In this document: positions 1-64,000 of the stretch, piece after piece
How positions within the stretch are numbered: position 1 is the stretch's first letter
Layout of the letters: the number at the start of each line of letters is the position of its first letter
Assembly (NCBI GenBank): GCA_964017185.1
Contig: OZ024884.1
Location: 13,927,548 to 13,991,547, forward strand
Source of the DNA: Rugalucina vietnamica
Taxonomy: Eukaryota; Mollusca; Bivalvia; Lucinida; Lucinidae
Reading direction: 5' to 3'
DNA length: 64,000 nucleotides
Position numbers and translations under genes: made by a program
Notes under the pieces: generated by a model
Told to the model about the DNA's origin: nothing
What the model saw: only the letters and a program-made list of their open reading frames with translations
Databases searched by the model: none

Positions 1-59
1 AAAAATTTGTTGAACAAAATTTCTTAATTTTGCATTATATGTTTTACATATTATTGCAG

Positions 60-589
60 CATACAACAGAAACCGAGGCAACCGAAATCGCCGGCGACCG
101 CAAGACCGTGACCGGCCAAGAAATACCGGGAACGACAGTCGCGATAATAGACAGATATATAACCAACAACAAGGCAGTGGAGGGGAGAGAGTCATATTGA
201 TAGGGAGGGGCACTAGGCCTCAGAGCGGTCAGTCCAGACCCCCGCGGGGCGGGGCTGGTAGGGGCCGAGGGTTCGGTGGACGTGGCAGGGGTAGGGGAGA
301 TAACCCAGGTGGTTACTCCGGTCCTCCACCCAACGAGGCTGGGTCCCAGTCTAAGGGAGAGAATTCTGGGTCCCGAACGACGGTGTCACAGAATTCTACG
401 ACTGAAGAAACTTCTAAGTCAGCCCCACCGAGAGGGCAACGGTCCCCCCGGCGGGGACGTGGGAGAGGGGGTGGGGCAAGGTCAGGCGGGGCGTCAGGCG
501 GTTCCGTACGCGAGCCCGAGGATAGTCAGTCAAAAACGAGTTCTAGTCAGCCTTCGGTGAACCCGGGTACTGAAGTAGGGGGACAGTAG
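60..589 (+). CDS. Last coding exon of an RGG-box RNA-binding protein (5' part outside window)
   Basis: An acceptor (TTATTGCAG, ending at 59) opens a 176-codon frame that runs to a TAG at 587-589, so the ORF is really an internal exon reading from 60 and not a gene starting at 197. The peptide begins with an Asn/Arg-rich stretch, then has two Arg/Gly blocks (RGRGFGGRGRGRG near residue 70 and RRGRGRGGGARSGG near 130), and ends in a Ser/Thr/Gln/Pro-rich disordered tail. RGG boxes bind RNA, often G-rich structures, and are arginine-methylated. The exon is distinctly GC-rich compared with the surrounding AT-rich DNA, as expected for coding sequence. The FMR1/FXR family ends in a similar disordered RGG tail, but other RGG proteins (caprin, LSM14, SERBP1 types) would also fit. 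The family is not resolved from this exon alone. That it is coding is fairly sure. Confidence 0.75.
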
Positions 590-620
590 AGCTGAACAGA
601 GAATATGATAGTAAAAATTA

Positions 621-842
621 GCCACAACATGAGAAAACTGGTCTTCGTGGCTACCCACCAAGGCAGACACAAACAGGCACGTGCAATCACAGAAGGAGGC
701 TTAAAGCTTAACAAGAAGAGATATAGTACAATCTGTGATGCGAAAACAAAGACGCTGATCAGCTGCGCATACAGTTACTGCAAAGCTGATTAGCATCTTT
801 GTTTTCACATACACAAAAACCAGCCTTTCTCTTGTCGTGGCT
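621..842. mobile_element. MITE-A copy (degenerate)
   Basis: MITE-A is the dominant repeat here: about 230-240 bp, ends TGAGCC(G/A)C...GGCTCA followed inward by GAAAACC, with a near-perfect inner hairpin (GCGAAAACAAAGGCGC ... GCGCCTTTGTTTTCGC around GATCAGCT) off-centre. It has no coding capacity, so it depends on a transposase in trans. This copy has lost the outermost bases and lies just 31 bp after the RGG-gene stop codon, hence probably within its 3' UTR. Confidence 0.8.
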
Positions 843-1972
843 TTTATAGTAAAATTTATATTTTCGTTGACTATTCATCAAAGTTTATGTTGATAAAATG
901 AATATGAAATATGCAATTCATCCCATTCAGGTGAAATGTTTGACTTTTAACTATCTCTCATTCATCGTGAAATCACATTTTTCGTTAAAGATTTCGTTAA
1001 TTTATTTTCGTCATTTATTTTCGTCACATTTTCATTAGGGTATGGGTCAGATCATCTAAAAACGTTTTATGGATAAGAAAAAAAAAAGAGATTTTCGGCT
1101 ATTACTGTTTCTTTTGATAGATTCAAATACACGTTTTAGAATTTACATGAGTTAGACTGATTTCTATTTCAAGAAGAATTGATATGTAATATATTTAGTT
1201 TGTCTTGAATTACTCATAACTCTTTATAAAAGATTTAGCAGTAAAAATCCAATGCGGAAGTTTTGTCATAAAGATTTTTTCCAGGATCGATCAGTCGCTT
1301 ACTATAAACTTGTGCCTTTGAGGTTTTCGGATGCAAAACTTTTACGAGTTGCTAAAATAGCATATAATTTTTCTAGCATTTGTTATGTTACTTGAATGAA
1401 AGCTTTGACATTGTAACGATGACTCTTCTGAAAATCTCCATGTATATGAAAATAGAAATTATGACATTTTTGCATTAATATGTTTTGTTATTCATATTTC
1501 AAGTTTGTTTGTTCTATATGCAAAGGTCAGTAAATAAATTTTGAGTCATGTGACATGAAAAAAGTACTTTGTGTATATGTGTATAAAGCACAGATAAATT
1601 GCATTGTCAGTCAATGCACTTCAGGCCGGCAATGGCTTTTGTAATGCAGTAAAAGTCGCTGAAAAGTTATGAATTTGAAATTTGAAGCTTCCTTCAGGGT
1701 TAAAAATGACAAAACACTATGTTAATTAATGCATGAACATCGAGAGTTCTAATATAATTGTAAGCTTTGCTGGCTAATTTGAGTCTGAAGTTTGTGCATG
1801 TGCAAATAATTTGGATTTTTTTCATGATACATGATTCATTTATATTTGATTCAATTGTGTTAGAAGTTCGCCAGTCAAGTGTTGACATGCAGGATTTATG
1901 TATTAAATATGCATCAAAATAGATTGTGATAAAATAACAATGAAATATCAATATATTATCTCATTTTACTTG

Positions 1973-2140
1973 TGTAAATAGATTTTTTTTTTGCAGAAGT
2001 TCACAACATTAAGAATATTGTGAACACTATTTTTTGTGAGTTTATGTAAATTGTAAATACTAGAAAATTAGTGCAGTTATATATATATATTTATCATATT
2101 TGAAAAGCTTATACAAATATATCATCATGCATTGTATATA
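1973..2140 (+). promoter_or_regulatory. Cluster of three Pumilio-response-like motifs
   Basis: TGTAAATA occurs at 1973-1980 and 2052-2059, and TGTATATA at 2133-2140. All fit the PUF-protein consensus UGUANAUA. They matter only if this DNA is in the 3' UTR of the upstream gene. In AT-rich DNA some matches are expected by chance. Confidence 0.25.
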
Positions 2141-2741
2141 TAAACATATAGTCCCGATGTAGATTAGCAGTGGGCGGGATAAATTGCATATTTGATGTGA
2201 AGTAAGCATTTTGTTCATGGCATGTTAACCAGATCGGTAGCATGTACGATTTGTATTGAAGGTTTGGTCATGATAATATTTCTAAAGCCATTCTCTCGCT
2301 TCTTCTGATTCAAGATTGAAGAAGAGCATTTGTCAGTTATTGCTGTGAATGAAATGTGCACAAAGTACTGGTAATCTGCTGCTGGGATGCTTGCCCAAGA
2401 ATACTGGTTAGATAAGTGACTGTCCCAATATGACCATAGATATTGATAAAGGATGTAAAGCCAACTTTAATGAGCTCCAAGGCATACAATTCACATACAA
2501 TTAAATGCAAAATTATTGTCAAATATGCAGTTTATTTTGCTCTACTTAGAGAGTATCTCGTATTATGCATTTTGTGTGTAAATGACTGCATAAGAAATGC
2601 AAACAATTGCTGTGTTCATCGACATATTTTATGATTGTGAAAATTCAGACTGCTTTGAATTGACATTTCAAATGACATACCAAAATATTCTTTCTGGAAG
2701 AATGATTTACAATGTTTGTCAAAAAAAACAACAACAACAAC

Positions 2742-2973
2742 TGAGCCGTGACTTGAGAAAACCAGTCTTCTGGGGTCTTACCAGGTCTAACACAAGCCAG
2801 TCTGTACAGTAACAGAAGGAAGCTAGAATCTTTAAATTTTGGGTATAAGTAGAGGAGGAATTGTACTATCCAGGTAGCGAAAACAAAGGCGCTGATCAGC
2901 TGTGCAGTTGCACAGCTGATCTGCACCTTTGTTTTCGTATTTGCAAAAATCCGGTTTTCTCATGATGCGGCTA
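2742..2973. mobile_element. MITE-A copy
   Basis: Full-length copy. The left end is GAGCCGTGACTTGAGAAAACC, preceded by a short (CAA)n run. The inner hairpin is centred near 2910, and the right end reads CATGATGCGGCT with the final CA mutated. Confidence 0.85.
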
Positions 2974-3176
2974 AATTAACAAAACACAAAACTATTATTT
3001 GAGCATGAGGCTTTTAGATAAACTCGTTCATTTTCATCAAGTCATTGTGGCAGGGTTTCATCGTTTTTATTTGCACTGTATGCAATGTTTTTCCAGTTAG
3101 GCGAATGTTCAGATTAATTTGTTGATTGTTTTGTTGAAAGTTTGATGCAGATTTACAGATAAGTGCCCTTTTCTGG

Positions 3177-3413
3177 CCCCGAGGTTATAAAACTTTTTTC
3201 ATGCTCAGCTGAGACTAAAAATTGTCCTGCTCATAAATGTTAAAATGCCAGCAATCATTGGCATTTTAGCATTTATGAGCAGGATAAAGTACAGGCTTTG
3301 GTGTTCTGAACCTAAAAATACAATTTATTTGGGATATTTCATCACTTATGAGCAGTTTAAATTTTATGCTCAGCTGTGTTGAGCATGAAAAAAGTTTTAT
3401 AACCTCTGGACCT
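3177..3413. mobile_element. MITE-C copy
   Basis: MITE-C is a palindromic element of about 240 bp whose ends read AGGTTATAAAACTTTTTTCA and its complement. Inside are inverted CTCAGCTGAG motifs and a central hairpin with arms of the type TGCTCATAAATGTTAAAATG. This copy is complete and has no coding capacity. Confidence 0.8.
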
Positions 3414-3455
3414 GTTGGATGTCTTGAATTGTTTCAAAGCCAGTCAAAGGTTGTA

Positions 3456-3836
3456 CCAAATACCATATTTGTTCTAATTAGCACACAGTGTGCTTAACTT
3501 TTCAAAATAATTGAAAGTTAAGGTAACACAATCATAAAATTAGCGCACATAGAGAATGAAAACATAACATATCCTGCTGAAATTACCATGTCAGAAATAC
3601 CAATGATGATGTCATTTAAGTTTTTAGTAGTTGCAAAATAGTCTTTTGGTCATCTAAGGTTAAGTTTTAATGTGGTAAATACGGTGTAAATGTGTAAAAT
3701 TCATAACACCAATTTGCTAGTTGATAATTGTGTGCTTGTGCACAAGATTTTCGGAAAGGAGAAGGGTGTGCGCTTATTGGAGCATGTGCGCTTATTGGAG
3801 CATGTATGCTAATTAGAACGAATATGGTAAATGCAC
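3456..3836. mobile_element. Short TIR element
   Basis: Inverted ends of about 30 bp, of the form ACCATATTTGTTCTAATTAG at 3463 and its near complement at 3806-3830, bound about 380 bp with no ORF. The right part carries a local duplication of the phrase GCGCTTATTGGAGCATG. It is a non-autonomous DNA transposon by structure. Confidence 0.65.
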
Positions 3837-4111
3837 TTACTATTCTTAATTTAGCACGGCATGAAATTTATCCTGCTTAGAAATGTTATAACATTGCTTA
3901 GCATGACATATCAATAGCTTGGTGATTTTAACATGAAATTTCTATGAGAATACAATACTTTAAGTAACGGCCATTATTTGGGGTTCTAAAATGGACACCT
4001 AACTAATTGGCGTGCCTAAATACAGTACATGTATTCAAAAATCTGTGAACTGTCTTTCCTTATATATGTACAACGATTTTGATAGGTTGTTAAGTTAATT
4101 GTTGGCCTAAA

Positions 4112-4344
4112 TATGGGCCACCGCATTAGAAAACCAACAATTTGCATAGGCGAAAACAAAGCCGCAGATCAGCTGTGCAGGAACTGCACAGCTGATCAGC
4201 GCCTTTGTTTTTGCTGCACAAATAGTACAATCCTTCTTAAATCCAAAATTTCAAGCTTCTGGCCTACTTGTGTGACTGTACAGGACGGTTTGTGTCAGAC
4301 CTGGTCGGAACCCAAATTGTTGGTTTTCTCACGCACAGGCTCAT
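4112..4344. mobile_element. MITE-A copy
   Basis: Complete copy with a CCACCGCATTAGAAAACC left end and a GCACAGGCTCA right end. The inner hairpin at about 4150-4213 is nearly perfect. Confidence 0.85.
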
Positions 4345-4564
4345 ATGAAATATGAGTGCTATATGTTTGTATAGAATCGGTTCTGTTTAATCTCTGCATA
4401 TGCAAAATTTTGCTTCCTTAGTAACACTATAAACTTATGATTTCTGGATGGCATTTTAATTTGTTAAGATATGTGAAATCATTGTTATTTTTTGTGCCAA
4501 AGTGTTAACAAAACTGTTTCAAGGTAAAAGAATATGTAAAGCTTAAAGAGAAAATAAAAGCAAA

Positions 4565-5232
4565 TGAGCCGCTTCATGAGAAAAACTAATGAGTATTCTA
4601 ACACACCTCGCCTATATAGCCAATGGTAAAAAAACGTGTTATATTGTGCAACAATTTCACTGGGCGAATAAGCGTGACGTTACTTTGCGGCTTTTGTGAC
4701 GTCAGCTATCCCACAAAGCAGCGTTAGACGGTGAAACGTCGTTTTAGCGCACAACAAACGTAATAAGTGTGTGTAAATACCAGCATTACAGTCAAATATT
4801 TGGCGGGATATCTGCAATGCAATGGCGGAAAGCTGAACGATATCGACGGTTTCAGCAACATTTATTCCGTTTATTGTGTGTTAGAATCGAAATAGATCAG
4901 CTCAAGTGCGTGAATTGTTGAGTAATAATTCACTGTTTGTCGGTCAGTTGTAAGAAGATAAATCACTCGCGCTACGCGCTCGTGATTTGATCTTCTTTAC
5001 AACTGACCTCCAAACAGTGAATTATTACTCAACAATTCACTGCTAGAGCTGATCTATTTCTTAAATGAAAAACAAAGGAGTAGCACCTTTGTTTTTGCTA
5101 CACAGATAGTACAATTCTCCTTCTTCTTAAATCCGAAATTTCAAACTTCTAGCCTCTTTCTGTTAGTGCCCAGGCTGATTTGTGTTAGACCTGGTCGGAA
5201 CTCTGAAGACACGTTTACTTGTGTTGTGGCTC
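4565..5232. mobile_element. MITE-A copy split by a younger insertion
   Basis: The left end (TGAGCCGCTTCATGAGAAAA) is at 4565. The inner part and right end (GTTGTGGCTCA) resume at about 5066 and finish at 5232. The intervening 470 bp belong to another element, so this copy was disrupted after it inserted. The left half of its inner hairpin is mostly lost. Confidence 0.75.
4594..5065. mobile_element. Palindromic insertion inside MITE-A
   Basis: The first part is bounded by inverted ATTCTAACACAC / GTGTGTTAGAAT (4594-4885) and carries TGACGT-type motifs. It is followed by a near-perfect hairpin (about 4887-5063) with arms including GAATTGTTGAGTAATAATTC and a GC-rich loop around 4968-4985. It may be one compound element or two successive insertions. 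No ORF is present. Confidence 0.65.
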
Positions 5233-5408
5233 AGATTATTTACAAATTCGATGTTTTACCTTGAAAACGTTTTTTAGATACTGTTGATTAGTAGTAGATT
5301 AGAAAAGTCAAATTTGGGATATGTTAATTGTTACACATAATATATGGACTTAAGGGTATGAATCAGAAAGTTTGTTTAATTTTCTGTTGAAATTTTTTAA
5401 TCTGGATT

Positions 5409-5639
5409 TGAGCGGCGTCATGAGAAAACCAGATTTTTGCCTATGCGAAAATGAAGGCGCAGATCAGCTGTACAGTAACTGCACAGCTGATCAGCGCCTT
5501 TGTTTTCGCTACAAGGATAGTACAATTCCTCCAATATCCAAAATCTCAAGATTCTAGCTGTCTTATGTGATTGTACAGACCAGTTAGTGTAGGACCTGGT
5601 CGGAAACCCAGAAGACCGGTTTTCTGGCGTCTCGGCTCA
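5409..5639. mobile_element. MITE-A copy
   Basis: Complete copy with TGAGCGGCGTCATGAGAAAA at the left and CGTCTCGGCTCA at the right. The inner hairpin is at about 5446-5512. Confidence 0.85.
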
Positions 5640-5724
5640 TTTGGTAGAAACGCTGATTTTCTCATGTCAGATGCAGATTAAAACATTTTTATTATGACTC
5701 TAAAACTTACACTCAGCACCCTTG

Positions 5725-5935
5725 CCCATAAGACATCACAAAAACACGCCCATACCTTACACACTAATTATTCATCCGTGAAAAACTGATAACCGAGGCG
5801 GTGCTAACGAGTACCTGCAACCTATATTTGGATCAAAAATAAGAAAAAAAATTATACCCCTCTTCAAACCAGATTTATTTTATAAAAGTGGGGCTTAATG
5901 GGGTGTACTTTTCATGGACGTTATGCTGACGAAAC
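5725..5935. mobile_element. MITE-B copy (degenerate)
   Basis: MITE-B is a 250-300 bp hairpin element. It has outer ends near CATGCCCATG, then a TACCCC(C/T)...AAACCCCACTTTTA motif, a GATC(A/C)AAAAATAAG motif, and a centre of GTACCCACAATC...GCCTCGGCGAGGC. This copy keeps the right half (ATCAAAAATAAG, TACCCC, AAGTGGGGCTTAA) and an eroded centre. Confidence 0.6.
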
Positions 5936-6109
5936 CTTTGTAATATTTATAATAAGATCCATGTACTTATTAAATGCAGGATTGATACATAGGTCTTATA
6001 TTTTTTCCTAAGCTGTAAGGGATATCTGATTTAAACTCCACTTCATTTTTAGAAGAGAATGCAAGTTGAAAGCATAAGGCTACATGTTTATTTGTGTCGG
6101 ACTAAATGA

Positions 6110-6342
6110 TCCATGTCGTGAGAAAACCGGATTTTTGTCTAGGCGAAAACAAAGCGCAGATCAGCTCCCCAGTAACTGGGAAGCTGATCAGCGCCTTTGT
6201 TTTCGCTACATAGATAGTAAAATTCCTCTACTTTCTAAATTCAAAATTTCCAGTCTCTAGTCAACTTCTGTGCTTGTACAGCTCGGTTTGTGTCAGACCT
6301 TGTCGGAATACCCGAAGACCAGTTTTTTCACGTCAAGGCTCA
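6110..6342. mobile_element. MITE-A copy
   Basis: The left terminal bases are eroded (CCATGTCGTGAGAAAACCGG) and the right end is CAAGGCTCA. In the inner hairpin the loop-side motif changed to CTCCCCAGTAACTGGGAAG, a compensatory change on both arms that keeps the pairing. Confidence 0.8.
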
Positions 6343-6722
6343 AATAATGTGATTTTAGCTGTCCAAGCTGTGCCTTGTATCAGGTTGTGAAAATTTTTCG
6401 ATGCCTAAAATACCTTTTAACTCTCCGTTAGACTTATAGACTTTCATGTAATCTTAATGCATTTTGATTTAACAAATAGTTTGAATGAAATGTGTCATTA
6501 GAAGATTATAAACAAAAACACCTGTTACATTTTGTCTGAAGAAAAATGAAATATAAATGTATGATCCTAAATTGGAAGCAGTGAAAACATTCAAAGGGAG
6601 GTGGTATTGGCCATAATGCGCAGTGTCGGGTACTGAACGCTCATCAGTGACCCTATTGTTATAGCGTGATTTCGTTGACTGTTGCCGTTTTCTTCTGACA
6701 TTCCTATAGCGAATACACTATA
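6343..6722. other. Unassigned AT-rich DNA
   Basis: No reading frame, splice-bounded exon or repeat could be recognised in this stretch. Confidence 0.5.
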
Positions 6723-6957
6723 TGAGCCGCGACGCAAGAAAACCGGTCTTTCGGGGCTTTCGAGCAGGTCCTACACAAAGCAGCCTGTAGGGTCTCAGAA
6801 AATGGCTAGAAGCTTGAAATTTTGGATTTAAGAAGAAGATAAATTGTACTCTCTGTGTGGCAAAAACAAAGGCGCTGATCAGCTGTGCAGTTACTGCACA
6901 GCTGATCTGCGCCTTTGTTGTTTAATAGGCGAAAATGGGGTTTCTCATGTGGCTCAT
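6722..6957. mobile_element. MITE-A copy
   Basis: Complete copy with the long flank on the left (GAGCCGCGACGCAAGAAAAC) and the short one on the right (CATGTGGCTCA), the opposite polarity to the copies at 4112 and 5409. Confidence 0.85.
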
Positions 6958-7855
6958 ATATGTCATAAGGTAAATTGGCACAGTCAAAGAAAAAATAAAA
7001 ATATGGACATTGTTGATATTTTTTCTCAATTTTGTTAGAAGCCGAAAAACTGACTTTGAGTATATAGTAAAGACAGGATACCGTCATGCACTGTCATAGA
7101 AGTGGAACAATGCCCAGAAGTGGTGCCATATGAAAGTTAGCCAGCTGCATACCTTTGATGAGTTAAAGAGGAGCTTCGGGGAGATTTTTCTTTCATTTCA
7201 GGGAGGTTTTTGAAAAATGTATAGAATCTAAAGGGAACTTCCTGATCGATTGCTTTGAGACTTCGAATTTTATTTGAAAAATGGTTATATTTTAAATTTT
7301 ATGGCTCCTTTCCCGTCTTATCTGATGATGAGGGAGGTATCACATGTATGCAACTGATCTATGAGTATACAAAAGAATATCTAACTTAAAAGAGTACTTA
7401 AAAGTGTTGTTTTCTGTTTAAATTAGATGCAGATTTATTTTTTTACTAGCACAAATTGGCATGCTTATTTTTGTCATGCATTAAATGTAATTATGTAATA
7501 GCTATGACAGACTGCAGTGAAAGACTCGCAGTCAAGTCTGAGTGCATCCTTTAAAAGTATTGATATCAATTTATAGCCCAAGTAAGCGGAGAATTAAGAC
7601 CCTTCTCTGAAAAGTTATGAATATATACATCATGTCAAATTCTAGAAAATGTCACAATAAATGATAAACCATCTATGCAAGGTCTATTACTGTACTGTAC
7701 TTTTAATGCCATAATATCTTAACATAAAAGTGGTCTACAGGAATAGGAAAATTTTGGACGTGCCTTCACACAATTTAGTGGGTTTGTAAAATTGGAGGCC
7801 AGTATGCACTATTTTTATAACTGCATGTATTTTGCAATCAAAGCAAGAGTACCTT
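6958..7855. other. Unassigned AT-rich DNA
   Basis: No gene or recognised repeat. A degenerate direct theme of GGGAGGT(T/A) occurs twice (near 7200 and 7330), but nothing is convincing. Confidence 0.5.
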
Positions 7856-8081
7856 AGCGGCCCCCGTGGCCGAGCGGTTAAGAGCGCTGTTTCTTAATCA
7901 TCTCACCGCTGTGTCTGATGTAGGTTCGAGCCCCGCACTGGCCACATGTGAGACAAGCCAAGTTCTGCTTGCGGGTGTGCCAGGTGTTTTTTCTCGGGGG
8001 TTCTCCCGTTTTCGCCCACCTACTGATTGGCCCGTCTCATATGAGCTGAAATAATCTTGAAGGGGACGTAAAACTGAATTT
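7856..8081 (+). mobile_element. SINE-A copy (tRNA-derived, full length)
   Basis: The head reads GTGGCCGAGCGGTTAAGAGC (an A box typical of tRNA-Ser/Leu), followed by GGTTCGAGCCC (B box), then a non-tRNA body that includes CACATGTGAGACAAGCCAAG. The tail is GAGCTGAAATAATCTTGAAG, then GGGACGTAAAACTGAA. The two internal pol III promoter boxes and the shared body identify a SINE family. It cannot be a functional tRNA because the arms between the boxes do not fold. It directly abuts the MITE-A copy at 8085. Confidence 0.85.
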
Positions 8082-8084
8082 AAA

Positions 8085-8321
8085 ATGAGCCACCGCATGG
8101 GAAAACCCACAATCTGCATATGCGAAAACAAAGACGCAGATCAGTTTCGCGGTAACTGCGAAGCTGATCAGCGCCTTTGTTTTCGCTACACGGATAGTAT
8201 ACTTCCTCTTCTTCTTAAATCCGAAATTTCAAGCTTCTAGCCTACTTCTGTGACTGTACAGCCCTGTTTGTGTCGGACCTGGTCGGAACCCAAATTGTTG
8301 GTTTTCTCAAGCACAGGCTCA
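8085..8321. mobile_element. MITE-A copy
   Basis: Complete copy with a well-kept inner hairpin in the GCGGTAACTGCG loop variant. It is inserted at the 3' end of SINE-A. Confidence 0.85.
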
Positions 8322-8727
8322 ATCATTTTAAGTTTTCAAACAAATTTCTCTGAGCAAACGGGATGCCAATCAGACTGCTTCATTAGGTTCAGGGTCTTAT
8401 TAGGGTCTTGTTTGTTTACAGTGTATCCTACTGTTATTGTATGAAGCTATGTCCCAGCATGATTGAAAAATTGTTGTCTTGGACTTTCAAGCCTCAAATC
8501 AAACACACAACATTTTTGTGGCTTAAAATCTCTAATCAAAGTTAGTAAATGTTAATGGTGTCGGAAAATTGAGGAAAATTAAGGTTTGTAAATTTACACA
8601 CCAGTCCTGTTTCCAAGAGACAACCAGTGGGAATGAGAACAAACAACACAAATGAAATCTATAACTGACAACCGACAATAGAATCATCCGTAGTGAGTTG
8701 TTCCACACTGGTACATGTATGTGTATC

Positions 8728-9174
8728 CATCAGGAAAATATGCCCATGTAATGTATACCCCCTTAAACCCCACTTTTACACAGTAAATCGGGTGTATGCA
8801 GGGGTATTCATAACTTTCTTATTTTTGATCCAAAACATACATTGTGGGCTCCCATTAGAATCGCCTCGGCGAGGCGATTCTAACGTGTACCCACAATCCA
8901 TGTTTTGAGCAAAAATAAGAAAAGTATTAAAAAAATTCTGATGAAATTTTCAATTTTTACAGCTGAAAAATATTAAAGAGTTATTTCATGGGTGTTTGGT
9001 AAATAGTCAAAACTATTGCCCCGAGGTGATGAGGATGACCATGGTGGACTATTGCCCGAGGCCAAAGGCAATAGTCCTTCATGGTCATCCTCATCACCTC
9101 AGGGCAATAGTTTTGACTATTTACCAAACACCCATGAAATAACTCCTTAATATTGCATGGGCAAGTATTCATAG
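8728..9174. mobile_element. MITE-B copy carrying a nested palindrome
   Basis: The left end is ATGCCCATGTAATG, the centre GATCCAAAACATACATTGTG then GCCTCGGCGAGGC at about 8866-8880, and the matching right side runs to about 8968. The expected right end (TATTGCATGGGCAAG) appears only at 9151-9166. A separate palindrome at 8969-9155 separates them. Confidence 0.75.
8969..9155. mobile_element. Near-perfect palindromic MITE nested in MITE-B
   Basis: The arms of about 85 bp begin GAGTTATTTCATGGGTGTTT and run through ACTATTGCCC and GATGAGGATGACCATGG to a short centre at about 9056-9068. Flanking TTAA-like bases on both sides suggest the target site. There is no coding capacity. Confidence 0.75.
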
Positions 9175-9399
9175 TTATCTTGTTTTTATTGTTCTCAGTC
9201 ACGTTGCCGTTGTATCTGGATAGCTGGTGTGATTAAGTCTGAAGTTGATATGTAAATTTAGAATGGAATCATCCTGGTATCAGTGATATATGCAAACATA
9301 CTTACAGAGAAAAATAAATGTTACTATATTAGGATCTTGCTGATATTCTTGTTCTTTCAAATTCCTTCATTTTGAAATTTCTATCTTAAAGGCCTGGAA

Positions 9400-9602
9400 G
9401 TGTGGTGGGGTAGTGGTAGAGCGTCCAGACCCAGAGTCGAGAGGTCATGGGTTCAATCACCACTGACGTCACCGTGTTGTGTCCTTAAGCAAGACACATT
9501 AACTCGCCAGAGTACTGACTAATACCCAGGAAGCGGTGTCTCCATCGGGACATAACTGAAAAATTGTTGACTGGGAAATTAAACCTCAATACAAAAAAAA
9601 AA
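9400..9602 (+). mobile_element. SINE-B copy with poly(A)-like tail
   Basis: SINE-B is a second tRNA-derived family. It has an A-box-like TAGTGGTAGAGCG, a B-box-like GGTTCAATCAC, then a body with TTGTGTCCTTAAGCAAGACA and TACCCAGGAAGC. The tail is CTGAAAAATTGTTGACTGGG plus TTAAAC. This copy ends in an A-run at 9590-9604, showing retroposition. Confidence 0.8.
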
Positions 9603-9650
9603 AAATCTCAAAGCCCTAACTGTATCACATGGAATCTTCTTGTGATGTAC

Positions 9651-9955
9651 TTGTAGACATCATGAAAACTTGCCCATGCAATAAACACGGGTGTTTTTGG
9701 CCATAAAAATTGAAAATTTCATTGGAAAAATTTTGATATTTATAAAATGTTTCCTCAAAACATTGATTGTGGGTACACGTTAGAATTGCCTCGGCAAGGC
9801 GGTTCTAATGAGTACGGTTCCTCACCGAGGCAGTTCTAATGAGTACCAACAATCTATGTTTTGTATCAAAAATAGGTACACACCTGTATACCCCAGTTTT
9901 ACCATATAAAAGTGAGATTTAAGGTGGTATACATTTCACAGACATGTTTTCCTGA
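9651..9955. mobile_element. MITE-B copy
   Basis: Complete copy with CTTGCCCATGCAAT on the left, CATGTTTTCCTGATGG on the right, and a duplicated central GCCTCGGC / CCGAGGC motif at about 9789-9830. Confidence 0.75.
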
Positions 9956-10034
9956 TGGAAAATAATGACCCATGGGTTACAGTTAAACATCACATAACAG
10001 GTACCTGAGATTTCAAAAGTAACAAACAAACAAA

Positions 10035-10165
10035 AACAGCCAAGTTCTGCATGCGGGTATGGCAGGTGGCTTTTCTCGTGGTTCACCTGTTTGTGCCCCA
10101 TCTTCTAATGGTCCCATCTGATATGAGCTGAAATAATCTTGAAAGAGACTTAAAATTGAATGAAA
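10035..10165 (+). mobile_element. SINE-A 3' fragment
   Basis: Only the body and tail are present (GCCAAGTTCTGC to GAGCTGAAATAATCTTGAAA). The tRNA-like head is missing, so it cannot be transcribed from its own promoter. Confidence 0.7.
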
Positions 10166-10179
10166 AACTATTTCCCTAA

Positions 10180-10730
10180 AGGTGGCCACCTAGTAACTAC
10201 AACTTTAATAATTATGTGGCATGCTTCAGAAACTGCATTTTTCAAAATTTCACTTTTCTAACACCGCAAGAAAAATATGACCATGTCATCTTTTTGTAAC
10301 CAAAAAGTCATAAAAAGTGCCGCAAAAAGTTTGAAAATTGGTTTACTATTAAAATAATTATGCCAAAAAATAATTTTGAATAAGCCTTGCATGAGCAAGG
10401 GAGGTAATTCAAACACCTTGAAATTGAAAATCAAGCAAATCTGAAGAATTTTAAGAGTTTGGCGCTCAGCTTTGTAAACAATACAATTTTGGTTTGTTTT
10501 GATGCATTTTAAATGAAAAATAATCTATATAGATTTTTTCTGGGAAAATAGTTACTTCCCTTGCTGACATAATAAAGTCATAACCACTATTCAAAATTAT
10601 TTTCTGGCATCAAATTTTTATTTGTGGCACTTTTTAAGACTTTTTGAATGCAAAATGGTGATATGGTCATATTTTTTTAAGGTCTTTCAGAAAAGTGACA
10701 TTTTGCTGGAAGATGGTCAGTGTATACAGA
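10180..10730. mobile_element. Large imperfect inverted repeat
   Basis: The left arm (ATATGACCATGTCATC, GTGCCGCAAAAAG, CAAGGGAGGTAA) and right arm (TTCCCTTG, TTGTGGCACTTTTT, GATATGGTCATATTTT) are mutual complements, with the centre near 10480. It is probably an old foldback or MITE, with no ORF. Confidence 0.6.
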
Positions 10731-11590
10731 CCATTTGTTTCTGTGTTCCATTCCTGCTGGCTTCTCTAGTCTTTTGGATGAAACTAAAATTAAGCTGAGT
10801 GCAATGTGAAAAATGCGAGACCGCGCTTGAAAACAGATCGCAGCTATTGAAAAAAAATCGTTGCTCAGAGCACGGGCAAGTATATATATATAAAGCTAGC
10901 TTATTATTCTTTTCAAAATTTTGAGCATGACTATATCATGAGCTAACATTGCAAGAAAAGTGTGGTTGCATGTTGGCCTAGAGTTTATGATTATTGTATA
11001 ATATATTTATTTTAATTATGTTTCCGAATACAATCTAAGATAAAGTTACATTGTGTGAGGTATCTGTCATTAATGCGGCACGTGCCTGCAACGTGACTTA
11101 AGTGCGAATGATCTTTACCGGCTCGAAGATCAAACAAGTCACCGAATCAACAGGTATTGCACGGTGCAATACAGGTCTATGTCATTTTTTTCTTTTGAAA
11201 TCCGGCGGCGACTTCTTAGAATATACATGAATGCAAGTACGAAAGATAGTGGGGAAAAAAAAGAATATTCGAGTTCATGTCTGACTGATTCACATAATCC
11301 GTTCATCCACTGCCCTTTTGTAAAGAAAAGTGTAAAATAAGACCAACAAAGCGCAGGGCAAAAAAAAAAAGGAGAAGAAGCACCAAACGCATCTCTCCAA
11401 CGTGCGCAATTGAATATTATTCGGATATTGGCGGTATTCTTCATTGAACGCGATATATAGAATTGATGCGTCGTTTTGACTAGAATTGATGTGGGGCAAT
11501 CTCCTTACGCCCATTCATGTCGGGGCACATCAAAATCGGTGTTGTCATCCATAACCCTGAAGCTTAAAGCTTAAAAAAGATGCTTTATTT
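10731..11590. other. Unassigned DNA
   Basis: No exon or repeat was recognised. The minus-strand reading frames here show no protein-family features. Confidence 0.5.
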
Positions 11591-11593
11591 ATT

Positions 11594-12012
11594 ATGATTA
11601 GAATGACTGGCATCCTTAAAAAACTAAAATGGGAATCACTGCAGAAAAGAAGGAAGGATAATAGAATTATATTACTTTACAAAGGTCTAAAAGGGAGAGC
11701 AAAAATACCCACGGATGACCTTATCCCCAAAAATAGGCGTTGTAGGAATCAACACTCCTTGGCATTTCAGATACCTTCAGCAAGTACAAATGCCTATTTA
11801 CACAGTTTCTTCCCCCAGACCATTAGAGATTGGAATGAACTCCCTGATTCTCTGATCTCCTCTGCTGAATTGTCAGATGATTGTGTGTCTAAATTTACTT
11901 CTCTTGTGAGAGCTCGGGACTAATCCCCTCCGGTCAAGCCCCATCCCCCCCTGGTGTAGTATTGTCAGTTTGACGTTTCACCAGTAAACTATTCTGATTC
12001 TGATTCTGATAG
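11594..12012 (+). mobile_element. 3' remnant of a non-LTR (LINE) retrotransposon
   Basis: A 109-residue open frame (11594-11923) matches the extreme C-terminus of LINE ORF2 proteins: a basic KRRKDNRIILLYKGLKG segment, then H-S-L-A-F, and the signature SFFPQTIRDWNELPDSL. It is followed by about 65 bp of 3' UTR and a short (TTCTGA)n tail at 11990-12010, the kind of simple-repeat tail that ends CR1/L2/Jockey-type LINEs. All catalytic parts are missing through 5' truncation, which is usual for LINE copies. Confidence 0.75.
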
Positions 12013-12318
12013 TGATACGGCAATATTAATCAATCGGCGTTTTCTTTAATCGAAAGATAATCCGTTAAGAATCGTTGTATGTGTCCAGTGGCGTAGAAAT
12101 TAAGCATAATTATTATAAGCGTAATTCGTAAGAAAAAAGAACAACAGCTGCAAATCGAAGGATAACTGATGATAATTATGTTAATAAAAACAACTAAAGA
12201 AATCTCTCGTCTCTCTTTATTACAAAGATGCCGGTCGTGTTTAGTATCTATTTGTTGGAAATTTGCTCTATTTAACAGAACTAAAATCTACTATTATATG
12301 AATTATGGCGAAGAAAAT

Positions 12319-13271
12319 TTAAGGATGTTCGCTGCCAATGAAAAAGTATTCAAACTTTTTTTCTAACCACTCTTTTTTTTATTCCAAAATACAACACAAG
12401 GCATTTGAAAACAAAATAAATATAGGGTAGTGTGCATTTTTTCAAGCTACATGCCTCTGAATGAGACCTCTGAGCACCATGTTTTAAATTTGGTAAAATA
12501 AATTTAATTTTTAATTCTTTGAAACATACCTGTCTTGAACAAAAATACACTTAGAATGCTTTCAAAAGTCATAATATTTACGTAGCGCAGACAATTTTGG
12601 ACCAAATGCATAGAAAAATTTGCAACTTGGAGTGGATGACAAAATTTTACGATTCCTTTTCCAACCCTACCCCCATACTTGAAAAGTCGGAAAAAATCAA
12701 TATTTTGAAATGTACCAAACCCATATTTGTTGATTCAAACTTTTTCTTGTATTTTCACACAACATAGAACTTGGTAATATTGTTCGAATAAAAGAAAGAA
12801 ATATATAGGGTAGTGAGCATATAAGAGTGAACCAACAACTTGAAAATCGCAATTTTCAGCCTTTTTTCGGCTGTTTTGTTTCTAAAAGCCCATTTCATAA
12901 AACCACCTTAAATTTTAAAACCAACACACCAAAGACACAACAAATGACTTAGAAGACCATGTACCCATATACTGCTGCTAAAATAAACATCGGACCAGTG
13001 CAATTAATTCAAAGCTGTGTAATATTCAAGTTTAATCTACCCTCCCCCCTAAATTTTACTGACAACTAAAATTTTCTGAAAAGTTGCAGAAAATGGGGTG
13101 AAAAAATGAAGTTTCTCAGATTGACAATTTTCATGGCTCATTCAATGCATATTATCAATATGTATTCAAATATAAAATATTAGGAAAATATCTGCAACGG
13201 TTTACGAGATATTCAAGAAAAGAAAAACCGGAAGTTCCGAAATGTCAAATGTTAGCAGCGAACATCCTTAA
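12319..13271. mobile_element. TTAA-flanked TIR element, copy 1
   Basis: A TTAA at each end (12319-12322 and 13268-13271) encloses 945 bp with inverted ends GGATGTTCGCTGC ... GCAGCGAACATCC. It has no transposase ORF. TTAA target duplication is the hallmark of the piggyBac superfamily, so a non-autonomous piggyBac-like element is the inference, although these termini do not match the usual CC-rich piggyBac ends. Confidence 0.75.
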
Positions 13272-13837
13272 ACGATTTATATTTGCTAATATACAAAATT
13301 TCGGACCACATTCAGCGGCCGATAAAAATATTGATTTTAGTCCGGCACGAATATGGCATATTTTCGATGTACCTGGAAGTCGGGTATAAAGTTTTTTTCT
13401 TGATGGATTCTTGCAGGTTAGACATTGCCATTTAAGATTCTGGATGATGACAGCCTGTCATCATTGAGCATTTTGAGAAATTCAAGATGGCGTCCAAGAT
13501 GTCTAAAATAATGAAAAGACATATGTTCTACTATACAGTTTGTCCATAAAATGAATAAAAATTCTATGTTTCCTCACAGCTTTAGTAGGTGTTAACTCAA
13601 TTGTCTTCAATTAATGCTTTTTGGTTAAAAACAAAACAAAGATGGCATCCAACATGGCTGCCAAAATAATATTTTGTATGTTTTACCATATATTTATACT
13701 GTACACATACTTGAGCTTCTTCTGTGTTAGACAGTGTCATAGAATCAATATAATGAACTCTTGAAATCATTGGGCCTTGTAAGAAATTCAAGATGGCATC
13801 CAAAATGTCTGCCAGATACAGAGTATCGGCTGAAGAC
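13272..13837 (+). mobile_element. Fragment of a larger repeat (element E)
   Basis: This segment contains repeated phrases such as CAAGATGGCGTCCAA and GATGGCATCCAACATGG. It matches 17870-18520 on the opposite strand, including GACAGCCTGTCATCATTGAG and a GTCCGGCAC motif. Both TTAA elements appear to have inserted into it. No ORF. Confidence 0.6.
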
Positions 13838-14791
13838 TTAAGGATGTTCGCTGCCAATGAAAAAGTATTCAAACTTTTTTTCTAACCACCATTTTTTTGA
13901 TTCCAAAATACAACACAAGACATTTGAAAACAAATTAAGTATAGGGTAGTGTGCATTTTTTCAAGCTACAGGCCTCTGAATGAGACCTCTGAACACCATG
14001 TTGTAAATTTAGTAAAATTAATTTGATTGTTTAATTCTTTGAAACATACCTGTCTTGAACAAAAGCACACCTAGAATGCTTTCAAAAGTCATAATATTTA
14101 CGTAATACAGACTATTTTGGACCAAAAGCATAGAAAAATTTGCAACTTGAAGTAGAAGACAAAATTTTACGAGTCGTTTTGCAACCCTACCCCCATACTT
14201 GAAGAGTCGGAAAAAATCAATATTTTGAAATGTGCCAAACCCATATTTGTAGATTCAAACTTTTTCTTGTATTTTCACACAACATAGAACTTGGTAATAT
14301 TGTTCGAATAAAAGAAAGGAATATATAGGTTAGTGTGCATATAAGAGAGAACCAACAACTTGAAAATCGCCATTTTAAGTCTTTTTTCGGCTGTTTTGTT
14401 TCTTATAACCCATTTCATAAAACCACCCAAAAGTTTTAAACTAGCACACCAAAGACACAAAGACTGATTTAGAAGACAATGTAAACATATACTGTTGCTA
14501 AAATAAACATCCAGCCAGAGCAATTAATTTGGAGATGTGTAATATTAAGGTTTAATCTACCCTACCCCCTAAATTTGACTGACAACTAAAATTTTCTGAA
14601 AAGTTGCAGAAAATGGGGTGAAAAAATGAAGTTTTTTATATTGACGATTTTCATAGCTGATTCAGTGCATATCATCAATCTGTATCCAAATATAAAATAT
14701 TAGGAAAATATCTAAAACTATTTACGAGATATTCAACAAAAGAAAAACCGGAAGTTCCGAAATGTCAAATGTTAGCAGCGAACATCCTTAA
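13838..14791. mobile_element. TTAA-flanked TIR element, copy 2
   Basis: The TTAA sites are at 13838-13841 and 14788-14791 around 946 bp, in the same orientation and nearly the same length as copy 1, with scattered substitutions throughout. It is separated from copy 1 by only 566 bp. Confidence 0.75.
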
Positions 14792-17314
14792 ATACACTGA
14801 TCTGAAAATGAATGTCTGTTTGCATTTTGATCAAATCATAAAGGCAAATTAAATTGCTTGCGAAGCTAATACATGTACAGTTTTTGCAAGCTGTTAAAAT
14901 TAGAATAAATGTATTTAAGATCGCATCCAAAATGGCCACCAGAAAAGGCACAATTTCCTCTCTGTATATTTTCGGAGTAAAAGTGACACAAAAATTCCAG
15001 ACGGAACATCTAAGTTAATCTTAACAAATGGTTTGTATATATCTTAAGGAATGCACGGCTTTGAATTATCTTTGAAGTAATACAAAGGGCAAATTTAGCA
15101 CATTGCAGTGGTGTTATTCTATTAATGTAAGTTCAGTTTATTTTTACACTATGACCATTTATTATGGATTATATTCAAAATCCATATTAAACTGTCAAAG
15201 TGTAAAAAGATGATAAAAATAGCATTATCATTCATTCATGGATTCATCGGCAGCACGATAAAATTATCAAACAGACATTTATGAGATTAGTAGAAATGAA
15301 GATATTTTCGCTTGAATTGAATACCAATATTATCAGATGCATTTTCACCACACAAATAAAGCCTAGAAACTAGCTTACGTATTAAGTACACAGTGGAGAC
15401 TTATGTACAGTTTGTTTTCTTATTTATAAATATAAGTTGTGTCGGATATGACTTGTTCTATGCTTCAGCTTAGCTACTTTTATTAACAGTATATTGATTA
15501 ACAATATGGAACAAATTTGGAGCTTTGGAACAAATGTACAGGGTGCAGATCTAGAAGATATATACTGTCAAACAATCAACAGCATTGATGACAAGAATGC
15601 CACTGTCGATTTTGCAACTTAAATGGATGAAATAATAAAACATACATTGTAAGTCATGTGTAGCAGGGAAAATGGTGCTTCACCCGAAGGATATGTAAAG
15701 GGCCATTCATATCTAGGGATTTATATATGCAGATATCGGTGTTACAGGAAACGCATTTAAATGCGAAACTCTTATGTTACTTTTGTCGAACTCTAGTAAA
15801 CATACAATACAATATTGATCAATGTCCCGGGGAAATAACTATTCACGGATCCACATCAAACTATTTAATAAAGGAGCAGAAATACATCACCTTAGTGCAA
15901 GACGCGCCATAAATATTATCAAAGGCAAGAGAGCATGAAAATCAGATCAAGGGCACCAGCTCATGGTGCATGCTTTAAGAGTACATGTATATCAATGGCA
16001 ATTAACATGCATGGTTACACAATCCAAGTGTTAGCCTCGACATTTATAATTTCAAAGTCAACGGCACAGCATGAAATAATGCATCAAGGTTTCCAAGTCT
16101 AAGAGCCCGCCAGCTAAGTAATTTGACATTAATTTGGTCAGAGGAGCATGAAATATATGTAAATGTCAAGGGCACCAGCTGAATGTGTGTGCTTGAAAAA
16201 TACATGGGCTGTACATGTATATGAAGGACAAATACTAGTAAAAAATAAGCAATATTTCACAGTTAGCGCTATCTAAGTTATTGATAAACACACTTTAATG
16301 ATAAACATAGTTTGGTAAAACATTGTCAACGTAAATGGAGCATACAAAATAGATCAAGGATACCTGGTCAACATGCATATTTGAAAGTATATGTAGCCTA
16401 AGAAAATTATTGCTATAAGCAGATGCAATAAAACCACAAGTATGCAGCTAAAGACACAGTCTAAAACCATTTGTCCCACAGCATTTTATGATTTATTTCT
16501 GTAAGCCTATGCTTGCTTTGTTGTAACCACCACAGAGCTATGCGGCGCTATGACTTTCACGTTCAATTCAAAAAATGATTCAAGAAGGTGGTCATCAAAA
16601 GGTAAAGGTGGAGTGGTAGAATTAAGTCTCATGAGTCAGCCACCAAAATGACTCAGGCAACATATTTGTCAGATCTGATTTTAAGGCATGATGGCAAATT
16701 GGGATGTTCAACATTTTCAATTATTTCGTAGGTCAAAGTATGGAAGCGTGCAGAAGGAACTCATCCTTATAGTTCATGAGCATTAATTAAATCAGGTGTT
16801 AGGTCAGCATTCCTTTATAGTTAGTCTGTCGGCTGTATGTCTATGACAGTTCTTGCTTTCATTGGAGAATTTAACAAGTGAGGTCTTGCGCTTAAAAGAA
16901 ACAAAGCCGTACATCAGTGTCATCCGCAACAATTGAAGCTTATTTTGGATTTTCATGAATTACAAAAGTGTTTATCTGGTACACAAAGACATCATCTGTC
17001 TGCTTGTTGGTGTATTTATGTCATTCTTTTCAATTGAAACACATTATTACATCTTTTACACATTCTATTTGCGATTTTTGCCTGTACCAACTAGTTTTTG
17101 ATATCATTGCTTCTTTTTTATGAAATTCCGCATACTGTGAAAACTCACAACCTATCAACTTAATAAGCTGCTGCTTGTTGTCAGTGACAGCAAACCACAG
17201 TAAAATGAATCTTGACCAGACCAACTATGTGAGCACGATCTATACAGTGAAGCTCTTGTTATTTTTTAATTATTATTCCTGAGAATTAAACATGTTTAAT
17301 GATGCATTCACTTA
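14792..17314. other. Non-coding DNA with degenerate repeats
   Basis: It begins with more element-E-like sequence (GCATCCAAAATGGCCACC at about 14923). A hairpin lies at 15142-15212. A loose tandem theme of about 200 bp, AGATCAAGG(G/A)(C/T)ACC(A/T)G followed by TACATGTATAT, recurs near 15945, 16160 and 16350. No exon was recognised. Confidence 0.5.
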
Positions 17315-17515
17315 AGGATTGAAATTCAGATTTTTAGCTTTCACTGGATGATGAAAAACATTAGGCTGTTTTAATGTCTGTGAAGCCCGAAGGGCTTCTC
17401 GGAGACATTAAAACAGCTAATGTTTTTCATCATCCAGTGAAAGCTAAAATCTGAATTTCAATACTTATATTTACATTTTATATTATCAGTCAAGTATCAG
17501 ATTTTTAATTGCGCA
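17315..17515. mobile_element. Hairpin element (arms about 60 bp)
   Basis: The arms TTTAGCTTTCACTGGATGAT and their complement flank a short GAAGCCCGAAGGGCTTC centre at 17384-17400. A close copy lies at 31240-31440 in CASD1 intron 1, and both are followed by related downstream sequence. Confidence 0.75.
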
Positions 17516-17520
17516 CATCA

Positions 17521-17800
17521 CCATTCATTTTCATGTTATTTGACATTAAATCCGACTTAACGTAATTTTGGAACAGCCAAAACGTCAAATTTTCGCGCCT
17601 AACGTCATGGCGATACGCGGCCAACGTCACGTCAACAAGAGTAAACAAACAACGTCACTGGATGAGTTCTGACGTCAGTCCGCCCATAGGTGTGGCCTCT
17701 AGACCACGTGACTTAATGTTTTTCATTGGGAAATGAAGAACATCAAGAAAGATACTTTCATCTAGGGCGATTGCAATAAAAATGTAAATATATCAGAAAT
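17521..17800 (+). mobile_element. Downstream half of the hairpin element
   Basis: It matches 33329-33605 closely over about 275 bp (CATTTTCATGTTATTTGACA, GTCAAATTTTCGCGC, CCGCCCATAGG). Because both hairpin copies are linked to this segment, the two form one element of about 480 bp. Confidence 0.7.
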
Positions 17801-17869
17801 AGACAAATGGTTCAAAAGTGTATGTATTAGGAAAATGCGTATAATATTTAAGCTATATATGTTCTGACA

Positions 17870-18520
17870 GCCATCTTGGATTCCATATTTTACTTTAAAG
17901 CCTGGAAAAGGTAACTTATGTTAGATATGTCAATATGTACTAAATAGTAGGATGAAATAACATTTTTCGTTCTGTGAGAGACAAACTATAAAACAGTGCA
18001 TAAACATTTTTTTTCACATGTCATCTTGATTTTCTCGAATTGCTCAATGTTAACAGGGTGTCAGAAGTTGGATATCTATAAAAAGGTCTTACATGCATGA
18101 ATTTCATAAAAAAAACTTAATAGGTCATTTTCAGGCCTAAATGATCAAAATATGTATGTATAAGAAGCTTAGATATGTAAATAGTGTATATACATTAGAA
18201 TTCTTAAAGAAATCTTATTTTGGCAGCCATCTTGGATGTCATTTTTATCCTTAAACCAGGAAACAATAACTTATGTTAGATATAATAATACCTGCTAAAT
18301 TTGTGAGGAAACATAGCATTTTGGTTCATTTTATCAGGCACATTGTATAATAATATATGTATTTTCATTATTTTCTGACATCTTGGACGCCATCTTGAAT
18401 TTCTCAAAATGCTCAATGATGACAGGCTGTCATCATCCAGAATCGTTAATGGCAATGTCTAACCTACAAGAATCTGTAAAGAAAAAAACTTTATACCACA
18501 CTTCCAGGTCAAATTGATTT
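17870..18520 (-). mobile_element. Element E fragment, opposite orientation
   Basis: The reverse complement matches 13272-13837. Internal near-repeats of about 300 bp include CAGCCATCTTGGAT twice, then GACGCCATCTTGAATTTCTC and a GACAGGCTGTCATCATCC hairpin at about 18420. Confidence 0.6.
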
Positions 18521-19051
18521 TGTGCCGGACTATTTTTTTCGCCGATTTACCTGTCTACCTAAGCGACAGACACAGCGGAGGCAAATATCAATATTCAATA
18601 GCAGTTTCAAGACTCGATCTGTATCTGTATTTGACTCTAACACAGTCGTATTATATTCTCAAGAACGATAACTTTGAAAGAGTCAATATCTGTATATGTC
18701 TCTGTATTAAGCTGGACCCCTCTCTGTGTGGCCCTTCTTTGGGAAAGTGAAACATGAAAATGCACCAAAAAGGTGCGAAAAGCACAAAAAAATGACATCA
18801 ACAGAAGCAAGACTGGAGCAGTCAGTGCCTATTGTAAGCGCACTATCAGCGTTAGAGCGAAGCAATTCCTACCAGTTGGGTGAAGAAGGGGGTAGTACTC
18901 TGAACTTCTGCTTATACATAGACTTGGCTCTAGAATCTGCTCTGGCAGACCACCTGAACAAATAAAGAATTTCAAACAACACCCCCTCCCACCCACTTAC
19001 ACACACATCTGAGAAAAAAAAAAACATTAACAGAAAATTAAAACTATTTGA

Positions 19052-19085
<34 letters not shown>

Positions 19086-19800
19086 TTTTGTTTTTTTTTA
19101 ATAGTCAAAATTGGAAGTAGTCTCCACCTCCAGAAAGAAATGAATAATTGAATTAATAAGAAAGACAAATTAAATATATTTATGCACCAGTCATTTGTAA
19201 CCACTGACCCCTCCAACCCCGCCCCCATCCCCACCTACGGGGAAGGGTGGGGGATAGCCACTAAAGAGCAGGGCAATTACTTTTTGAATATCCTCTCAGT
19301 GCAGGGGAAACGACGGGGTTTTGACATCAGGATCCTTACCCCAGGGAGATTTTATATTGCAAAGGGCGGGGCAAAGAGCTAGCAAAGTTTTACCCTCCAG
19401 GTCCCCTGGGGTTGGGGCTTAGGCACTGAAAGCTAAAGTCATAATCCCCGCCCTTCCTGAAGGTGGGGGAGCAATAGTTACAAATAAGCCCCTTACCCAC
19501 ACCAAGGACTTTCTATGGAGTGTGAAAACTCCTTGCCCACACCTAAAAATGTATTCAGCACCTCCCTTCCCCCTGCTATTCCTGCCCCGCCCCCCCCTCC
19601 CCCCCCACCCCAGCTTAAGAATATAGACCCAGCCTATGTACCCATAAATTTCAGAGTTTTTTAAAAATCATACACACGGTTAAGATACAATGACGTTAAG
19701 CTTTACGTAAGGTTCCGGTTTTTATCTATCTTCTCACATTTTAGTTACTTCCTCCTTTACAAAATCTACTACTTGTCATATTTGCGGGAAAAGCAATACA
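18521..19800. other. Non-coding DNA with poly(T) run and old repeats
   Basis: A T-run of about 33 at 19058-19085 extends to 19099 with interruptions. The stretch 19195-19620 is GC-richer, with CCCC(A/T)CC runs and a repeated CTTACCC(A/C)... theme. No splice-bounded ORF. Confidence 0.5.
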
Positions 19801-20030
19801 CATTCCCGCGGGAAGATCACATTGGTCCTAATAGAGATCATGTGATCTAATTGGCGGCAACATCAAAGACAAGGTCCATGTCTGATTGGTCAATAAGCGC
19901 ATGAACTCGAGGTCATATCGTCACGTGACATTGTTATGGTTCATCATCAAAAATAAGCACACGAGTTGCAATTTTTCGCGAGAGGTGTCAAAAAAATCCG
20001 CGAAAATAAAGTTTTTATTCACCGATCGGA
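19776..20030 (+). promoter_or_regulatory. Candidate promoter of the C2H2 gene
   Basis: Three inverted CCAAT boxes (ATTGG) lie at 19821-19825, 19850-19854 and 19885-19889. E2F-like sites TTTGCGGGAAA (about 19780), TTCCCGCGGGAA (about 19804), TTTCGCGAGA (about 19974) and CCGCGAAAA (about 19998) lie within 250 bp of the start codon. The density of such sites in otherwise AT-rich DNA suggests a proliferation-linked TATA-less promoter. This is inference from motifs only. Confidence 0.45.
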
Positions 20031-20208
20031 ATGGCGATGTTGGAAAGGCAAAACTTGATGGATTCATCTGAGCGGCCGCGTCGAAAACGACACGAATCGG
20101 AGCCAAATTACAACGGGGAAGGTGATCGAAGTTTGGAATTGAAAGGCATCATTGAAGTTCTAAATGCCTACCATGACTATGAAGGTGGCATAAATTGCAG
20201 TTTATGTG
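20031..20208 (+). CDS. C2H2 gene exon 1
   Basis: It starts at ATG 20031. A second in-frame ATG at 20037 and a third at 20058 are alternatives. The exon ends after the two zinc-ligand cysteines (CSLC), one base into the next Gly codon, at donor G|GTGAGT. Confidence 0.8.
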
Positions 20209-21315
20209 GTGAGTTATTGTTTGTAATTTGGTTATAATTCTAGAAGTGATTATTTTGACTTACATTTTATGTGTATTTATCTCTGGAACTTTGATTGTGG
20301 AATGGTAAACAGTCCAATTAAAAAGAATAATTGTTTATCAGGGGAGATAATTACACCAATCAGGTTGTCAATAATATAAATAAAGACTAGCACTAGTCTG
20401 TCATCACTGCTGGGTACTGGCATCAGGCTTACTGGTGCAGTGGTACTAGACTAGTACTTGGCGGAATGGTCCTGGGTTTAAGCTCAGGGTTTAAGTCTCA
20501 ACTGGGGTTTCGTTTGGCTCTGAGCACGTCACATCTTCACAGCTTCTATTCTAAGGTATTAACAATCAGAAATTGATTGTTTATGTACATTTCCTCTTCT
20601 GTAGCATATCACGAGCCGTTTTTTTTTTTTTTTGTTTTTTTTTATTCAGTTTTACGTCCCTTTCAAGATTATTTCAGCTCACTTGAGACGGGCCAATCAG
20701 TAGGTGGGAGAAAATGGGAGGTGGGCGAAAATGGGAGAACCCCTAGAAAAACCACCTGACACACCCGCAAGCAGAACTTGGCTTGCCTCACATGTGGCCA
20801 GAGCGGGGCTCGAACCCACACCAGTCACAGAGGTGAGATGATCAAGTGATTAAGAAACACGGGCCGGTTGTGTCAGACCTGGTTGGAAACTATGAAGACC
20901 GGTTTTGCTTGTGTCACAAGTTGTGATGCGGCTCATTGATTGTGGGTTAAGATCCAGTAATATTGTTTCAGGGAAGCTGTATAAGAGCAAGGTTTGCTTC
21001 ATCAAGCATCTTTGGGAACACAGTGTGTACTGGGACAAATTTGACGGCGCCAAAAATCATGAGAGGGTTCTTGCTATTCAGGCTGCGCTTATTCTTTGTG
21101 GACCATTGAAAAGTTCGGGGGAAGGGTCAGAAGTTGTGTCAGATTTGCTTGTCACGTCACCGCACGTTAATCAGGAGAACATTAATGTTGCTACGCCGAG
21201 AAAAGAGACAGTTGGTAAGAAAAGAATATTGCCGCTAGAAGTGCCAAAGACGCCAAAGAAGAAACCCAGGGTCGCTGATGTGCCGAAGAGGAGACCGAAA
21301 CTTGCAGATTTTTAG
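20031..21315 (+). CDS. Two-exon gene: 173-residue single C2H2 zinc-finger protein
   Basis: Exon 1 (20031-20208) and exon 2 (20972-21315) join in phase 1 through a GTGAGT donor and a TTTCAG acceptor. The joined product has a basic N-terminal segment (RPRRKRH, residues 15-21) and an acidic/hydrophobic stretch. It also has one classical finger, C56-x2-C59-x12-H72-x3-H76, whose codon for G60 is split by the intron. An LWEHSVYW segment continues the helix. A Lys/Arg/Pro-rich tail (residues 140-173) with PKTPKKKPR looks like a nuclear-localisation signal. A nuclear nucleic-acid-binding role is plausible, but I do not recognise the family. The intron holds a SINE-A and a MITE-A remnant. An ATTAAA at 21441-21446 is a candidate poly(A) signal. 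The exact joining of a bipartite zinc-finger motif across the intron is strong evidence that this is a real gene. Confidence 0.8.
20640..20860 (-). mobile_element. SINE-A copy in the C2H2 gene intron
   Basis: Reverse orientation: the tail (TTCAGTTTTACGTCCC) is at 20645 and the tRNA-like head, now eroded, lies near 20810-20860. A T-rich run at 20620-20642 is the complement of its A-rich tail. Confidence 0.8.
20867..20936. mobile_element. MITE-A end fragment
   Basis: Only the terminal segment survives (GTGTCAGACCTGGTTGGAAA through GATGCGGCTCA). It ends 36 bp before the exon 2 start. Confidence 0.7.
20972..21315 (+). CDS. C2H2 gene exon 2 (terminal)
   Basis: The acceptor TTGTTTCAG ends at 20971. 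The exon supplies the two zinc-ligand histidines in FIKHLWEH, an RVLAIQAALIL hydrophobic helix and the basic tail, and stops with TAG at 21313-21315. Confidence 0.8.
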
Positions 21316-21536
21316 ATACAATATTGTGATTTGTAGTTGTTACGTTAATTTCTGTTTGTAAAATTGTGCTAGCCACATCATGAAAAAAAATAGAAAACTT
21401 GAAAGTATCTGATTGTTGCTGCATTTGCCAACGCTTAGCAATTAAAATATCTACATATTGTGTTCAGCAGAAATATGTAATTGTGTTCATAGAAATTTGC
21501 TAGATGAAAACTAACCATATTATCTCTTCTTGGGAG

Positions 21537-21758
21537 TGAGGTTGCCTGGTGTTTGAGCGTTGGATGCTCAATCCAGAGGTCCTGGGTTCAAATCCCGCTT
21601 GGGAAATCCCACTTGGGTACCGTTTTGTGTCCTTGAGCAAGGCACATGAATTTTACTGCCTAAAGCACTGGTTAATAACCAGGAAGCAGTAGCCTTGCCT
21701 TATCCCAACATGACTAAAAAATGTTGACTGGGATGTTAAACAAAGCTGTTTGTTCTTG
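21537..21758 (+). mobile_element. SINE-B copy
   Basis: The B-box GGTTCAAATCCC is well kept at 21588-21599. The body (GTGTCCTTGAGCAAGGCACA) and tail (TGTTGACTGGGATGTTAAAC) are complete. Confidence 0.8.
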
Positions 21759-22144
21759 GGACATTGATATTTGCATGCATTTCTATTAGTGATTTGCAAT
21801 TTTTTGCGTTGAGAGAATTCTGAAAAATGAGTGTTTTATTAACAAATATCTAAGAGACTTAACTGAAAGACCATTTTACAGCAATTTTTTTTTTATCAGA
21901 AAACTTTCTACATAACAGAAAATATTATAAAACCCAGTGAGAAAATAACGACATGAATCAATATCATTGTACCCAATGAACAGTTTTCGAAATGCATGTC
22001 CGTTGTGCATAAATTTGATGTATAGATTTGATGAGTTTTACGTTTACCTGTTTTGCTTGCCATTTGTATACTTGTATATTTTTAAGTGACCAGTATCGTT
22101 TGAGCTGCATTATCAGAAAACCTGTCATAATGTTTTCTGACCAG
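21759..22144. other. Unassigned AT-rich DNA
   Basis: No gene or repeat recognised. Confidence 0.5.
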
Positions 22145-22262
22145 GGCCTGAGGTTATAAAACTTCTTTTCTGATTACATGCTCAACTCAGCTGAGCATTG
22201 AATTTAAACAGCACAGAAATGCTGAAATGGCACAAATGAAAAAAGTTTTGTAACCTCGGAGC
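22145..22262. mobile_element. MITE-C copy, internally deleted
   Basis: Both ends are present (GAGGTTATAAAACTTC and AAGTTTTGTAACCTC), but only about 118 bp remain of the usual 240, with the central hairpin missing. Confidence 0.7.
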
Positions 22263-22842
22263 CAGGTTTTCTAATGATGTGGTTTACTTGTGTTGAAGTA
22301 AACTAGCCAAAATAAGTTAAGCCCCATGACCATTGTATTCCATAGGCATAAGATTGATCAAGGGCAATGTTCTATTTCAGAAATATCTAAAGCGACAAAG
22401 TTCTAACTAAACTCAAGTAAGAACCCAGTATTTAAGCACAAGATTTTAATTGAAGATAGAGAAATTTTCTGAGAATACCCAGAATTTTGCAAATTTTACT
22501 GTAGAGATTCAGATAGTAGGGAATGTTTTGGTATGGTTACTAAAAAGCATGTTTCTCCACATAAATTCTTTTGATAAAAATGAAAGCTAGCCCATAGATA
22601 GAAGGTGAATTGCTGCTTGAAGTTCATTACTGAAAATTGTGAGCAAAAATAGTGATTTTGTTTACAATTATGACAAAACAAAGTTGACTCTTTTTACATT
22701 AAGTATATGGAAAATTGTAGCTGGGGCTTAACATATTTTGACCAGTTTATATGACTTGAGTCTGTGATGTGTAAATAAAGCAAATTGTAAATGTGTGTAT
22801 TCGTGTATGTTGAAAATGACAGTACAAAGTTTGTGTAGATTT
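22263..22842. other. Unassigned AT-rich DNA
   Basis: No gene or recognised repeat. The short reading frames here have no family features. Confidence 0.5.
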
Positions 22843-23082
22843 GAACCGCCTCGTGGGAAAACCAACAATGTGGTTTCCGATCAGGTCTGACACAAACTGG
22901 CCTGTACAAGCACAGAAGAGAGCTAGAAGCTTGAAAATTCGGATTTAAGTAGACTGAAGAGGAATTGTACTATCAGAGTAGCGAAAACAAAGGTGCTGAT
23001 CAGCTTCGCGGTTACCGCGAAGCTGATCTGCGTCTTTGTTTTCGCCTATGCAGATTGTTGGTTTTCCCATGAGGCGGCTCAT
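22843..23082. mobile_element. MITE-A copy
   Basis: Complete, with the GCTTCGCGGTTACCGCGAAGC hairpin-tip variant that is perfectly self-complementary. Confidence 0.85.
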
Positions 23083-23171
23083 TTGTATTGCATAGGCTAG
23101 GTTCACTCAAGGGAAGTTACTCTGCCAAAGATCACAAGCCATGCTTTCATTCTTGATAGAGCATAATGTAA

Positions 23172-23406
23172 TGAGCCTGTGCGTGAGAAAATCAACAATT
23201 TGGGTTCCATCCAGGTCCGACACAAACCAGGCTGTACAGTCACAGAAGATGGTTAGAGGCTGGAACTTTCTGATTTAGAAAGTAGAGGAATTGTACTATC
23301 CATGTAGCGAAAACAATGGCGCTGATCAGCTTCGCAGTTACTGTGAAGCTGATCTGCGCCTTTGTTTTCGCCTAAGCAGATTGTTGTTTTTCCCCATGTG
23401 GCGGCA
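23172..23406. mobile_element. MITE-A copy
   Basis: Only 90 bp from the previous copy. The ends are unequal (TGAGCCTGTGCGTGAGAAAA and CATGTGGCGGCACA). Confidence 0.8.
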
Positions 23407-24444
23407 CAAATGTTTTAGATTGTAGATTGAAGTTTCTGGGTAAAGAAAGATAGGTAAGATAATTGACTGCATAGATTGTCATCTTTGGCAAAGAAACTTG
23501 CAGGTGCGAGACCTTTTTGAGATCCTAATTTACATACTTATATTCAGTCTTTATACTACTTAACATGCTTAATGCACTTTAATTAACAGGGGACATTTTA
23601 AAACTGTCACAAAACTGAATGAAGTGATAATTAAATGGTACCTGATATTTATTACATTATGTACAAAAGATGAATAGCAGAAATGAAAGTTGTTTCCATT
23701 TTGCCACACATGAAAAAGTTAATTATGGTTATTATACCCATGGTTTATACCCATGGTTTTTGTTCGAAACTTGTTTGGAAATGTGGTAGAAAAGCAAGCT
23801 ACATTAACACTGTATAAACCTAATCAGTTAAAAAGTGAAAATGAAATAACAAGTGTTTACCATTTTGCTAGCTATTGCAATTGATGGTTTTAAGAAAGTA
23901 AGTAAATACCTGTAAAATAATAAGGGGTTTATACAGCAAATTGATCGTGCATGGCTTGTTTTATTAAAAGACACATATATGTAATTAGGTGGGCTTTACA
24001 ACAAAATGAACTACATGTTTTGTCTGCTATCAGTTATTACAGCCTGGTAAGGCCGAAGCATGGTTTAATAGTCACGCAACTTTACCTGTCTAAGCTCTCA
24101 ACAAATCTAAGTGCTAATGCTGTTTCAGAATTAATGTTAAGTTTTGCCTTTAGAAAAAAAATGTTTTATAGGGCTATATTTGTTATTGACTTTGGGTTTT
24201 GTGTTTTGCTTGTGCTAAAGTTAATTTTTGTACATTTGTGATAAAAAGCCTTGTTTTTTAATGACCTGATGTTATGCTTTTTTAGATGAATCTGTTGTTT
24301 TATTTGACTGTTTTATAGTTTGATATTGCATTTATGAAATTTCATGATTACTTTGGCCACAGAGAAGTATAAAAATAAACTGAAAAAAAAAAAGAAGTAA
24401 ATTTCTGCTATAGGAAAATTTGTTCAAAAGAAGTATAGCTCATT
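23407..24444. other. Non-coding AT-rich DNA
   Basis: A hydrophobic 96-codon frame at 23951-24241 has no recognisable homology and low-complexity composition. An AATAAA at 24374-24379 followed by an A-run could mark a poly(A) site or an old retroposed 3' end. Confidence 0.4.
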
Positions 24445-24685
24445 TGAGCCGCTTCATGAGAAAACCAACAATTTGCATTTGCGAAAACAAAGGCGCAGAT
24501 CAGCTTCGCAGTAACTGCTAAGCTGATCACTTTTGTCTTTGATTTGGCTTCACGGATAGTACTGTTCCTCTACTTTCTTAATCCAAAATTTCCAGCCTCC
24601 AGCCTTCTTCTGTGCTTGTACAGCTCAGTTTGTGACGGACCAGTTCGAAAACCACATTGTTAGTTCTCTCATGAAGCGGCTCATT
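24445..24685. mobile_element. MITE-A copy
   Basis: Its ends are perfect 14-bp complements (TGAGCCGCTTCATG ... CATGAAGCGGCTCA), flanked by ATT on the left and TTTGAG on the right. The inner hairpin is mutated on one arm (CACTTTTGTCTTTG). Confidence 0.85.
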
Positions 24686-24757
24686 TGAGTATTTCCAACT
24701 CATCAGTATGAAACGTGTTACAGACCAATGCAGCTATTGTGCTCTTTGCTTAGATGC

Positions 24758-24989
24758 GAGAAATTCTGATTTCGGGGTTGCAGACCAGGTCTTGACACAA
24801 ACTGGCCTGTACAGTCACAGAAGTAGGCTAGAACCTTGAAATTTCTGATTTAAGAAGAAGAGAAATTGTACTATCCTTGTAGCGAAAACAAAGGCGCTGA
24901 TCAGCTTCACAGTTACTGCGAAGCTGATCTGTGCCTTTGTTTTCGCATAGGCATTTTGGCATAGGCAAAAATCTCGTGACAAGGCTCAT
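24758..24989. mobile_element. MITE-A copy (left end eroded)
   Basis: The right end is CTCGTGACAAGGCTCA. There is a small duplication of GCATAGGCA near 24944-24965. Confidence 0.75.
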
Positions 24990-25126
24990 ATGATAACTGA
25001 CCATTCTGAGAATGCCCACACTGGTCTGTCTTTATGCACAGGCAACACGTTTATGAATAAGGTACAATAAACAAGCTCGCAACACACTGACAACAAGTAA
25101 ATGGTTTAATTTAGCCTTTTATATTT

Positions 25127-25342
25127 GACCCTTTGCGTGAGAAAACTAACAATTTTGGTTTTGACTAGGTCTGACACAAACCGACCTGTACAGTCACAGA
25201 AGCTGGCTAGAACCTTGAAATTTCGGATTTAAGAAGAAAAGGAATTGTACTATCCATATAGCGAAAACAAAGGTGCTGATTGGCTTCGCAGCCTTTGTTT
25301 GGCACATATGCAAATTGTTGGTTTTCTGATGCTGCGGCTCAT
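25127..25342. mobile_element. MITE-A copy with shortened hairpin
   Basis: The inner hairpin has lost about 30 bp (GATTGGCTTCGCAGCCTTTG), giving a total of about 215 bp. Confidence 0.8.
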
Positions 25343-25425
25343 ATTTTATTGCTCCAGAAAACCACCATGTTTAATCACAATGTTGCCTGTACATAAAGAC
25401 AGACCAGTGTGATGTCTTTGGTCAT

Positions 25426-25671
25426 CAGGAAAACATCTCCCTGCAATGAATACCCCCTTAAACCCCACTTTTATATAGTAAAACTGGGGTTTTGCTCAAA
25501 AACATAGATTGTGGGTACTCGTTAGAACCGCCTCGGTGAGGCGGTTCTAACGTGTACCCACAATTTATGTTTTGAGCAAAAATAAGAAAAATATCAATTT
25601 TTTTCTGATGAAATTTTCGATTTTTACAGGTGAAAAAAATCTCTATATATTGCATGGACAAGTTTTCCTAA
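25426..25671. mobile_element. MITE-B copy
   Basis: A good complete copy. The central GCCTCGGTGAGGC and flanking GTGGGTACTCGTTAGAAC pair with GTTCTAACGTGTACCCAC. Confidence 0.8.
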
Positions 25672-25740
25672 TGTGACTCGGGAGATAAAGCATGTAATCA
25701 AACAAACAAGTTGGAATAAAAGTCAATTTACTGAGAACAA

Positions 25741-25988
25741 GAGGTTGCAAGCCTATAAAACATTTTTCATGCTCAATTCAGCCGAGACAAAAATTTATCC
25801 TGCTCATAAATGCTAAAATGTCAACAGTTGTAGCATTTATGAGCAGGATTATTTAGGGGATATTGATCCGTTGTGTGTTTGTGATTTCAATTTTTATGAG
25901 CAGTTGAAATTTCAGTCTCATTTGAGTTGAGCACAAATAAATCAGTTTTAGCTGATTTGAACAAAAAAAATAGTTTATAACCTTGATG
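25741..25988. mobile_element. MITE-C copy
   Basis: Complete, with ends AGGTTGCAAGCCTATAAAAC (altered) and TAGTTTATAACCTTGA and the central hairpin at about 25794-25850. Confidence 0.75.
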
Positions 25989-26186
25989 CCAGATCCTCTA
26001 TTTTGCTTTTAATGTGAATATGTTCGGCAGTATTGTGATATGTAAATATGGATGAATGTTTATGTTTTGTTTTTGTTGGGAATGTGTTAAATTTTTAAGC
26101 TTATCTGTGTATAATGAATGTATTAGTACTTTTTTTTTTCTTTTTTATATCTTTAGCATCTTTTGGGATCAGATTATTATTCTATT

Positions 26187-26423
26187 TGAGCCTGTGCATG
26201 ACAAAACCAACAATTTGGGTTTCCGACCAGGTCCAACACAAACCAGCCTGTACAGTCACAGAAGAAACCCAGAATCTTGAAAATTTGGGAATAAGTAGAG
26301 GAGGAAATGTACTATCCGTGTAGCGAAAACAAAGACGCTGATCAGCTTCGCGGTTACCGCGAAGCTGATCTGCGTCTTTGTTTTCGCCCATGCAAATTGT
26401 TGGTTTTCTCACGCACAGGCTCA
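26187..26423. mobile_element. MITE-A copy
   Basis: Complete, with the perfect GCTTCGCGGTTACCGCGAAGC tip as in 22843. The sequence is so close to 22843 and 28258 that these three may form a recent subfamily. Confidence 0.85.
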
Positions 26424-26507
26424 TTTTTTATTCAAAAGGCTTAAAACATGTTGTTAATTGAGAAATTACAGTTTGTGTCTGGCCTGACTCTAGCTGTATT
26501 ACCATTA

Positions 26508-26957
26508 GGAAAACATGCCTGTGCTATATACAGGTCAACCTCATTATAACGCTATCTTTGGGGTCCATAGAAACAGACCGTGTTATAAGTGAACTGTGTT
26601 ATAATGAGGTTATTTACTATAGACAAATAGCAAAATAATCAACTTGGGAGCCATGACATGGCTGTGTTATATTGAAAACCGCATAATAATGAGGCACGTT
26701 ATAATGAGGTTGAAGTGTACAGGGATTTTTTTCGGCTGAAAAAATGATAAGAAAAATTTTGATATTTTCAATAATTTTGCTCAAAACATAGGTTGTGTGT
26801 ATATGTTAGAACTGCCTCGGTAAGGCGGTTCTAAAGAGTACCCAAAATCTATGTTTTGGATCAAAAATAAGAAAAATAGGTATGCCCCTGCATACCCCAT
26901 TTTTACTTTATAAAAATGGGGTTTACGGGGGTATTCATTGTGCGGATGTGTTTTCCT
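26508..26957. mobile_element. MITE-B copy carrying a nested TIR element
   Basis: The outer ends are AACATGCCTGTGC and GATGTGTTTTCCTGATG. The central GCCTCGGTAAGGC is at 26815-26827. The left arm is interrupted by the element at 26530-26722. Confidence 0.75.
26530..26722. mobile_element. Pogo/Tigger-like non-autonomous element
   Basis: The ends ACAGGTCAACCTCATTATAA and TTATAATGAGGTTGAAGTGT are inverted complements. A second, inverted copy lies at 37361-37555. Ends of this type, ending in a cctcattataac motif, are familiar from pogo-group MITEs. This is inference. Confidence 0.6.
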
Positions 26958-27502
26958 GATGTTATATGAAATGTGTCATTTAGGTTTTTGACCACTGGCT
27001 TACATTTACCGAATGGTGCTAATTTGTTATAAAAATGCAATATGAATAAATAAATAAAGAACATGAAAAAAAATCTAAAAGAATTATGAAATTACAAAGC
27101 ATTTTTTTTTCTTTCAACGAAAAAAAATAAAGAATCATATGTTGATTTTCTGCTGTAGATGTATAAAATAAATAAAATTTAGTCAAAAATAGCTATTCCA
27201 TTTTCGCTGTATTTCCTGTAAGCTTCATATAAATGCATGTATGCCATGATTCAGTTTGGTAAAATAGATTGTTAACAAGTTGGACCTGCGATCAAGCCTA
27301 GCTCGGTCACATTCTTTCATGAAAAAGGTCATGAACATAATTATATGGCCATTCATCTTCTGCAGACGAAAGAAGAGCATTTGTCAGTTATTGGTCAACG
27401 AAATGTGCCGGTGCTTAAGTCTGGTAACCATGGTAACCAGTCTCTAGTTGGCTAGCTCAGGAACAGTGTGGATATGATAACTGGCCATCCCAACGGCATG
27501 AC

Positions 27503-27602
27503 CCACTGGCCCCTGATCCGTTTGTTAGGGTCCAAGAATGTATTTCAGACACATGTCTGAAATACATTCTTGGACCCTAACAAACGGATCAGGGGCCAGT
27601 GG
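27503..27602. mobile_element. 100-bp nearly perfect palindromic MITE
   Basis: Two 49-bp arms (starting CCACTGGCCCCTGATCCG) pair without a mismatch around a 2-base centre, flanked by CATGAC and CATGAG. The arm sequence recurs as the left end of the giant foldback at 58730, so this is the minimal non-autonomous form of that family. Confidence 0.85.
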
Positions 27603-27654
27603 CATGAGCTTAACTTAGCTGATAAGTATATTGTTGTAAAGCACTAAAACAAAC

Positions 27655-27840
27655 TATGCATCGGACTCCGCATGGAGAGGTCCTGGGTTTGATCCCCACG
27701 GACGGCACCATGTTGTGTCCTTGAGCAAAGCACATTAACTCCCCAAAGAACTGGTTAAAACCCAGTAAGCAGTGGCTCTGTCCCGACAGGACTGAAAAAT
27801 TGTTGATTGGGATGTTAAACGTCAAAACAAACAAACTAAA
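27655..27840 (+). mobile_element. SINE-B copy (head truncated)
   Basis: The B-box GGTTTGATCCCC, the body TTGTGTCCTTGAGCAAAGCA and the tail TTGTTGATTGGGATGTTAAA, then an ACAAAC-rich end. Confidence 0.8.
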
Positions 27841-28039
27841 AGAAACAAACATAAATGTGTACATAATAAGATAAGACTGATAGGGTCTACACTGTTTTGT
27901 TGGCTGGTATTTATCTAACATTATCACCTTGAGGAATGGTCAACTGCACTCGGCTTCACGAAGTGCATCTGCTTAGTTATTGTATTCACTTCGGTTGTGG
28001 GTGCGCGTAGCATTTTTGCGTTAAAGTTATTTAAAAGTC

Positions 28040-28990
28040 CATAACTTGACAGCCACAGACCAGAGAGCACTCATACTTTGTTCATAGGTACCCTGTAAGT
28101 TTGGCTTTCATTCCATGGCACCGGGCCCCAGGGTCCGTGCCCAGGGGTGGGGCTAGAGGTTAAAAACTAGAACGCCTTCAAGAAAGAATTTAGTTTTCTA
28201 GAAGTCTGTATATTGACAACCCCATATCAGAAAAAAAATGTTTTCTTTAAGTCTATATGAGCCGCCTCGTGGGAAAAGCAACAATGTGGTTTCCGAACAG
28301 GTCCGACACAAACCGGCCTGTACAAGCATAGAAAAGAGCTAGAAGCATGAAATTTCGGATTTAAGTAGAAGTGGAATTGTACTATCCGTGTAGCGAAAAC
28401 AAAGGCGATGATCAGCTTCGCGGTTACCGCGAAGCTGATCTGCGTCTTTGTTTTCGCCCATGCAGATTGTTGGTTTTCCCATGGGGCGGCTCATATATTG
28501 ACAACCCTATGTCAGAAAGTATTAATACTTGGACCATAGATGCCCTGAAGTGTTGGCTTTCTTTTCATGGCATCGGGGCCCGATGTCCTTGCTCCGATGC
28601 GTTGCTGGTGGAGGGGGGGGGGGTCAAAAGGTTAAAATTTAGAACACCATCAATAATCGACTTTTCTAGAAGTCTATATTTTGACATCTAACTATTAGAC
28701 AACAGTCATAGTTGAGATGTTGGTACCCTGTAGGGTTGAGTTTCATCAGATCCCTGGGTCCATGCCTGGGGTGTGGGGCTAGAGGTTAAAGACTAGAACA
28801 CTGTAAAAATGGATGTACTGCTGTGTAACTCTAACAAAGAGTCTATATCTTGACAACAACTTATCATACAAAATTTCATACTTATCCACTTTAGGTTTCA
28901 TGACATCAGACCACTGGGTCAGAGTCGGGGGCTGGGGCAAGAGGGGGTCAAAGCTTAGAACTCCCCGAAATATTTTTTCCCTTTTATTTC
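28040..28990 (+). repeat. Four degenerate units of a roughly 200-bp repeat
   Basis: Each unit carries TATAT(C/T)TTGACAAC, TACCCTGTA, a TTTCAT(G/T)(G/C)CAT phrase, GGGGCTAGAGGTTAAA or similar, and AGAACNCC(G/T). The MITE-A copy at 28258 has inserted into the second unit at TATATTGACAACCC. Confidence 0.6.
28258..28494. mobile_element. MITE-A copy inserted in the 28-kb repeat
   Basis: Complete. The ends are TATATGAGCCGCCTCGTGGG and GGGGCGGCTCATATA, so the 12-bp TIR is preserved. Comparison with sibling repeat units dates it as later than the repeat array. Confidence 0.85.
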
Positions 28991-29039
28991 TAAATAAAAC
29001 AACCTAGAAAGATGGTTGGTCATTCATCCACTGACTTGT

Positions 29040-29560
29040 TTGTCATGATGTTAAGCTAAAGGTGGGTTGACCTAATTTCCATGGTCTAGTGATTTTGCTT
29101 CATATCTTGGCACTCAAGTAGTGTATCTTCATACTTCTTTCAGATTATGAGTGAGTATGACCAGACCTTTGACCCCAATGCACTTATAGGTCACAATGAC
29201 CTAATTTCATGATTCAGTGATTTTGTCTTGTATCTTTACACTCAATCAGTATATTTTCGTACTTTTTTCAGATTAGGAGTGAGTATGACCAGACCTTTGA
29301 CCCTAGTATACATGTACTTATAGGTCACTGTGACCTAATTTCACGGTTCAGTGAGTCTGCCTTAAATCTGGGCACTCAGTATATTTTCGTTCTTCTTTCA
29401 GATTATGAGAATGACCAGACCTTCAACCCAAATATACTTATAGGTCACTTAGACCCTATTTCACGGTTCAGTTATCTCGGCGCTCAATTGGTATATGAAC
29501 ATACAACTTTTACAGTATGTTTGCGTTTGACAAGACCTTTGATCCTAAAGTAGTCCTAGG
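29040..29560 (+). repeat. Four degenerate units of about 115 bp
   Basis: Recurrent phrases are TAGGTCAC(A/T)(A/G)TGACCTAATTTCA, CAGTGATTTTG and GAGTATGACCAGACCTTTGA. The units decay toward the 3' end. No coding capacity. Confidence 0.65.
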
Positions 29561-29635
29561 TCAGGTGTTTCAGCAGGAACGTCATAATAGAAAATATCAA
29601 AAATACCTGACTCTCATGTTATGGGAGTAGGCACC

Positions 29636-29880
29636 AGTTGTGACCAGCTGTTGTGGCCTAGAGCAAGTATTGTCCATGTTCCTGACGTAATGTTTGTTTG
29701 GGTTGAGGCTGAACATCCCAGTCAACAATTTTTCAGTCATGTCGGGACGAAGCCAACGCTTCCTGGGTTTAACCAGTACTGTAGGGAGTTAATGTGTCTT
29801 GCTCAAGAACTCAACACGGTGCTGCTTGTGGGGATCGAACCCAGGACCTCCGACGCTCTATCACTCTGCCACCGAAACCG
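29636..29880 (-). mobile_element. SINE-B copy, reverse strand, upstream of CASD1
   Basis: The tail complement CATCCCAGTCAACAATTTTTCAG is at about 29713, and the B box complement GGGATCGAACCC at 29832-29843. It ends about 250 bp before the CASD1 start codon. Confidence 0.8.
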
Positions 29881-30130
29881 AAAAAATGTGTTTTGGAAAC
29901 ACGTACTAGATAGTGCGGTTTTCATGTGCCTATTATTTTGCCCAAACTCCAAGCCGCGGTGTTCCACTTCCGGACGAAAGTCCTCTCAGAAAACAATATC
30001 GGAGAGCAACGGAGGTGTTGTCACTGTTGGGGAGTTTGTATTGTCTTTGTCAATAATTCGGTGTTTAGTGTGACCTTTTCAGTTAGCTTGACAACGGCGT
30101 ACACAACTTTGTTAATCGAACCAAGCGAAA
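29881..30130 (+). promoter_or_regulatory. CASD1 promoter / 5' UTR region
   Basis: This lies between a SINE-B and the CASD1 ATG. It includes an ETS-type CACTTCCGG at 29965-29973 and is somewhat more CpG-rich than the surroundings. No TATA box is evident. The extent of the 5' UTR is unknown. Confidence 0.4.
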
Positions 30131-30260
30131 ATGGCCGACAAAAGTGGATCCACAACACACGAAATAACTTATTATTTAAACGTCGAAAACGCTAAAATTC
30201 TAGCATTTTTGATGGTCACTGGCTTTGTAGTTTATCACGGCTTTATTCATATCAAATTCA
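30131..30260 (+). CDS. CASD1: CASD1 exon 1
   Basis: Starts at ATG (AAAATGGCCG, a good eukaryotic context) and encodes residues 1-43 plus one base. It contains the cytoplasmic tail ([12 protein letters not shown]) and most of the signal anchor. Donor A|GTATGT. Confidence 0.9.
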
Positions 30261-33200
30261 GTATGTGAAAAATGCATCATTTGACCAGCATATTTGATCG
30301 ATTTTTCACTGATAGTGGGTGGGGTAATTTGTTGTAGTCATAACAAGTGAGATTTTTTAAAAAAAAAACAGAAAAACAAAACAACTAGTTGTCACACCTA
30401 CGACAATATCTGACAAATTGTTCACTTTGAAAGGCTTTTCTTTGTACCTTAATCCTCGTCTGGGGAAGCTGTCAGTGATTGAAATTAGCACTAGCCTGAC
30501 TAGATCAGCTGGCTAACCTGCACTCCTATACACTTCGTGACCTCGCTCCTCTCTCGTGACAGCTTAGCATTAGTTGCCTTTAAACTATGGTCGAACAGAT
30601 TATGGATTTTGTAAGAAGCTTATAGCTGCTTAATTTGGTGATAATTTTTAGAATGTTTCTTATGTTTTGTTAGAAAATGCAAAAATCTTTTTGTAAACAT
30701 CTGGTTAGCCTGCAGATTTCAATAAATTTGCAAAAAGCAATCGATTTTCTACTTTGTGTCCCATATTCTACAGTAGTCTCCCCTTATCCATTTATAGATG
30801 CACGTGATATTTTCCACAGAAAACATGATGTATTTTATGAATCTGCGTATCTTTACATCTAGAATATGTAAAAACTAAGTCCTATCAGTCAGAAAAGATA
30901 TAACATAACATAATTTTCAATTTATTTGGCGTCTTCGATGATTTTTCATTTTCGACCAAGGGCTCAATACATGTCATTTCCGTCGGTATGGAGAGGTCTA
31001 ACGGAATACCGATGGAAATATTCCGTCTATAGCCTGACACTGGCCAGAGGGTTGTCGGGCTAGTAGTTTTTTTCTCAGTTAAACCCATTACCTATATATA
31101 GGTCAGACTATTAGAAAATTTTGGCAAAAGATTAAACAAATGAGTGTTTGGGCTAGTGCGGAAAAATCCTTATTTCGACCACTGAAAATTTATTGAAAAA
31201 CTTAAGGTTTTTTGTCATTCTCACACACAACACACAACTTAAGAATTGAATTTCAGATTTTAGCTTTCACTGGATGCTGAAAAACATTAGGCTGTTTTAA
31301 TGTCTGTGAAGCCCAAAGGGCTTCTCGAAGACATTAAGACAACTAATGTTTTTCATCATCCAGTGAAAGCTGAAATCTGAATTTCAATACTTATATTTAC
31401 ATTTTATATTATCAATCAAGTATCAGATTTTCAAATGCACATACAGTACTTCGAGCAATCGCGCAAAGCGCAAACATTTTTAATCCCTTCTAAAAACGTT
31501 TTGTGAGTGACTCGCGTGTGACTCGCAAGTTTTTACACAATACAGTTTGTGAGTGACACGCAAAGTTCTTTTGGTTCGTCGCGCATCGTGCATGGATCTT
31601 TGCATGATGCGCGACGTGATTAGTCGCACTATAACATTTAAGTACATGTATTTATAAAAAGTATTTGTAGATTACTACTTTCTTTTTGCTTAGTTTCAAT
31701 GCTTTTTTGGGGGGTAAATGACTCACAATTTGACTACAACTACATGTACGTTTGGCTATGAATGCTTTGTTTTGTCCTTTTGTTTAGGGCTATTTTGGAC
31801 ATCAAAAAATAACTTGTTCACTGTGACGTACATGCTAGCCTATTTGTCAGGCTACTGTATGACTGTGAGTTGTTGTCAGTTAATCACCAAAATTGTTTGA
31901 AGCATAACAAGACATTTTTATCAAATGAAAAATGTTTGAGGCTCATCTTGCTTATCTTAGTTTTAATACCATCATCTAAGTAAATTAAACCACAGCCCAC
32001 CTCGTAAAATTTCATGTGCGCAAAAAGTTCAGACTAGTATTCGCATATGAACTTGCTGCCAGGAGTTTTATTTGTTTTCCTGCTTTTTATATTTTTTTTT
32101 GTGAAACTGAAATTGTTGATCGGGACGTAAAACCACAAATCAAAATAACACAGGTTTACGTTGTAACAAGTTGGTTTTACAGCTGCATATAAATATACAT
32201 ACATGACATACTGTACATGTTTGTGTGTTTAAATTCAATGGTGTTTAGAGATTCACCACGAGGACCGAACAACTACAATGTAACTAATTTATGCATGTTT
32301 TTATAGTCAATACGAAAACATGCCCATGTAGTATACTGATTTTTCCCAAGTTGTAAAAATTGAAAATTTTCAGTAGATTTTTTTTTTTTACTCTTCTTAT
32401 TTTTGCTCAAAACATAGAATGTGGGTACATGTTAGAATCGCCATATGCCTACTTGTATCTTTTTAATTACCAAGACTGAGAAAAAGAATGCTTGGTTAAA
32501 TAGAAAAAAATATTCTCCATACGTGTTCTTGGGATAGATAAGGTCTGTGACGAGGCTCACCGCAGACCTTCTGTTTACACTATTTTCTTCTCATTATTTA
32601 GATAGATAATATACAGTGTATCAGTTTTCCTCCGGGTCAGACGAATATTTTGCATGTACATGTATCTCTAGCCTAGTCGCTTTGTACTATCTTTGTATGA
32701 AGCATATCTACATGTATAAAGTAAGAATACTCTGAGGGACCAAGCAGGAATCGATGCAATCAAATTTGACATACAAGTTGACGTCATGCGGGAAAGAAAA
32801 TTCATCATAAAACTTTTTTTTTCTATAACACACCTTACGAGCAAGATGTCACTGGCTCTTTCCCAAGGTAGACAATCAACTAATAATTTCAACCAAGATA
32901 ATAAATGAAATTAAATCATGGCACTGGGACCAAGGCGTTTTTACTGGGACTGAATATAAAACAGAGTTTCTTTTGTCTAATCTATTAGGACCATGAACAA
33001 TAACTGAGCAATTTTAATGCAAATGTATTTGTTTCAGAAAACCAACAATCTGCATATGCGAAAACAAAGCCGCAGATCATCTGTGCAATAAGGCCTAACT
33101 ACACAGATGATCAGCGTCTTTGTTTTCCCCCCATAGATAGTACAATACATCTTTCTAAATCTGAAATTTCAAGCTTTTACCTATTCTTCTGGCTGTTACC

Positions 33201-36200
33201 ACATTTGCGAGATGATTGCGCGACGTTTGCGAGTGACTCTCGAGTAAAGATAATCCCCTATGCGCAACCACGCGCAATGCACAAATGCGCTATCGCTCAA
33301 AGCATCGCGACAACTGTACTGTATCATCGCTCATTTTCATGTTATTTGACATTAAATTTGACTTAACGTAATTTTGGAACAGCCAAAACGTCAAATTTTC
33401 GCGCTTAACGTCATGGCGATATGCGACCGACATCACGCCAACAAGAGTAAACAAACAATGTCACTGGTTGGTTTTGACGTTGCCCCGCCCATAGGCGTGG
33501 CCTCTACAGATCACATGACTTAATGTTTTTCATTGGGAAATGAAAAACATCGAGAAAGGTTCTTTCATTTAGGGCGATTGCAATAAAAATGTAAATATAT
33601 GTAAATATTTTTCAGGTAATGATTCGTGTAAGTGGTTGCTAAGTGATGGCCGGTTCCCGGGCTATGGTATATGGCAACCCTATGGTTGTATGACACACAA
33701 ATACACCAAAGAGTAGGTTGTGGGTTTTGTAAATTTTGTAGATTGTTTTAGCTTGGTCAGTAAAATGTTGTTGTACTTTCATTCTTCATTTTCTTGACTG
33801 AAAATTAGTCACAAAAGTATAAGCGTTTTTAAAACGCTTGCGATCTCTCAGCACTATTTTCACTGTATGACACAGCGATAACCACAGACCGAAAAGACTC
33901 CGGCAGCTCGGTTTACCCGAGCCGGCATGCGGTATTTAGTGTGACTCAATCGGAAATGCCTCTTCCAATCAAGTGTGGCCGGAACTCTGATGATTATTAA
34001 TCATCAGAGTTCCGTTGTTAATTTAACAAGAAGATTCCAGCCCCGTTCAATTATATATGGGCCCTCGCCGTGGCGAGATCGCAAAAATATTTTTAGTGAT
34101 TTCCACTTTTCCTAGTTCAAGGCTCATGAAGAGTAGTTATCCATTAATTAAGATGCACTTAGGTCTGGTAATCCTCCTCTGGCAGGCAATGTATTTATTT
34201 GAGCCTGTGCGTGAGAAAACCAACAATTTGGGTTACGACCAGGTTCGACACAAATCGGGCTGTACAGTCACAGAAGATGGTTAGAGGTTGGAAATTTTGG
34301 ATTTAGTAAGTAGAGGAATTGTACTATCCGTGTAGCGAAAACAAAGGCGCTGATCAGCTTCGCAGTTACTGCGAAGCTGATCTGCGCCTTTGTTTTCGCA
34401 TAGGCAAAAATCCGGTTTTCTCACGATGCGGCTCATTTAATCTTATATCTTAGACCAATACATAGCGCTGTCTCAACAGCAATTCACTTCACAAACTTTG
34501 CACAGTTCACTTCATTCCTTGTCGTAGATATCTGTTACAGTGTGACAGTATCGCCATATCCTTATATTGCTACTTTTATCTTATCATGTAATAAAATATA
34601 ATTGAGCCATCACATGAGAAAACCAACAATATGGGTTTCCAACCAGGTCCGACACAGACCTGTACACGGTCTGTACTGTCAAAGAAAAACTCTAGAAGTT
34701 TGAAACTTTGGATATAAGTAGCAGAGGAATGGTACTATCTGTATAGCGAAAACAAAGGCGCTGATCAGCTGTGCAGTTACTGCGCCTTTGTTTTCGCATA
34801 TGCAAATTGTTGGTTTTCTGATGCGGTGGCTCAATTACTCTAAATTTGACAACTTTTTGTAGGGATGCACGTATGTGCATGCACTATATATCCTACTGGG
34901 GTGGGAGGAACCACATCACATTTCTGGGCGACTCGAGGATACGGCAGCTCTACTTTGATTTTGTGAACCTGCTTGGCTACAAAGAGATGAAGCCTAGAAA
35001 AGCTCATGAAAACATCCAGTTTAAAGATGAACAGATTAGCGCCCGTGTTGTAAGTTCTGGCCCTGAGATTTTATTGCCCTTTTTCTGCACCTTCAATGTA
35101 TGTAGGCAATACTTGGAATTTTAACATTTTAAGTGGTATAAATAACCATCTTTAGAATTCAGCTTTAGAAACCCTTATTTTTTTGTCTATTTTGATATGG
35201 ATAGTTTATGCTTATGTTTTATATGATTTTATCATCAGAAATTTTTTTTTTATGCAACTGGATAACTTTTCAAGGTCACATTAGACATAACCATGTTTTA
35301 TGAGGTAAGGTGCTTAAATTGAATAAATGTACCATTTACATTTATGAGAATAAGATAATGAATAAAGTAGAAACTACTTACGGTGCAGTCCGGTAACATC
35401 AGCAACTAAGGTATTTCATGCCAGGTCTGACGTCAGATATAGACAATGACTAACATCACTTACCATGAGATGTTTTTGTGATTCAATAATAAAAATATCA
35501 TAATATGAAATGCTAGCAATTTATGTCAACTTTAGAAATATTGTGGCTTAAACATATGCACCCCCTTGAAAAAATGGTGGCAATTTGTCCCTAACATTAC
35601 GCACTGCTAAATCAAATGTATATTTTATAGCAACCTGCATTTCATCCAAACAGTTGTATTTCTGTCGAAACATATGACAACCATGTGACAAATCGCAAAC
35701 ATGCAAGTTAAAAGAAAATCATGCTGTGTATCGTGGCACAAAAATCTCAACACAGTTTACACACAGTATTTCAAAATTAAATAAAATTGCATAATGGTGC
35801 TAAATTATTCAATCAGAAAGGAAGGAAAATCATTTTTGTCTTAAAATTTATCTTGTACACTCTTGTTGGTGTAACATATGAGAAAATAGTGTTTGTAGTC
35901 CAATAATGTTTGAAATCTGGTTGACATGACATGCGCTCAATGTTGGGGGCCGCGCAATGTTAGGGGACTCGACTGTACTTGCAAATCACAAAATAGGTAA
36001 AATTGTCTTCACAGGTCCACAAACGTACATGGTTGATTTGAGGAAGATTGTTCATCAAGTTAATCAATATTTACAGGATTTTCTATGGTACCCTATGGTA
36101 AATCTGTCAATGTTTACAATGTACAAGTCCTGGATGATGAGTGGACCCAACGCCAGACCGAACTTAGTTGTCACGGGCAGTGCTACGGTAAATAAAGCTA

Positions 36201-39200
36201 TAATTTTTATGCAGTATGCACTAAGAAAGCAAACTCTGTAGGTTCAAAAATTAGCTGGTCAAATCGTTATTATTTGAGCTGCGGCTCGAGAAAACCGTTC
36301 TTCGGGATTTCCGACCTGGTCTGACACAGACTGGCCTGTGCACCTACAGAAGATGGCTAGAAACTTAAAATTTCGGATTTAGGAAGAAGGAAAATTGTAC
36401 TATTCGTGCAGCGAAAACAAAGGCGCTGATCAGCTCTGCAGTTACTGCACAGCTGATCTGCACCTTTGTTTTCGCATAGGCAAAAAAACTGGTTTTCTCA
36501 TGACGCGGCTCTTTTATGTCAAGCATGGGGGAAGTTTTCCTTTTTGAAGTTGTCTTTGCTTTATGATTACTTGGCGAAAATTAAGTTTTTCAATGCGAAC
36601 ATTTTTGAATTTATGGTAGTGGTAACTGTCGATTTTCCAGGATTTGGTTTTAACACTAGTTTATTAATAAATTCACATATATAATAATGACAATCAATAA
36701 ATCAAAGGATCAGAAAATGAGCTTCAAGGAAGATTTGAGATTTAGATTCAGAATCTTTCTCCTATTTTTCAGTGGAGTATTAAGGAATTCAACGCAAGTC
36801 AGGATGCCCTGTTAAACTTTAGAGGTAAGTATATGAGCCGCCTTGTGGGAAAACCAACAATGTGGTTTCTGAACAGGTCCGACACAAACCGGGCTGTAGA
36901 AGCACAGAAACAGCTAGAAGCTTGAAATTTCGGATTTATAAAGAAGAAGAGAAAATGTACTACGTATCCGTGTAGCGAAAACAAAGGTGCTGATCAGCTT
37001 CGCGGTTACCGCGAAGCTGATCTGCGCCTTTGTTTTCGCATATGCAGATTGTTGGTTTTCCCATGAGGTGGCTCATATAACATGGCCATGTACACCCCAC
37101 TTTCATTTAGTAAAACTGGAAAGTACATGGATATACATTGATAATCTTCTTCTAAAACACAGACAACTTCGATTATGCACCCACAATCTATGTTTTTAGT
37201 TATAATAAGGAAAATTAAAAAAGAAAATCAAACTAAAATTTTCCAATATTTTTTAGCTGATAAAAATAATCTACAGTGGCACGTTTTGGTAAGATTTCCC
37301 AAAGCCTAGTGACCAAACAGTGAAAAATCAGACCTGTGATGCGACTTATCAGTTCTCATTACAGGTCAACTTCATTTTAACAAGCCTTATTATAATGGTC
37401 TTTTCAATGTTAAACGACCATGTCATGGCTCCCAAAATGATTATATTGCTATATGTCTACTGTAAATAACCTCATGATAACATGGTTTCACGTATAACAC
37501 GGTGAGTTACCCTGGACCTCAAAGATAAGTTATAATAATGAGATTGACCTATATTTTCAAATTTCGAGTAATCTACGACATTTTCCTTTTTAATTTTCCG
37601 CAGCATTATTGTATGGTTAGTATGTGTCTTGCTTGCAACTATGATTTCTATTTATAGCCCCGCTTTGGAAAAGTGGGGCTATACTGGATTCACCCTGTCC
37701 TTCCGTGGTTCCGTGGTTCCGTGATTCCGTGATTCCGTCATTCCGTGAACATTTCGTTTCCGCTCAATATCTTAAGAACAAATTGACAGAATCTGACCAA
37801 ATTTTGTATGCACATCAACATTGACAAGATCTAGCCTGGGATTGTTGCCCGTCATTTTTCGCAAAATTTTGACGGAGTTATGGCCCTTGATAGACGTCAG
37901 AATTTCGTTTCCGCTCAATATCTTGAGAACGAATTGACAGAATCCTACCAAATTTTGTATGCACATCATCATTGACAAGATCTAGCTTGGGATTGTTGCC
38001 CGTCATTTTTTTCAAAATTTTGACGGAGTTACGGCCCTTGATTGACGTCAGAATTTTGTTTCCGCTCAATATCTTGAGAACGAATTGACAGAATCCAACC
38101 AAATTTTGTATGCACATCAACATTGACATGATCTAGCTTGGGATAGTTACCCGTCATTTTTCGCAAAATTTTGACAGAGTTACGGCCCTTGATAGACGTC
38201 AGAATTTCGTTTCCGCTCAATATCTTGAGAACGAATTGACAGAATCCTACCAAATTTTGTATGCACATCATCATTGACAAGATCTAGCTTGGGATTGTTG
38301 CCCGTCATTTTTATAGCCCCGCTTTGGAAAAGTGGGGCTATACTGGATTCACCCTGTCCTTCCGTGATTCCGTCTTTCCGTCCTTCCGTCTTTCCGTCAT
38401 TCTGTCTTTCCGTGAACAATTCGTTTCCGTTCAATATCTTGAGAATGGCTAGACAGAATTTGACCAAATTTTGTATGCACATCAACATTGACAAGATCTA
38501 GCTCGGGATCGTTACCCGTCATTTTTCGCAAAATTTTGACGGAGTTATGGCCCTTGATTGACGTCAGAATTTCGTTTCCGCTCAATATATTGAGAACGAA
38601 TTGACAGAATCTGACCAAATTTTGTGTGCACTTCATCATTGACAAGATCTAGCTTGGGATTGTTACCCGTCATTTTTTGCAAAATTTTGACGGAGTTATG
38701 GCCCTTGATTGACGTCAGAATTTCGTTTCCTCTCAATATCTTGAGAACGCATTGACAGAATCCAACCAAATTTTGTATGCACATCATCATTGACAAGATC
38801 TAGCTTGGGATTGTTACCCGTCATTTTTCGCAACATTTTGACGGAGTTATGGCCCTTGATTGATGTCAGAATTTCGTTTCCGCTCAATATCTTGAGAATG
38901 AATTGACAGAATCCGACCAAATTTTGTGTGCACATCATCATTGACAAGATCTAGCGTGGGATTGTTACCCGTCATTTTTCGCAAAATTTTGACGGAGTTA
39001 CGGCCCTTGATTGACGTCAGAATTTTGTTTCCGCTCAATATCTTGAGAACGCATTAACAGAATTCGACCAAATTTTGTATGCACATGATCATTGACAAGA
39101 TCTAGCTTGGGATTATTACCCGTCATTTTTCGCAAAATTTTGACGGAGTTATGGCCCTTGATTGACGTCAGAATTTCCTTTCCGCTCAATATCTTGAGAA

Positions 39201-42200
39201 CGAATTGACAGAATCCGACCAAATTTTGTATGCACATCAACATTGACAAAATCTAGCTTGGGATTGTTACCCGTCATTTTTCGCAAAATTTTGACGGAGT
39301 AACGGCCCTTGATTGACGTCAGAATTTTGTTTCCGCTCAATATCTTGAGAACGAATTCACAGAATCTGACCAAATTTTGTATGCACATCAACATTGATAA
39401 GATCTGGCTTGGGATTGTTTTCCGTCATTTTTCGCAAAATTTTGACGGAGTTACTGCCCTTGATTAACGTCAGAATTTCATTTCCGCTCAATAGCTTGAG
39501 AAAGAATTCACAGAATCCGACCAAATTTTGTATGCACATCAACATAGTCAAGATCTAGCTTGGGATTGTTACCCGTCATTTTTCGCAAAATTTTGACGGA
39601 GTTACGGCCCTTGATTGACTTCAGAATTTCATTTCCGCTCAATATCTTGAGAACGAATTGACAGAATCCGTCCAAATTTTGTATGCACATCATCATTGAC
39701 AAGATCTAGCTTGGGATTGTTACCCGTCATTTTTCGCAAAATTTTGACGGAGTTATGGCCCTTTATTGAGGTCAGAATTTGCGTTTCGGCTCAATATCTT
39801 GAGAACGAATTGACATAATCAGACCAAATTTTGTATGCGCATCAATATTGACGAGATCTAGTTTGTGATAGTTACCTGTCATTGTTTTTTTTTCACCCTG
39901 CAAAAAAGCTGAGAAGCGGGGCTATAGTCAGATTCTCTGACAATTCTAGTTTATTTTTACAGCCAACCTGAGCCATATCAAACCATTCTTCGAACAGATG
40001 AAAGAATCAACAGAGATACTGTGGACATTACAAGGTATGGATTGCTTGTAGATGGTCTTATCATACACAATGGGTCATTTCATTTGAAATTTGTTAAACC
40101 TGCAGCTGCTGAAGACTAGGTCCCTTCGACTCACAACATAGACTCCAACCTTGTCACAGTATGTTCTTGGCGGCCTCCGTGGCCGAGCGGTTAAGAGCGC
40201 TGTCTCTTAATCACTTGATCATCTCACCACTGTGTCTGGTGTAGGTTTGAGCCCGGCACTGGCCACATGTGAGACAAGCCAAGTTTTGCTTCCCGGTGTG
40301 TCAGGAGATTTTTCTCGAGGTACTCCCGTTTTCCCCCTACCTACTGATTGGCCCGTCTCAAATGAGCTGAAATAATCTTAAAAGGGACGTTAAACTGAAC
40401 TAAAAAAGAAAAATAATAAAAAAAATAAAAAAAACTATGTTCTTGTCACCTGTTTGTCCAGAAAATTGTCATGGGAACTGGAATCTATATAGCTGGAGAG
40501 ACCAGGTCCCGAGGTTATAAAACTTTTTTCATGCTCAACTCAGCAGAGACTGAAATATATCCTGCTCAAAAATGTTAAAATGCCAACAATTGTTGGCCTC
40601 TTAACATTTATTAGCAGGATAAATTACTAGATTTTGAGTTTTGAACCTGAATTTTCCACTAATTTTGACTATTTCTGCATTTATGAGCAGTTGAAATTTC
40701 ATGCTCAGCTGAGCTTTTGAATTTTTTTATAACCTTGAGGCCAGGCTTGAGCCCATAACCCCTGATTTATTAGGCAAGTACCTTTACCACTTTGCCACTT
40801 CCAGTATTTTGGACAAAACAGTAATATCTCTGTATGACCTTCTCTTTAAGAGGGATGTTATGCCTGTACATCAGAAAAACAGGTCCATGAAAAGTATACC
40901 CTTTTAGACCCCAATGTTATAGTAAAACTGGTGTGTGAAGTGGTAGACATTTTTTTCTTTTTATGGGTCCAAAACGTAGATTGAGGGTACAGAGTTCTAA
41001 TATGAACCCACAATCAATGTTTTGAGTGAAAATAATGAAAATATTTTAAAGAATGCAACTGATTTTTTTGTATATAAAATCTCTGTATAATGCATGGGCG
41101 AACTTCGTAATAATTTTGATGTATGTAGAATATGCAAATGTTTTGATTCCAGACCCAGTGTTGCCATCACGACTGTCTATAAATAGATCCATGATAACCA
41201 ATGAACAGATAGACAGCTATAACAAAGCTGCTTTGGAAATTTTGTAAGTACATTTTGTCCTATATGTTTTAAATTCTAACACCGAAGGAGTCTAAGTTGG
41301 TGAGAAGATTTGTAATACATGTAATTAAAAGATTATTTTACTTTCTCCCAAATTATATATCTTGGCAGCTCACCTTTAGATTTTGAAAAGAAAACAGCTA
41401 CAGATTTATTGTTTAATTCAGTTTTTAGTCCCTTTCAAGATTATTTCAGCTCATATGAGATGGGCCAATCAATAGGTGGGGCGAAAACGGGAAAACCCCA
41501 AGAAAAACCATCTGACACACCCGCAAGCAGAACTAGGCTTGTCTCACATGTGGCCAGTGCAGGGCTCGAACCCACACCAGACAGCGGTGAGATTATTTTG
41601 TGATTAAGAAACAGTGCTCTTAACCGCTCAGCCACGGGGGCAGCCACAGATTTGTTTGTGTGCTTCTTGAATTATAATGGCATAATAACTTACTGAATAA
41701 AAATATGAAAGCAGGTTTAACTTACTCAGTCAATTGATAAAACTATCTCAAAAGGTGACTAACTGTGCTTCATTTTGGCAAACTTAAATATTTTATTTAA
41801 TGAAAATTAGATAGAATTTCCTCCAAAATTTCATCATTTTACTTTACTACATGAGAGCCGCGTCATGAGAAAACCATATTTTCGCCTATGCGAAAACAAA
41901 GGTGCAGTAACTGCACAGCTGATCATCGCCTTTGTTGTCTCTACACAGATAGTACAATCCCTCATCTTAAATCCGAAATTTCAAGCTTCTAACCACCTTC
42001 TGTGGCAGCACAGACAGGTTTATGTCAGACTTGGTCGGAACTCCCGAAGACAGGTTTCCTTGCATTGTGGCTCATGACATGTACTGATTTTACTGTTTTG
42101 GAACAGGTCTGGTAGCTCAGCAAAGATATGGAGTTCATCTCGCCTGGTGGCCCAGGGTATGAAAAAAGAACTTGTGGACGGAATACATCTCTCAGAGAAG

Positions 42201-45200
42201 TCTTTAACTCTGGTAAGACTTGAATGTTGTTCGAAAATCTGCCTTTGAGATTTTTGGACCAGGCCCCGAGGTTATATAACTTTTTTCAAGCTCAACTCAG
42301 CTGAGCATGAAATTTAAACTGCTCATAATTAATGAAATAACCAAAATTGGTTGATGTTTATGGTTCATATTGCTAAAGCCTGTAATTTATCCTGCTAATA
42401 AATGTTAAAATTCCAACCATTGTTGGCATTTTAACATTCATTTGCAGGATAAATTTTAGTCTCAGCTGAGTTGAGCATGTAAAAAGTTTTATAACCTCGG
42501 GACCAGGTTGTTCACAAACTGGACTGTGCAGCAAGCCAAAATGAACAGGTCCAGCTGTTCAGCCAAGATCTTTCGAATAGTTTCCGTTTATAAATGTACC
42601 CTCCAGCAGTTCATAAAAAATGCTGACGTTTTTGGAAAACCATGTAACATTTTTGCAGTTTTCAGAATTCTGAAAATCCCTTCTTATAATGATTTTTGTT
42701 TAGACAACCGTATGACACTTCTTAATGAGTTAATGCACAAGTTGTACTCACAATTAAAAATGTGAAGCCCATTATGAACCCATGGAAAAAAGACTGTGTT
42801 TATGGAAATCTGATACGTTGGATATTAGTAGCACTAAAAACTGGCAGTGCTTAAATTGGTAGGGTGCTTCCAAACTATTGAGCAAGACAGGCCATATCCA
42901 ACTGATTGGGTAGAACATTGGACTTGTATGTTTTTGGATGTTAAATCATTGGTTTATGAATATTCATTACAGGATGTCCAGATGCTCATGAATATGTATT
43001 GTAACAACCATATGAACCACAATGATGAGACTTGTTGCAGACCACAACTTTACAGAATTTTTATCATGAATATTCATGTATAGTAATGATAAGCTCATAA
43101 ATATTCATTGCAGGATGTCCAGATGCTCATAAATATGCATTGTAACAACCATATGAACCACAATGACGGGACATGTATGCTGCAGTAGCATGGAGCAGAC
43201 CAACATTTCAAAATTATAATTATCATGAATATTCATTGATGATATCAGTAGTTTATGAATATACATTACAGGATGTCCAGATGCTCATGAATATGTATTG
43301 TAACAACCATATGAACCACAATGATGGGACTTGCTGCAGTAATGTGGAACAAACCACAACCTTACAGATATTTACTGCCGCTTTCTTCCTTGTATGGTAA
43401 GAATTGTTACTTTTAAGTTATCTTTGTAATTCTACTAGGGGTGATCGGAAAGTACGTATAAAAATGCTGTAAAATAAGTTTGCGTCAACCGATTGATATG
43501 AAATTTAGTGCGAATAAACATTGATCCTTTGGAAATTGAATGCCACTGTCATTTTAAAACAATGACGTCAGACGTTCATGCACGAGACAGCGTAATGACG
43601 TCACTTCACATAACCCGGTGCACCTGTACCCATGGGTTGACTTAATCAGTGTATTTTGGTGTTTGGGAAAGTTGAGCGACATTTTTTTTTTCATGAAAAA
43701 TAATTTTCTAACATTGGTTGACCATTTTTCGAAAACATACGGCATTCTGATGCTTTATCTACTAATAAGGTGAAATTGAATTCAACAGGTTAGCGTAAAA
43801 TATGCTAGAACTTCCATTTCATTTTGTAAAGTTAAATTCAATACCTTGTTTTCTGGCCGAAGTTTAACGAAATGATAAAAATACTGACATAAACTGTAGC
43901 TAGTAGAGACAATGTCAAGAATAAAAATGTTTCGACATTTCAGTAAATCCCTATATACTTTTAAAAAATGACTTCGCGAAAATGCAACATTGTCGAAAAT
44001 CTTAACAGTTTAATTTGTCTATTTGACAGAGTCGGTATTTGCAAGACTCTAGAGACAAATCCATTCGATAAAAATCCTCGTAAAGTTCTTTACAAACATA
44101 AGCCGTGCACGTTGTAGTTTATAAGTATTAAATAAAATGTGGGCATACGCAATCAAAACGGGTGTTAAATTCTTTGAACTAAAAAGTATTTTGAAAGAAT
44201 AAAGCTTCGGCGTTACGCTGTGCCGCATAATGTTAGGCAGTGTTTCCATAATGACAGCTGCAACGCACATGTGCAAGCTTATTATGCATGTGTTGTTGCA
44301 ATGGAATAACTGCATATATGTTGCTGCATACTGTGATGAAATTTTATCTAGAAATGATGAAAACTAAAGAAATGAGAACATTTTTATACATACTTTCCGA
44401 TCACCCCTCGTATGTTCATTATTTACTGGTACAGCCAAAGGCATTGTATTTTGCTGATTTGCTAATAAATTTGCTTTTGCTTTGCATTATTATATAAACT
44501 GAAATCTGTGAGATATACAATTGATTATCTAAGAAGCACTATGAAAAAAGAGCCCCAAAAACCTGTCTTCATATGGAGTTCCTAATCAGAAACTCTTATT
44601 CTTGAACAGTATTGTTATGAGAAATGACAGTCTTGTGTAGCCCTAATCTAAAGCATGGAACTGAATGGCAATAAAATGACACGAGAATATGTTCTTATTT
44701 TCAGTATTTTATCAGCTATAGCCTTGATTATATACAGAAAAAGAATGAGAAGAAATGGCGCCAAAATTAGAAATGGTAAGTTTACATAATTTTTAGTAGA
44801 TGAATTTGTTAAAGGTTTAGTGTAAGGAAAATGGTGGCTCAGTGATAGATTGTCATACTTGTGAAACTATTCTTCATACCTAAGAAATGGTTAAAAACCT
44901 TAACTGGTATAAAAACAAACAAAAAAAAACTTTTCATACATGGCATGTTGCATGTTGTCGTAAAAAACGTTTTCACCGTATATAATTTTCCACCAGCCAT
45001 GATCTGATAGATTTCAGTTTGATACTTAGCATGATTAATGTCGTCAGTTTGGGTAATTTTTATTTTATATTTGAGCCTTCGCATGGAAAAACCAATTAAT
45101 TTGGTTTCCTACCAGGTCCGACACAAACCGGGCTGTACAGCCTCAAAAGCCGACTAGAAGCTTTAAATTTTGGATTTAAGAAAAAGAGGGATTGTACTAT

Positions 45201-48200
45201 CGGTTTAGTGAAAACAAAGATGCATCTTTGTTTTCACCTATGCATTTTGTTAGCTCACCTGAGCCGAAGGCTCATAGGTGAGCTTATAGTATACCCATGC
45301 TCCGGCGTCCGTCCGTCGTCGTCCACAATTTCAAAGATCTTCTTCTCTGAAACCGCTGGGCCGATTGCTCTCATATTACACATACACCATCTACAGGTAG
45401 GGGGAAAGAATAATTGTGTTTTTTGTTTTGATCGGATAAGGACTCTGGTTGCTATGGCAACTTATGCTTCCCATAGACTTATAATGGAAAAAAGTGAAAA
45501 TTGCCAGTTTTTGCTGTCTTGTTGGAGATTCTTGAATTTTGTTTTTGCAGAAATGTTTATTGAGTAGTCCTCTACGTTTCATGTGACTTTTGTTCTAATC
45601 CTTCATTTTGATTGGTTGCAGGGGCCCCATTTAGGGCAAAATTTTGAAAAACATTCAAAAATCTTCTTCTCAGAAACTGTCAAGGGGATGAAGCCTATAC
45701 TTTGTATACATGTTCCTGACAGTGGCCTCTACATAATTTTTGTTTTTTATTCCAGGCAGATAAGAACTCTGGTTGCTATGGCAACTTAAAGTTTCCATAG
45801 ACTTATAATGGGAAAAGTGGAAATCAGCTATTTTTCCGCTAAAATTGCAGACATTTGAATTTTGTTTTTGCAGAAATGTTTATTGAGTAGTGTTTGACGT
45901 TTCTTGCGAGTTTTGTCCTAATCCTATATTTTGATTGGTTGCTGGGGCCCCATAAAGGGCAAAATTTTGAAAAAAAACATTCACAAATCTTCTCCTCAGA
46001 AACTGTCAAGTGGGTGAATCCTGTACTTTGTATACATGTTCCTGACAGTAGCCTCTACATAATTTGTGTTTTTTATTCCAGTCGGATAAGAACTCTGGTT
46101 GCTATGGTAACTTTAAGTTTCCATACACTTAAAATGGGAAAAGTGGAAATTAGCTATTTTTTGAAAACTATTGCAGCCTGAGATCTGAAAAGTGGTAGAT
46201 GCAAACAACTAGGGTTAATGGATTAGATGAAGGTATATGATAAATTTAGGTCAAGGTCATCTCTTGACCTTGGCCGGTCTGTCATCCATACACACTTTAC
46301 AAAGACTTTTTTTCTCTGAAACCACTTGGTCAATCAAAGCCAAATTTTATATGAAGCATCTATGGGAAGTGGGAACCAATGTATATATAAATAATCCAGG
46401 TTACATGACCAAGATGGCCGCCATGCCCATATATGGTAAAAACCCTTAAAATATCTTCTTCTCCAGAACCGGTGAACCGATTTCAACGAAACTTTGCATG
46501 AAGTATGGATGACTTAAGTACTACAATGTGTATATAAAACATGACCCTGTGGTGACCCTGACCTATTTTATGGCAAGTTCAACATAGGTCGTCAATGCAT
46601 TTGAATGGGGAAAACTTTTAAAATGTCATTTTATGTGAAAGTCTTGCAGGAAATGGGCAGTAGGACTGAAATTTAATGATCTTGCTTTTAAAATGTTATT
46701 TGAAGGGGACAATCAGCAGGAAATTGGCAAATGGACAGAATATTGATTATTCTGAAAAAAGAAAATGGCACAAGGGCTTCATCTGCCCCTGCACTGGGGT
46801 TAAATACCATAATATTCAAATATGTTTATTGGTATATGAAGCAGATCTCAGGTGAGCGTTTACAGGACCGTTGGTCCTCTGGTTGGTTTTCTTATGCGGG
46901 GGCTCATTTCTCCATACAACTATATTATTATGCACTTAGGCACTCACATCTGAACAACATATTCTAATGACTACCCACCAACCTAATAATGCTTTGAAAA
47001 CTGGAGTCATGTTCCGACTTAAAATATTCCTGCAACAAGGGCCTTGATTCGGGCTCCTGCTTACTGTTGCAGGCAGTTATCTTCATAGGAGGATCAAGTC
47101 TGATACAAGTTATCTTCAAAAAGTTGGACCGCATTGGGCAGCCATTAGTAAGTCTGCTAGTTAAGGGATAGTCTTCGTCATCATCATCATATGCAGCAAT
47201 ATCATCATCATAATCATTGTTGGCATCATCATCATCATCATTGCAGTCTTTGTCAATACCATTGTCATCATTATTGTCATCATCATTGTCATCATCATCA
47301 TCGTCATTATTATCATCATCATCATACTCATCATTATCATCATTGTCATCATCATCATCGTCATTATTATCATCATCATCATACTCGTCATTGTCATCAT
47401 CATCATTGTCATTATTATCATCATCATCATACTCGTCTTCTTCATCATCATCATCACTATCATCATCATCATTGTCATCATCACCATCATCATCATACTC
47501 ATCATTGTCATCATCATTGTCAGCATCATACTCATTGTCATCATCATCATCATTGTCATCGTCATACTCATTGTCAATCATCATCATCATTGTCATTATC
47601 ATCATCATAAAACTCATCATCACCTTCAAATCATCATCATCTTATCATCATCATCATCATCATTCTTATCATCATTGTCATCAACATCATCATACTCATC
47701 ATCATAGTCATCATTATCTTCATCATCATAATCATCATCATTGTCATCATCAATATCATGCTCATCATCATTGTCATCATTATCATCATCATCATACTCA
47801 TCATCATTATCATCATCATACTCATCATCATTGTCATCATTATCATCATCATCATACTCATCATCATTATCATCATCATACTCATCATCATTGTCATCAT
47901 TATCGTCATCAACATTGTCATCATCATTGTCAGCATCATCATTATTATGATCATCATCATTAACATACTCATCATCATCATTGTCATCGTACTCAACATC
48001 ATTATCATCATCATACTCATCATCATTACCATCATCATACTCATCATCATTGGCATCATCATTGTCATCATCATCCTACCATTATCATTGTCATTATTTT
48101 CATCATTGTCATTATCATCTTCAAATCATCATCATATCATCATCTTATCCATTTTAAGTCTGTTGTCCTCTTCTGAGGGTTGTACTTGCTTGAAATGTTT

Positions 48201-51200
48201 TCTTTGACAACCACTTCAGACTGAACGAAATTACACTTTCCAAGCTTTTATCTATTGTCCAATAACACTTTGTCCCATGTTTTCCTTAATTTGCTGGATA
48301 TCTTCTGTACAACTATGTTATGCTTGTGTACTTGAGCAGTCCAGCCATAGTGTGTCAGGTCTAATCCTCAGTCATTTGTGCTGGGCCGTCGGAGTTTCCG
48401 ACCAGGTATGACACAAACCGGCCTTTACAGTCACAGAAAAAGGCTAGAAGCTTGAAATTTCGGATTTAAGAAGAAGAAAACATGTACTGTCCGAGTAGCA
48501 AAAACAAAGGCGCTGATCAGCTGTGCAGTTACTGCACAGCTGATCTGCGTCTTTGTTGGTGCATAGGCAGAAATCGGGTTTGCTCATGATGCAGCTCATA
48601 TAAAGGGATGCCGTTGCCAGATAGATGGGTCATTTCTGAAATTTCCAAAAAACACCGTGAGAATAAGCTATGTATGGATTAGATGTTATCATGAGGATTT
48701 TATCATTGAAGAACCGTCCTGGAACGGTTTGGATAGAAAAAATGACTGTCCAAACACGACTAAAATTGTTGATGATTAATGTAAACTTTTATTAAGAAAA
48801 TATCACTATATACAAGGTTTTGGTCAGGGGTAGAAATTCTTATCTATCCCTGGTTGTCTGTCCCTGCATGCATGCACGTAACATTGGTTGAATAGGACAC
48901 ATAATTTTGTTGTAAAGTGCACACATCACAACAACGTCAGAAACGTTCTATTTCGAAATGGCACAAGGGATTGCAGCGTTTTTCAATGTAAATACATATA
49001 TTGTGAAAAATCAAGCTTTGCCGCATTAAGGCGTGCAAGAAAAAGAACCCATCATGCATGTAAGGTACGGATAGACAAATCTTCCTTCAAGTCACAGTTT
49101 GGCATCACTTGGCCAGCCTTGTGATGCCAAAGTGACCCTTAGGACAGATTTGTCTATCCATCCCTGAAACTCATGTAAGGTTCTTATATTCAAACAAACT
49201 GATGTTGAGCCCCAGACTCCAAATTAAGAGGTCCTGGGTTCAAATCCCATTGTTGCTGGGTTCCATGGTTGAGCAAGGCACAGTTAAGTTCCACTGGTAC
49301 TAGTTAATACCCAGGAAGGGGTGGCTCCATCAGGTAATGACTGAAAAATTGTTGACTGGGACTTAAGCCATAACCAAACAAACAAACTTCCGTCTAACAT
49401 TGAAAGAAACCCCTCAAGACAACTTTTTCTCAATGCGGCTTTTTCCATTTTGCAGGTAAAAGTCATACTAGAAGCAAGTCGGATGCCACATTAGTGAAGG
49501 AAGCTACAGAATCGCTATACGAAGTACTGACATCACTTGCTAAACTGGGCGTTATTATGGCTTACTTTTATCTATGCGACAGGTAGGGGCTAACATAATT
49601 GTAGTCTAAATTAGACATAATGTACTAGGATCTTGTCTGATGATTGGTGAAAGGAGCTACATACAGTGTCACTATACGAAGTACTGACATCACTTGCTAA
49701 ACTGGGTGTTATTATGGCTTACTTTTATCTGTGCGACAGGTAGGGGCTAACATAATACTTTGATTTAGAATATTATTCTAAGATTAGTCTTATGCCAAAT
49801 TGGTAAAAGAAGCAACAGTCACTATATGACGTATTGACATGGCTTGCTGAACTGGGCATCATTATGGCTTGCTTTTATCTGTATGGCAGGTATTAACTTA
49901 AACATTGTTGCTTTTATGAATCATTAGAGAAATGATTTTAAAAGAAGAATAACATTTTACAAACTCTATATTGCCTATGGAAAAGATCTTTGGACAGTTA
50001 GACTGTTTTTTTTTTATCTGCATTATTGCATCCGGTATCACACGATATTAACAGCCATATATTAATGAAAAGAAAACCATGTATTATTATAGCAATTCAC
50101 GCGCGCACATGCTGTTAATACATGGCTTGTATTTATGCTCATTACTGTGCGCCACGCAAAACACTTTCTAGTAATGAGTAACTGAAGTCCGCTCGGAACA
50201 AGCATAAGAATGAAAACTTTTTTAAAAATGTGTATGAAAATGTGATGAGGCTGCAAAATATAGTGTCATTCATAAACATTGGCTAGGTCTCTAGGGGAGT
50301 GTTGAAAACTGAGGGCTACGGTATTCAACACTCCCCGAGGGACCTAGCGAATGTTAATGAATGGAAATATTTGATCCCTATATTATATTGGCAACAATTT
50401 GGAAATTTATGTAATTGGCAATTGTGATGTATCTCTACTCTAGAAGTATAGGAGTGTTCATATGCATTCTGTTTCAGGACTACATTCTTCATGAAAGAGA
50501 ACAAGTACTACACCCATGTCAACTTTTTCCTGCCGTTTGCCTACATCATGATTCTAGGATTCTTTTTCACAGAAAGCACTGATAAGGTAAGCGATTCCAT
50601 CCACAAGCAAACCTTGACCTACATGTACACCTTGCCGCGACGGGAGAAAACTGGTATTTAGGATTTCCGACCATGTCCGGTGGCTTTGAAGGGCTGAAAT
50701 GGGAGTCCAAACGCTGTCAAAAACATCTGGAAAACGGTGAAAAGTCATGGAAAAGTCAGGGAAAAGTCAGGCAATTTTGAAATGGAAAATGAGTGGCAAC
50801 CCTGGTAAGCGATTCCAGCCACAAGCAAACCTATTTGAGCGGCGATGAGAGGAAACTGGTCTTCGGGAATTCCGACCATGTTCGACATAAATGGGTCTGT
50901 GCAGTCACAGAAGATAGCTAAGAGTTTGAACTTTCGGATTTAAGAAGAAGAGAAATTGTGCTATCTGTGTAGCGAAAACAAAGGCACTGATCAGCTATGA
51001 AGTTACTCCAGGACATATTATCCTGATATGAAACCTGCTGTTGTGTAAACATTTTTATAAAGACAATTAATCCTCAGTAGTATAGTGCAAATACTTTGAC
51101 TGTGCCGCTTGACCTCACATGATGAAATTTTGTAAACACTAGAAAAGGAGCACCTATTTGTACACATTTTTCCAGTGCCATGTGAAGCATGCCATCATAC

Positions 51201-52396
51201 ATTGTTTACCATTACATTCGCATTGCTGAACACAAGAGTTATTGAAGCAGTCTGATCAACAAATGCATATCTATGTCAGAGGTTAACGGGCATGGTCAAA
51301 GAATTTGCACTATACTGGTTAAATACCCAGGAAACCATGCCCCTTAACAGTAAAAATAAATAAATAAACAAAACATGGCTTTTGGCTTGCAAGTAGCCTG
51401 ATTTTACTATCTCTGTAGGAAAAGACACATAGTAACTGCATTGTAATAAATATATTTTCCTGAGATTTGTAGTTTCCTTCTCTAAAATAATGAAACACAA
51501 AAAATGCTGATCAAGAAAGTATAAGTAGTTTTGTGTCATTGACGTTTAATAGAAAATGAAATTTAAAAGTTTGATCCTTTGGAAGCAGTAAAAACGTTTA
51601 AAGGGATAGTATGAGTCATATTGCGCAATTTTAGGTACTGAAGTTGTCACTGTCAGTACTTATGATAATCCCCTCTATTAGACACTATTGAATCTGTTTT
51701 CAGACGGAAGTTTTACACCGTGACCAGACAGATGAACTGAAGGGATGGATGCAATTAGTTATAATGATATACCACCTTACTGGGGCTAGTCAGGTTAGTA
51801 TAAATATTAAACATATTTCATGTGTTTAAATGACATGATAATTATTACGGGAATATAACTTTCACCTTATTTTACATATTACAGGCATTTACTATTTGCA
51901 CTTTTGTGTCCTGGTGTCATGCTAACTATTCCTGAGTGGATACAGTCATTTCAAACACTTCTGAAAGAAAGGAAAATATGGCCTGTAATGATTTTCAGCT
52001 AAGCAACACTTACAATTTTGGTGCTGTGACCAGGATCTATGTTTATGATGAAAATTCTGACAGAATAAATGATAAATATTTCACACTCTTTTGTAATTAT
52101 TACCAATCTACATGCACATTCGTGTCTTAGTGTCATGCTACCTATTCTTAAGTGGTTACAGTCATTTCAAATATATTTGGAAGAAAGAAGAATATGGTCT
52201 TTTCAGATACTGTCAGCTTTGCAGCACTATATTATAATCATGGTGTTGTGACCAGGACTTATTTTTTACCTTACAGGTATTACCGATCTACATGCACATC
52301 CGTGTTCTAGTGTCCTGCTACCTGTTTCTGAGTGGGTATGGTCATTTTACATACTTTTGGAAGAGAGGAGAATATGGCCTCTTCAGATACTGTCAG
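30131..52396 (+). CDS. CASD1: N-acetylneuraminate 9-O-acetyltransferase, coding exons 1-14 (3' end outside window)
   Basis: CASD1 transfers acetyl from acetyl-CoA to sialic acid (CMP-sialic acid) in the Golgi lumen. It has a lumenal SGNH-hydrolase-like domain plus a multi-span membrane domain. The 14 exons found here join in frame at every junction and give residues 1-496; the human protein is about 797 residues. Residues 22-40 are a signal anchor. The block-I nucleophile is Ser100 in GDSRIRQ, and the catalytic Asp271/His274 lie in [10 protein letters not shown], matching human Ser94 and Asp270/His273. A second membrane span covers about 314-336, and further spans begin in exons 11-14. [11 protein letters not shown]...[10 protein letters not shown] and [11 protein letters not shown] are clear family matches. 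Exons 15 onward must lie beyond 64 kb, since nothing matching was found in 52.4-64 kb. Introns are loaded with transposons, and exons 9, 11 and 14 have extra tandem copies. Identity is very sure. Confidence 0.95.
31240..31440. mobile_element. Hairpin element, second copy (left part)
   Basis: It matches 17315-17515 (GAAGCCCAAAGGGCTTC centre). Its continuation, expected immediately downstream, is found only at 33329, because the 31441-33328 insert splits it. It lies in CASD1 intron 1. Confidence 0.75.
32305..32445. mobile_element. MITE-B left-half fragment
   Basis: It keeps AACATGCCCATGTAGTATAC, TTTTTGCTCAAAACATAGAA and GTTAGAATCGCC, then breaks off at the centre. Confidence 0.65.
33037..33200. 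mobile_element. MITE-A fragment
   Basis: It retains GAAAACCAACAATCTGCATA and an inner hairpin altered to GATCATCTGTG / CACAGATGATC on both arms, but lacks both outer ends. Confidence 0.7.
33329..33605 (+). mobile_element. Hairpin element, second copy (right part)
   Basis: Homologous to 17521-17800. It ends 10 bp before the acceptor of CASD1 exon 2, so it supplies the branch-point region of that intron. Confidence 0.7.
33616..33712 (+). CDS. CASD1: CASD1 exon 2
   Basis: The acceptor TATTTTTCAG ends at 33615. The exon encodes residues 44-75 with [13 protein letters not shown] and [12 protein letters not shown], the conserved lumenal N-terminus of the family, and ends two bases into Glu76. Donor GA|GTAGGT. 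Confidence 0.92.
34200..34436. mobile_element. MITE-A copy in CASD1 intron 2
   Basis: Complete copy with a perfect GCTTCGCAGTTACTGCGAAGC tip. The ends are of the two different classes (GAGCCTGTGCG and GATGCGGCTCA). Confidence 0.85.
34603..34833. mobile_element. MITE-A copy next to exon 3
   Basis: Ends 29 bp before the first base of exon 3. The hairpin is shortened on one arm (GTGCAGTTACTGCGCCTTTG). Confidence 0.85.
34863..35049 (+). CDS. CASD1: CASD1 exon 3 (GDS catalytic box)
   Basis: The acceptor TTTTTGTAG ends at 34862. It encodes residues 76-138, including [19 protein letters not shown] with the nucleophile Ser100. Donor GTT|GTAAGT, phase 0. Confidence 0.95.
35050..36076 (+). other. CASD1: CASD1 intron 3
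   Basis: About 1.0 kb, AT-rich. No recognisable transposon, which is unusual among the larger introns of this gene. Confidence 0.7.
36077..36187 (+). CDS. CASD1: CASD1 exon 4
   Basis: The acceptor ATATTTACAG ends at 36076. It encodes residues 139-175 ([12 protein letters not shown] ... NLVVTGSAT), aligned with the human DFLWHPEVNGSM and AGAAT segments. Donor ACG|GTAAAT. Confidence 0.92.
36274..36511. mobile_element. MITE-A copy in CASD1 intron 4
   Basis: Complete copy. The left end is degenerate (TGAGCTGCGGCTCGAG) and the right is CATGACGCGGCTC. Confidence 0.85.
36773..36824 (+). CDS. CASD1: CASD1 exon 5
   Basis: A 52-bp microexon-like exon with acceptor TATTTTTCAG. It encodes residues 176-192 ([17 protein letters not shown]) plus one base, donor G|GTAAGT. 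Confidence 0.9.
36833..37076. mobile_element. MITE-A copy adjoining the exon 5 donor
   Basis: Starts 8 bp after the exon 5 boundary, directly behind the GTAAGTAT donor. The hairpin tip is perfect (GCGGTTACCGC). Confidence 0.85.
37077..37290. mobile_element. MITE-B copy (eroded)
   Basis: It keeps CATGTACACCCCACTTTCAT and GCACCCACAATCTATGTTTT. The central GCCTCGG is lost. Confidence 0.55.
37361..37555. mobile_element. Pogo-like non-autonomous element, second copy
   Basis: Ends ACAGGTCAACTTCATTTTAA and ATAATGAGATTGACCTAT. The interior is inverted relative to 26530-26722 (GCCATGACATGG vs CCATGTCATGGC). Confidence 0.6.
37656..39928. mobile_element. TIR element containing a 14-unit 151-bp minisatellite
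   Basis: The ends TATAGCCCCGCTT and AAGCGGGGCTATA are inverted repeats. Between them are 4 units (37757-38310) and 10 units (38416-39890) of a 151-bp repeat, each containing TTTCCGCTCAATATCTTGAG and GACGGAGTTA(T/C)GGCCCTTGA. The two blocks are separated by a second copy of the left end (38311-38415) with its TTCCGT(C/G)-rich leader. Because 151 is not a multiple of 3, each unit opens a shifted frame, giving a ladder of spurious minus-strand frames of about 83 codons. It lies in CASD1 intron 5 and ends 34 bp before exon 6. Confidence 0.85.
39963..40034 (+). CDS. CASD1: CASD1 exon 6
   Basis: The acceptor TTATTTTTACAG ends at 39962. It encodes residues 193-216 ([15 protein letters not shown] ... 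ILWTLQ). The human counterpart is NITSIAPLLEKL ... VYWVLQ. Donor G|GTATGG. Confidence 0.92.
40169..40430 (+). mobile_element. SINE-A copy in CASD1 intron 6
   Basis: The A box (GTGGCCGAGCGGTTAAGAGC) is intact, the tail is complete and a long A-rich end runs at 40400-40435. It lies in the same orientation as the gene. Confidence 0.85.
40507..40745. mobile_element. MITE-C copy in CASD1 intron 6
   Basis: Complete copy. The central hairpin is of the type GCCAACAATTGTTGGC, a perfect 16-bp palindrome. Confidence 0.8.
40873..41097. mobile_element. MITE-B copy (centre deleted)
   Basis: The arms TCCAAAACGTAGATTGAGGG and CCCACAATCAATGTTTTGAG remain, but the GC-rich centre is lost. It ends about 55 bp before exon 7. 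Confidence 0.65.
41153..41243 (+). CDS. CASD1: CASD1 exon 7
   Basis: The acceptor TTTGATTCCAG ends at 41152. It encodes residues 217-246 ([20 protein letters not shown] ...) plus two bases of Leu247. [14 protein letters not shown] matches human MITNEKIDAYNEAA. Donor TT|GTAAGT. Confidence 0.95.
41408..41643 (-). mobile_element. SINE-A copy in CASD1 intron 7, inverted
   Basis: The head complement GCGCTCTTAACCGC-like sequence (GTGCTCTTAACCGCTCAGCC) is at 41615-41634 and the tail is at 41408. It is opposite to the copy at 40169, so the two flank exon 7 as an inverted pair. Confidence 0.85.
41853..42075. mobile_element. MITE-A copy in CASD1 intron 7
   Basis: The hairpin is partly deleted on the left arm (GGTGCAGTAACTGCACAGCT). 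The right end TTGTGGCTCA is 32 bp before exon 8. Confidence 0.8.
42107..42212 (+). CDS. CASD1: CASD1 exon 8 (Asp/His catalytic box)
   Basis: The acceptor TTTTGGAACAG ends at 42106. It encodes residues 247-282, with SRLVAQ and [10 protein letters not shown] carrying Asp271 and His274. It ends in phase 0 at CTG|GTAAGA. Confidence 0.95.
42262..42507. mobile_element. MITE-C copy in CASD1 intron 8
   Basis: Complete and the best preserved: GAGGTTATATAACTTTTTTC and AAAAGTTTTATAACCTCGGG at the ends, with the central TGTTAAAATTCCAAC / GTTGGCATTTTAACA hairpin. Confidence 0.8.
42952..43065 (+). pseudogene. CASD1: Decayed tandem copy of CASD1 exon 9 (copy a)
   Basis: After an intact TTCATTACAG acceptor (exon-like start 42973), 22 codons match real exon 9 with one amino-acid change (G to E). 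A 13-base deletion relative to the real exon (loss of the TAATGTGGAACAA segment) then shifts the frame, and the exon breaks off near 43065 with no donor. The transmembrane-coding end is missing, so it cannot replace exon 9. Confidence 0.9.
43092..43225 (+). pseudogene. CASD1: Decayed tandem copy of CASD1 exon 9 (copy b)
   Basis: It has a TTCATTGCAG acceptor and exon-like start at 43114. M-to-I and Y-to-H changes follow. A small insertion (ACATGTATGCTGCAG) then leads to an in-frame TAG at about 43186. It has no donor. Confidence 0.9.
43272..43396 (+). CDS. CASD1: CASD1 exon 9 (functional copy)
   Basis: The acceptor ATACATTACAG ends at 43271. It encodes residues 283-323, from [20 protein letters not shown] with CC, to the start of membrane span 2 ([11 protein letters not shown]). 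The human counterpart is MILMNVYCNK ... DGSCC. Donor TG|GTAAGA. It is the only one of three copies with a full frame and both splice sites. Confidence 0.93.
43435..44410. mobile_element. Mariner-like non-autonomous element in CASD1 intron 9
   Basis: A TA on each side (43433-43434 and 44411-44412) bounds 976 bp. The TIRs of about 30 bp are CTAGGGGTGATCGGAAAGTA ... and the complement of CTTTCCGATCACCCC. A TA target site and a GGGGTG-type TIR fit the mariner superfamily. No transposase reading frame remains. Confidence 0.75.
44705..44775 (+). CDS. CASD1: CASD1 exon 10
   Basis: The acceptor CTTATTTTCAG ends at 44704. It encodes residues 324-347: the end of membrane span 2 ([11 protein letters not shown]), then a basic cytosolic stop-transfer RKRMRRN. 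Donor G|GTAAGT. Confidence 0.9.
45071..46907. mobile_element. MITE-A copy split by a 1.6-kb element
   Basis: The left part runs 45071-45251 with a shortened hairpin (GATGCATC). The right end (TTGGTTTTCTTATGCGGGGG then CTCA) resumes at 46880. Confidence 0.8.
45252..46878 (+). mobile_element. AGCTCACCTGAGCC-type element nested in MITE-A
   Basis: It starts TAGCTCACCTGAGCCGAAGG with a GGCTCATAGGTGAGC hairpin and then a GTCCGTCCGTCGTCGTCC leader. It contains three degenerate units of about 300 bp (each with TCTGAAACNG(C/T), a GTT(G/T)CTATGGCAACTTA phrase and TCCATAGACTTATAATGG), then a loose segment. It ends CAGGTGAGCGTTTACAGGAC then CGTTGGTCCTCTGG. No ORF. From memory this family is widespread in bivalve genomes. 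Confidence 0.75.
47175..48135. repeat. (ATC)n microsatellite, about 0.95 kb
   Basis: Nearly pure ATC/TCA trinucleotide with occasional G, A and C interruptions. Higher-order units (TCATCATCATTGTCATCATT blocks of 63 bp near 47760-47890) show recent internal duplication. Any reading frame across it codes only poly-Asp, Met, His, Ser or Ile and is spurious. It lies in CASD1 intron 10. Confidence 0.95.
48383..48599. mobile_element. MITE-A copy in CASD1 intron 10
   Basis: The left end is eroded to GGGCCGTCGGAGTTTCCGAC. The inner hairpin is complete and the right end is GATGCAGCTCA. Confidence 0.8.
48830..49170. mobile_element. Hairpin-ended repeat in CASD1 intron 10
   Basis: The right part folds strongly: GGATAGACAAATCTTCCTTC then TTTGGCATCAC, against GTGATGCCAAAGTGACCCTT then GACAGATTTGTCTATCC (49067-49161). 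The left outer part (TATCTATCCCTGG) matches the right outer ATCCATCCCTGAAA. No coding role. Confidence 0.55.
49203..49388 (+). mobile_element. SINE-B copy just upstream of CASD1 exon 11
   Basis: The B box GGTTCAAATCCC is at 49228-49239. The tail is TTGTTGACTGGGACTTAAGC with an ACAAACAAAC end. It ends 68 bp before exon 11. Confidence 0.8.
49456..49582 (+). CDS. CASD1: CASD1 exon 11 (copy 1, functional)
   Basis: The acceptor CCATTTTGCAG ends at 49455. It encodes residues 348-389 plus two bases: a polar linker ([20 protein letters not shown]), then membrane segment [20 protein letters not shown] ending in the conserved CDR. Donor AG|GTAGGG. Confidence 0.93.
49640..49752 (+). pseudogene. CASD1: Tandem copy 2 of CASD1 exon 11 (near-intact; possible alternative exon)
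   Basis: From the Ser-Leu-Tyr codons to the donor, it differs from exon 11 at three positions, all synonymous. It keeps the same AG|GTAGGGGCTAACATAAT donor region. The original acceptor and linker are not preserved, but ACATACAG at 49661-49668 is a possible acceptor. Splicing from exon 10 into 49669 would stay in frame (phase 1 in, phase 2 out) and give a shorter linker. It lacks a good pyrimidine tract, so use is uncertain. It could equally be a recent or gene-converted duplicate. Confidence 0.75.
49800..49893 (+). pseudogene. CASD1: Tandem copy 3 of CASD1 exon 11 (decayed)
   Basis: The homologous frame is open, but seven of about 24 residues changed, including TWLAELG for TSLAKLG and FYLYG for FYLCD, destroying conserved positions. 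Splicing at the nearest AG (CAACAG) would hit a TGA. A GT follows the exon-like end. Confidence 0.85.
50266..50365. mobile_element. Hairpin MITE in CASD1 intron 11
   Basis: The arms CATTCATAAACATTGGCTAG, GTCTCTAGGGGAGTGTTGAA and their complements fold around a short GAGGGCTACGG centre at about 50310-50322. Confidence 0.7.
50478..50586 (+). CDS. CASD1: CASD1 exon 12
   Basis: The acceptor TTCTGTTTCAG ends at 50477. It encodes residues 390-426: [20 protein letters not shown], then membrane span [11 protein letters not shown] and TESTDK. Human has FMKENKFYTH at this place. Donor AAG|GTAAGC. Confidence 0.95.
50637..50690. mobile_element. MITE-A end fragment
   Basis: GACGGGAGAAAACTGG and GATTTCCGACCATGTCC match the MITE-A terminal segment only. 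A nearby direct repeat (GTAAGCGATTCCA..CCACAAGCAAACC at 50586 and 50806) shows that the exon 12 donor region was duplicated with it. Confidence 0.6.
50836..51010. mobile_element. MITE-A left portion
   Basis: Runs from TTGAGCGGCGATGAGAGGAA to the left arm of the inner hairpin (AAAGGCACTGATCAGCT), then breaks off. Confidence 0.75.
51011..51703 (+). other. CASD1: CASD1 intron 12 remainder
   Basis: No coding or confidently recognised repeat. A SINE-B-like TTAAATACCCAGGAAACCAT phrase at about 51318 may be an old fragment. Confidence 0.5.
51704..51793 (+). CDS. CASD1: CASD1 exon 13
   Basis: The acceptor CTGTTTTCAG ends at 51703. It encodes residues 427-456, [20 protein letters not shown] then [10 protein letters not shown], a highly conserved family block (human [20 protein letters not shown]). 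Donor CAG|GTTAGT. Confidence 0.95.
51895..52010 (+). pseudogene. CASD1: Tandem copy 1 of CASD1 exon 14 (decayed)
   Basis: An intact ATATTACAG acceptor leads into exon-14-like sequence with deletions near the start (the MHIR region is lost) and a frameshift. It ends GGCCTGTAATGATTTTCAG without a donor. The downstream intron piece GGTGCTGTGACCAGGAT also matches the later copies, so the duplicated unit includes flanking intron. Confidence 0.9.
52096..52215 (+). pseudogene. CASD1: Tandem copy 2 of CASD1 exon 14 (frame intact, splice sites lost)
   Basis: The whole homologous frame is open and ends in RYCQ like the true exon. Against exon 14 I count 14 synonymous and 5 amino-acid-changing codon differences over 39 codons. 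The acceptor AG is absent (TTTGTAATTAT) and the donor GT is replaced by CT (CAGCTTTGC). This pattern suggests a former functional alternative exon. Confidence 0.9.
52277..52396 (+). CDS. CASD1: CASD1 exon 14 (functional copy, last exon in window)
   Basis: The acceptor TTACCTTACAG ends at 52276. It encodes residues 457-496 ([20 protein letters not shown] then [20 protein letters not shown]), in phase 0 at CAG|GTATGC. The human counterpart is [11 protein letters not shown] ... GYGHFSYFW. Confidence 0.95.
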
Positions 52397-53046
52397 GTAT
52401 GCAATAATGCAACACTGGTACATGTATAATCTTGGTGCCGTGACCAGGATTCATGTTCAGAATGTGCAATGATTTTTGCTTTTTATGATCATTTTTCCCC
52501 TACAAGATATGTTTGTGGGATTAAATTTGTTTGAATTGATGTTGTTTTGTCACATAGGGCAAGATGTCAATACTGTATTGTTCAAAGCTACTGGAAACCT
52601 TGCATACAATATGAGTGACTCTTAGATGATCTGAAAGTGTAAGCAGTAAAAACAGTGTTTGTCCATTAACTTAAATGGTTGTTACTCTGTGGGGCATATT
52701 TATTGTTTTGGTGGTGGTGTTTTTCTCATGTTTTGTCTCGTTATCATCATCATTTAAATCCATTATTCTTTTACATCAAAAGATTCCATCAAAAATGTTT
52801 TCTTTCATGTGATCTAGGGCTGTAGTGGCAATTTCAGAGAGCAGTGACTGTTAGCTTCTTAAAATATTTTAGGCATGATTTTTACATATGTATCTAAGGC
52901 AAGTTACACATGATAAAATAATGTAGCTTTAAATACTAGTAAAAGCCAACTTGATGTAATCTGGGGTGCATGTTTGTTATGAATATAAGAAAGCTTTGAG
53001 AAAAAATGTAGAGACATAAGGGAGGTAATTTTTTAACACAGGATAT
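52397..53046 (+). other. CASD1: CASD1 intron 14 start
   Basis: It opens with the same CAACACTGG...GGTGCCGTGACCAGGAT intron segment seen after copies 1 and 2. Beyond that no exon or repeat was recognised. Confidence 0.55.
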
Positions 53047-53257
53047 GGGCCGCGACGTGAGAAAACCAACAATGTGGTTTCGGAATAGGCCCAACACAAA
53101 CCCAGCTGTACAGGAACAGAAGATGGCTAGTGGCTGTAAATTTTGGATTTAGAAAGGAGAGGAATTGTGCAATTCGTGTAGAGAAAACTAAGGCGAAAAC
53201 AAATGTGCCTTTGGTTTCACATGTGCAGATTGTTGGTTTTCTCATGAGGCGGCTCAT
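53047..53257. mobile_element. MITE-A copy, hairpin deleted
   Basis: The ends GGGCCGCGACGTGAGAAAAC and CATGAGGCGGCTCA are kept, while the inner hairpin is reduced (CTAAGGCGAAAACAAATG). Confidence 0.8.
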
Positions 53258-53317
53258 ATATTGCTTCCACAATCCACTATGTCTATAGATTTCCATTTTA
53301 TTTTCTTCCTGGATCAT

Positions 53318-53525
53318 ATCTGTTTGTATTGAGGTTTAACGTCCCAGGCAACAATTTTTCAGTCATGTGAGGACAGAGCCACAACATACTGAGTTTTATC
53401 CAGTACTCTGGAGAGTAAATGTGCATTGCTCAAGGACACAACACGCTGCCGCCAGTGAGGATCAAACTCAGGACCTCTTGATTCAGAACCTGATGCTCTA
53501 CCACTACGCTACTGCGCTCCCCTTT
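53318..53525 (-). mobile_element. SINE-B copy, reverse strand
   Basis: The tail complement GTTTAACGTCCCAGGCAACA is at 53334 and the A-box complement TCTACCACTACGCTAC at 53499. Complete at both ends. Confidence 0.8.
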
Positions 53526-54189
53526 GGATAATAATGGTGTTACTTATAATGTGTTAGGTATAATTGAAGAGTGGTTGATATATGCCACCATTTTTGTATT
53601 TCAGTTAATACAATTTTGAATTTGATGATTTTTCAGCGCTTAATGAAACATAGAGACAAAATGTCCGCCATCTTGGTAATAATACAAACATGATCTAGGA
53701 TCATTTGATATTTATACCCCCGGCATAAGAAGTATTAGGGGGCATATAGTTTTTGCTTTTTCCATCTGTCTGTAAAATTTTTGTGTCAAAGATTTCTCAG
53801 GAACTACTTAACCCAGAATTTTTAAATTTGGTACAAAGCTTAGGTATGTCAAGCTGTATTGTGTATTTGAGAATCAACAATCTCTGCTTATCATTCCCTT
53901 TATTTATCCATTTTTCTCTCTATCCGAAATTTTTTTCCATCATATCAGCTGAGTCTGTATAAGACTTAGAGACTTCAAATTTTATACGCATGTTCAGAAT
54001 GACCAACTCTGTTACTGAAAACAAGATTATGATTCTGTGGTTTACTTTTGTCTTCTTTTTTTACTTTGTTTCTTTTCCCATCTGTCACTTCTATACAAAT
54101 CTGCACCGTTTTGTGTCAAAGATTTCTCAGGAACTACTTAACCTTGAATTTTAAAATTTGGTACAAAGCTTGGGTATGTCAAGTTGTAT

Positions 54190-57100
54190 TAGTTAGAGCC
54201 CCAGCCATCAGAAAAATGGTGATAGGTGGTCGGAAAGTAGCACAAATTTCATTCATACCCTCTTGTAGAGGAACCCATTGGAAGCTTGAAAACCAATGTT
54301 TGATCAATTTTAAGTCTTGCAAAAGTGTTGAAATTATGAGATGTATACTGCTACACATGGCATTCTATAATGCGATTCTCTAAAATGAGGGTGAACATAC
54401 AAAATTGGTCATATCTCTGCTGTTACTTATCCTACATCACTGAACCTGGTCTCATTTTAAAGCTTAGATATAGCCCTTTTAATCCTATGGAAAGTAATGC
54501 AAGTCATCTAATTTGTATATTCATGAATTTTAATGAGAACATTAAAATGACAGAAAAGAACATTAAAAATCCATAACTAAACTAATTTGAGGCCCAAACT
54601 ATTTCTGTGACACTTTTCTATTGAGCCAGTAATATCATATGACAAGTGTTTTGATGTCAAAGGCCTAAATAAAAATTATTTCCTTTGGTTATTCATGAAT
54701 TTTAATGAAAACGTCAAAAATCAAGGAAAAACAAGGGAAAAACTATAGCCATTGCAAGGTGTTGGATAGGTTATTAGATCTATCTTGCATAACTGAGACC
54801 ATACTATAATTGGTCTGATATTGATGCATGTACCTAGCAATTTAATTTTGATACCTGATATTCAAATTATTGAATTTGCCTATTCATGAAAATTAAAAAA
54901 AAATACCCCATAAGAAATCGGAGACAAATCATGGATAATAGGGGGTGTATGTACAAAATCACTTGTTCCGGAGCTGTTAATAAACAGGTATCAAATAACT
55001 GCTATGGCAATGTACTATGATCCTAAAGTATGATATAGGACTAATCTGAGTTTCAATTTCATGAGTTTTAATGAAAACTTTAAAAATTTGGAGAGAAAAA
55101 GTGAAAAGATTAAACGGGTAAACCTACAAAATGACTTGTATCTCGGCAATCAAAGGCCCTAAAGTGCTGAAAATGGCATCAAATTGTTGCTAGAGCAAAA
55201 TTATACCATCCTGTACTACAATATATAAGTCATTTGATTTTTAGTCAAAACCTTCAGAATTTAGAGAAAAATATACAGAAAAATAAGGAGGTATACATAG
55301 AAAGACGAATATATCTTGGCTACTGATAGACTTAAAGAGCTATAATTGGTATCAAATGGTTGCTAGGACTATGTTATATAACCGTGTAATCTCATATATA
55401 AATAATAAGCTATTTTTGTTGTATGGGTGTCAATGAGATCTTTGTAAATAAGACAAAAAGCAACGAAAACTGAAGGGGTACACAAACAAAATCGCGTATA
55501 TCTTGACTGCCAAGAGCTGTAGAGAACTTAAAATGGCATCAGTTTATTGGTAGGACACTGCTTTATTGCCATGTGTTTAGCTATATAAAGTATGCTTGCT
55601 TGCAATCAAGATTTTTAAAATAAATTTTGTTGGAGCACAATCTTCAATTTACTGTCATTTCCACAATTTCTCAAAATTTTGTGTTACACTTAGAAAATGC
55701 AATAACATATGCTTAAGCTATCAGACCATATGGCAATAGTGCATTATCCCAGCATTCTATTGGTACCATTTTCAATTCTCTAAGGATATTGGCAGCTGAG
55801 ATACAAGCGATTTTGTTGGTGTACCCATTCGTTTTTTCATTGTTTTTCTCTTATTCATAAAGAACCTATTAATATCCATACAACAAAAATAGCTGATTAT
55901 TTATTTATCAGATTGCACGGTTATAGAACATTGTCCTAGCAATCATTTGATACCAATTATAGCTCTTAGGTCTATCAATCAAGATACATGTGATTTTCTA
56001 TGTATACCGCCCTAACTGTTCCATAATTTTCCTCTAAATTCGAAAGCTTTTGTTAATATTCATAAAGCAAAAAATCAAATGACTCGTATATTGTAGTATA
56101 GGATGGCATAGTTTTGCCCTAGCAACCATTTGATGCCATTTTCAGTATGTTAGGGATTTTGGTTGCCGATATACAAGTCATTTTGTACGTTTACCAGTTT
56201 CATTTTTCCATTTTTTTTATATTAAAAAGTCTCCCTGTACACCATCCATAGTGCAGGTTATATTTTCTTTTTGGCCCTTTGAGATCAGCGAGGATATTCT
56301 GAGAAATCAGAAATTTATTATCTATTTAGATATATTTTCATGTTTAATATATTTCATTTTTGGTCACATTATGATAATACTAGTCTTTGTATCGACTACC
56401 CTGTTTTAAATTGCAAAATTTCAGTAATTCTCTTTGGCTCCATGTTGCCAAATCTAAAGGGTCACTGACGAGACTTTAAAAGTCGAAACCGCGGTATGGC
56501 CCATCCCATTTCTCATTAATGTGTTCACTGCTCTTAAAGGATCTCAGTTTTAATTTTTATTATTCATTATTATTCATGAAATTGAAAATCAGATCATTAT
56601 TATATCAGACTTACGGGACATAGAACATTGCCATAGCATTCATTTGATACTTTTTTCAGCATCCTGAGTTTGTTACCAGCTCTGGTACAAGTGATTTTGT
56701 ATGTCTACCACTATTTTTCCAAGATTTTTTTTACAGATTTCTTATGTATTTTATTAATTTTCATGAATAAGCAAACGCAACCATTTGAATAATAGGTATT
56801 AAGGTAAAATTGCTTGGTCCATGCATCACTATCAGACCAATTATAGTATTCTAGAGCATGCTATTGTTGGTATATGTATATTTTTGAGTATCCTATTCAT
56901 TAGAATCACACTAGGGGTAGGAGTGGAAACTATGTAATTTTACATCATGTAAATGCGTTCATTGTTGAGGACAATACTTTATGACATTTGGGTGATACCT
57001 CTGACTATACTTGAAGCCATGCGAATTGGTCCCAGGGATGCAAGATAGATCTTATAACCCATCCAAAACCTTGCAATGGCAACAGTTTTTTCCTTTGTTT

Positions 57101-58228
57101 TTCCTCGATTTTTTACTTTTTCATTAATATTCATGAATATGCAAATGAGGTCATTTTTATTTAGGCCCATGACATCAATACATTTGTCATATGATATTAC
57201 GGGCTCAATAACAAAGTGTCACATTGATAGTTTGGTCCTGAAATTAAGTTTATTCTGAATGGTTTCTTGATGAGTTCTTCTGTCATTTTAATGTTTTCAT
57301 TAAAATCACACTAGGGGTAGGAGTGGAAACTATGTAATTTTACATCATGTAAATGCGTTCATTGTTGAGGACAATACTTTATGACATTTGGGTGATACCT
57401 CTGACTATACTTGAAGCCATGCGAATTGGTCCCAGGGATGCAAGATAGATCTTATAACCCATCCAAAACCTTGCAATGGCAACAGTTTTTTCCTTTGTTT
57501 TTCCTCGATTTTTTACTTTTTCATTAATATTCATGAATATGCAAATGAGGTCATTTTTATTTAGGCCCATGACATCAATACATTTGTCATATGATATTAC
57601 GGGCTCAATAACAAAGTGTCACATTGATAGTTTGGTCCTGAAATTAAGTTTATTCTGAATGGTTTCTTGATGAGTTCTTCTGTCATTTTAATGTTTTCAT
57701 TAAAATTCATGAATATGCAAATTAGATAACTTGCATTACTTACCATAGGTTAAAAGCGCTATGTCTTAAGCTTTGAAATGAGACCAGGTTTAGTGGTCTA
57801 GGATGAGTAACAGCGGGAATATGACCAATCTTGTATGTACACCCCCATGTGAATGGTTGCCATGGAAACCATGCATTTTTTTCATAGAACAAAAGAGTTT
57901 ATCTTTGACAACAAAAATGATTTGCATTTCTGGGGTCCCAATAAATGATTTGGCACCCTTTAAAGATTCTCCTGGGAGGGGATGTGCAAGTAGACCAAAT
58001 TAGCCCCCGGGATACCAAGAAATAAATGTCCTTAATGTCACGGATCAAACAAGCTAGGGTACTTCATTTTCACCTGGAATAAAAGTACTTTTGCAAGACC
58101 GAAAAAAATTAAAACATTGGTTTTCATACTTCCTAGGGGCAGTACTAAACAACTATACCAAGGAAATTTGTGCTAAACAGGTGGCCACCTAAAGTGATTT
58201 TTGATGGCTTTTCTCAGTCTGGGTCTTT
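54190..58228. mobile_element. About 4-kb foldback element
   Basis: Long inverted arms (about 54194-55590 and 55705-58220) pair around a loop near 55650. Matching pairs include TGAAAATGGCATCAAATTGT with its complement at about 56130, and GTAATGCAAGTCATCTAATT with 57720-57745. The ends read TTAGAGCCCCAGCCATCAGA and GAGAAAAG...CTGGGTCTTTAG. Each arm is built of units of about 150-200 bp carrying TATTCATGAATTTTAATGA. The right arm has an extra insert (about 56226-56560) and a 400-bp duplication. It interrupts GTATT/GTGTATTTGAG of the host repeat. Confidence 0.75.
56904..57706. repeat. Perfect 400-bp tandem duplication
   Basis: 56904-57303 and 57304-57703 show no difference in my comparison. The junction is at a TAAAAT/TAGAAT microhomology. 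It lies in the right arm of the foldback. It is either very recent or an assembly artefact. Confidence 0.9.
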
Positions 58229-60077
58229 AGCTATATTGTGTATTTGAGAATCATCAATCTCTGGCTTATCATTCCCTTTATTTATCCATTTTTCTTTCTG
58301 TCTGAAATTTTTCATATCAGCTCAGTCTGTATAAGAGTTAGAGACTTCAAATTTTATATGCTTGTGCAGAATGACCAACTCTATTACTGAAAACACGATT
58401 ATGATTCTTTGGTTTACTTTTGTCTTCTTTTTTTACTTTGTTTCTTTTCCCATCTGTCACTCCTATACAAATCTGCACCTTTTTGTGTCAAAGATTTCTC
58501 AGGAAATTCTAAAATTTGGTACAAAGCTTGGGTATGTCAAGTTGTATTGTGTATTTGAGAATCAACAATCTTCAGCTTATCATTCCCTTTATTTATCCAT
58601 ATTTCTTTCTATCCAAGAAATTTTCTGTCAGAGATTTCTCAGGAACTACTTTACCTAGAAGTTTGAAATTAGGTACAAACCTTGGGTACCTCAGGTTGTA
58701 TTGTGTATTTGAGAATCAGCTGTCTCAAGCACTGGCCCCTGATCCGTTTGTTAGGGTCCAAGAATCTATTTATGGACATGGTATTTATCCGTCATTACGA
58801 AAATATGTCACCCACCTGTGTTGTGTTCTGGAAATTATTACTAAGAGGCTGCGCCTGAAGTTGCCACTTAGCCGTCAGTTACACCAAACATCCTTCTCTA
58901 TATCAACAGCAAAATGAAGAAAATCCAGCGTTTCGCAACAATATAAAAGATGTTGAAAAAAAAAATATCCATTTCACCATGTTTCAATCTACAGCGGGAC
59001 AAAATGTAAACTTCCGGTTTGTTCGATTTTTCGGTCCGTAGAATTGCCAAAACACACCCGAAACACCGGTAATTACCGGAACACACTCTAGTTTTTTATA
59101 ATTGCCTTTTTATTGGCAACTGTATGTTAGGTGTATCGCCAGTGTATCGCTGGTGTGTGGCAGTATATAGAGAGTTCAATATAATTCTTCTAAATAAAAA
59201 AAACGTATTTGCTTGTCACAATTTTGAAGGTCTAACCAATCTTGCGCACCTATATATATTGGTAGGATTTAGAATCGGTCCTCCCGGTTCAATGATGTCC
59301 CCAGTAATTGGTATCGTTTCTTTTTGAAGGAACCGGTCCCTACATTCGATTTCAATGCAATGCCGTTATATTTTCGTAACAACAATTCAATCTATTCTTC
59401 AATGATCATTTGCCGCAAGAACATAGATTTTTTTTATTCTGATTGAATACTTCGGGTGTCTCGAGTGTTTCCAACTATTTAGCAAATACCTATATCCCTT
59501 TCGGCGAGGGTTTCCATGAATAACTGCATTATTTACAACGCACAATTACAAATAGAAGTTAAAATCGTCACTAACACGTTCTGATGCGTTTTGTACCTCG
59601 CTTATTTTACCCAGACAAGTTTTATTTACAAAATCGATACTTGACGATCAGCGTTATCAATTGCGAAAGTACAAATAAGTTGTCTGACCAAAAGGATTGA
59701 ATAATAGGAGAGGTGTTTACTTCAATAATTACCGACGAAAACATTGAGCAACTTTGCGCACGTAATACATGTCATAAATAGCATACAACCACCTTTGTCA
59801 CCTCGTTACGGTCTATAGATAATCCCCAAGCGAGAAATTGCACATGCTTGTCTTATTCTAATTACTTTTAGTGCTAATCTTATGAACATATTATGCGTCA
59901 TTAACGCTTTGCGAGCAATAAAGACATATAGAAATCACTTAAACCTGACAATTATCACACATGAATAAACACGCCATTCAAACGGCCGACACGGTTCATG
60001 CACACATTATGCTTTTTATTAAAAAACATATTTCCATTTTTAACTCATATAAGCCTGGTGGTCATTTTGTGGGACAT

Positions 60078-60133
60078 AGGCAAACAGCATAGCCTCAGAT
60101 GGACGCCGGCCCATCTGGGGCTATTCTGTTTGC
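60078..60133. repeat. Hairpin in the foldback loop
   Basis: GCAAACAGCATAGCCTCAGA pairs with CTGGGGCTATTCTGTTTGC around GGACGCCGGCC. Confidence 0.65.
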
Positions 60134-60821
60134 TTACAGGAATTTCATCGAAAAATGGAATAAAAATTCAAAATCACTCCCGATGTCCCTCAAAATTAAA
60201 GTGGACTCACCCAAATGAAAATGCTGGGAAACCATACCATAAAGAGAAACTGTAAGAAAACTGCACCTTGGTCGAATCGGAGGGCCTAGCAAACGATCTT
60301 TTTATCTGCACATGCATGCCTAACTGTAATACAATATAGGAAGACATGGGTAAAAAATGGGCGCCGCCGCATTCGCCAAGGTAAAGTTTCCTTGGTTTCT
60401 CTTTATGGTACTATGAGAACAATTAATAGTTATTATCTTTTGAATATTAAAAACGGAAATATCATGTTTTTAAAGACCGATTTCCATGTCTATTGAGGGT
60501 CATTAGATAAGGGACAGGGCATTAGAAAACGTAGTTCCTTGACATTGATTCAAAATACAGGTAGGGACCACAACAGAAAAAAATCAATATTGATTGCAGA
60601 GGGAGGCAGTTTTATTGCATATGTTATCAGGGACAATAAAATCAATAAACAGTGGAAATACAGGTATTCTCCTTTAGGGGCCTCTTTATGACCCCCTGCA
60701 GAGATGTGATAATCACCTCATTATGACAGTCCTTTGATCTAAGGACCATATTGCACCATTAGGAGTCATTAACCGAATAAACAGGGGTACCCCTTTTAGC
60801 TTCTTCAGAAGTAGGTCTTTA

Positions 60822-60863
<42 letters not shown>

Positions 60864-61098
60864 AAAAAGAAAAAGAAAAAGGTGTGTATGAACCGTGTCG
60901 GCCCCTCAGAGTTCGGCCCTTTAAATGGCGTGTTTATTCGTGATAATATTGTCAAGTTTAAGTAATTTCTAGATGTCTTCATTGCTCGCAATGCGTGAAT
61001 GACGCTCAATATTTTCATAAGATTAGCACTAAAAGTAGTTAGAATAAGACAAGCGTGTGCAATTTCTCGCTAGGGGCTTATCGATAGACCGTAACGAG

Positions 61099-63294
61099 AA
61101 AAACACAGATTGCACAAGGCACATCAAGATGATACTAGCTCAGTATCCAAGAAAGCAGCCTACAGCAACGTTTGTAAGACAGTCCAGACCAAGCTTAGAG
61201 ACATGCAAGATTCCTGGCTGAGGAAGAAAACAGAAGAAATTCAGTCTTTTGCAGACAGAAAGGACATGAAGAAATTTCATGATGCACTGAAAACCATTTA
61301 TGGCCCTAAGAGTTCTGGAGCCACCACATTACTCAGTGCAGATGGAAACACTCTTCTCACAGACAAAGAGGCTATCTTGAAAAGGTGGGCAGAACATTTC
61401 AATAGTGTGCTAAATCGACCATCAAGCATCAATGAGGATGCAATTGACAGACTGCCACAGATAGAGTGCAATGTTCTGTTAGATGAATTTCCAACCGTCA
61501 TGGAAACAAGAAAAGCAGTTCAACAACTGTCTTCTGGCAAAGCTCCAGGTGCAGATGCAATTCCTGCAGAGGTTTATAAGGCCGGGGGGCTACCCATGGC
61601 AGAGAAACTGACCGAGCTGTTTCACTGTATGTGGAGGAAGGAGGCCATCCCACAAGAATTTAAGGATGCATCCATAATCCACCTATACAAGCGGAAAGGA
61701 AATCCACAGGTCTGTGATAACCACAGAGGCATTTCCCTCCTATCGATTGCTGGGAAGATACTAGCAAAAATTCTGTTGAACCGCCTGAATGTTCATCTTG
61801 ATCAGAAGGGACTTATCCCAGAAAGTCAATGTGGATTCAGAAAGGACAGGGGGACGATAGACATGATCTTCACAGCAAGACAGCTTCAGGAGAAATGCCA
61901 AGAGCAGAATGTAGATCTATACATGACGTTTGTCGACCTCACCAAAGCGTTTGACACAGTAAGTCGTGATGGACTGTGGAAAATCATGGCCAAGTTTGGC
62001 TGTCCACCCAGATTCATAGCAATGGTGCGGCAATTTCATGATGGCATGCAGGCACGTGTGCAAAATGATGGAGAGTTCTCTGAACCCTTTGAGGTAACAA
62101 ATGGGGTCAAACAGGGCTGTGTTATGGCACCAACACTGTTCAGCATGATGTTTTCTGCCATGCTCATGGATGCTTTTCAGGACAGTGACACTGGTTTTCC
62201 AATCAGGTACCGTTTTGATGGCAATATATTCAACCTTAGAAGGTTGCAAGCCAAAACTAAGGTGCAGACGGATGTGCTAGATGAGCTCCTCTATGCAGAT
62301 GATATGGATAAGAATGCCAGCTCAGAGGCAAAAATGCAAAGAGCCATGGATCAAGTCTCACAGTCATGTGATAACTATGATCTCACAATCAGCACAAAAA
62401 AGACAGAGGTTGTACACCAGCCAGCACCTGGAAAACCATACAATGAACCAACCATCACTGTGAATGGAGAAAAACTGAAAGTTGTTGATAAATTCACCTA
62501 CCTGGGAAGCACTCTTTCCAGAGTAGTGCACATTGATGATGAGGTCACTGCAAGAATTGCAAAAGCCAGTGTGGCATTCGGAAGACTCCGTGCAAATGTC
62601 TGGGAGCGAAATGGAATCAAGCTTGACACCAAGCTGAAAGTCTACAAGGCTGTGGTACTTCCAACCCTCTTGTATGCATGTGAGACCTGGACAGTATACC
62701 AGCGTCATGCAAAGAGACTTAACCATTTCCACTTAAGCTGTTTGAGAAAGCTGTTAAAAATCAAGTGGCAAGACAAGATCCCAGACACAGAGGTCCTGAA
62801 GAAAGCAGGGATGCAAAGCATGCATACTGTCTTAAAGCTAGCACAGCTAAGGTGGACCGGCCATGTTATAAGAATGCCTGATGAGCGACTTCCAAAGAAA
62901 GTCTTCTATGGAGAACTACAAGAGGGAAAGCGCTCTCAAGGTGGCCAGAAGAAACGCTACAAAGACACCCTGAAAGCCTCTCTGAAGGATTTTGACATAC
63001 CTATTGGGTCTTGGGAACAGACTGCACAGGAGCGATCAAAGTGGCGAGGTCTCATCAACAAAGGAGCAGCTCTCCATGAAAAAAAGAGAATCTGTGAAGC
63101 TGAAAGAAAGCGCAGAGAACGCAAAGCCAATACCAATGGGCCACCAGCTGATTCAATGACATTGACTTGCTCTACTTGCAACCGACAGTTTAGAGCTAGA
63201 ATTGGCCTAGTCAGCCATCAAAGAACTCACCAACACACACGAACCTATTCAAGAAATAATGATGGTCTTTCTCATTAGTGAGAGACGAACCACC
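61099..63294 (+). mobile_element. 5'-truncated non-LTR retrotransposon with target-site duplication
   Basis: AACGAG at 61093-61098 and 63295-63300 flanks 2196 bp that are absent from the pairing arm of the foldback (the empty site reads GTAACGAGGTGACAAAGG in complement near 59800). The insert is almost wholly ORF. It has no poly(A) tail and ends 16 bp after the stop codon. Truncation removed the endonuclease region. Confidence 0.9.
61101..63278 (+). CDS. Reverse transcriptase (non-LTR, RTE-like), intact to the C-terminus
   Basis: The frame is open from the insertion edge. The first codon at 61110 is TTG, so this is a truncated ORF and not a complete protein with its own start. Numbering from 61110 (722 residues), the RT palm motifs are in order: KAPGADAIPAEVY (144-156), LYKRKGNP and NHRGISLL (about 192-211), FVDLTKAFDT with the catalytic Asp (276), NGVKQGCVMAP (331-341), and YADD (395-398) carrying the other two catalytic Asp residues. 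A thumb/connection region with YLGSTLS and LYACETW follows, then RWTGHVIRMPDERLPK. The end carries a C2H2-type finger CSTCNRQF...HQRTH (about 687-707), probably for RNA or DNA binding. The upstream AP endonuclease is absent. It is intact through 726 codons, so insertion was recent. RTE-type clade assignment is by overall style only. Confidence 0.9.
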   Translation, partial: KHRLHKAHQDDTSSVSKKAAYSNVCKTVQTKLRDMQDSWLRKKTEEIQSFADRKDMKKFHDALKTIYGPKSSGATTLLSADGNTLLTDKEAILKRWAEHFNSVLNRPSSINEDAIDRLPQIECNVLLDEFPTVMETRKAVQQLSSGKAPGADAIPAEVYKAGGLPMAEKLTELFHCMWRKEAIPQEFKDASIIHLYKRKGNPQVCDNHRGISLLSIAGKILAKILLNRLNVHLDQKGLIPESQCGFRKDRGTIDMIFTARQLQEKCQEQNVDLYMTFVDLTKAFDTVSRDGLWKIMAKFGCPPRFIAMVRQFHDGMQARVQNDGEFSEPFEVTNGVKQGCVMAPTLFSMMFSAMLMDAFQDSDTGFPIRYRFDGNIFNLRRLQAKTKVQTDVLDELLYADDMDKNASSEAKMQRAMDQVSQSCDNYDLTISTKKTEVVHQPAPGKPYNEPTITVNGEKLKVVDKFTYLGSTLSRVVHIDDEVTARIAKASVAFGRLRANVWERNGIKLDTKLKVYKAVVLPTLLYACETWTVYQRHAKRLNHFHLSCLRKLLKIKWQDKIPDTEVLKKAGMQSMHTVLKLAQLRWTGHVIRMPDERLPKKVFYGELQEGKRSQGGQKKRYKDTLKASLKDFDIPIGSWEQTAQERSKWRGLINKGAALHEKKRICEAERKRRERKANTNGPPADSMTLTCSTCNRQFRARIGLVSHQRTHQHTRTYSRNNDGLSH

Positions 63295-64000
63295 AACGAG
63301 AATACAAAGGTGGTTGTATGCTATTTATGGCAGTTTTCGTCAGTGATTATTGAAGTCAACACCTCTCTTTTCTATTATTCAATCCTTTTGATCAGACAAC
63401 GCATTAATTTGTACTTTCGCAATTAATAACGCCGATCGTCAAGTATCGATTTTGTAAATAAAATTTTTCTGGGTAAAATAAGCGAGGTACCAATTACTGG
63501 AGGCATTACTGAACCGGGAGGACCGATTCTAAATCCTACCAATATATATAGGTGCGCAAGATTGGTTAGACCTTCAAAATTGTGATAAGCAAATACGTTT
63601 TTTTTATTTAGAAGAATTATATTGAACTCTCTATATACTGCCACACACCAGCGATACACTGGCGATACACCTAACATACAGTTGCCAATAAAAAGGCAAT
63701 AATCAAAAACTAGAGTGTGTTCCGGTAATTACCGGTGTTTCGGGTGTGTTTTGGTAATTCTACGGACCGAAAAATCGAACAAACCGGAAGTTTACATTTT
63801 GTCCCGCTGTAGATTGAAACATGGCGAAATGGATATTTTTATTTCAACATCTTTTATATTGTTGCGAAACGCTGGATATTCTTCATTTTGCTGTTGATAT
63901 AGAGAAGGATGTTTGGTGTAACTGACGGCTAAGTGGCAACTTCAGGCGCAGCCTCCTAGTAATAATTTCCAGAACACAACACAGGTGGGTGACATATTTT

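Follow-up and report, generated by a model that had tools for sequence, protein, structure and literature searches.

The extra exon copies found in the CASD1 gene are best explained, with a probability of about 80%, by local duplication that acts throughout the genome and is followed by decay, with one possible former alternative exon among its products. CASD1 is not special in this respect: its copies are one gene's share of a genome-wide tendency. Exons 9, 11 and 14 each occur as three tandem copies, one live and two extra, and similar arrays, most of them built from half an exon, recur in unrelated gene families.

The window, that is, the whole stretch of 64,000 nucleotides analyzed here, is part of contig C16 of a 1.09-Gb genome in 47 contigs. 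Joined live exons 1–15 encode 548 residues free of stops, and a Pfam search with this product gave a match to PF07779 (the Cas1_AcylT membrane domain; E 6.3e-113) from residue 296 onward. The N-terminal luminal domain of CASD1 carries the motif GDSRIRQL, and exon 3 encodes a 12-residue stretch that answers to it. The search with joined live exons 1–15 reported no Pfam domain in the N-terminal region, and a PDB search with the joined protein returned nothing at 0.001. Judged by its predicted protein, the gene is CASD1, a sialate O-acetyltransferase. The numbering of exons 1–14 in the initial annotation is correct, given a 52-base exon 5 at 36773–36824. Beyond the window the gene extends at least to the exon here called 21; exon 16 was not located by pattern search. 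When the whole genome was searched for the family, every match above the cut-off fell at one locus; CASD1 is single-copy, and the extra exon copies are therefore not derived from a surviving paralogue.

Other repeats were observed in the CASD1 introns. Intron 5 contains a 151-bp satellite-like array in two blocks with adjoining 8-bp repeats (37751–39886), and intron 10 contains nearly 1 kb of an imperfect TCA microsatellite (47178–48144). Within intron 14, a 400-bp unit lies in tandem at 99.8% identity (56896–57706), a very recent local duplication, and a 727-codon open frame at 61095–63278 resembles, by eye, a retroelement reverse transcriptase.

To locate copies, 19 located exons (all but exon 5 and the unlocated exon 16) were aligned locally against 2 kb on either side, with 60 shuffles each as the null. 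Exons 9, 11 and 14 scored 127, 141 and 138, respectively, compared with 34 or less for the best shuffle, bearing out the triplications that had been proposed from the sequence. Exon 15, which lies outside the window, has a partial copy of 62 bases (score 94; null no higher than 30). The remaining 15 of the 19 tested exons scored 19–25, none above its own shuffles, with exon 10 tying the shuffle maximum (25). Copies well above shuffles were thus found for four of the 19 tested exons; exon 15, lying beyond the window, could not have been seen in the initial annotation. Successive copies are spaced by 141 and 158 bp for exon 9, as had been annotated, by 157 and 150 bp for exon 11 (previously about 160) and by 216 and 180 bp for exon 14 (previously about 200 and 181). 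The copies differ by 3–33%, with distinct indels. Being head-to-tail copies of an exon and its intron flank within one gene, they count as tandem exon duplication in a wide sense. Of the 2283 CASD1 exonic bases located, about 400 (17.5%) are matched by a copy with at least 80% identity, a figure for a gene chosen for its copies and not a genome average.

In each set, a single copy has an open frame between two homologous splice sites; as originally described, this live copy is the last for exons 9 and 14 and the first for exon 11. Judged by the presence or absence of AG and GT alone, each of the six extra copies in the window is missing at least one of its homologous splice sites.

Table 1. 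Copies of CASD1 exons and exons of the gene outside the window
Feature	Position	Strand	Description
Exon 9, extra copy 1	42973..43060	+	Half-exon: 3' splice site and 5' part; 13-base deletion; no homologous 5' splice site
Exon 9, extra copy 2	43114..43202	+	Half-exon: 3' splice site and 5' part; 4-base insertion, stop; no homologous 5' splice site
Exon 9, live copy	43272..43396	+	125 bp; both splice sites; open frame
Exon 11, live copy	49456..49582	+	127 bp; both splice sites; open frame
Exon 11, extra copy 2	49623..49739	+	Half-exon: starts within exon; 5' splice site kept; no homologous 3' splice site
Exon 11, extra copy 3	49786..49889	+	Older half-exon; 5' GT; 2-base deletion
Exon 14, extra copy 1	51885..51998	+	Whole-exon copy; frameshifts, stops; retains 3' splice site but not 5' splice site (CAG|CT)
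Exon 14, extra copy 2	52097..52216	+	Full 40-codon open frame; both splice sites lost
Exon 14, live copy	52277..52396	+	120 bp; both splice sites; open frame
Exons 15 and 17–21	outside window, up to joined position ~101966		Ends of exons 17–21 approximate

The anatomy of the copies reflects where each duplicated unit began and ended. For exon 9, the unit ran from the upstream intron into the exon, leaving the end of the exon and the 5' splice site outside; for exon 11, it ran from within the exon to the downstream intron, and the start of the exon lay outside. With one breakpoint inside the exon, the extra copies lack one splice site, and because the position of that breakpoint differs between the two exons, the live copy is the last in one array and the first in the other. 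The frame is broken in both extra copies of exon 9, by indels and then stops, and the retained part of exon 11 copy 2 keeps an open frame. The copy of exon 15 is an internal fragment. Among the CASD1 sets, only the unit of exon 14 took in a complete exon and its flanks on either side.

Copy 2 of exon 14 was one of six extra copies examined. Over 39 codons it shows 15 synonymous and 5 non-synonymous changes relative to the live exon, and its five amino acid changes all lie within 10 codons (P 0.007). Simulated copies that had been neutral since the split acquired a mean of 14–15 non-synonymous changes, and five or fewer were seen in at most 1 of 2495–2745 simulations in each of six settings; the neutral-since-split null was rejected. 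With copy 1 as the third sequence, the copy 2 branch carries 5 synonymous and 3 non-synonymous changes and the live copy 3 branch carries 7 and 3, unlike copy 1 itself, which has 4 synonymous and 14 non-synonymous changes (two of these stops) plus frameshifts and looks neutral. The copy 2 branch alone (3 non-synonymous of 8; binomial P 0.035) is a weaker test. Copy 2 scored 51 bits against PF07779, compared with 63 for the live exon. The substitution pattern supports coding constraint on copy 2; the extra copies of the other exons carry too few changes for such a comparison.

This pattern could mean that copy 2 served through most of its history as an alternative to copy 3 in splicing and later lost both splice sites, a reading confined to exon 14 that is also a clause of our preferred explanation and to which we give somewhat less than an even chance. 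Its acceptor AG and donor GT are both gone, however, and the acceptor region is strongly changed. In addition, the donor change CAG|CT is common to copies 1 and 2, which suggests that the donor was lost before these copies split and counts against long use of copy 2. Former use would require either a recent loss of both splice sites or conversion from copy 1. A surviving paralogue was considered as the source of copy 2 and rejected on the single locus found in the genome family search; a paralogue since lost could still have supplied it.

Nearby exon copies were then counted in four other gene families, using profile matches sorted into exon groups and flagging groups with more than one copy within 1 kb. 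These profile tables give lower bounds, as short or decayed copies do not score. In total, nine of 166 exon groups had nearby copies, seven were confirmed in the DNA, and all four families were represented. Adaptin_N gave 51 matches in 46 groups, with four flagged and three confirmed; the remaining adaptin pair, on C16, showed no DNA or protein similarity in the stretch compared and was kept in the nine of 166 but not among the confirmed cases. Anoctamin gave 61 matches in 44 groups with four flagged: two were confirmed in DNA, and two (profile positions 384–447/429–459 and 384–443/425–459) were judged to be neighboring exons by profile ranges, not DNA, and were not counted. MBOAT gave 15 matches in 13 groups, two flagged and one confirmed; its second pair (C14:15367753 and 15368760; E 0.013 and 0.34) was counted on the profile alone. 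Carn_acyltransf gave 64 matches in 63 groups, with one flagged and confirmed.

The confirmed copies have the same anatomy as those in CASD1. In the adaptin gene on C10, which we take to be AP-2 alpha, the 3' half of one exon and its donor occur about four times (offsets 186, 372 and 535; 2.8 units at 95% by Tandem Repeats Finder), the 5' half and acceptor of a second exon are repeated, and an internal exon fragment is copied at 95%. One anoctamin locus (C1:28876101-28877100) contains 4.9 copies of a 153-bp donor half-exon at 97%, with the live exon first, and another (C14:3006501-3008050) contains 11.8 copies of a 101-bp acceptor half-exon at 98%, with the live exon last. A carnitine acyltransferase gene carries an acceptor half-exon copy (97% over 136 bp) with the live exon last, and in the MBOAT case an internal piece of an exon recurs a few hundred bases away from the original. 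In all seven half-exon arrays (CASD1 exons 9 and 11, two in the C10 adaptin, two in anoctamins and one in carnitine acyltransferase), the live exon is on the side predicted by the breakpoint. Internal fragments number three (CASD1 exon 15, the adaptin exon and MBOAT), and CASD1 exon 14 is the sole whole-exon case. Since the youngest arrays are still at 97–98% identity, the duplication process is recent or ongoing.

The copy number of the two young anoctamin arrays may vary between individuals. Two further exons each gave three stop-free matches about 2–3 kb apart, namely an adaptin exon (profile 41–86; C13:11421171-11427005) and a carnitine acyltransferase exon (profile 61–120; C1:4397111-4401016); both are candidates for complete, perhaps alternative, exons.

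The rate of local duplication was estimated from clusters of head-to-tail similarity with an offset of 80–500 bp and a length of at least 60 bp. The 64-kb window contains 12 such clusters, covering 12.4% of bases, and 20 ten-kb stretches elsewhere contain 35, covering 14.2%. Sixteen of these stretches came from 16 contigs at one arbitrary coordinate and four lie near the window, of which one shares 1547 bases with it and another contains exon 15. Across the 302,453 bases sampled there were 51 clusters, of which 18 had no relatives at other places in the sample, and the best identity per cluster ranged from 67 to 100%, a spread that ongoing duplication would give.

The initial annotation had considered three triplications in one gene hard to put down to chance, an argument that proved weak. 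When all clusters were shifted along the gene, a mean of 2.9 of 20 exons were hit compared with 3 observed (P 0.55); shifting only clusters without interspersed relatives gave a mean of 0.6–0.9 exons (0.85 for the 20) and P 0.078. For the 14 window exons alone, the corresponding values were P 0.37 and P 0.053. This test misses exon 15, and its exon ends are off by up to nine bases. Chance at the genome's own duplication rate is a fair account of the CASD1 copies, although the gene may be mildly enriched. Of the two causes that had been suggested, a local duplication mechanism is supported but is not specific to CASD1, as head-to-tail local duplications occur in the sampled stretches and exon copies in other families. 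Past selection for alternative exons finds support at exon 14 copy 2 only.

That CASD1 is instead a hotspot, or that its arrays derive from an exon-carrying mobile element, is improbable. The four exons hit in one gene speak for it, as do the P values of 0.05–0.08 against clusters without interspersed relatives. When CASD1 (4 of 19, by DNA) was compared with the other families (9 of 166, by profile tables), P was 0.03, with unequal sensitivities on the two sides; a like-for-like profile comparison, in which the CASD1 figure of 2 of 12 was set by hand, gave 2 of 12 versus 9 of 166 and P 0.16. The three CASD1 exon arrays, however, are without relatives in the rest of the 302 kb sampled, an exon 9 query against the whole genome returned only the three local copies, and unrelated genes show the same anatomy.

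Mutually exclusive exons, present or past, selected in the CASD1 membrane domain at all three sites are very unlikely. The PF07779 match does cover exons 11 and 14 and the greater part of exon 9, and the open frame, substitution ratio and clustered changes of exon 14 copy 2 are in keeping with such a history. Cryptic splice sites could also yield shortened in-frame exons: exon 9 copy 2 has a candidate donor in matching phase (GCA|GTAGCA, with the GT after 71 bases), and exon 11 copy 2 has AG in matching phase before 49667 and before 49682, behind poor tracts with 5 and 7 pyrimidines of 13. Against this, the extra copies of exons 9 and 11 were born without part of the exon and without one homologous splice site, which makes mutually exclusive use unlikely, barring those cryptic sites, and all six extra copies in the window lack at least one of the pair. 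Past selection for alternative exons is unlikely at exons 9, 11 and 15, because their copies are incomplete exons that miss one or both homologous splice sites. An 11-base intronic element, TGTGACCAGGA, occurs downstream of exon 14 copies 1 and 2 and differs by one base at the live copy. Its reverse complement has no exact site in joined positions 51001–82000, where two one-mismatch sites lie about 14–15 kb off; competing docking and selector RNA structures at exon 14 were dropped for want of an exact complement nearby. An assembly artefact is hardly credible: nothing was found in its favor, the copies differ by up to a third and carry distinct indels, and like arrays with different periods occur at unrelated loci.

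For the preferred explanation, genome-wide local duplication with decay, we infer the following course. The genome would continually generate short duplications (about 100–450 bp) that place copies of local DNA head to tail; slippage or microhomology-mediated repair is the probable source (microhomology at the breakpoints was assessed by eye only), with further unequal expansion in places. Some duplications would straddle an exon edge and produce extra copies with one splice site and part of the exon, and the intact exon would be left at the far end of the array from the breakpoint that fell within it. Lone splice sites are probably ignored, as the spliceosome pairs sites across an exon, and half-exon arrays would therefore be tolerated in introns, decaying by mutation. 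Exons 9 and 11 would be half-exon examples and exon 15 an internal fragment. The exon 14 unit would have taken in the whole exon, after which copy 1 decayed and copy 2 may have been spliced alternatively for most of its life before losing both sites.

Intronic minisatellites, or VNTRs, are a known category of intronic array, and the young arrays described here, of 5 and 12 units at 97–98% identity, resemble them; in contrast, the unit here takes in a stretch of coding exon together with one splice site. Mutually exclusive clusters such as those of Dscam1 and insect myosin heavy chain, named in PMC9013439, likewise consist of head-to-tail homologous exons in one intron region, and CASD1 exon 14 copy 2 keeps their frame and length, but the CASD1 extra copies are without a pair of homologous splice sites. 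The tandem exon duplications surveyed in that paper also resemble the present copies, being exon-like sequences beside a source exon that are often unannotated or unused; here, by contrast, the copies are mostly half-exons and some arrays are recent. The figures given there for exonic bases with a same-gene homologue at 80% or more are 0.08% in fly, 0.06% in worm and about 2% in human, against 17.5% for CASD1, a gene picked for its copies. Within bivalves, PMC5589949 reports a duplicated, alternatively spliced exon in the alternative oxidase of Crassostrea virginica, also an exon duplication inside a gene, whereas nearly all extra copies here are broken. A limited search of open-access literature, covering titles and the openings of abstracts, returned no report of CASD1 alternative exons or of pervasive half-exon arrays.

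These data turn a triple coincidence in one gene into a measurable property of the genome, and the remaining interest is in that genome-wide tendency itself and in the single whole-exon case, exon 14. One practical consequence is that exon predictors may put broken copies into gene models here. If the rate holds genome-wide, this would be a natural system for the origin of exon copies and for the tolerance of half-exons by splicing, and it would also show how often a whole-exon copy turns into an alternative exon. It is doubtful, taken together, that an unusually active local duplication turns exons, mostly halves, into silent intronic arrays and that exon 14 copy 2 once worked as an alternative exon and later died. 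If this were true, half-exon arrays would linger as raw material for exons, and the lineage would openly display how tandem exons are born, used and die, perhaps tens of times as often as in fly or worm.
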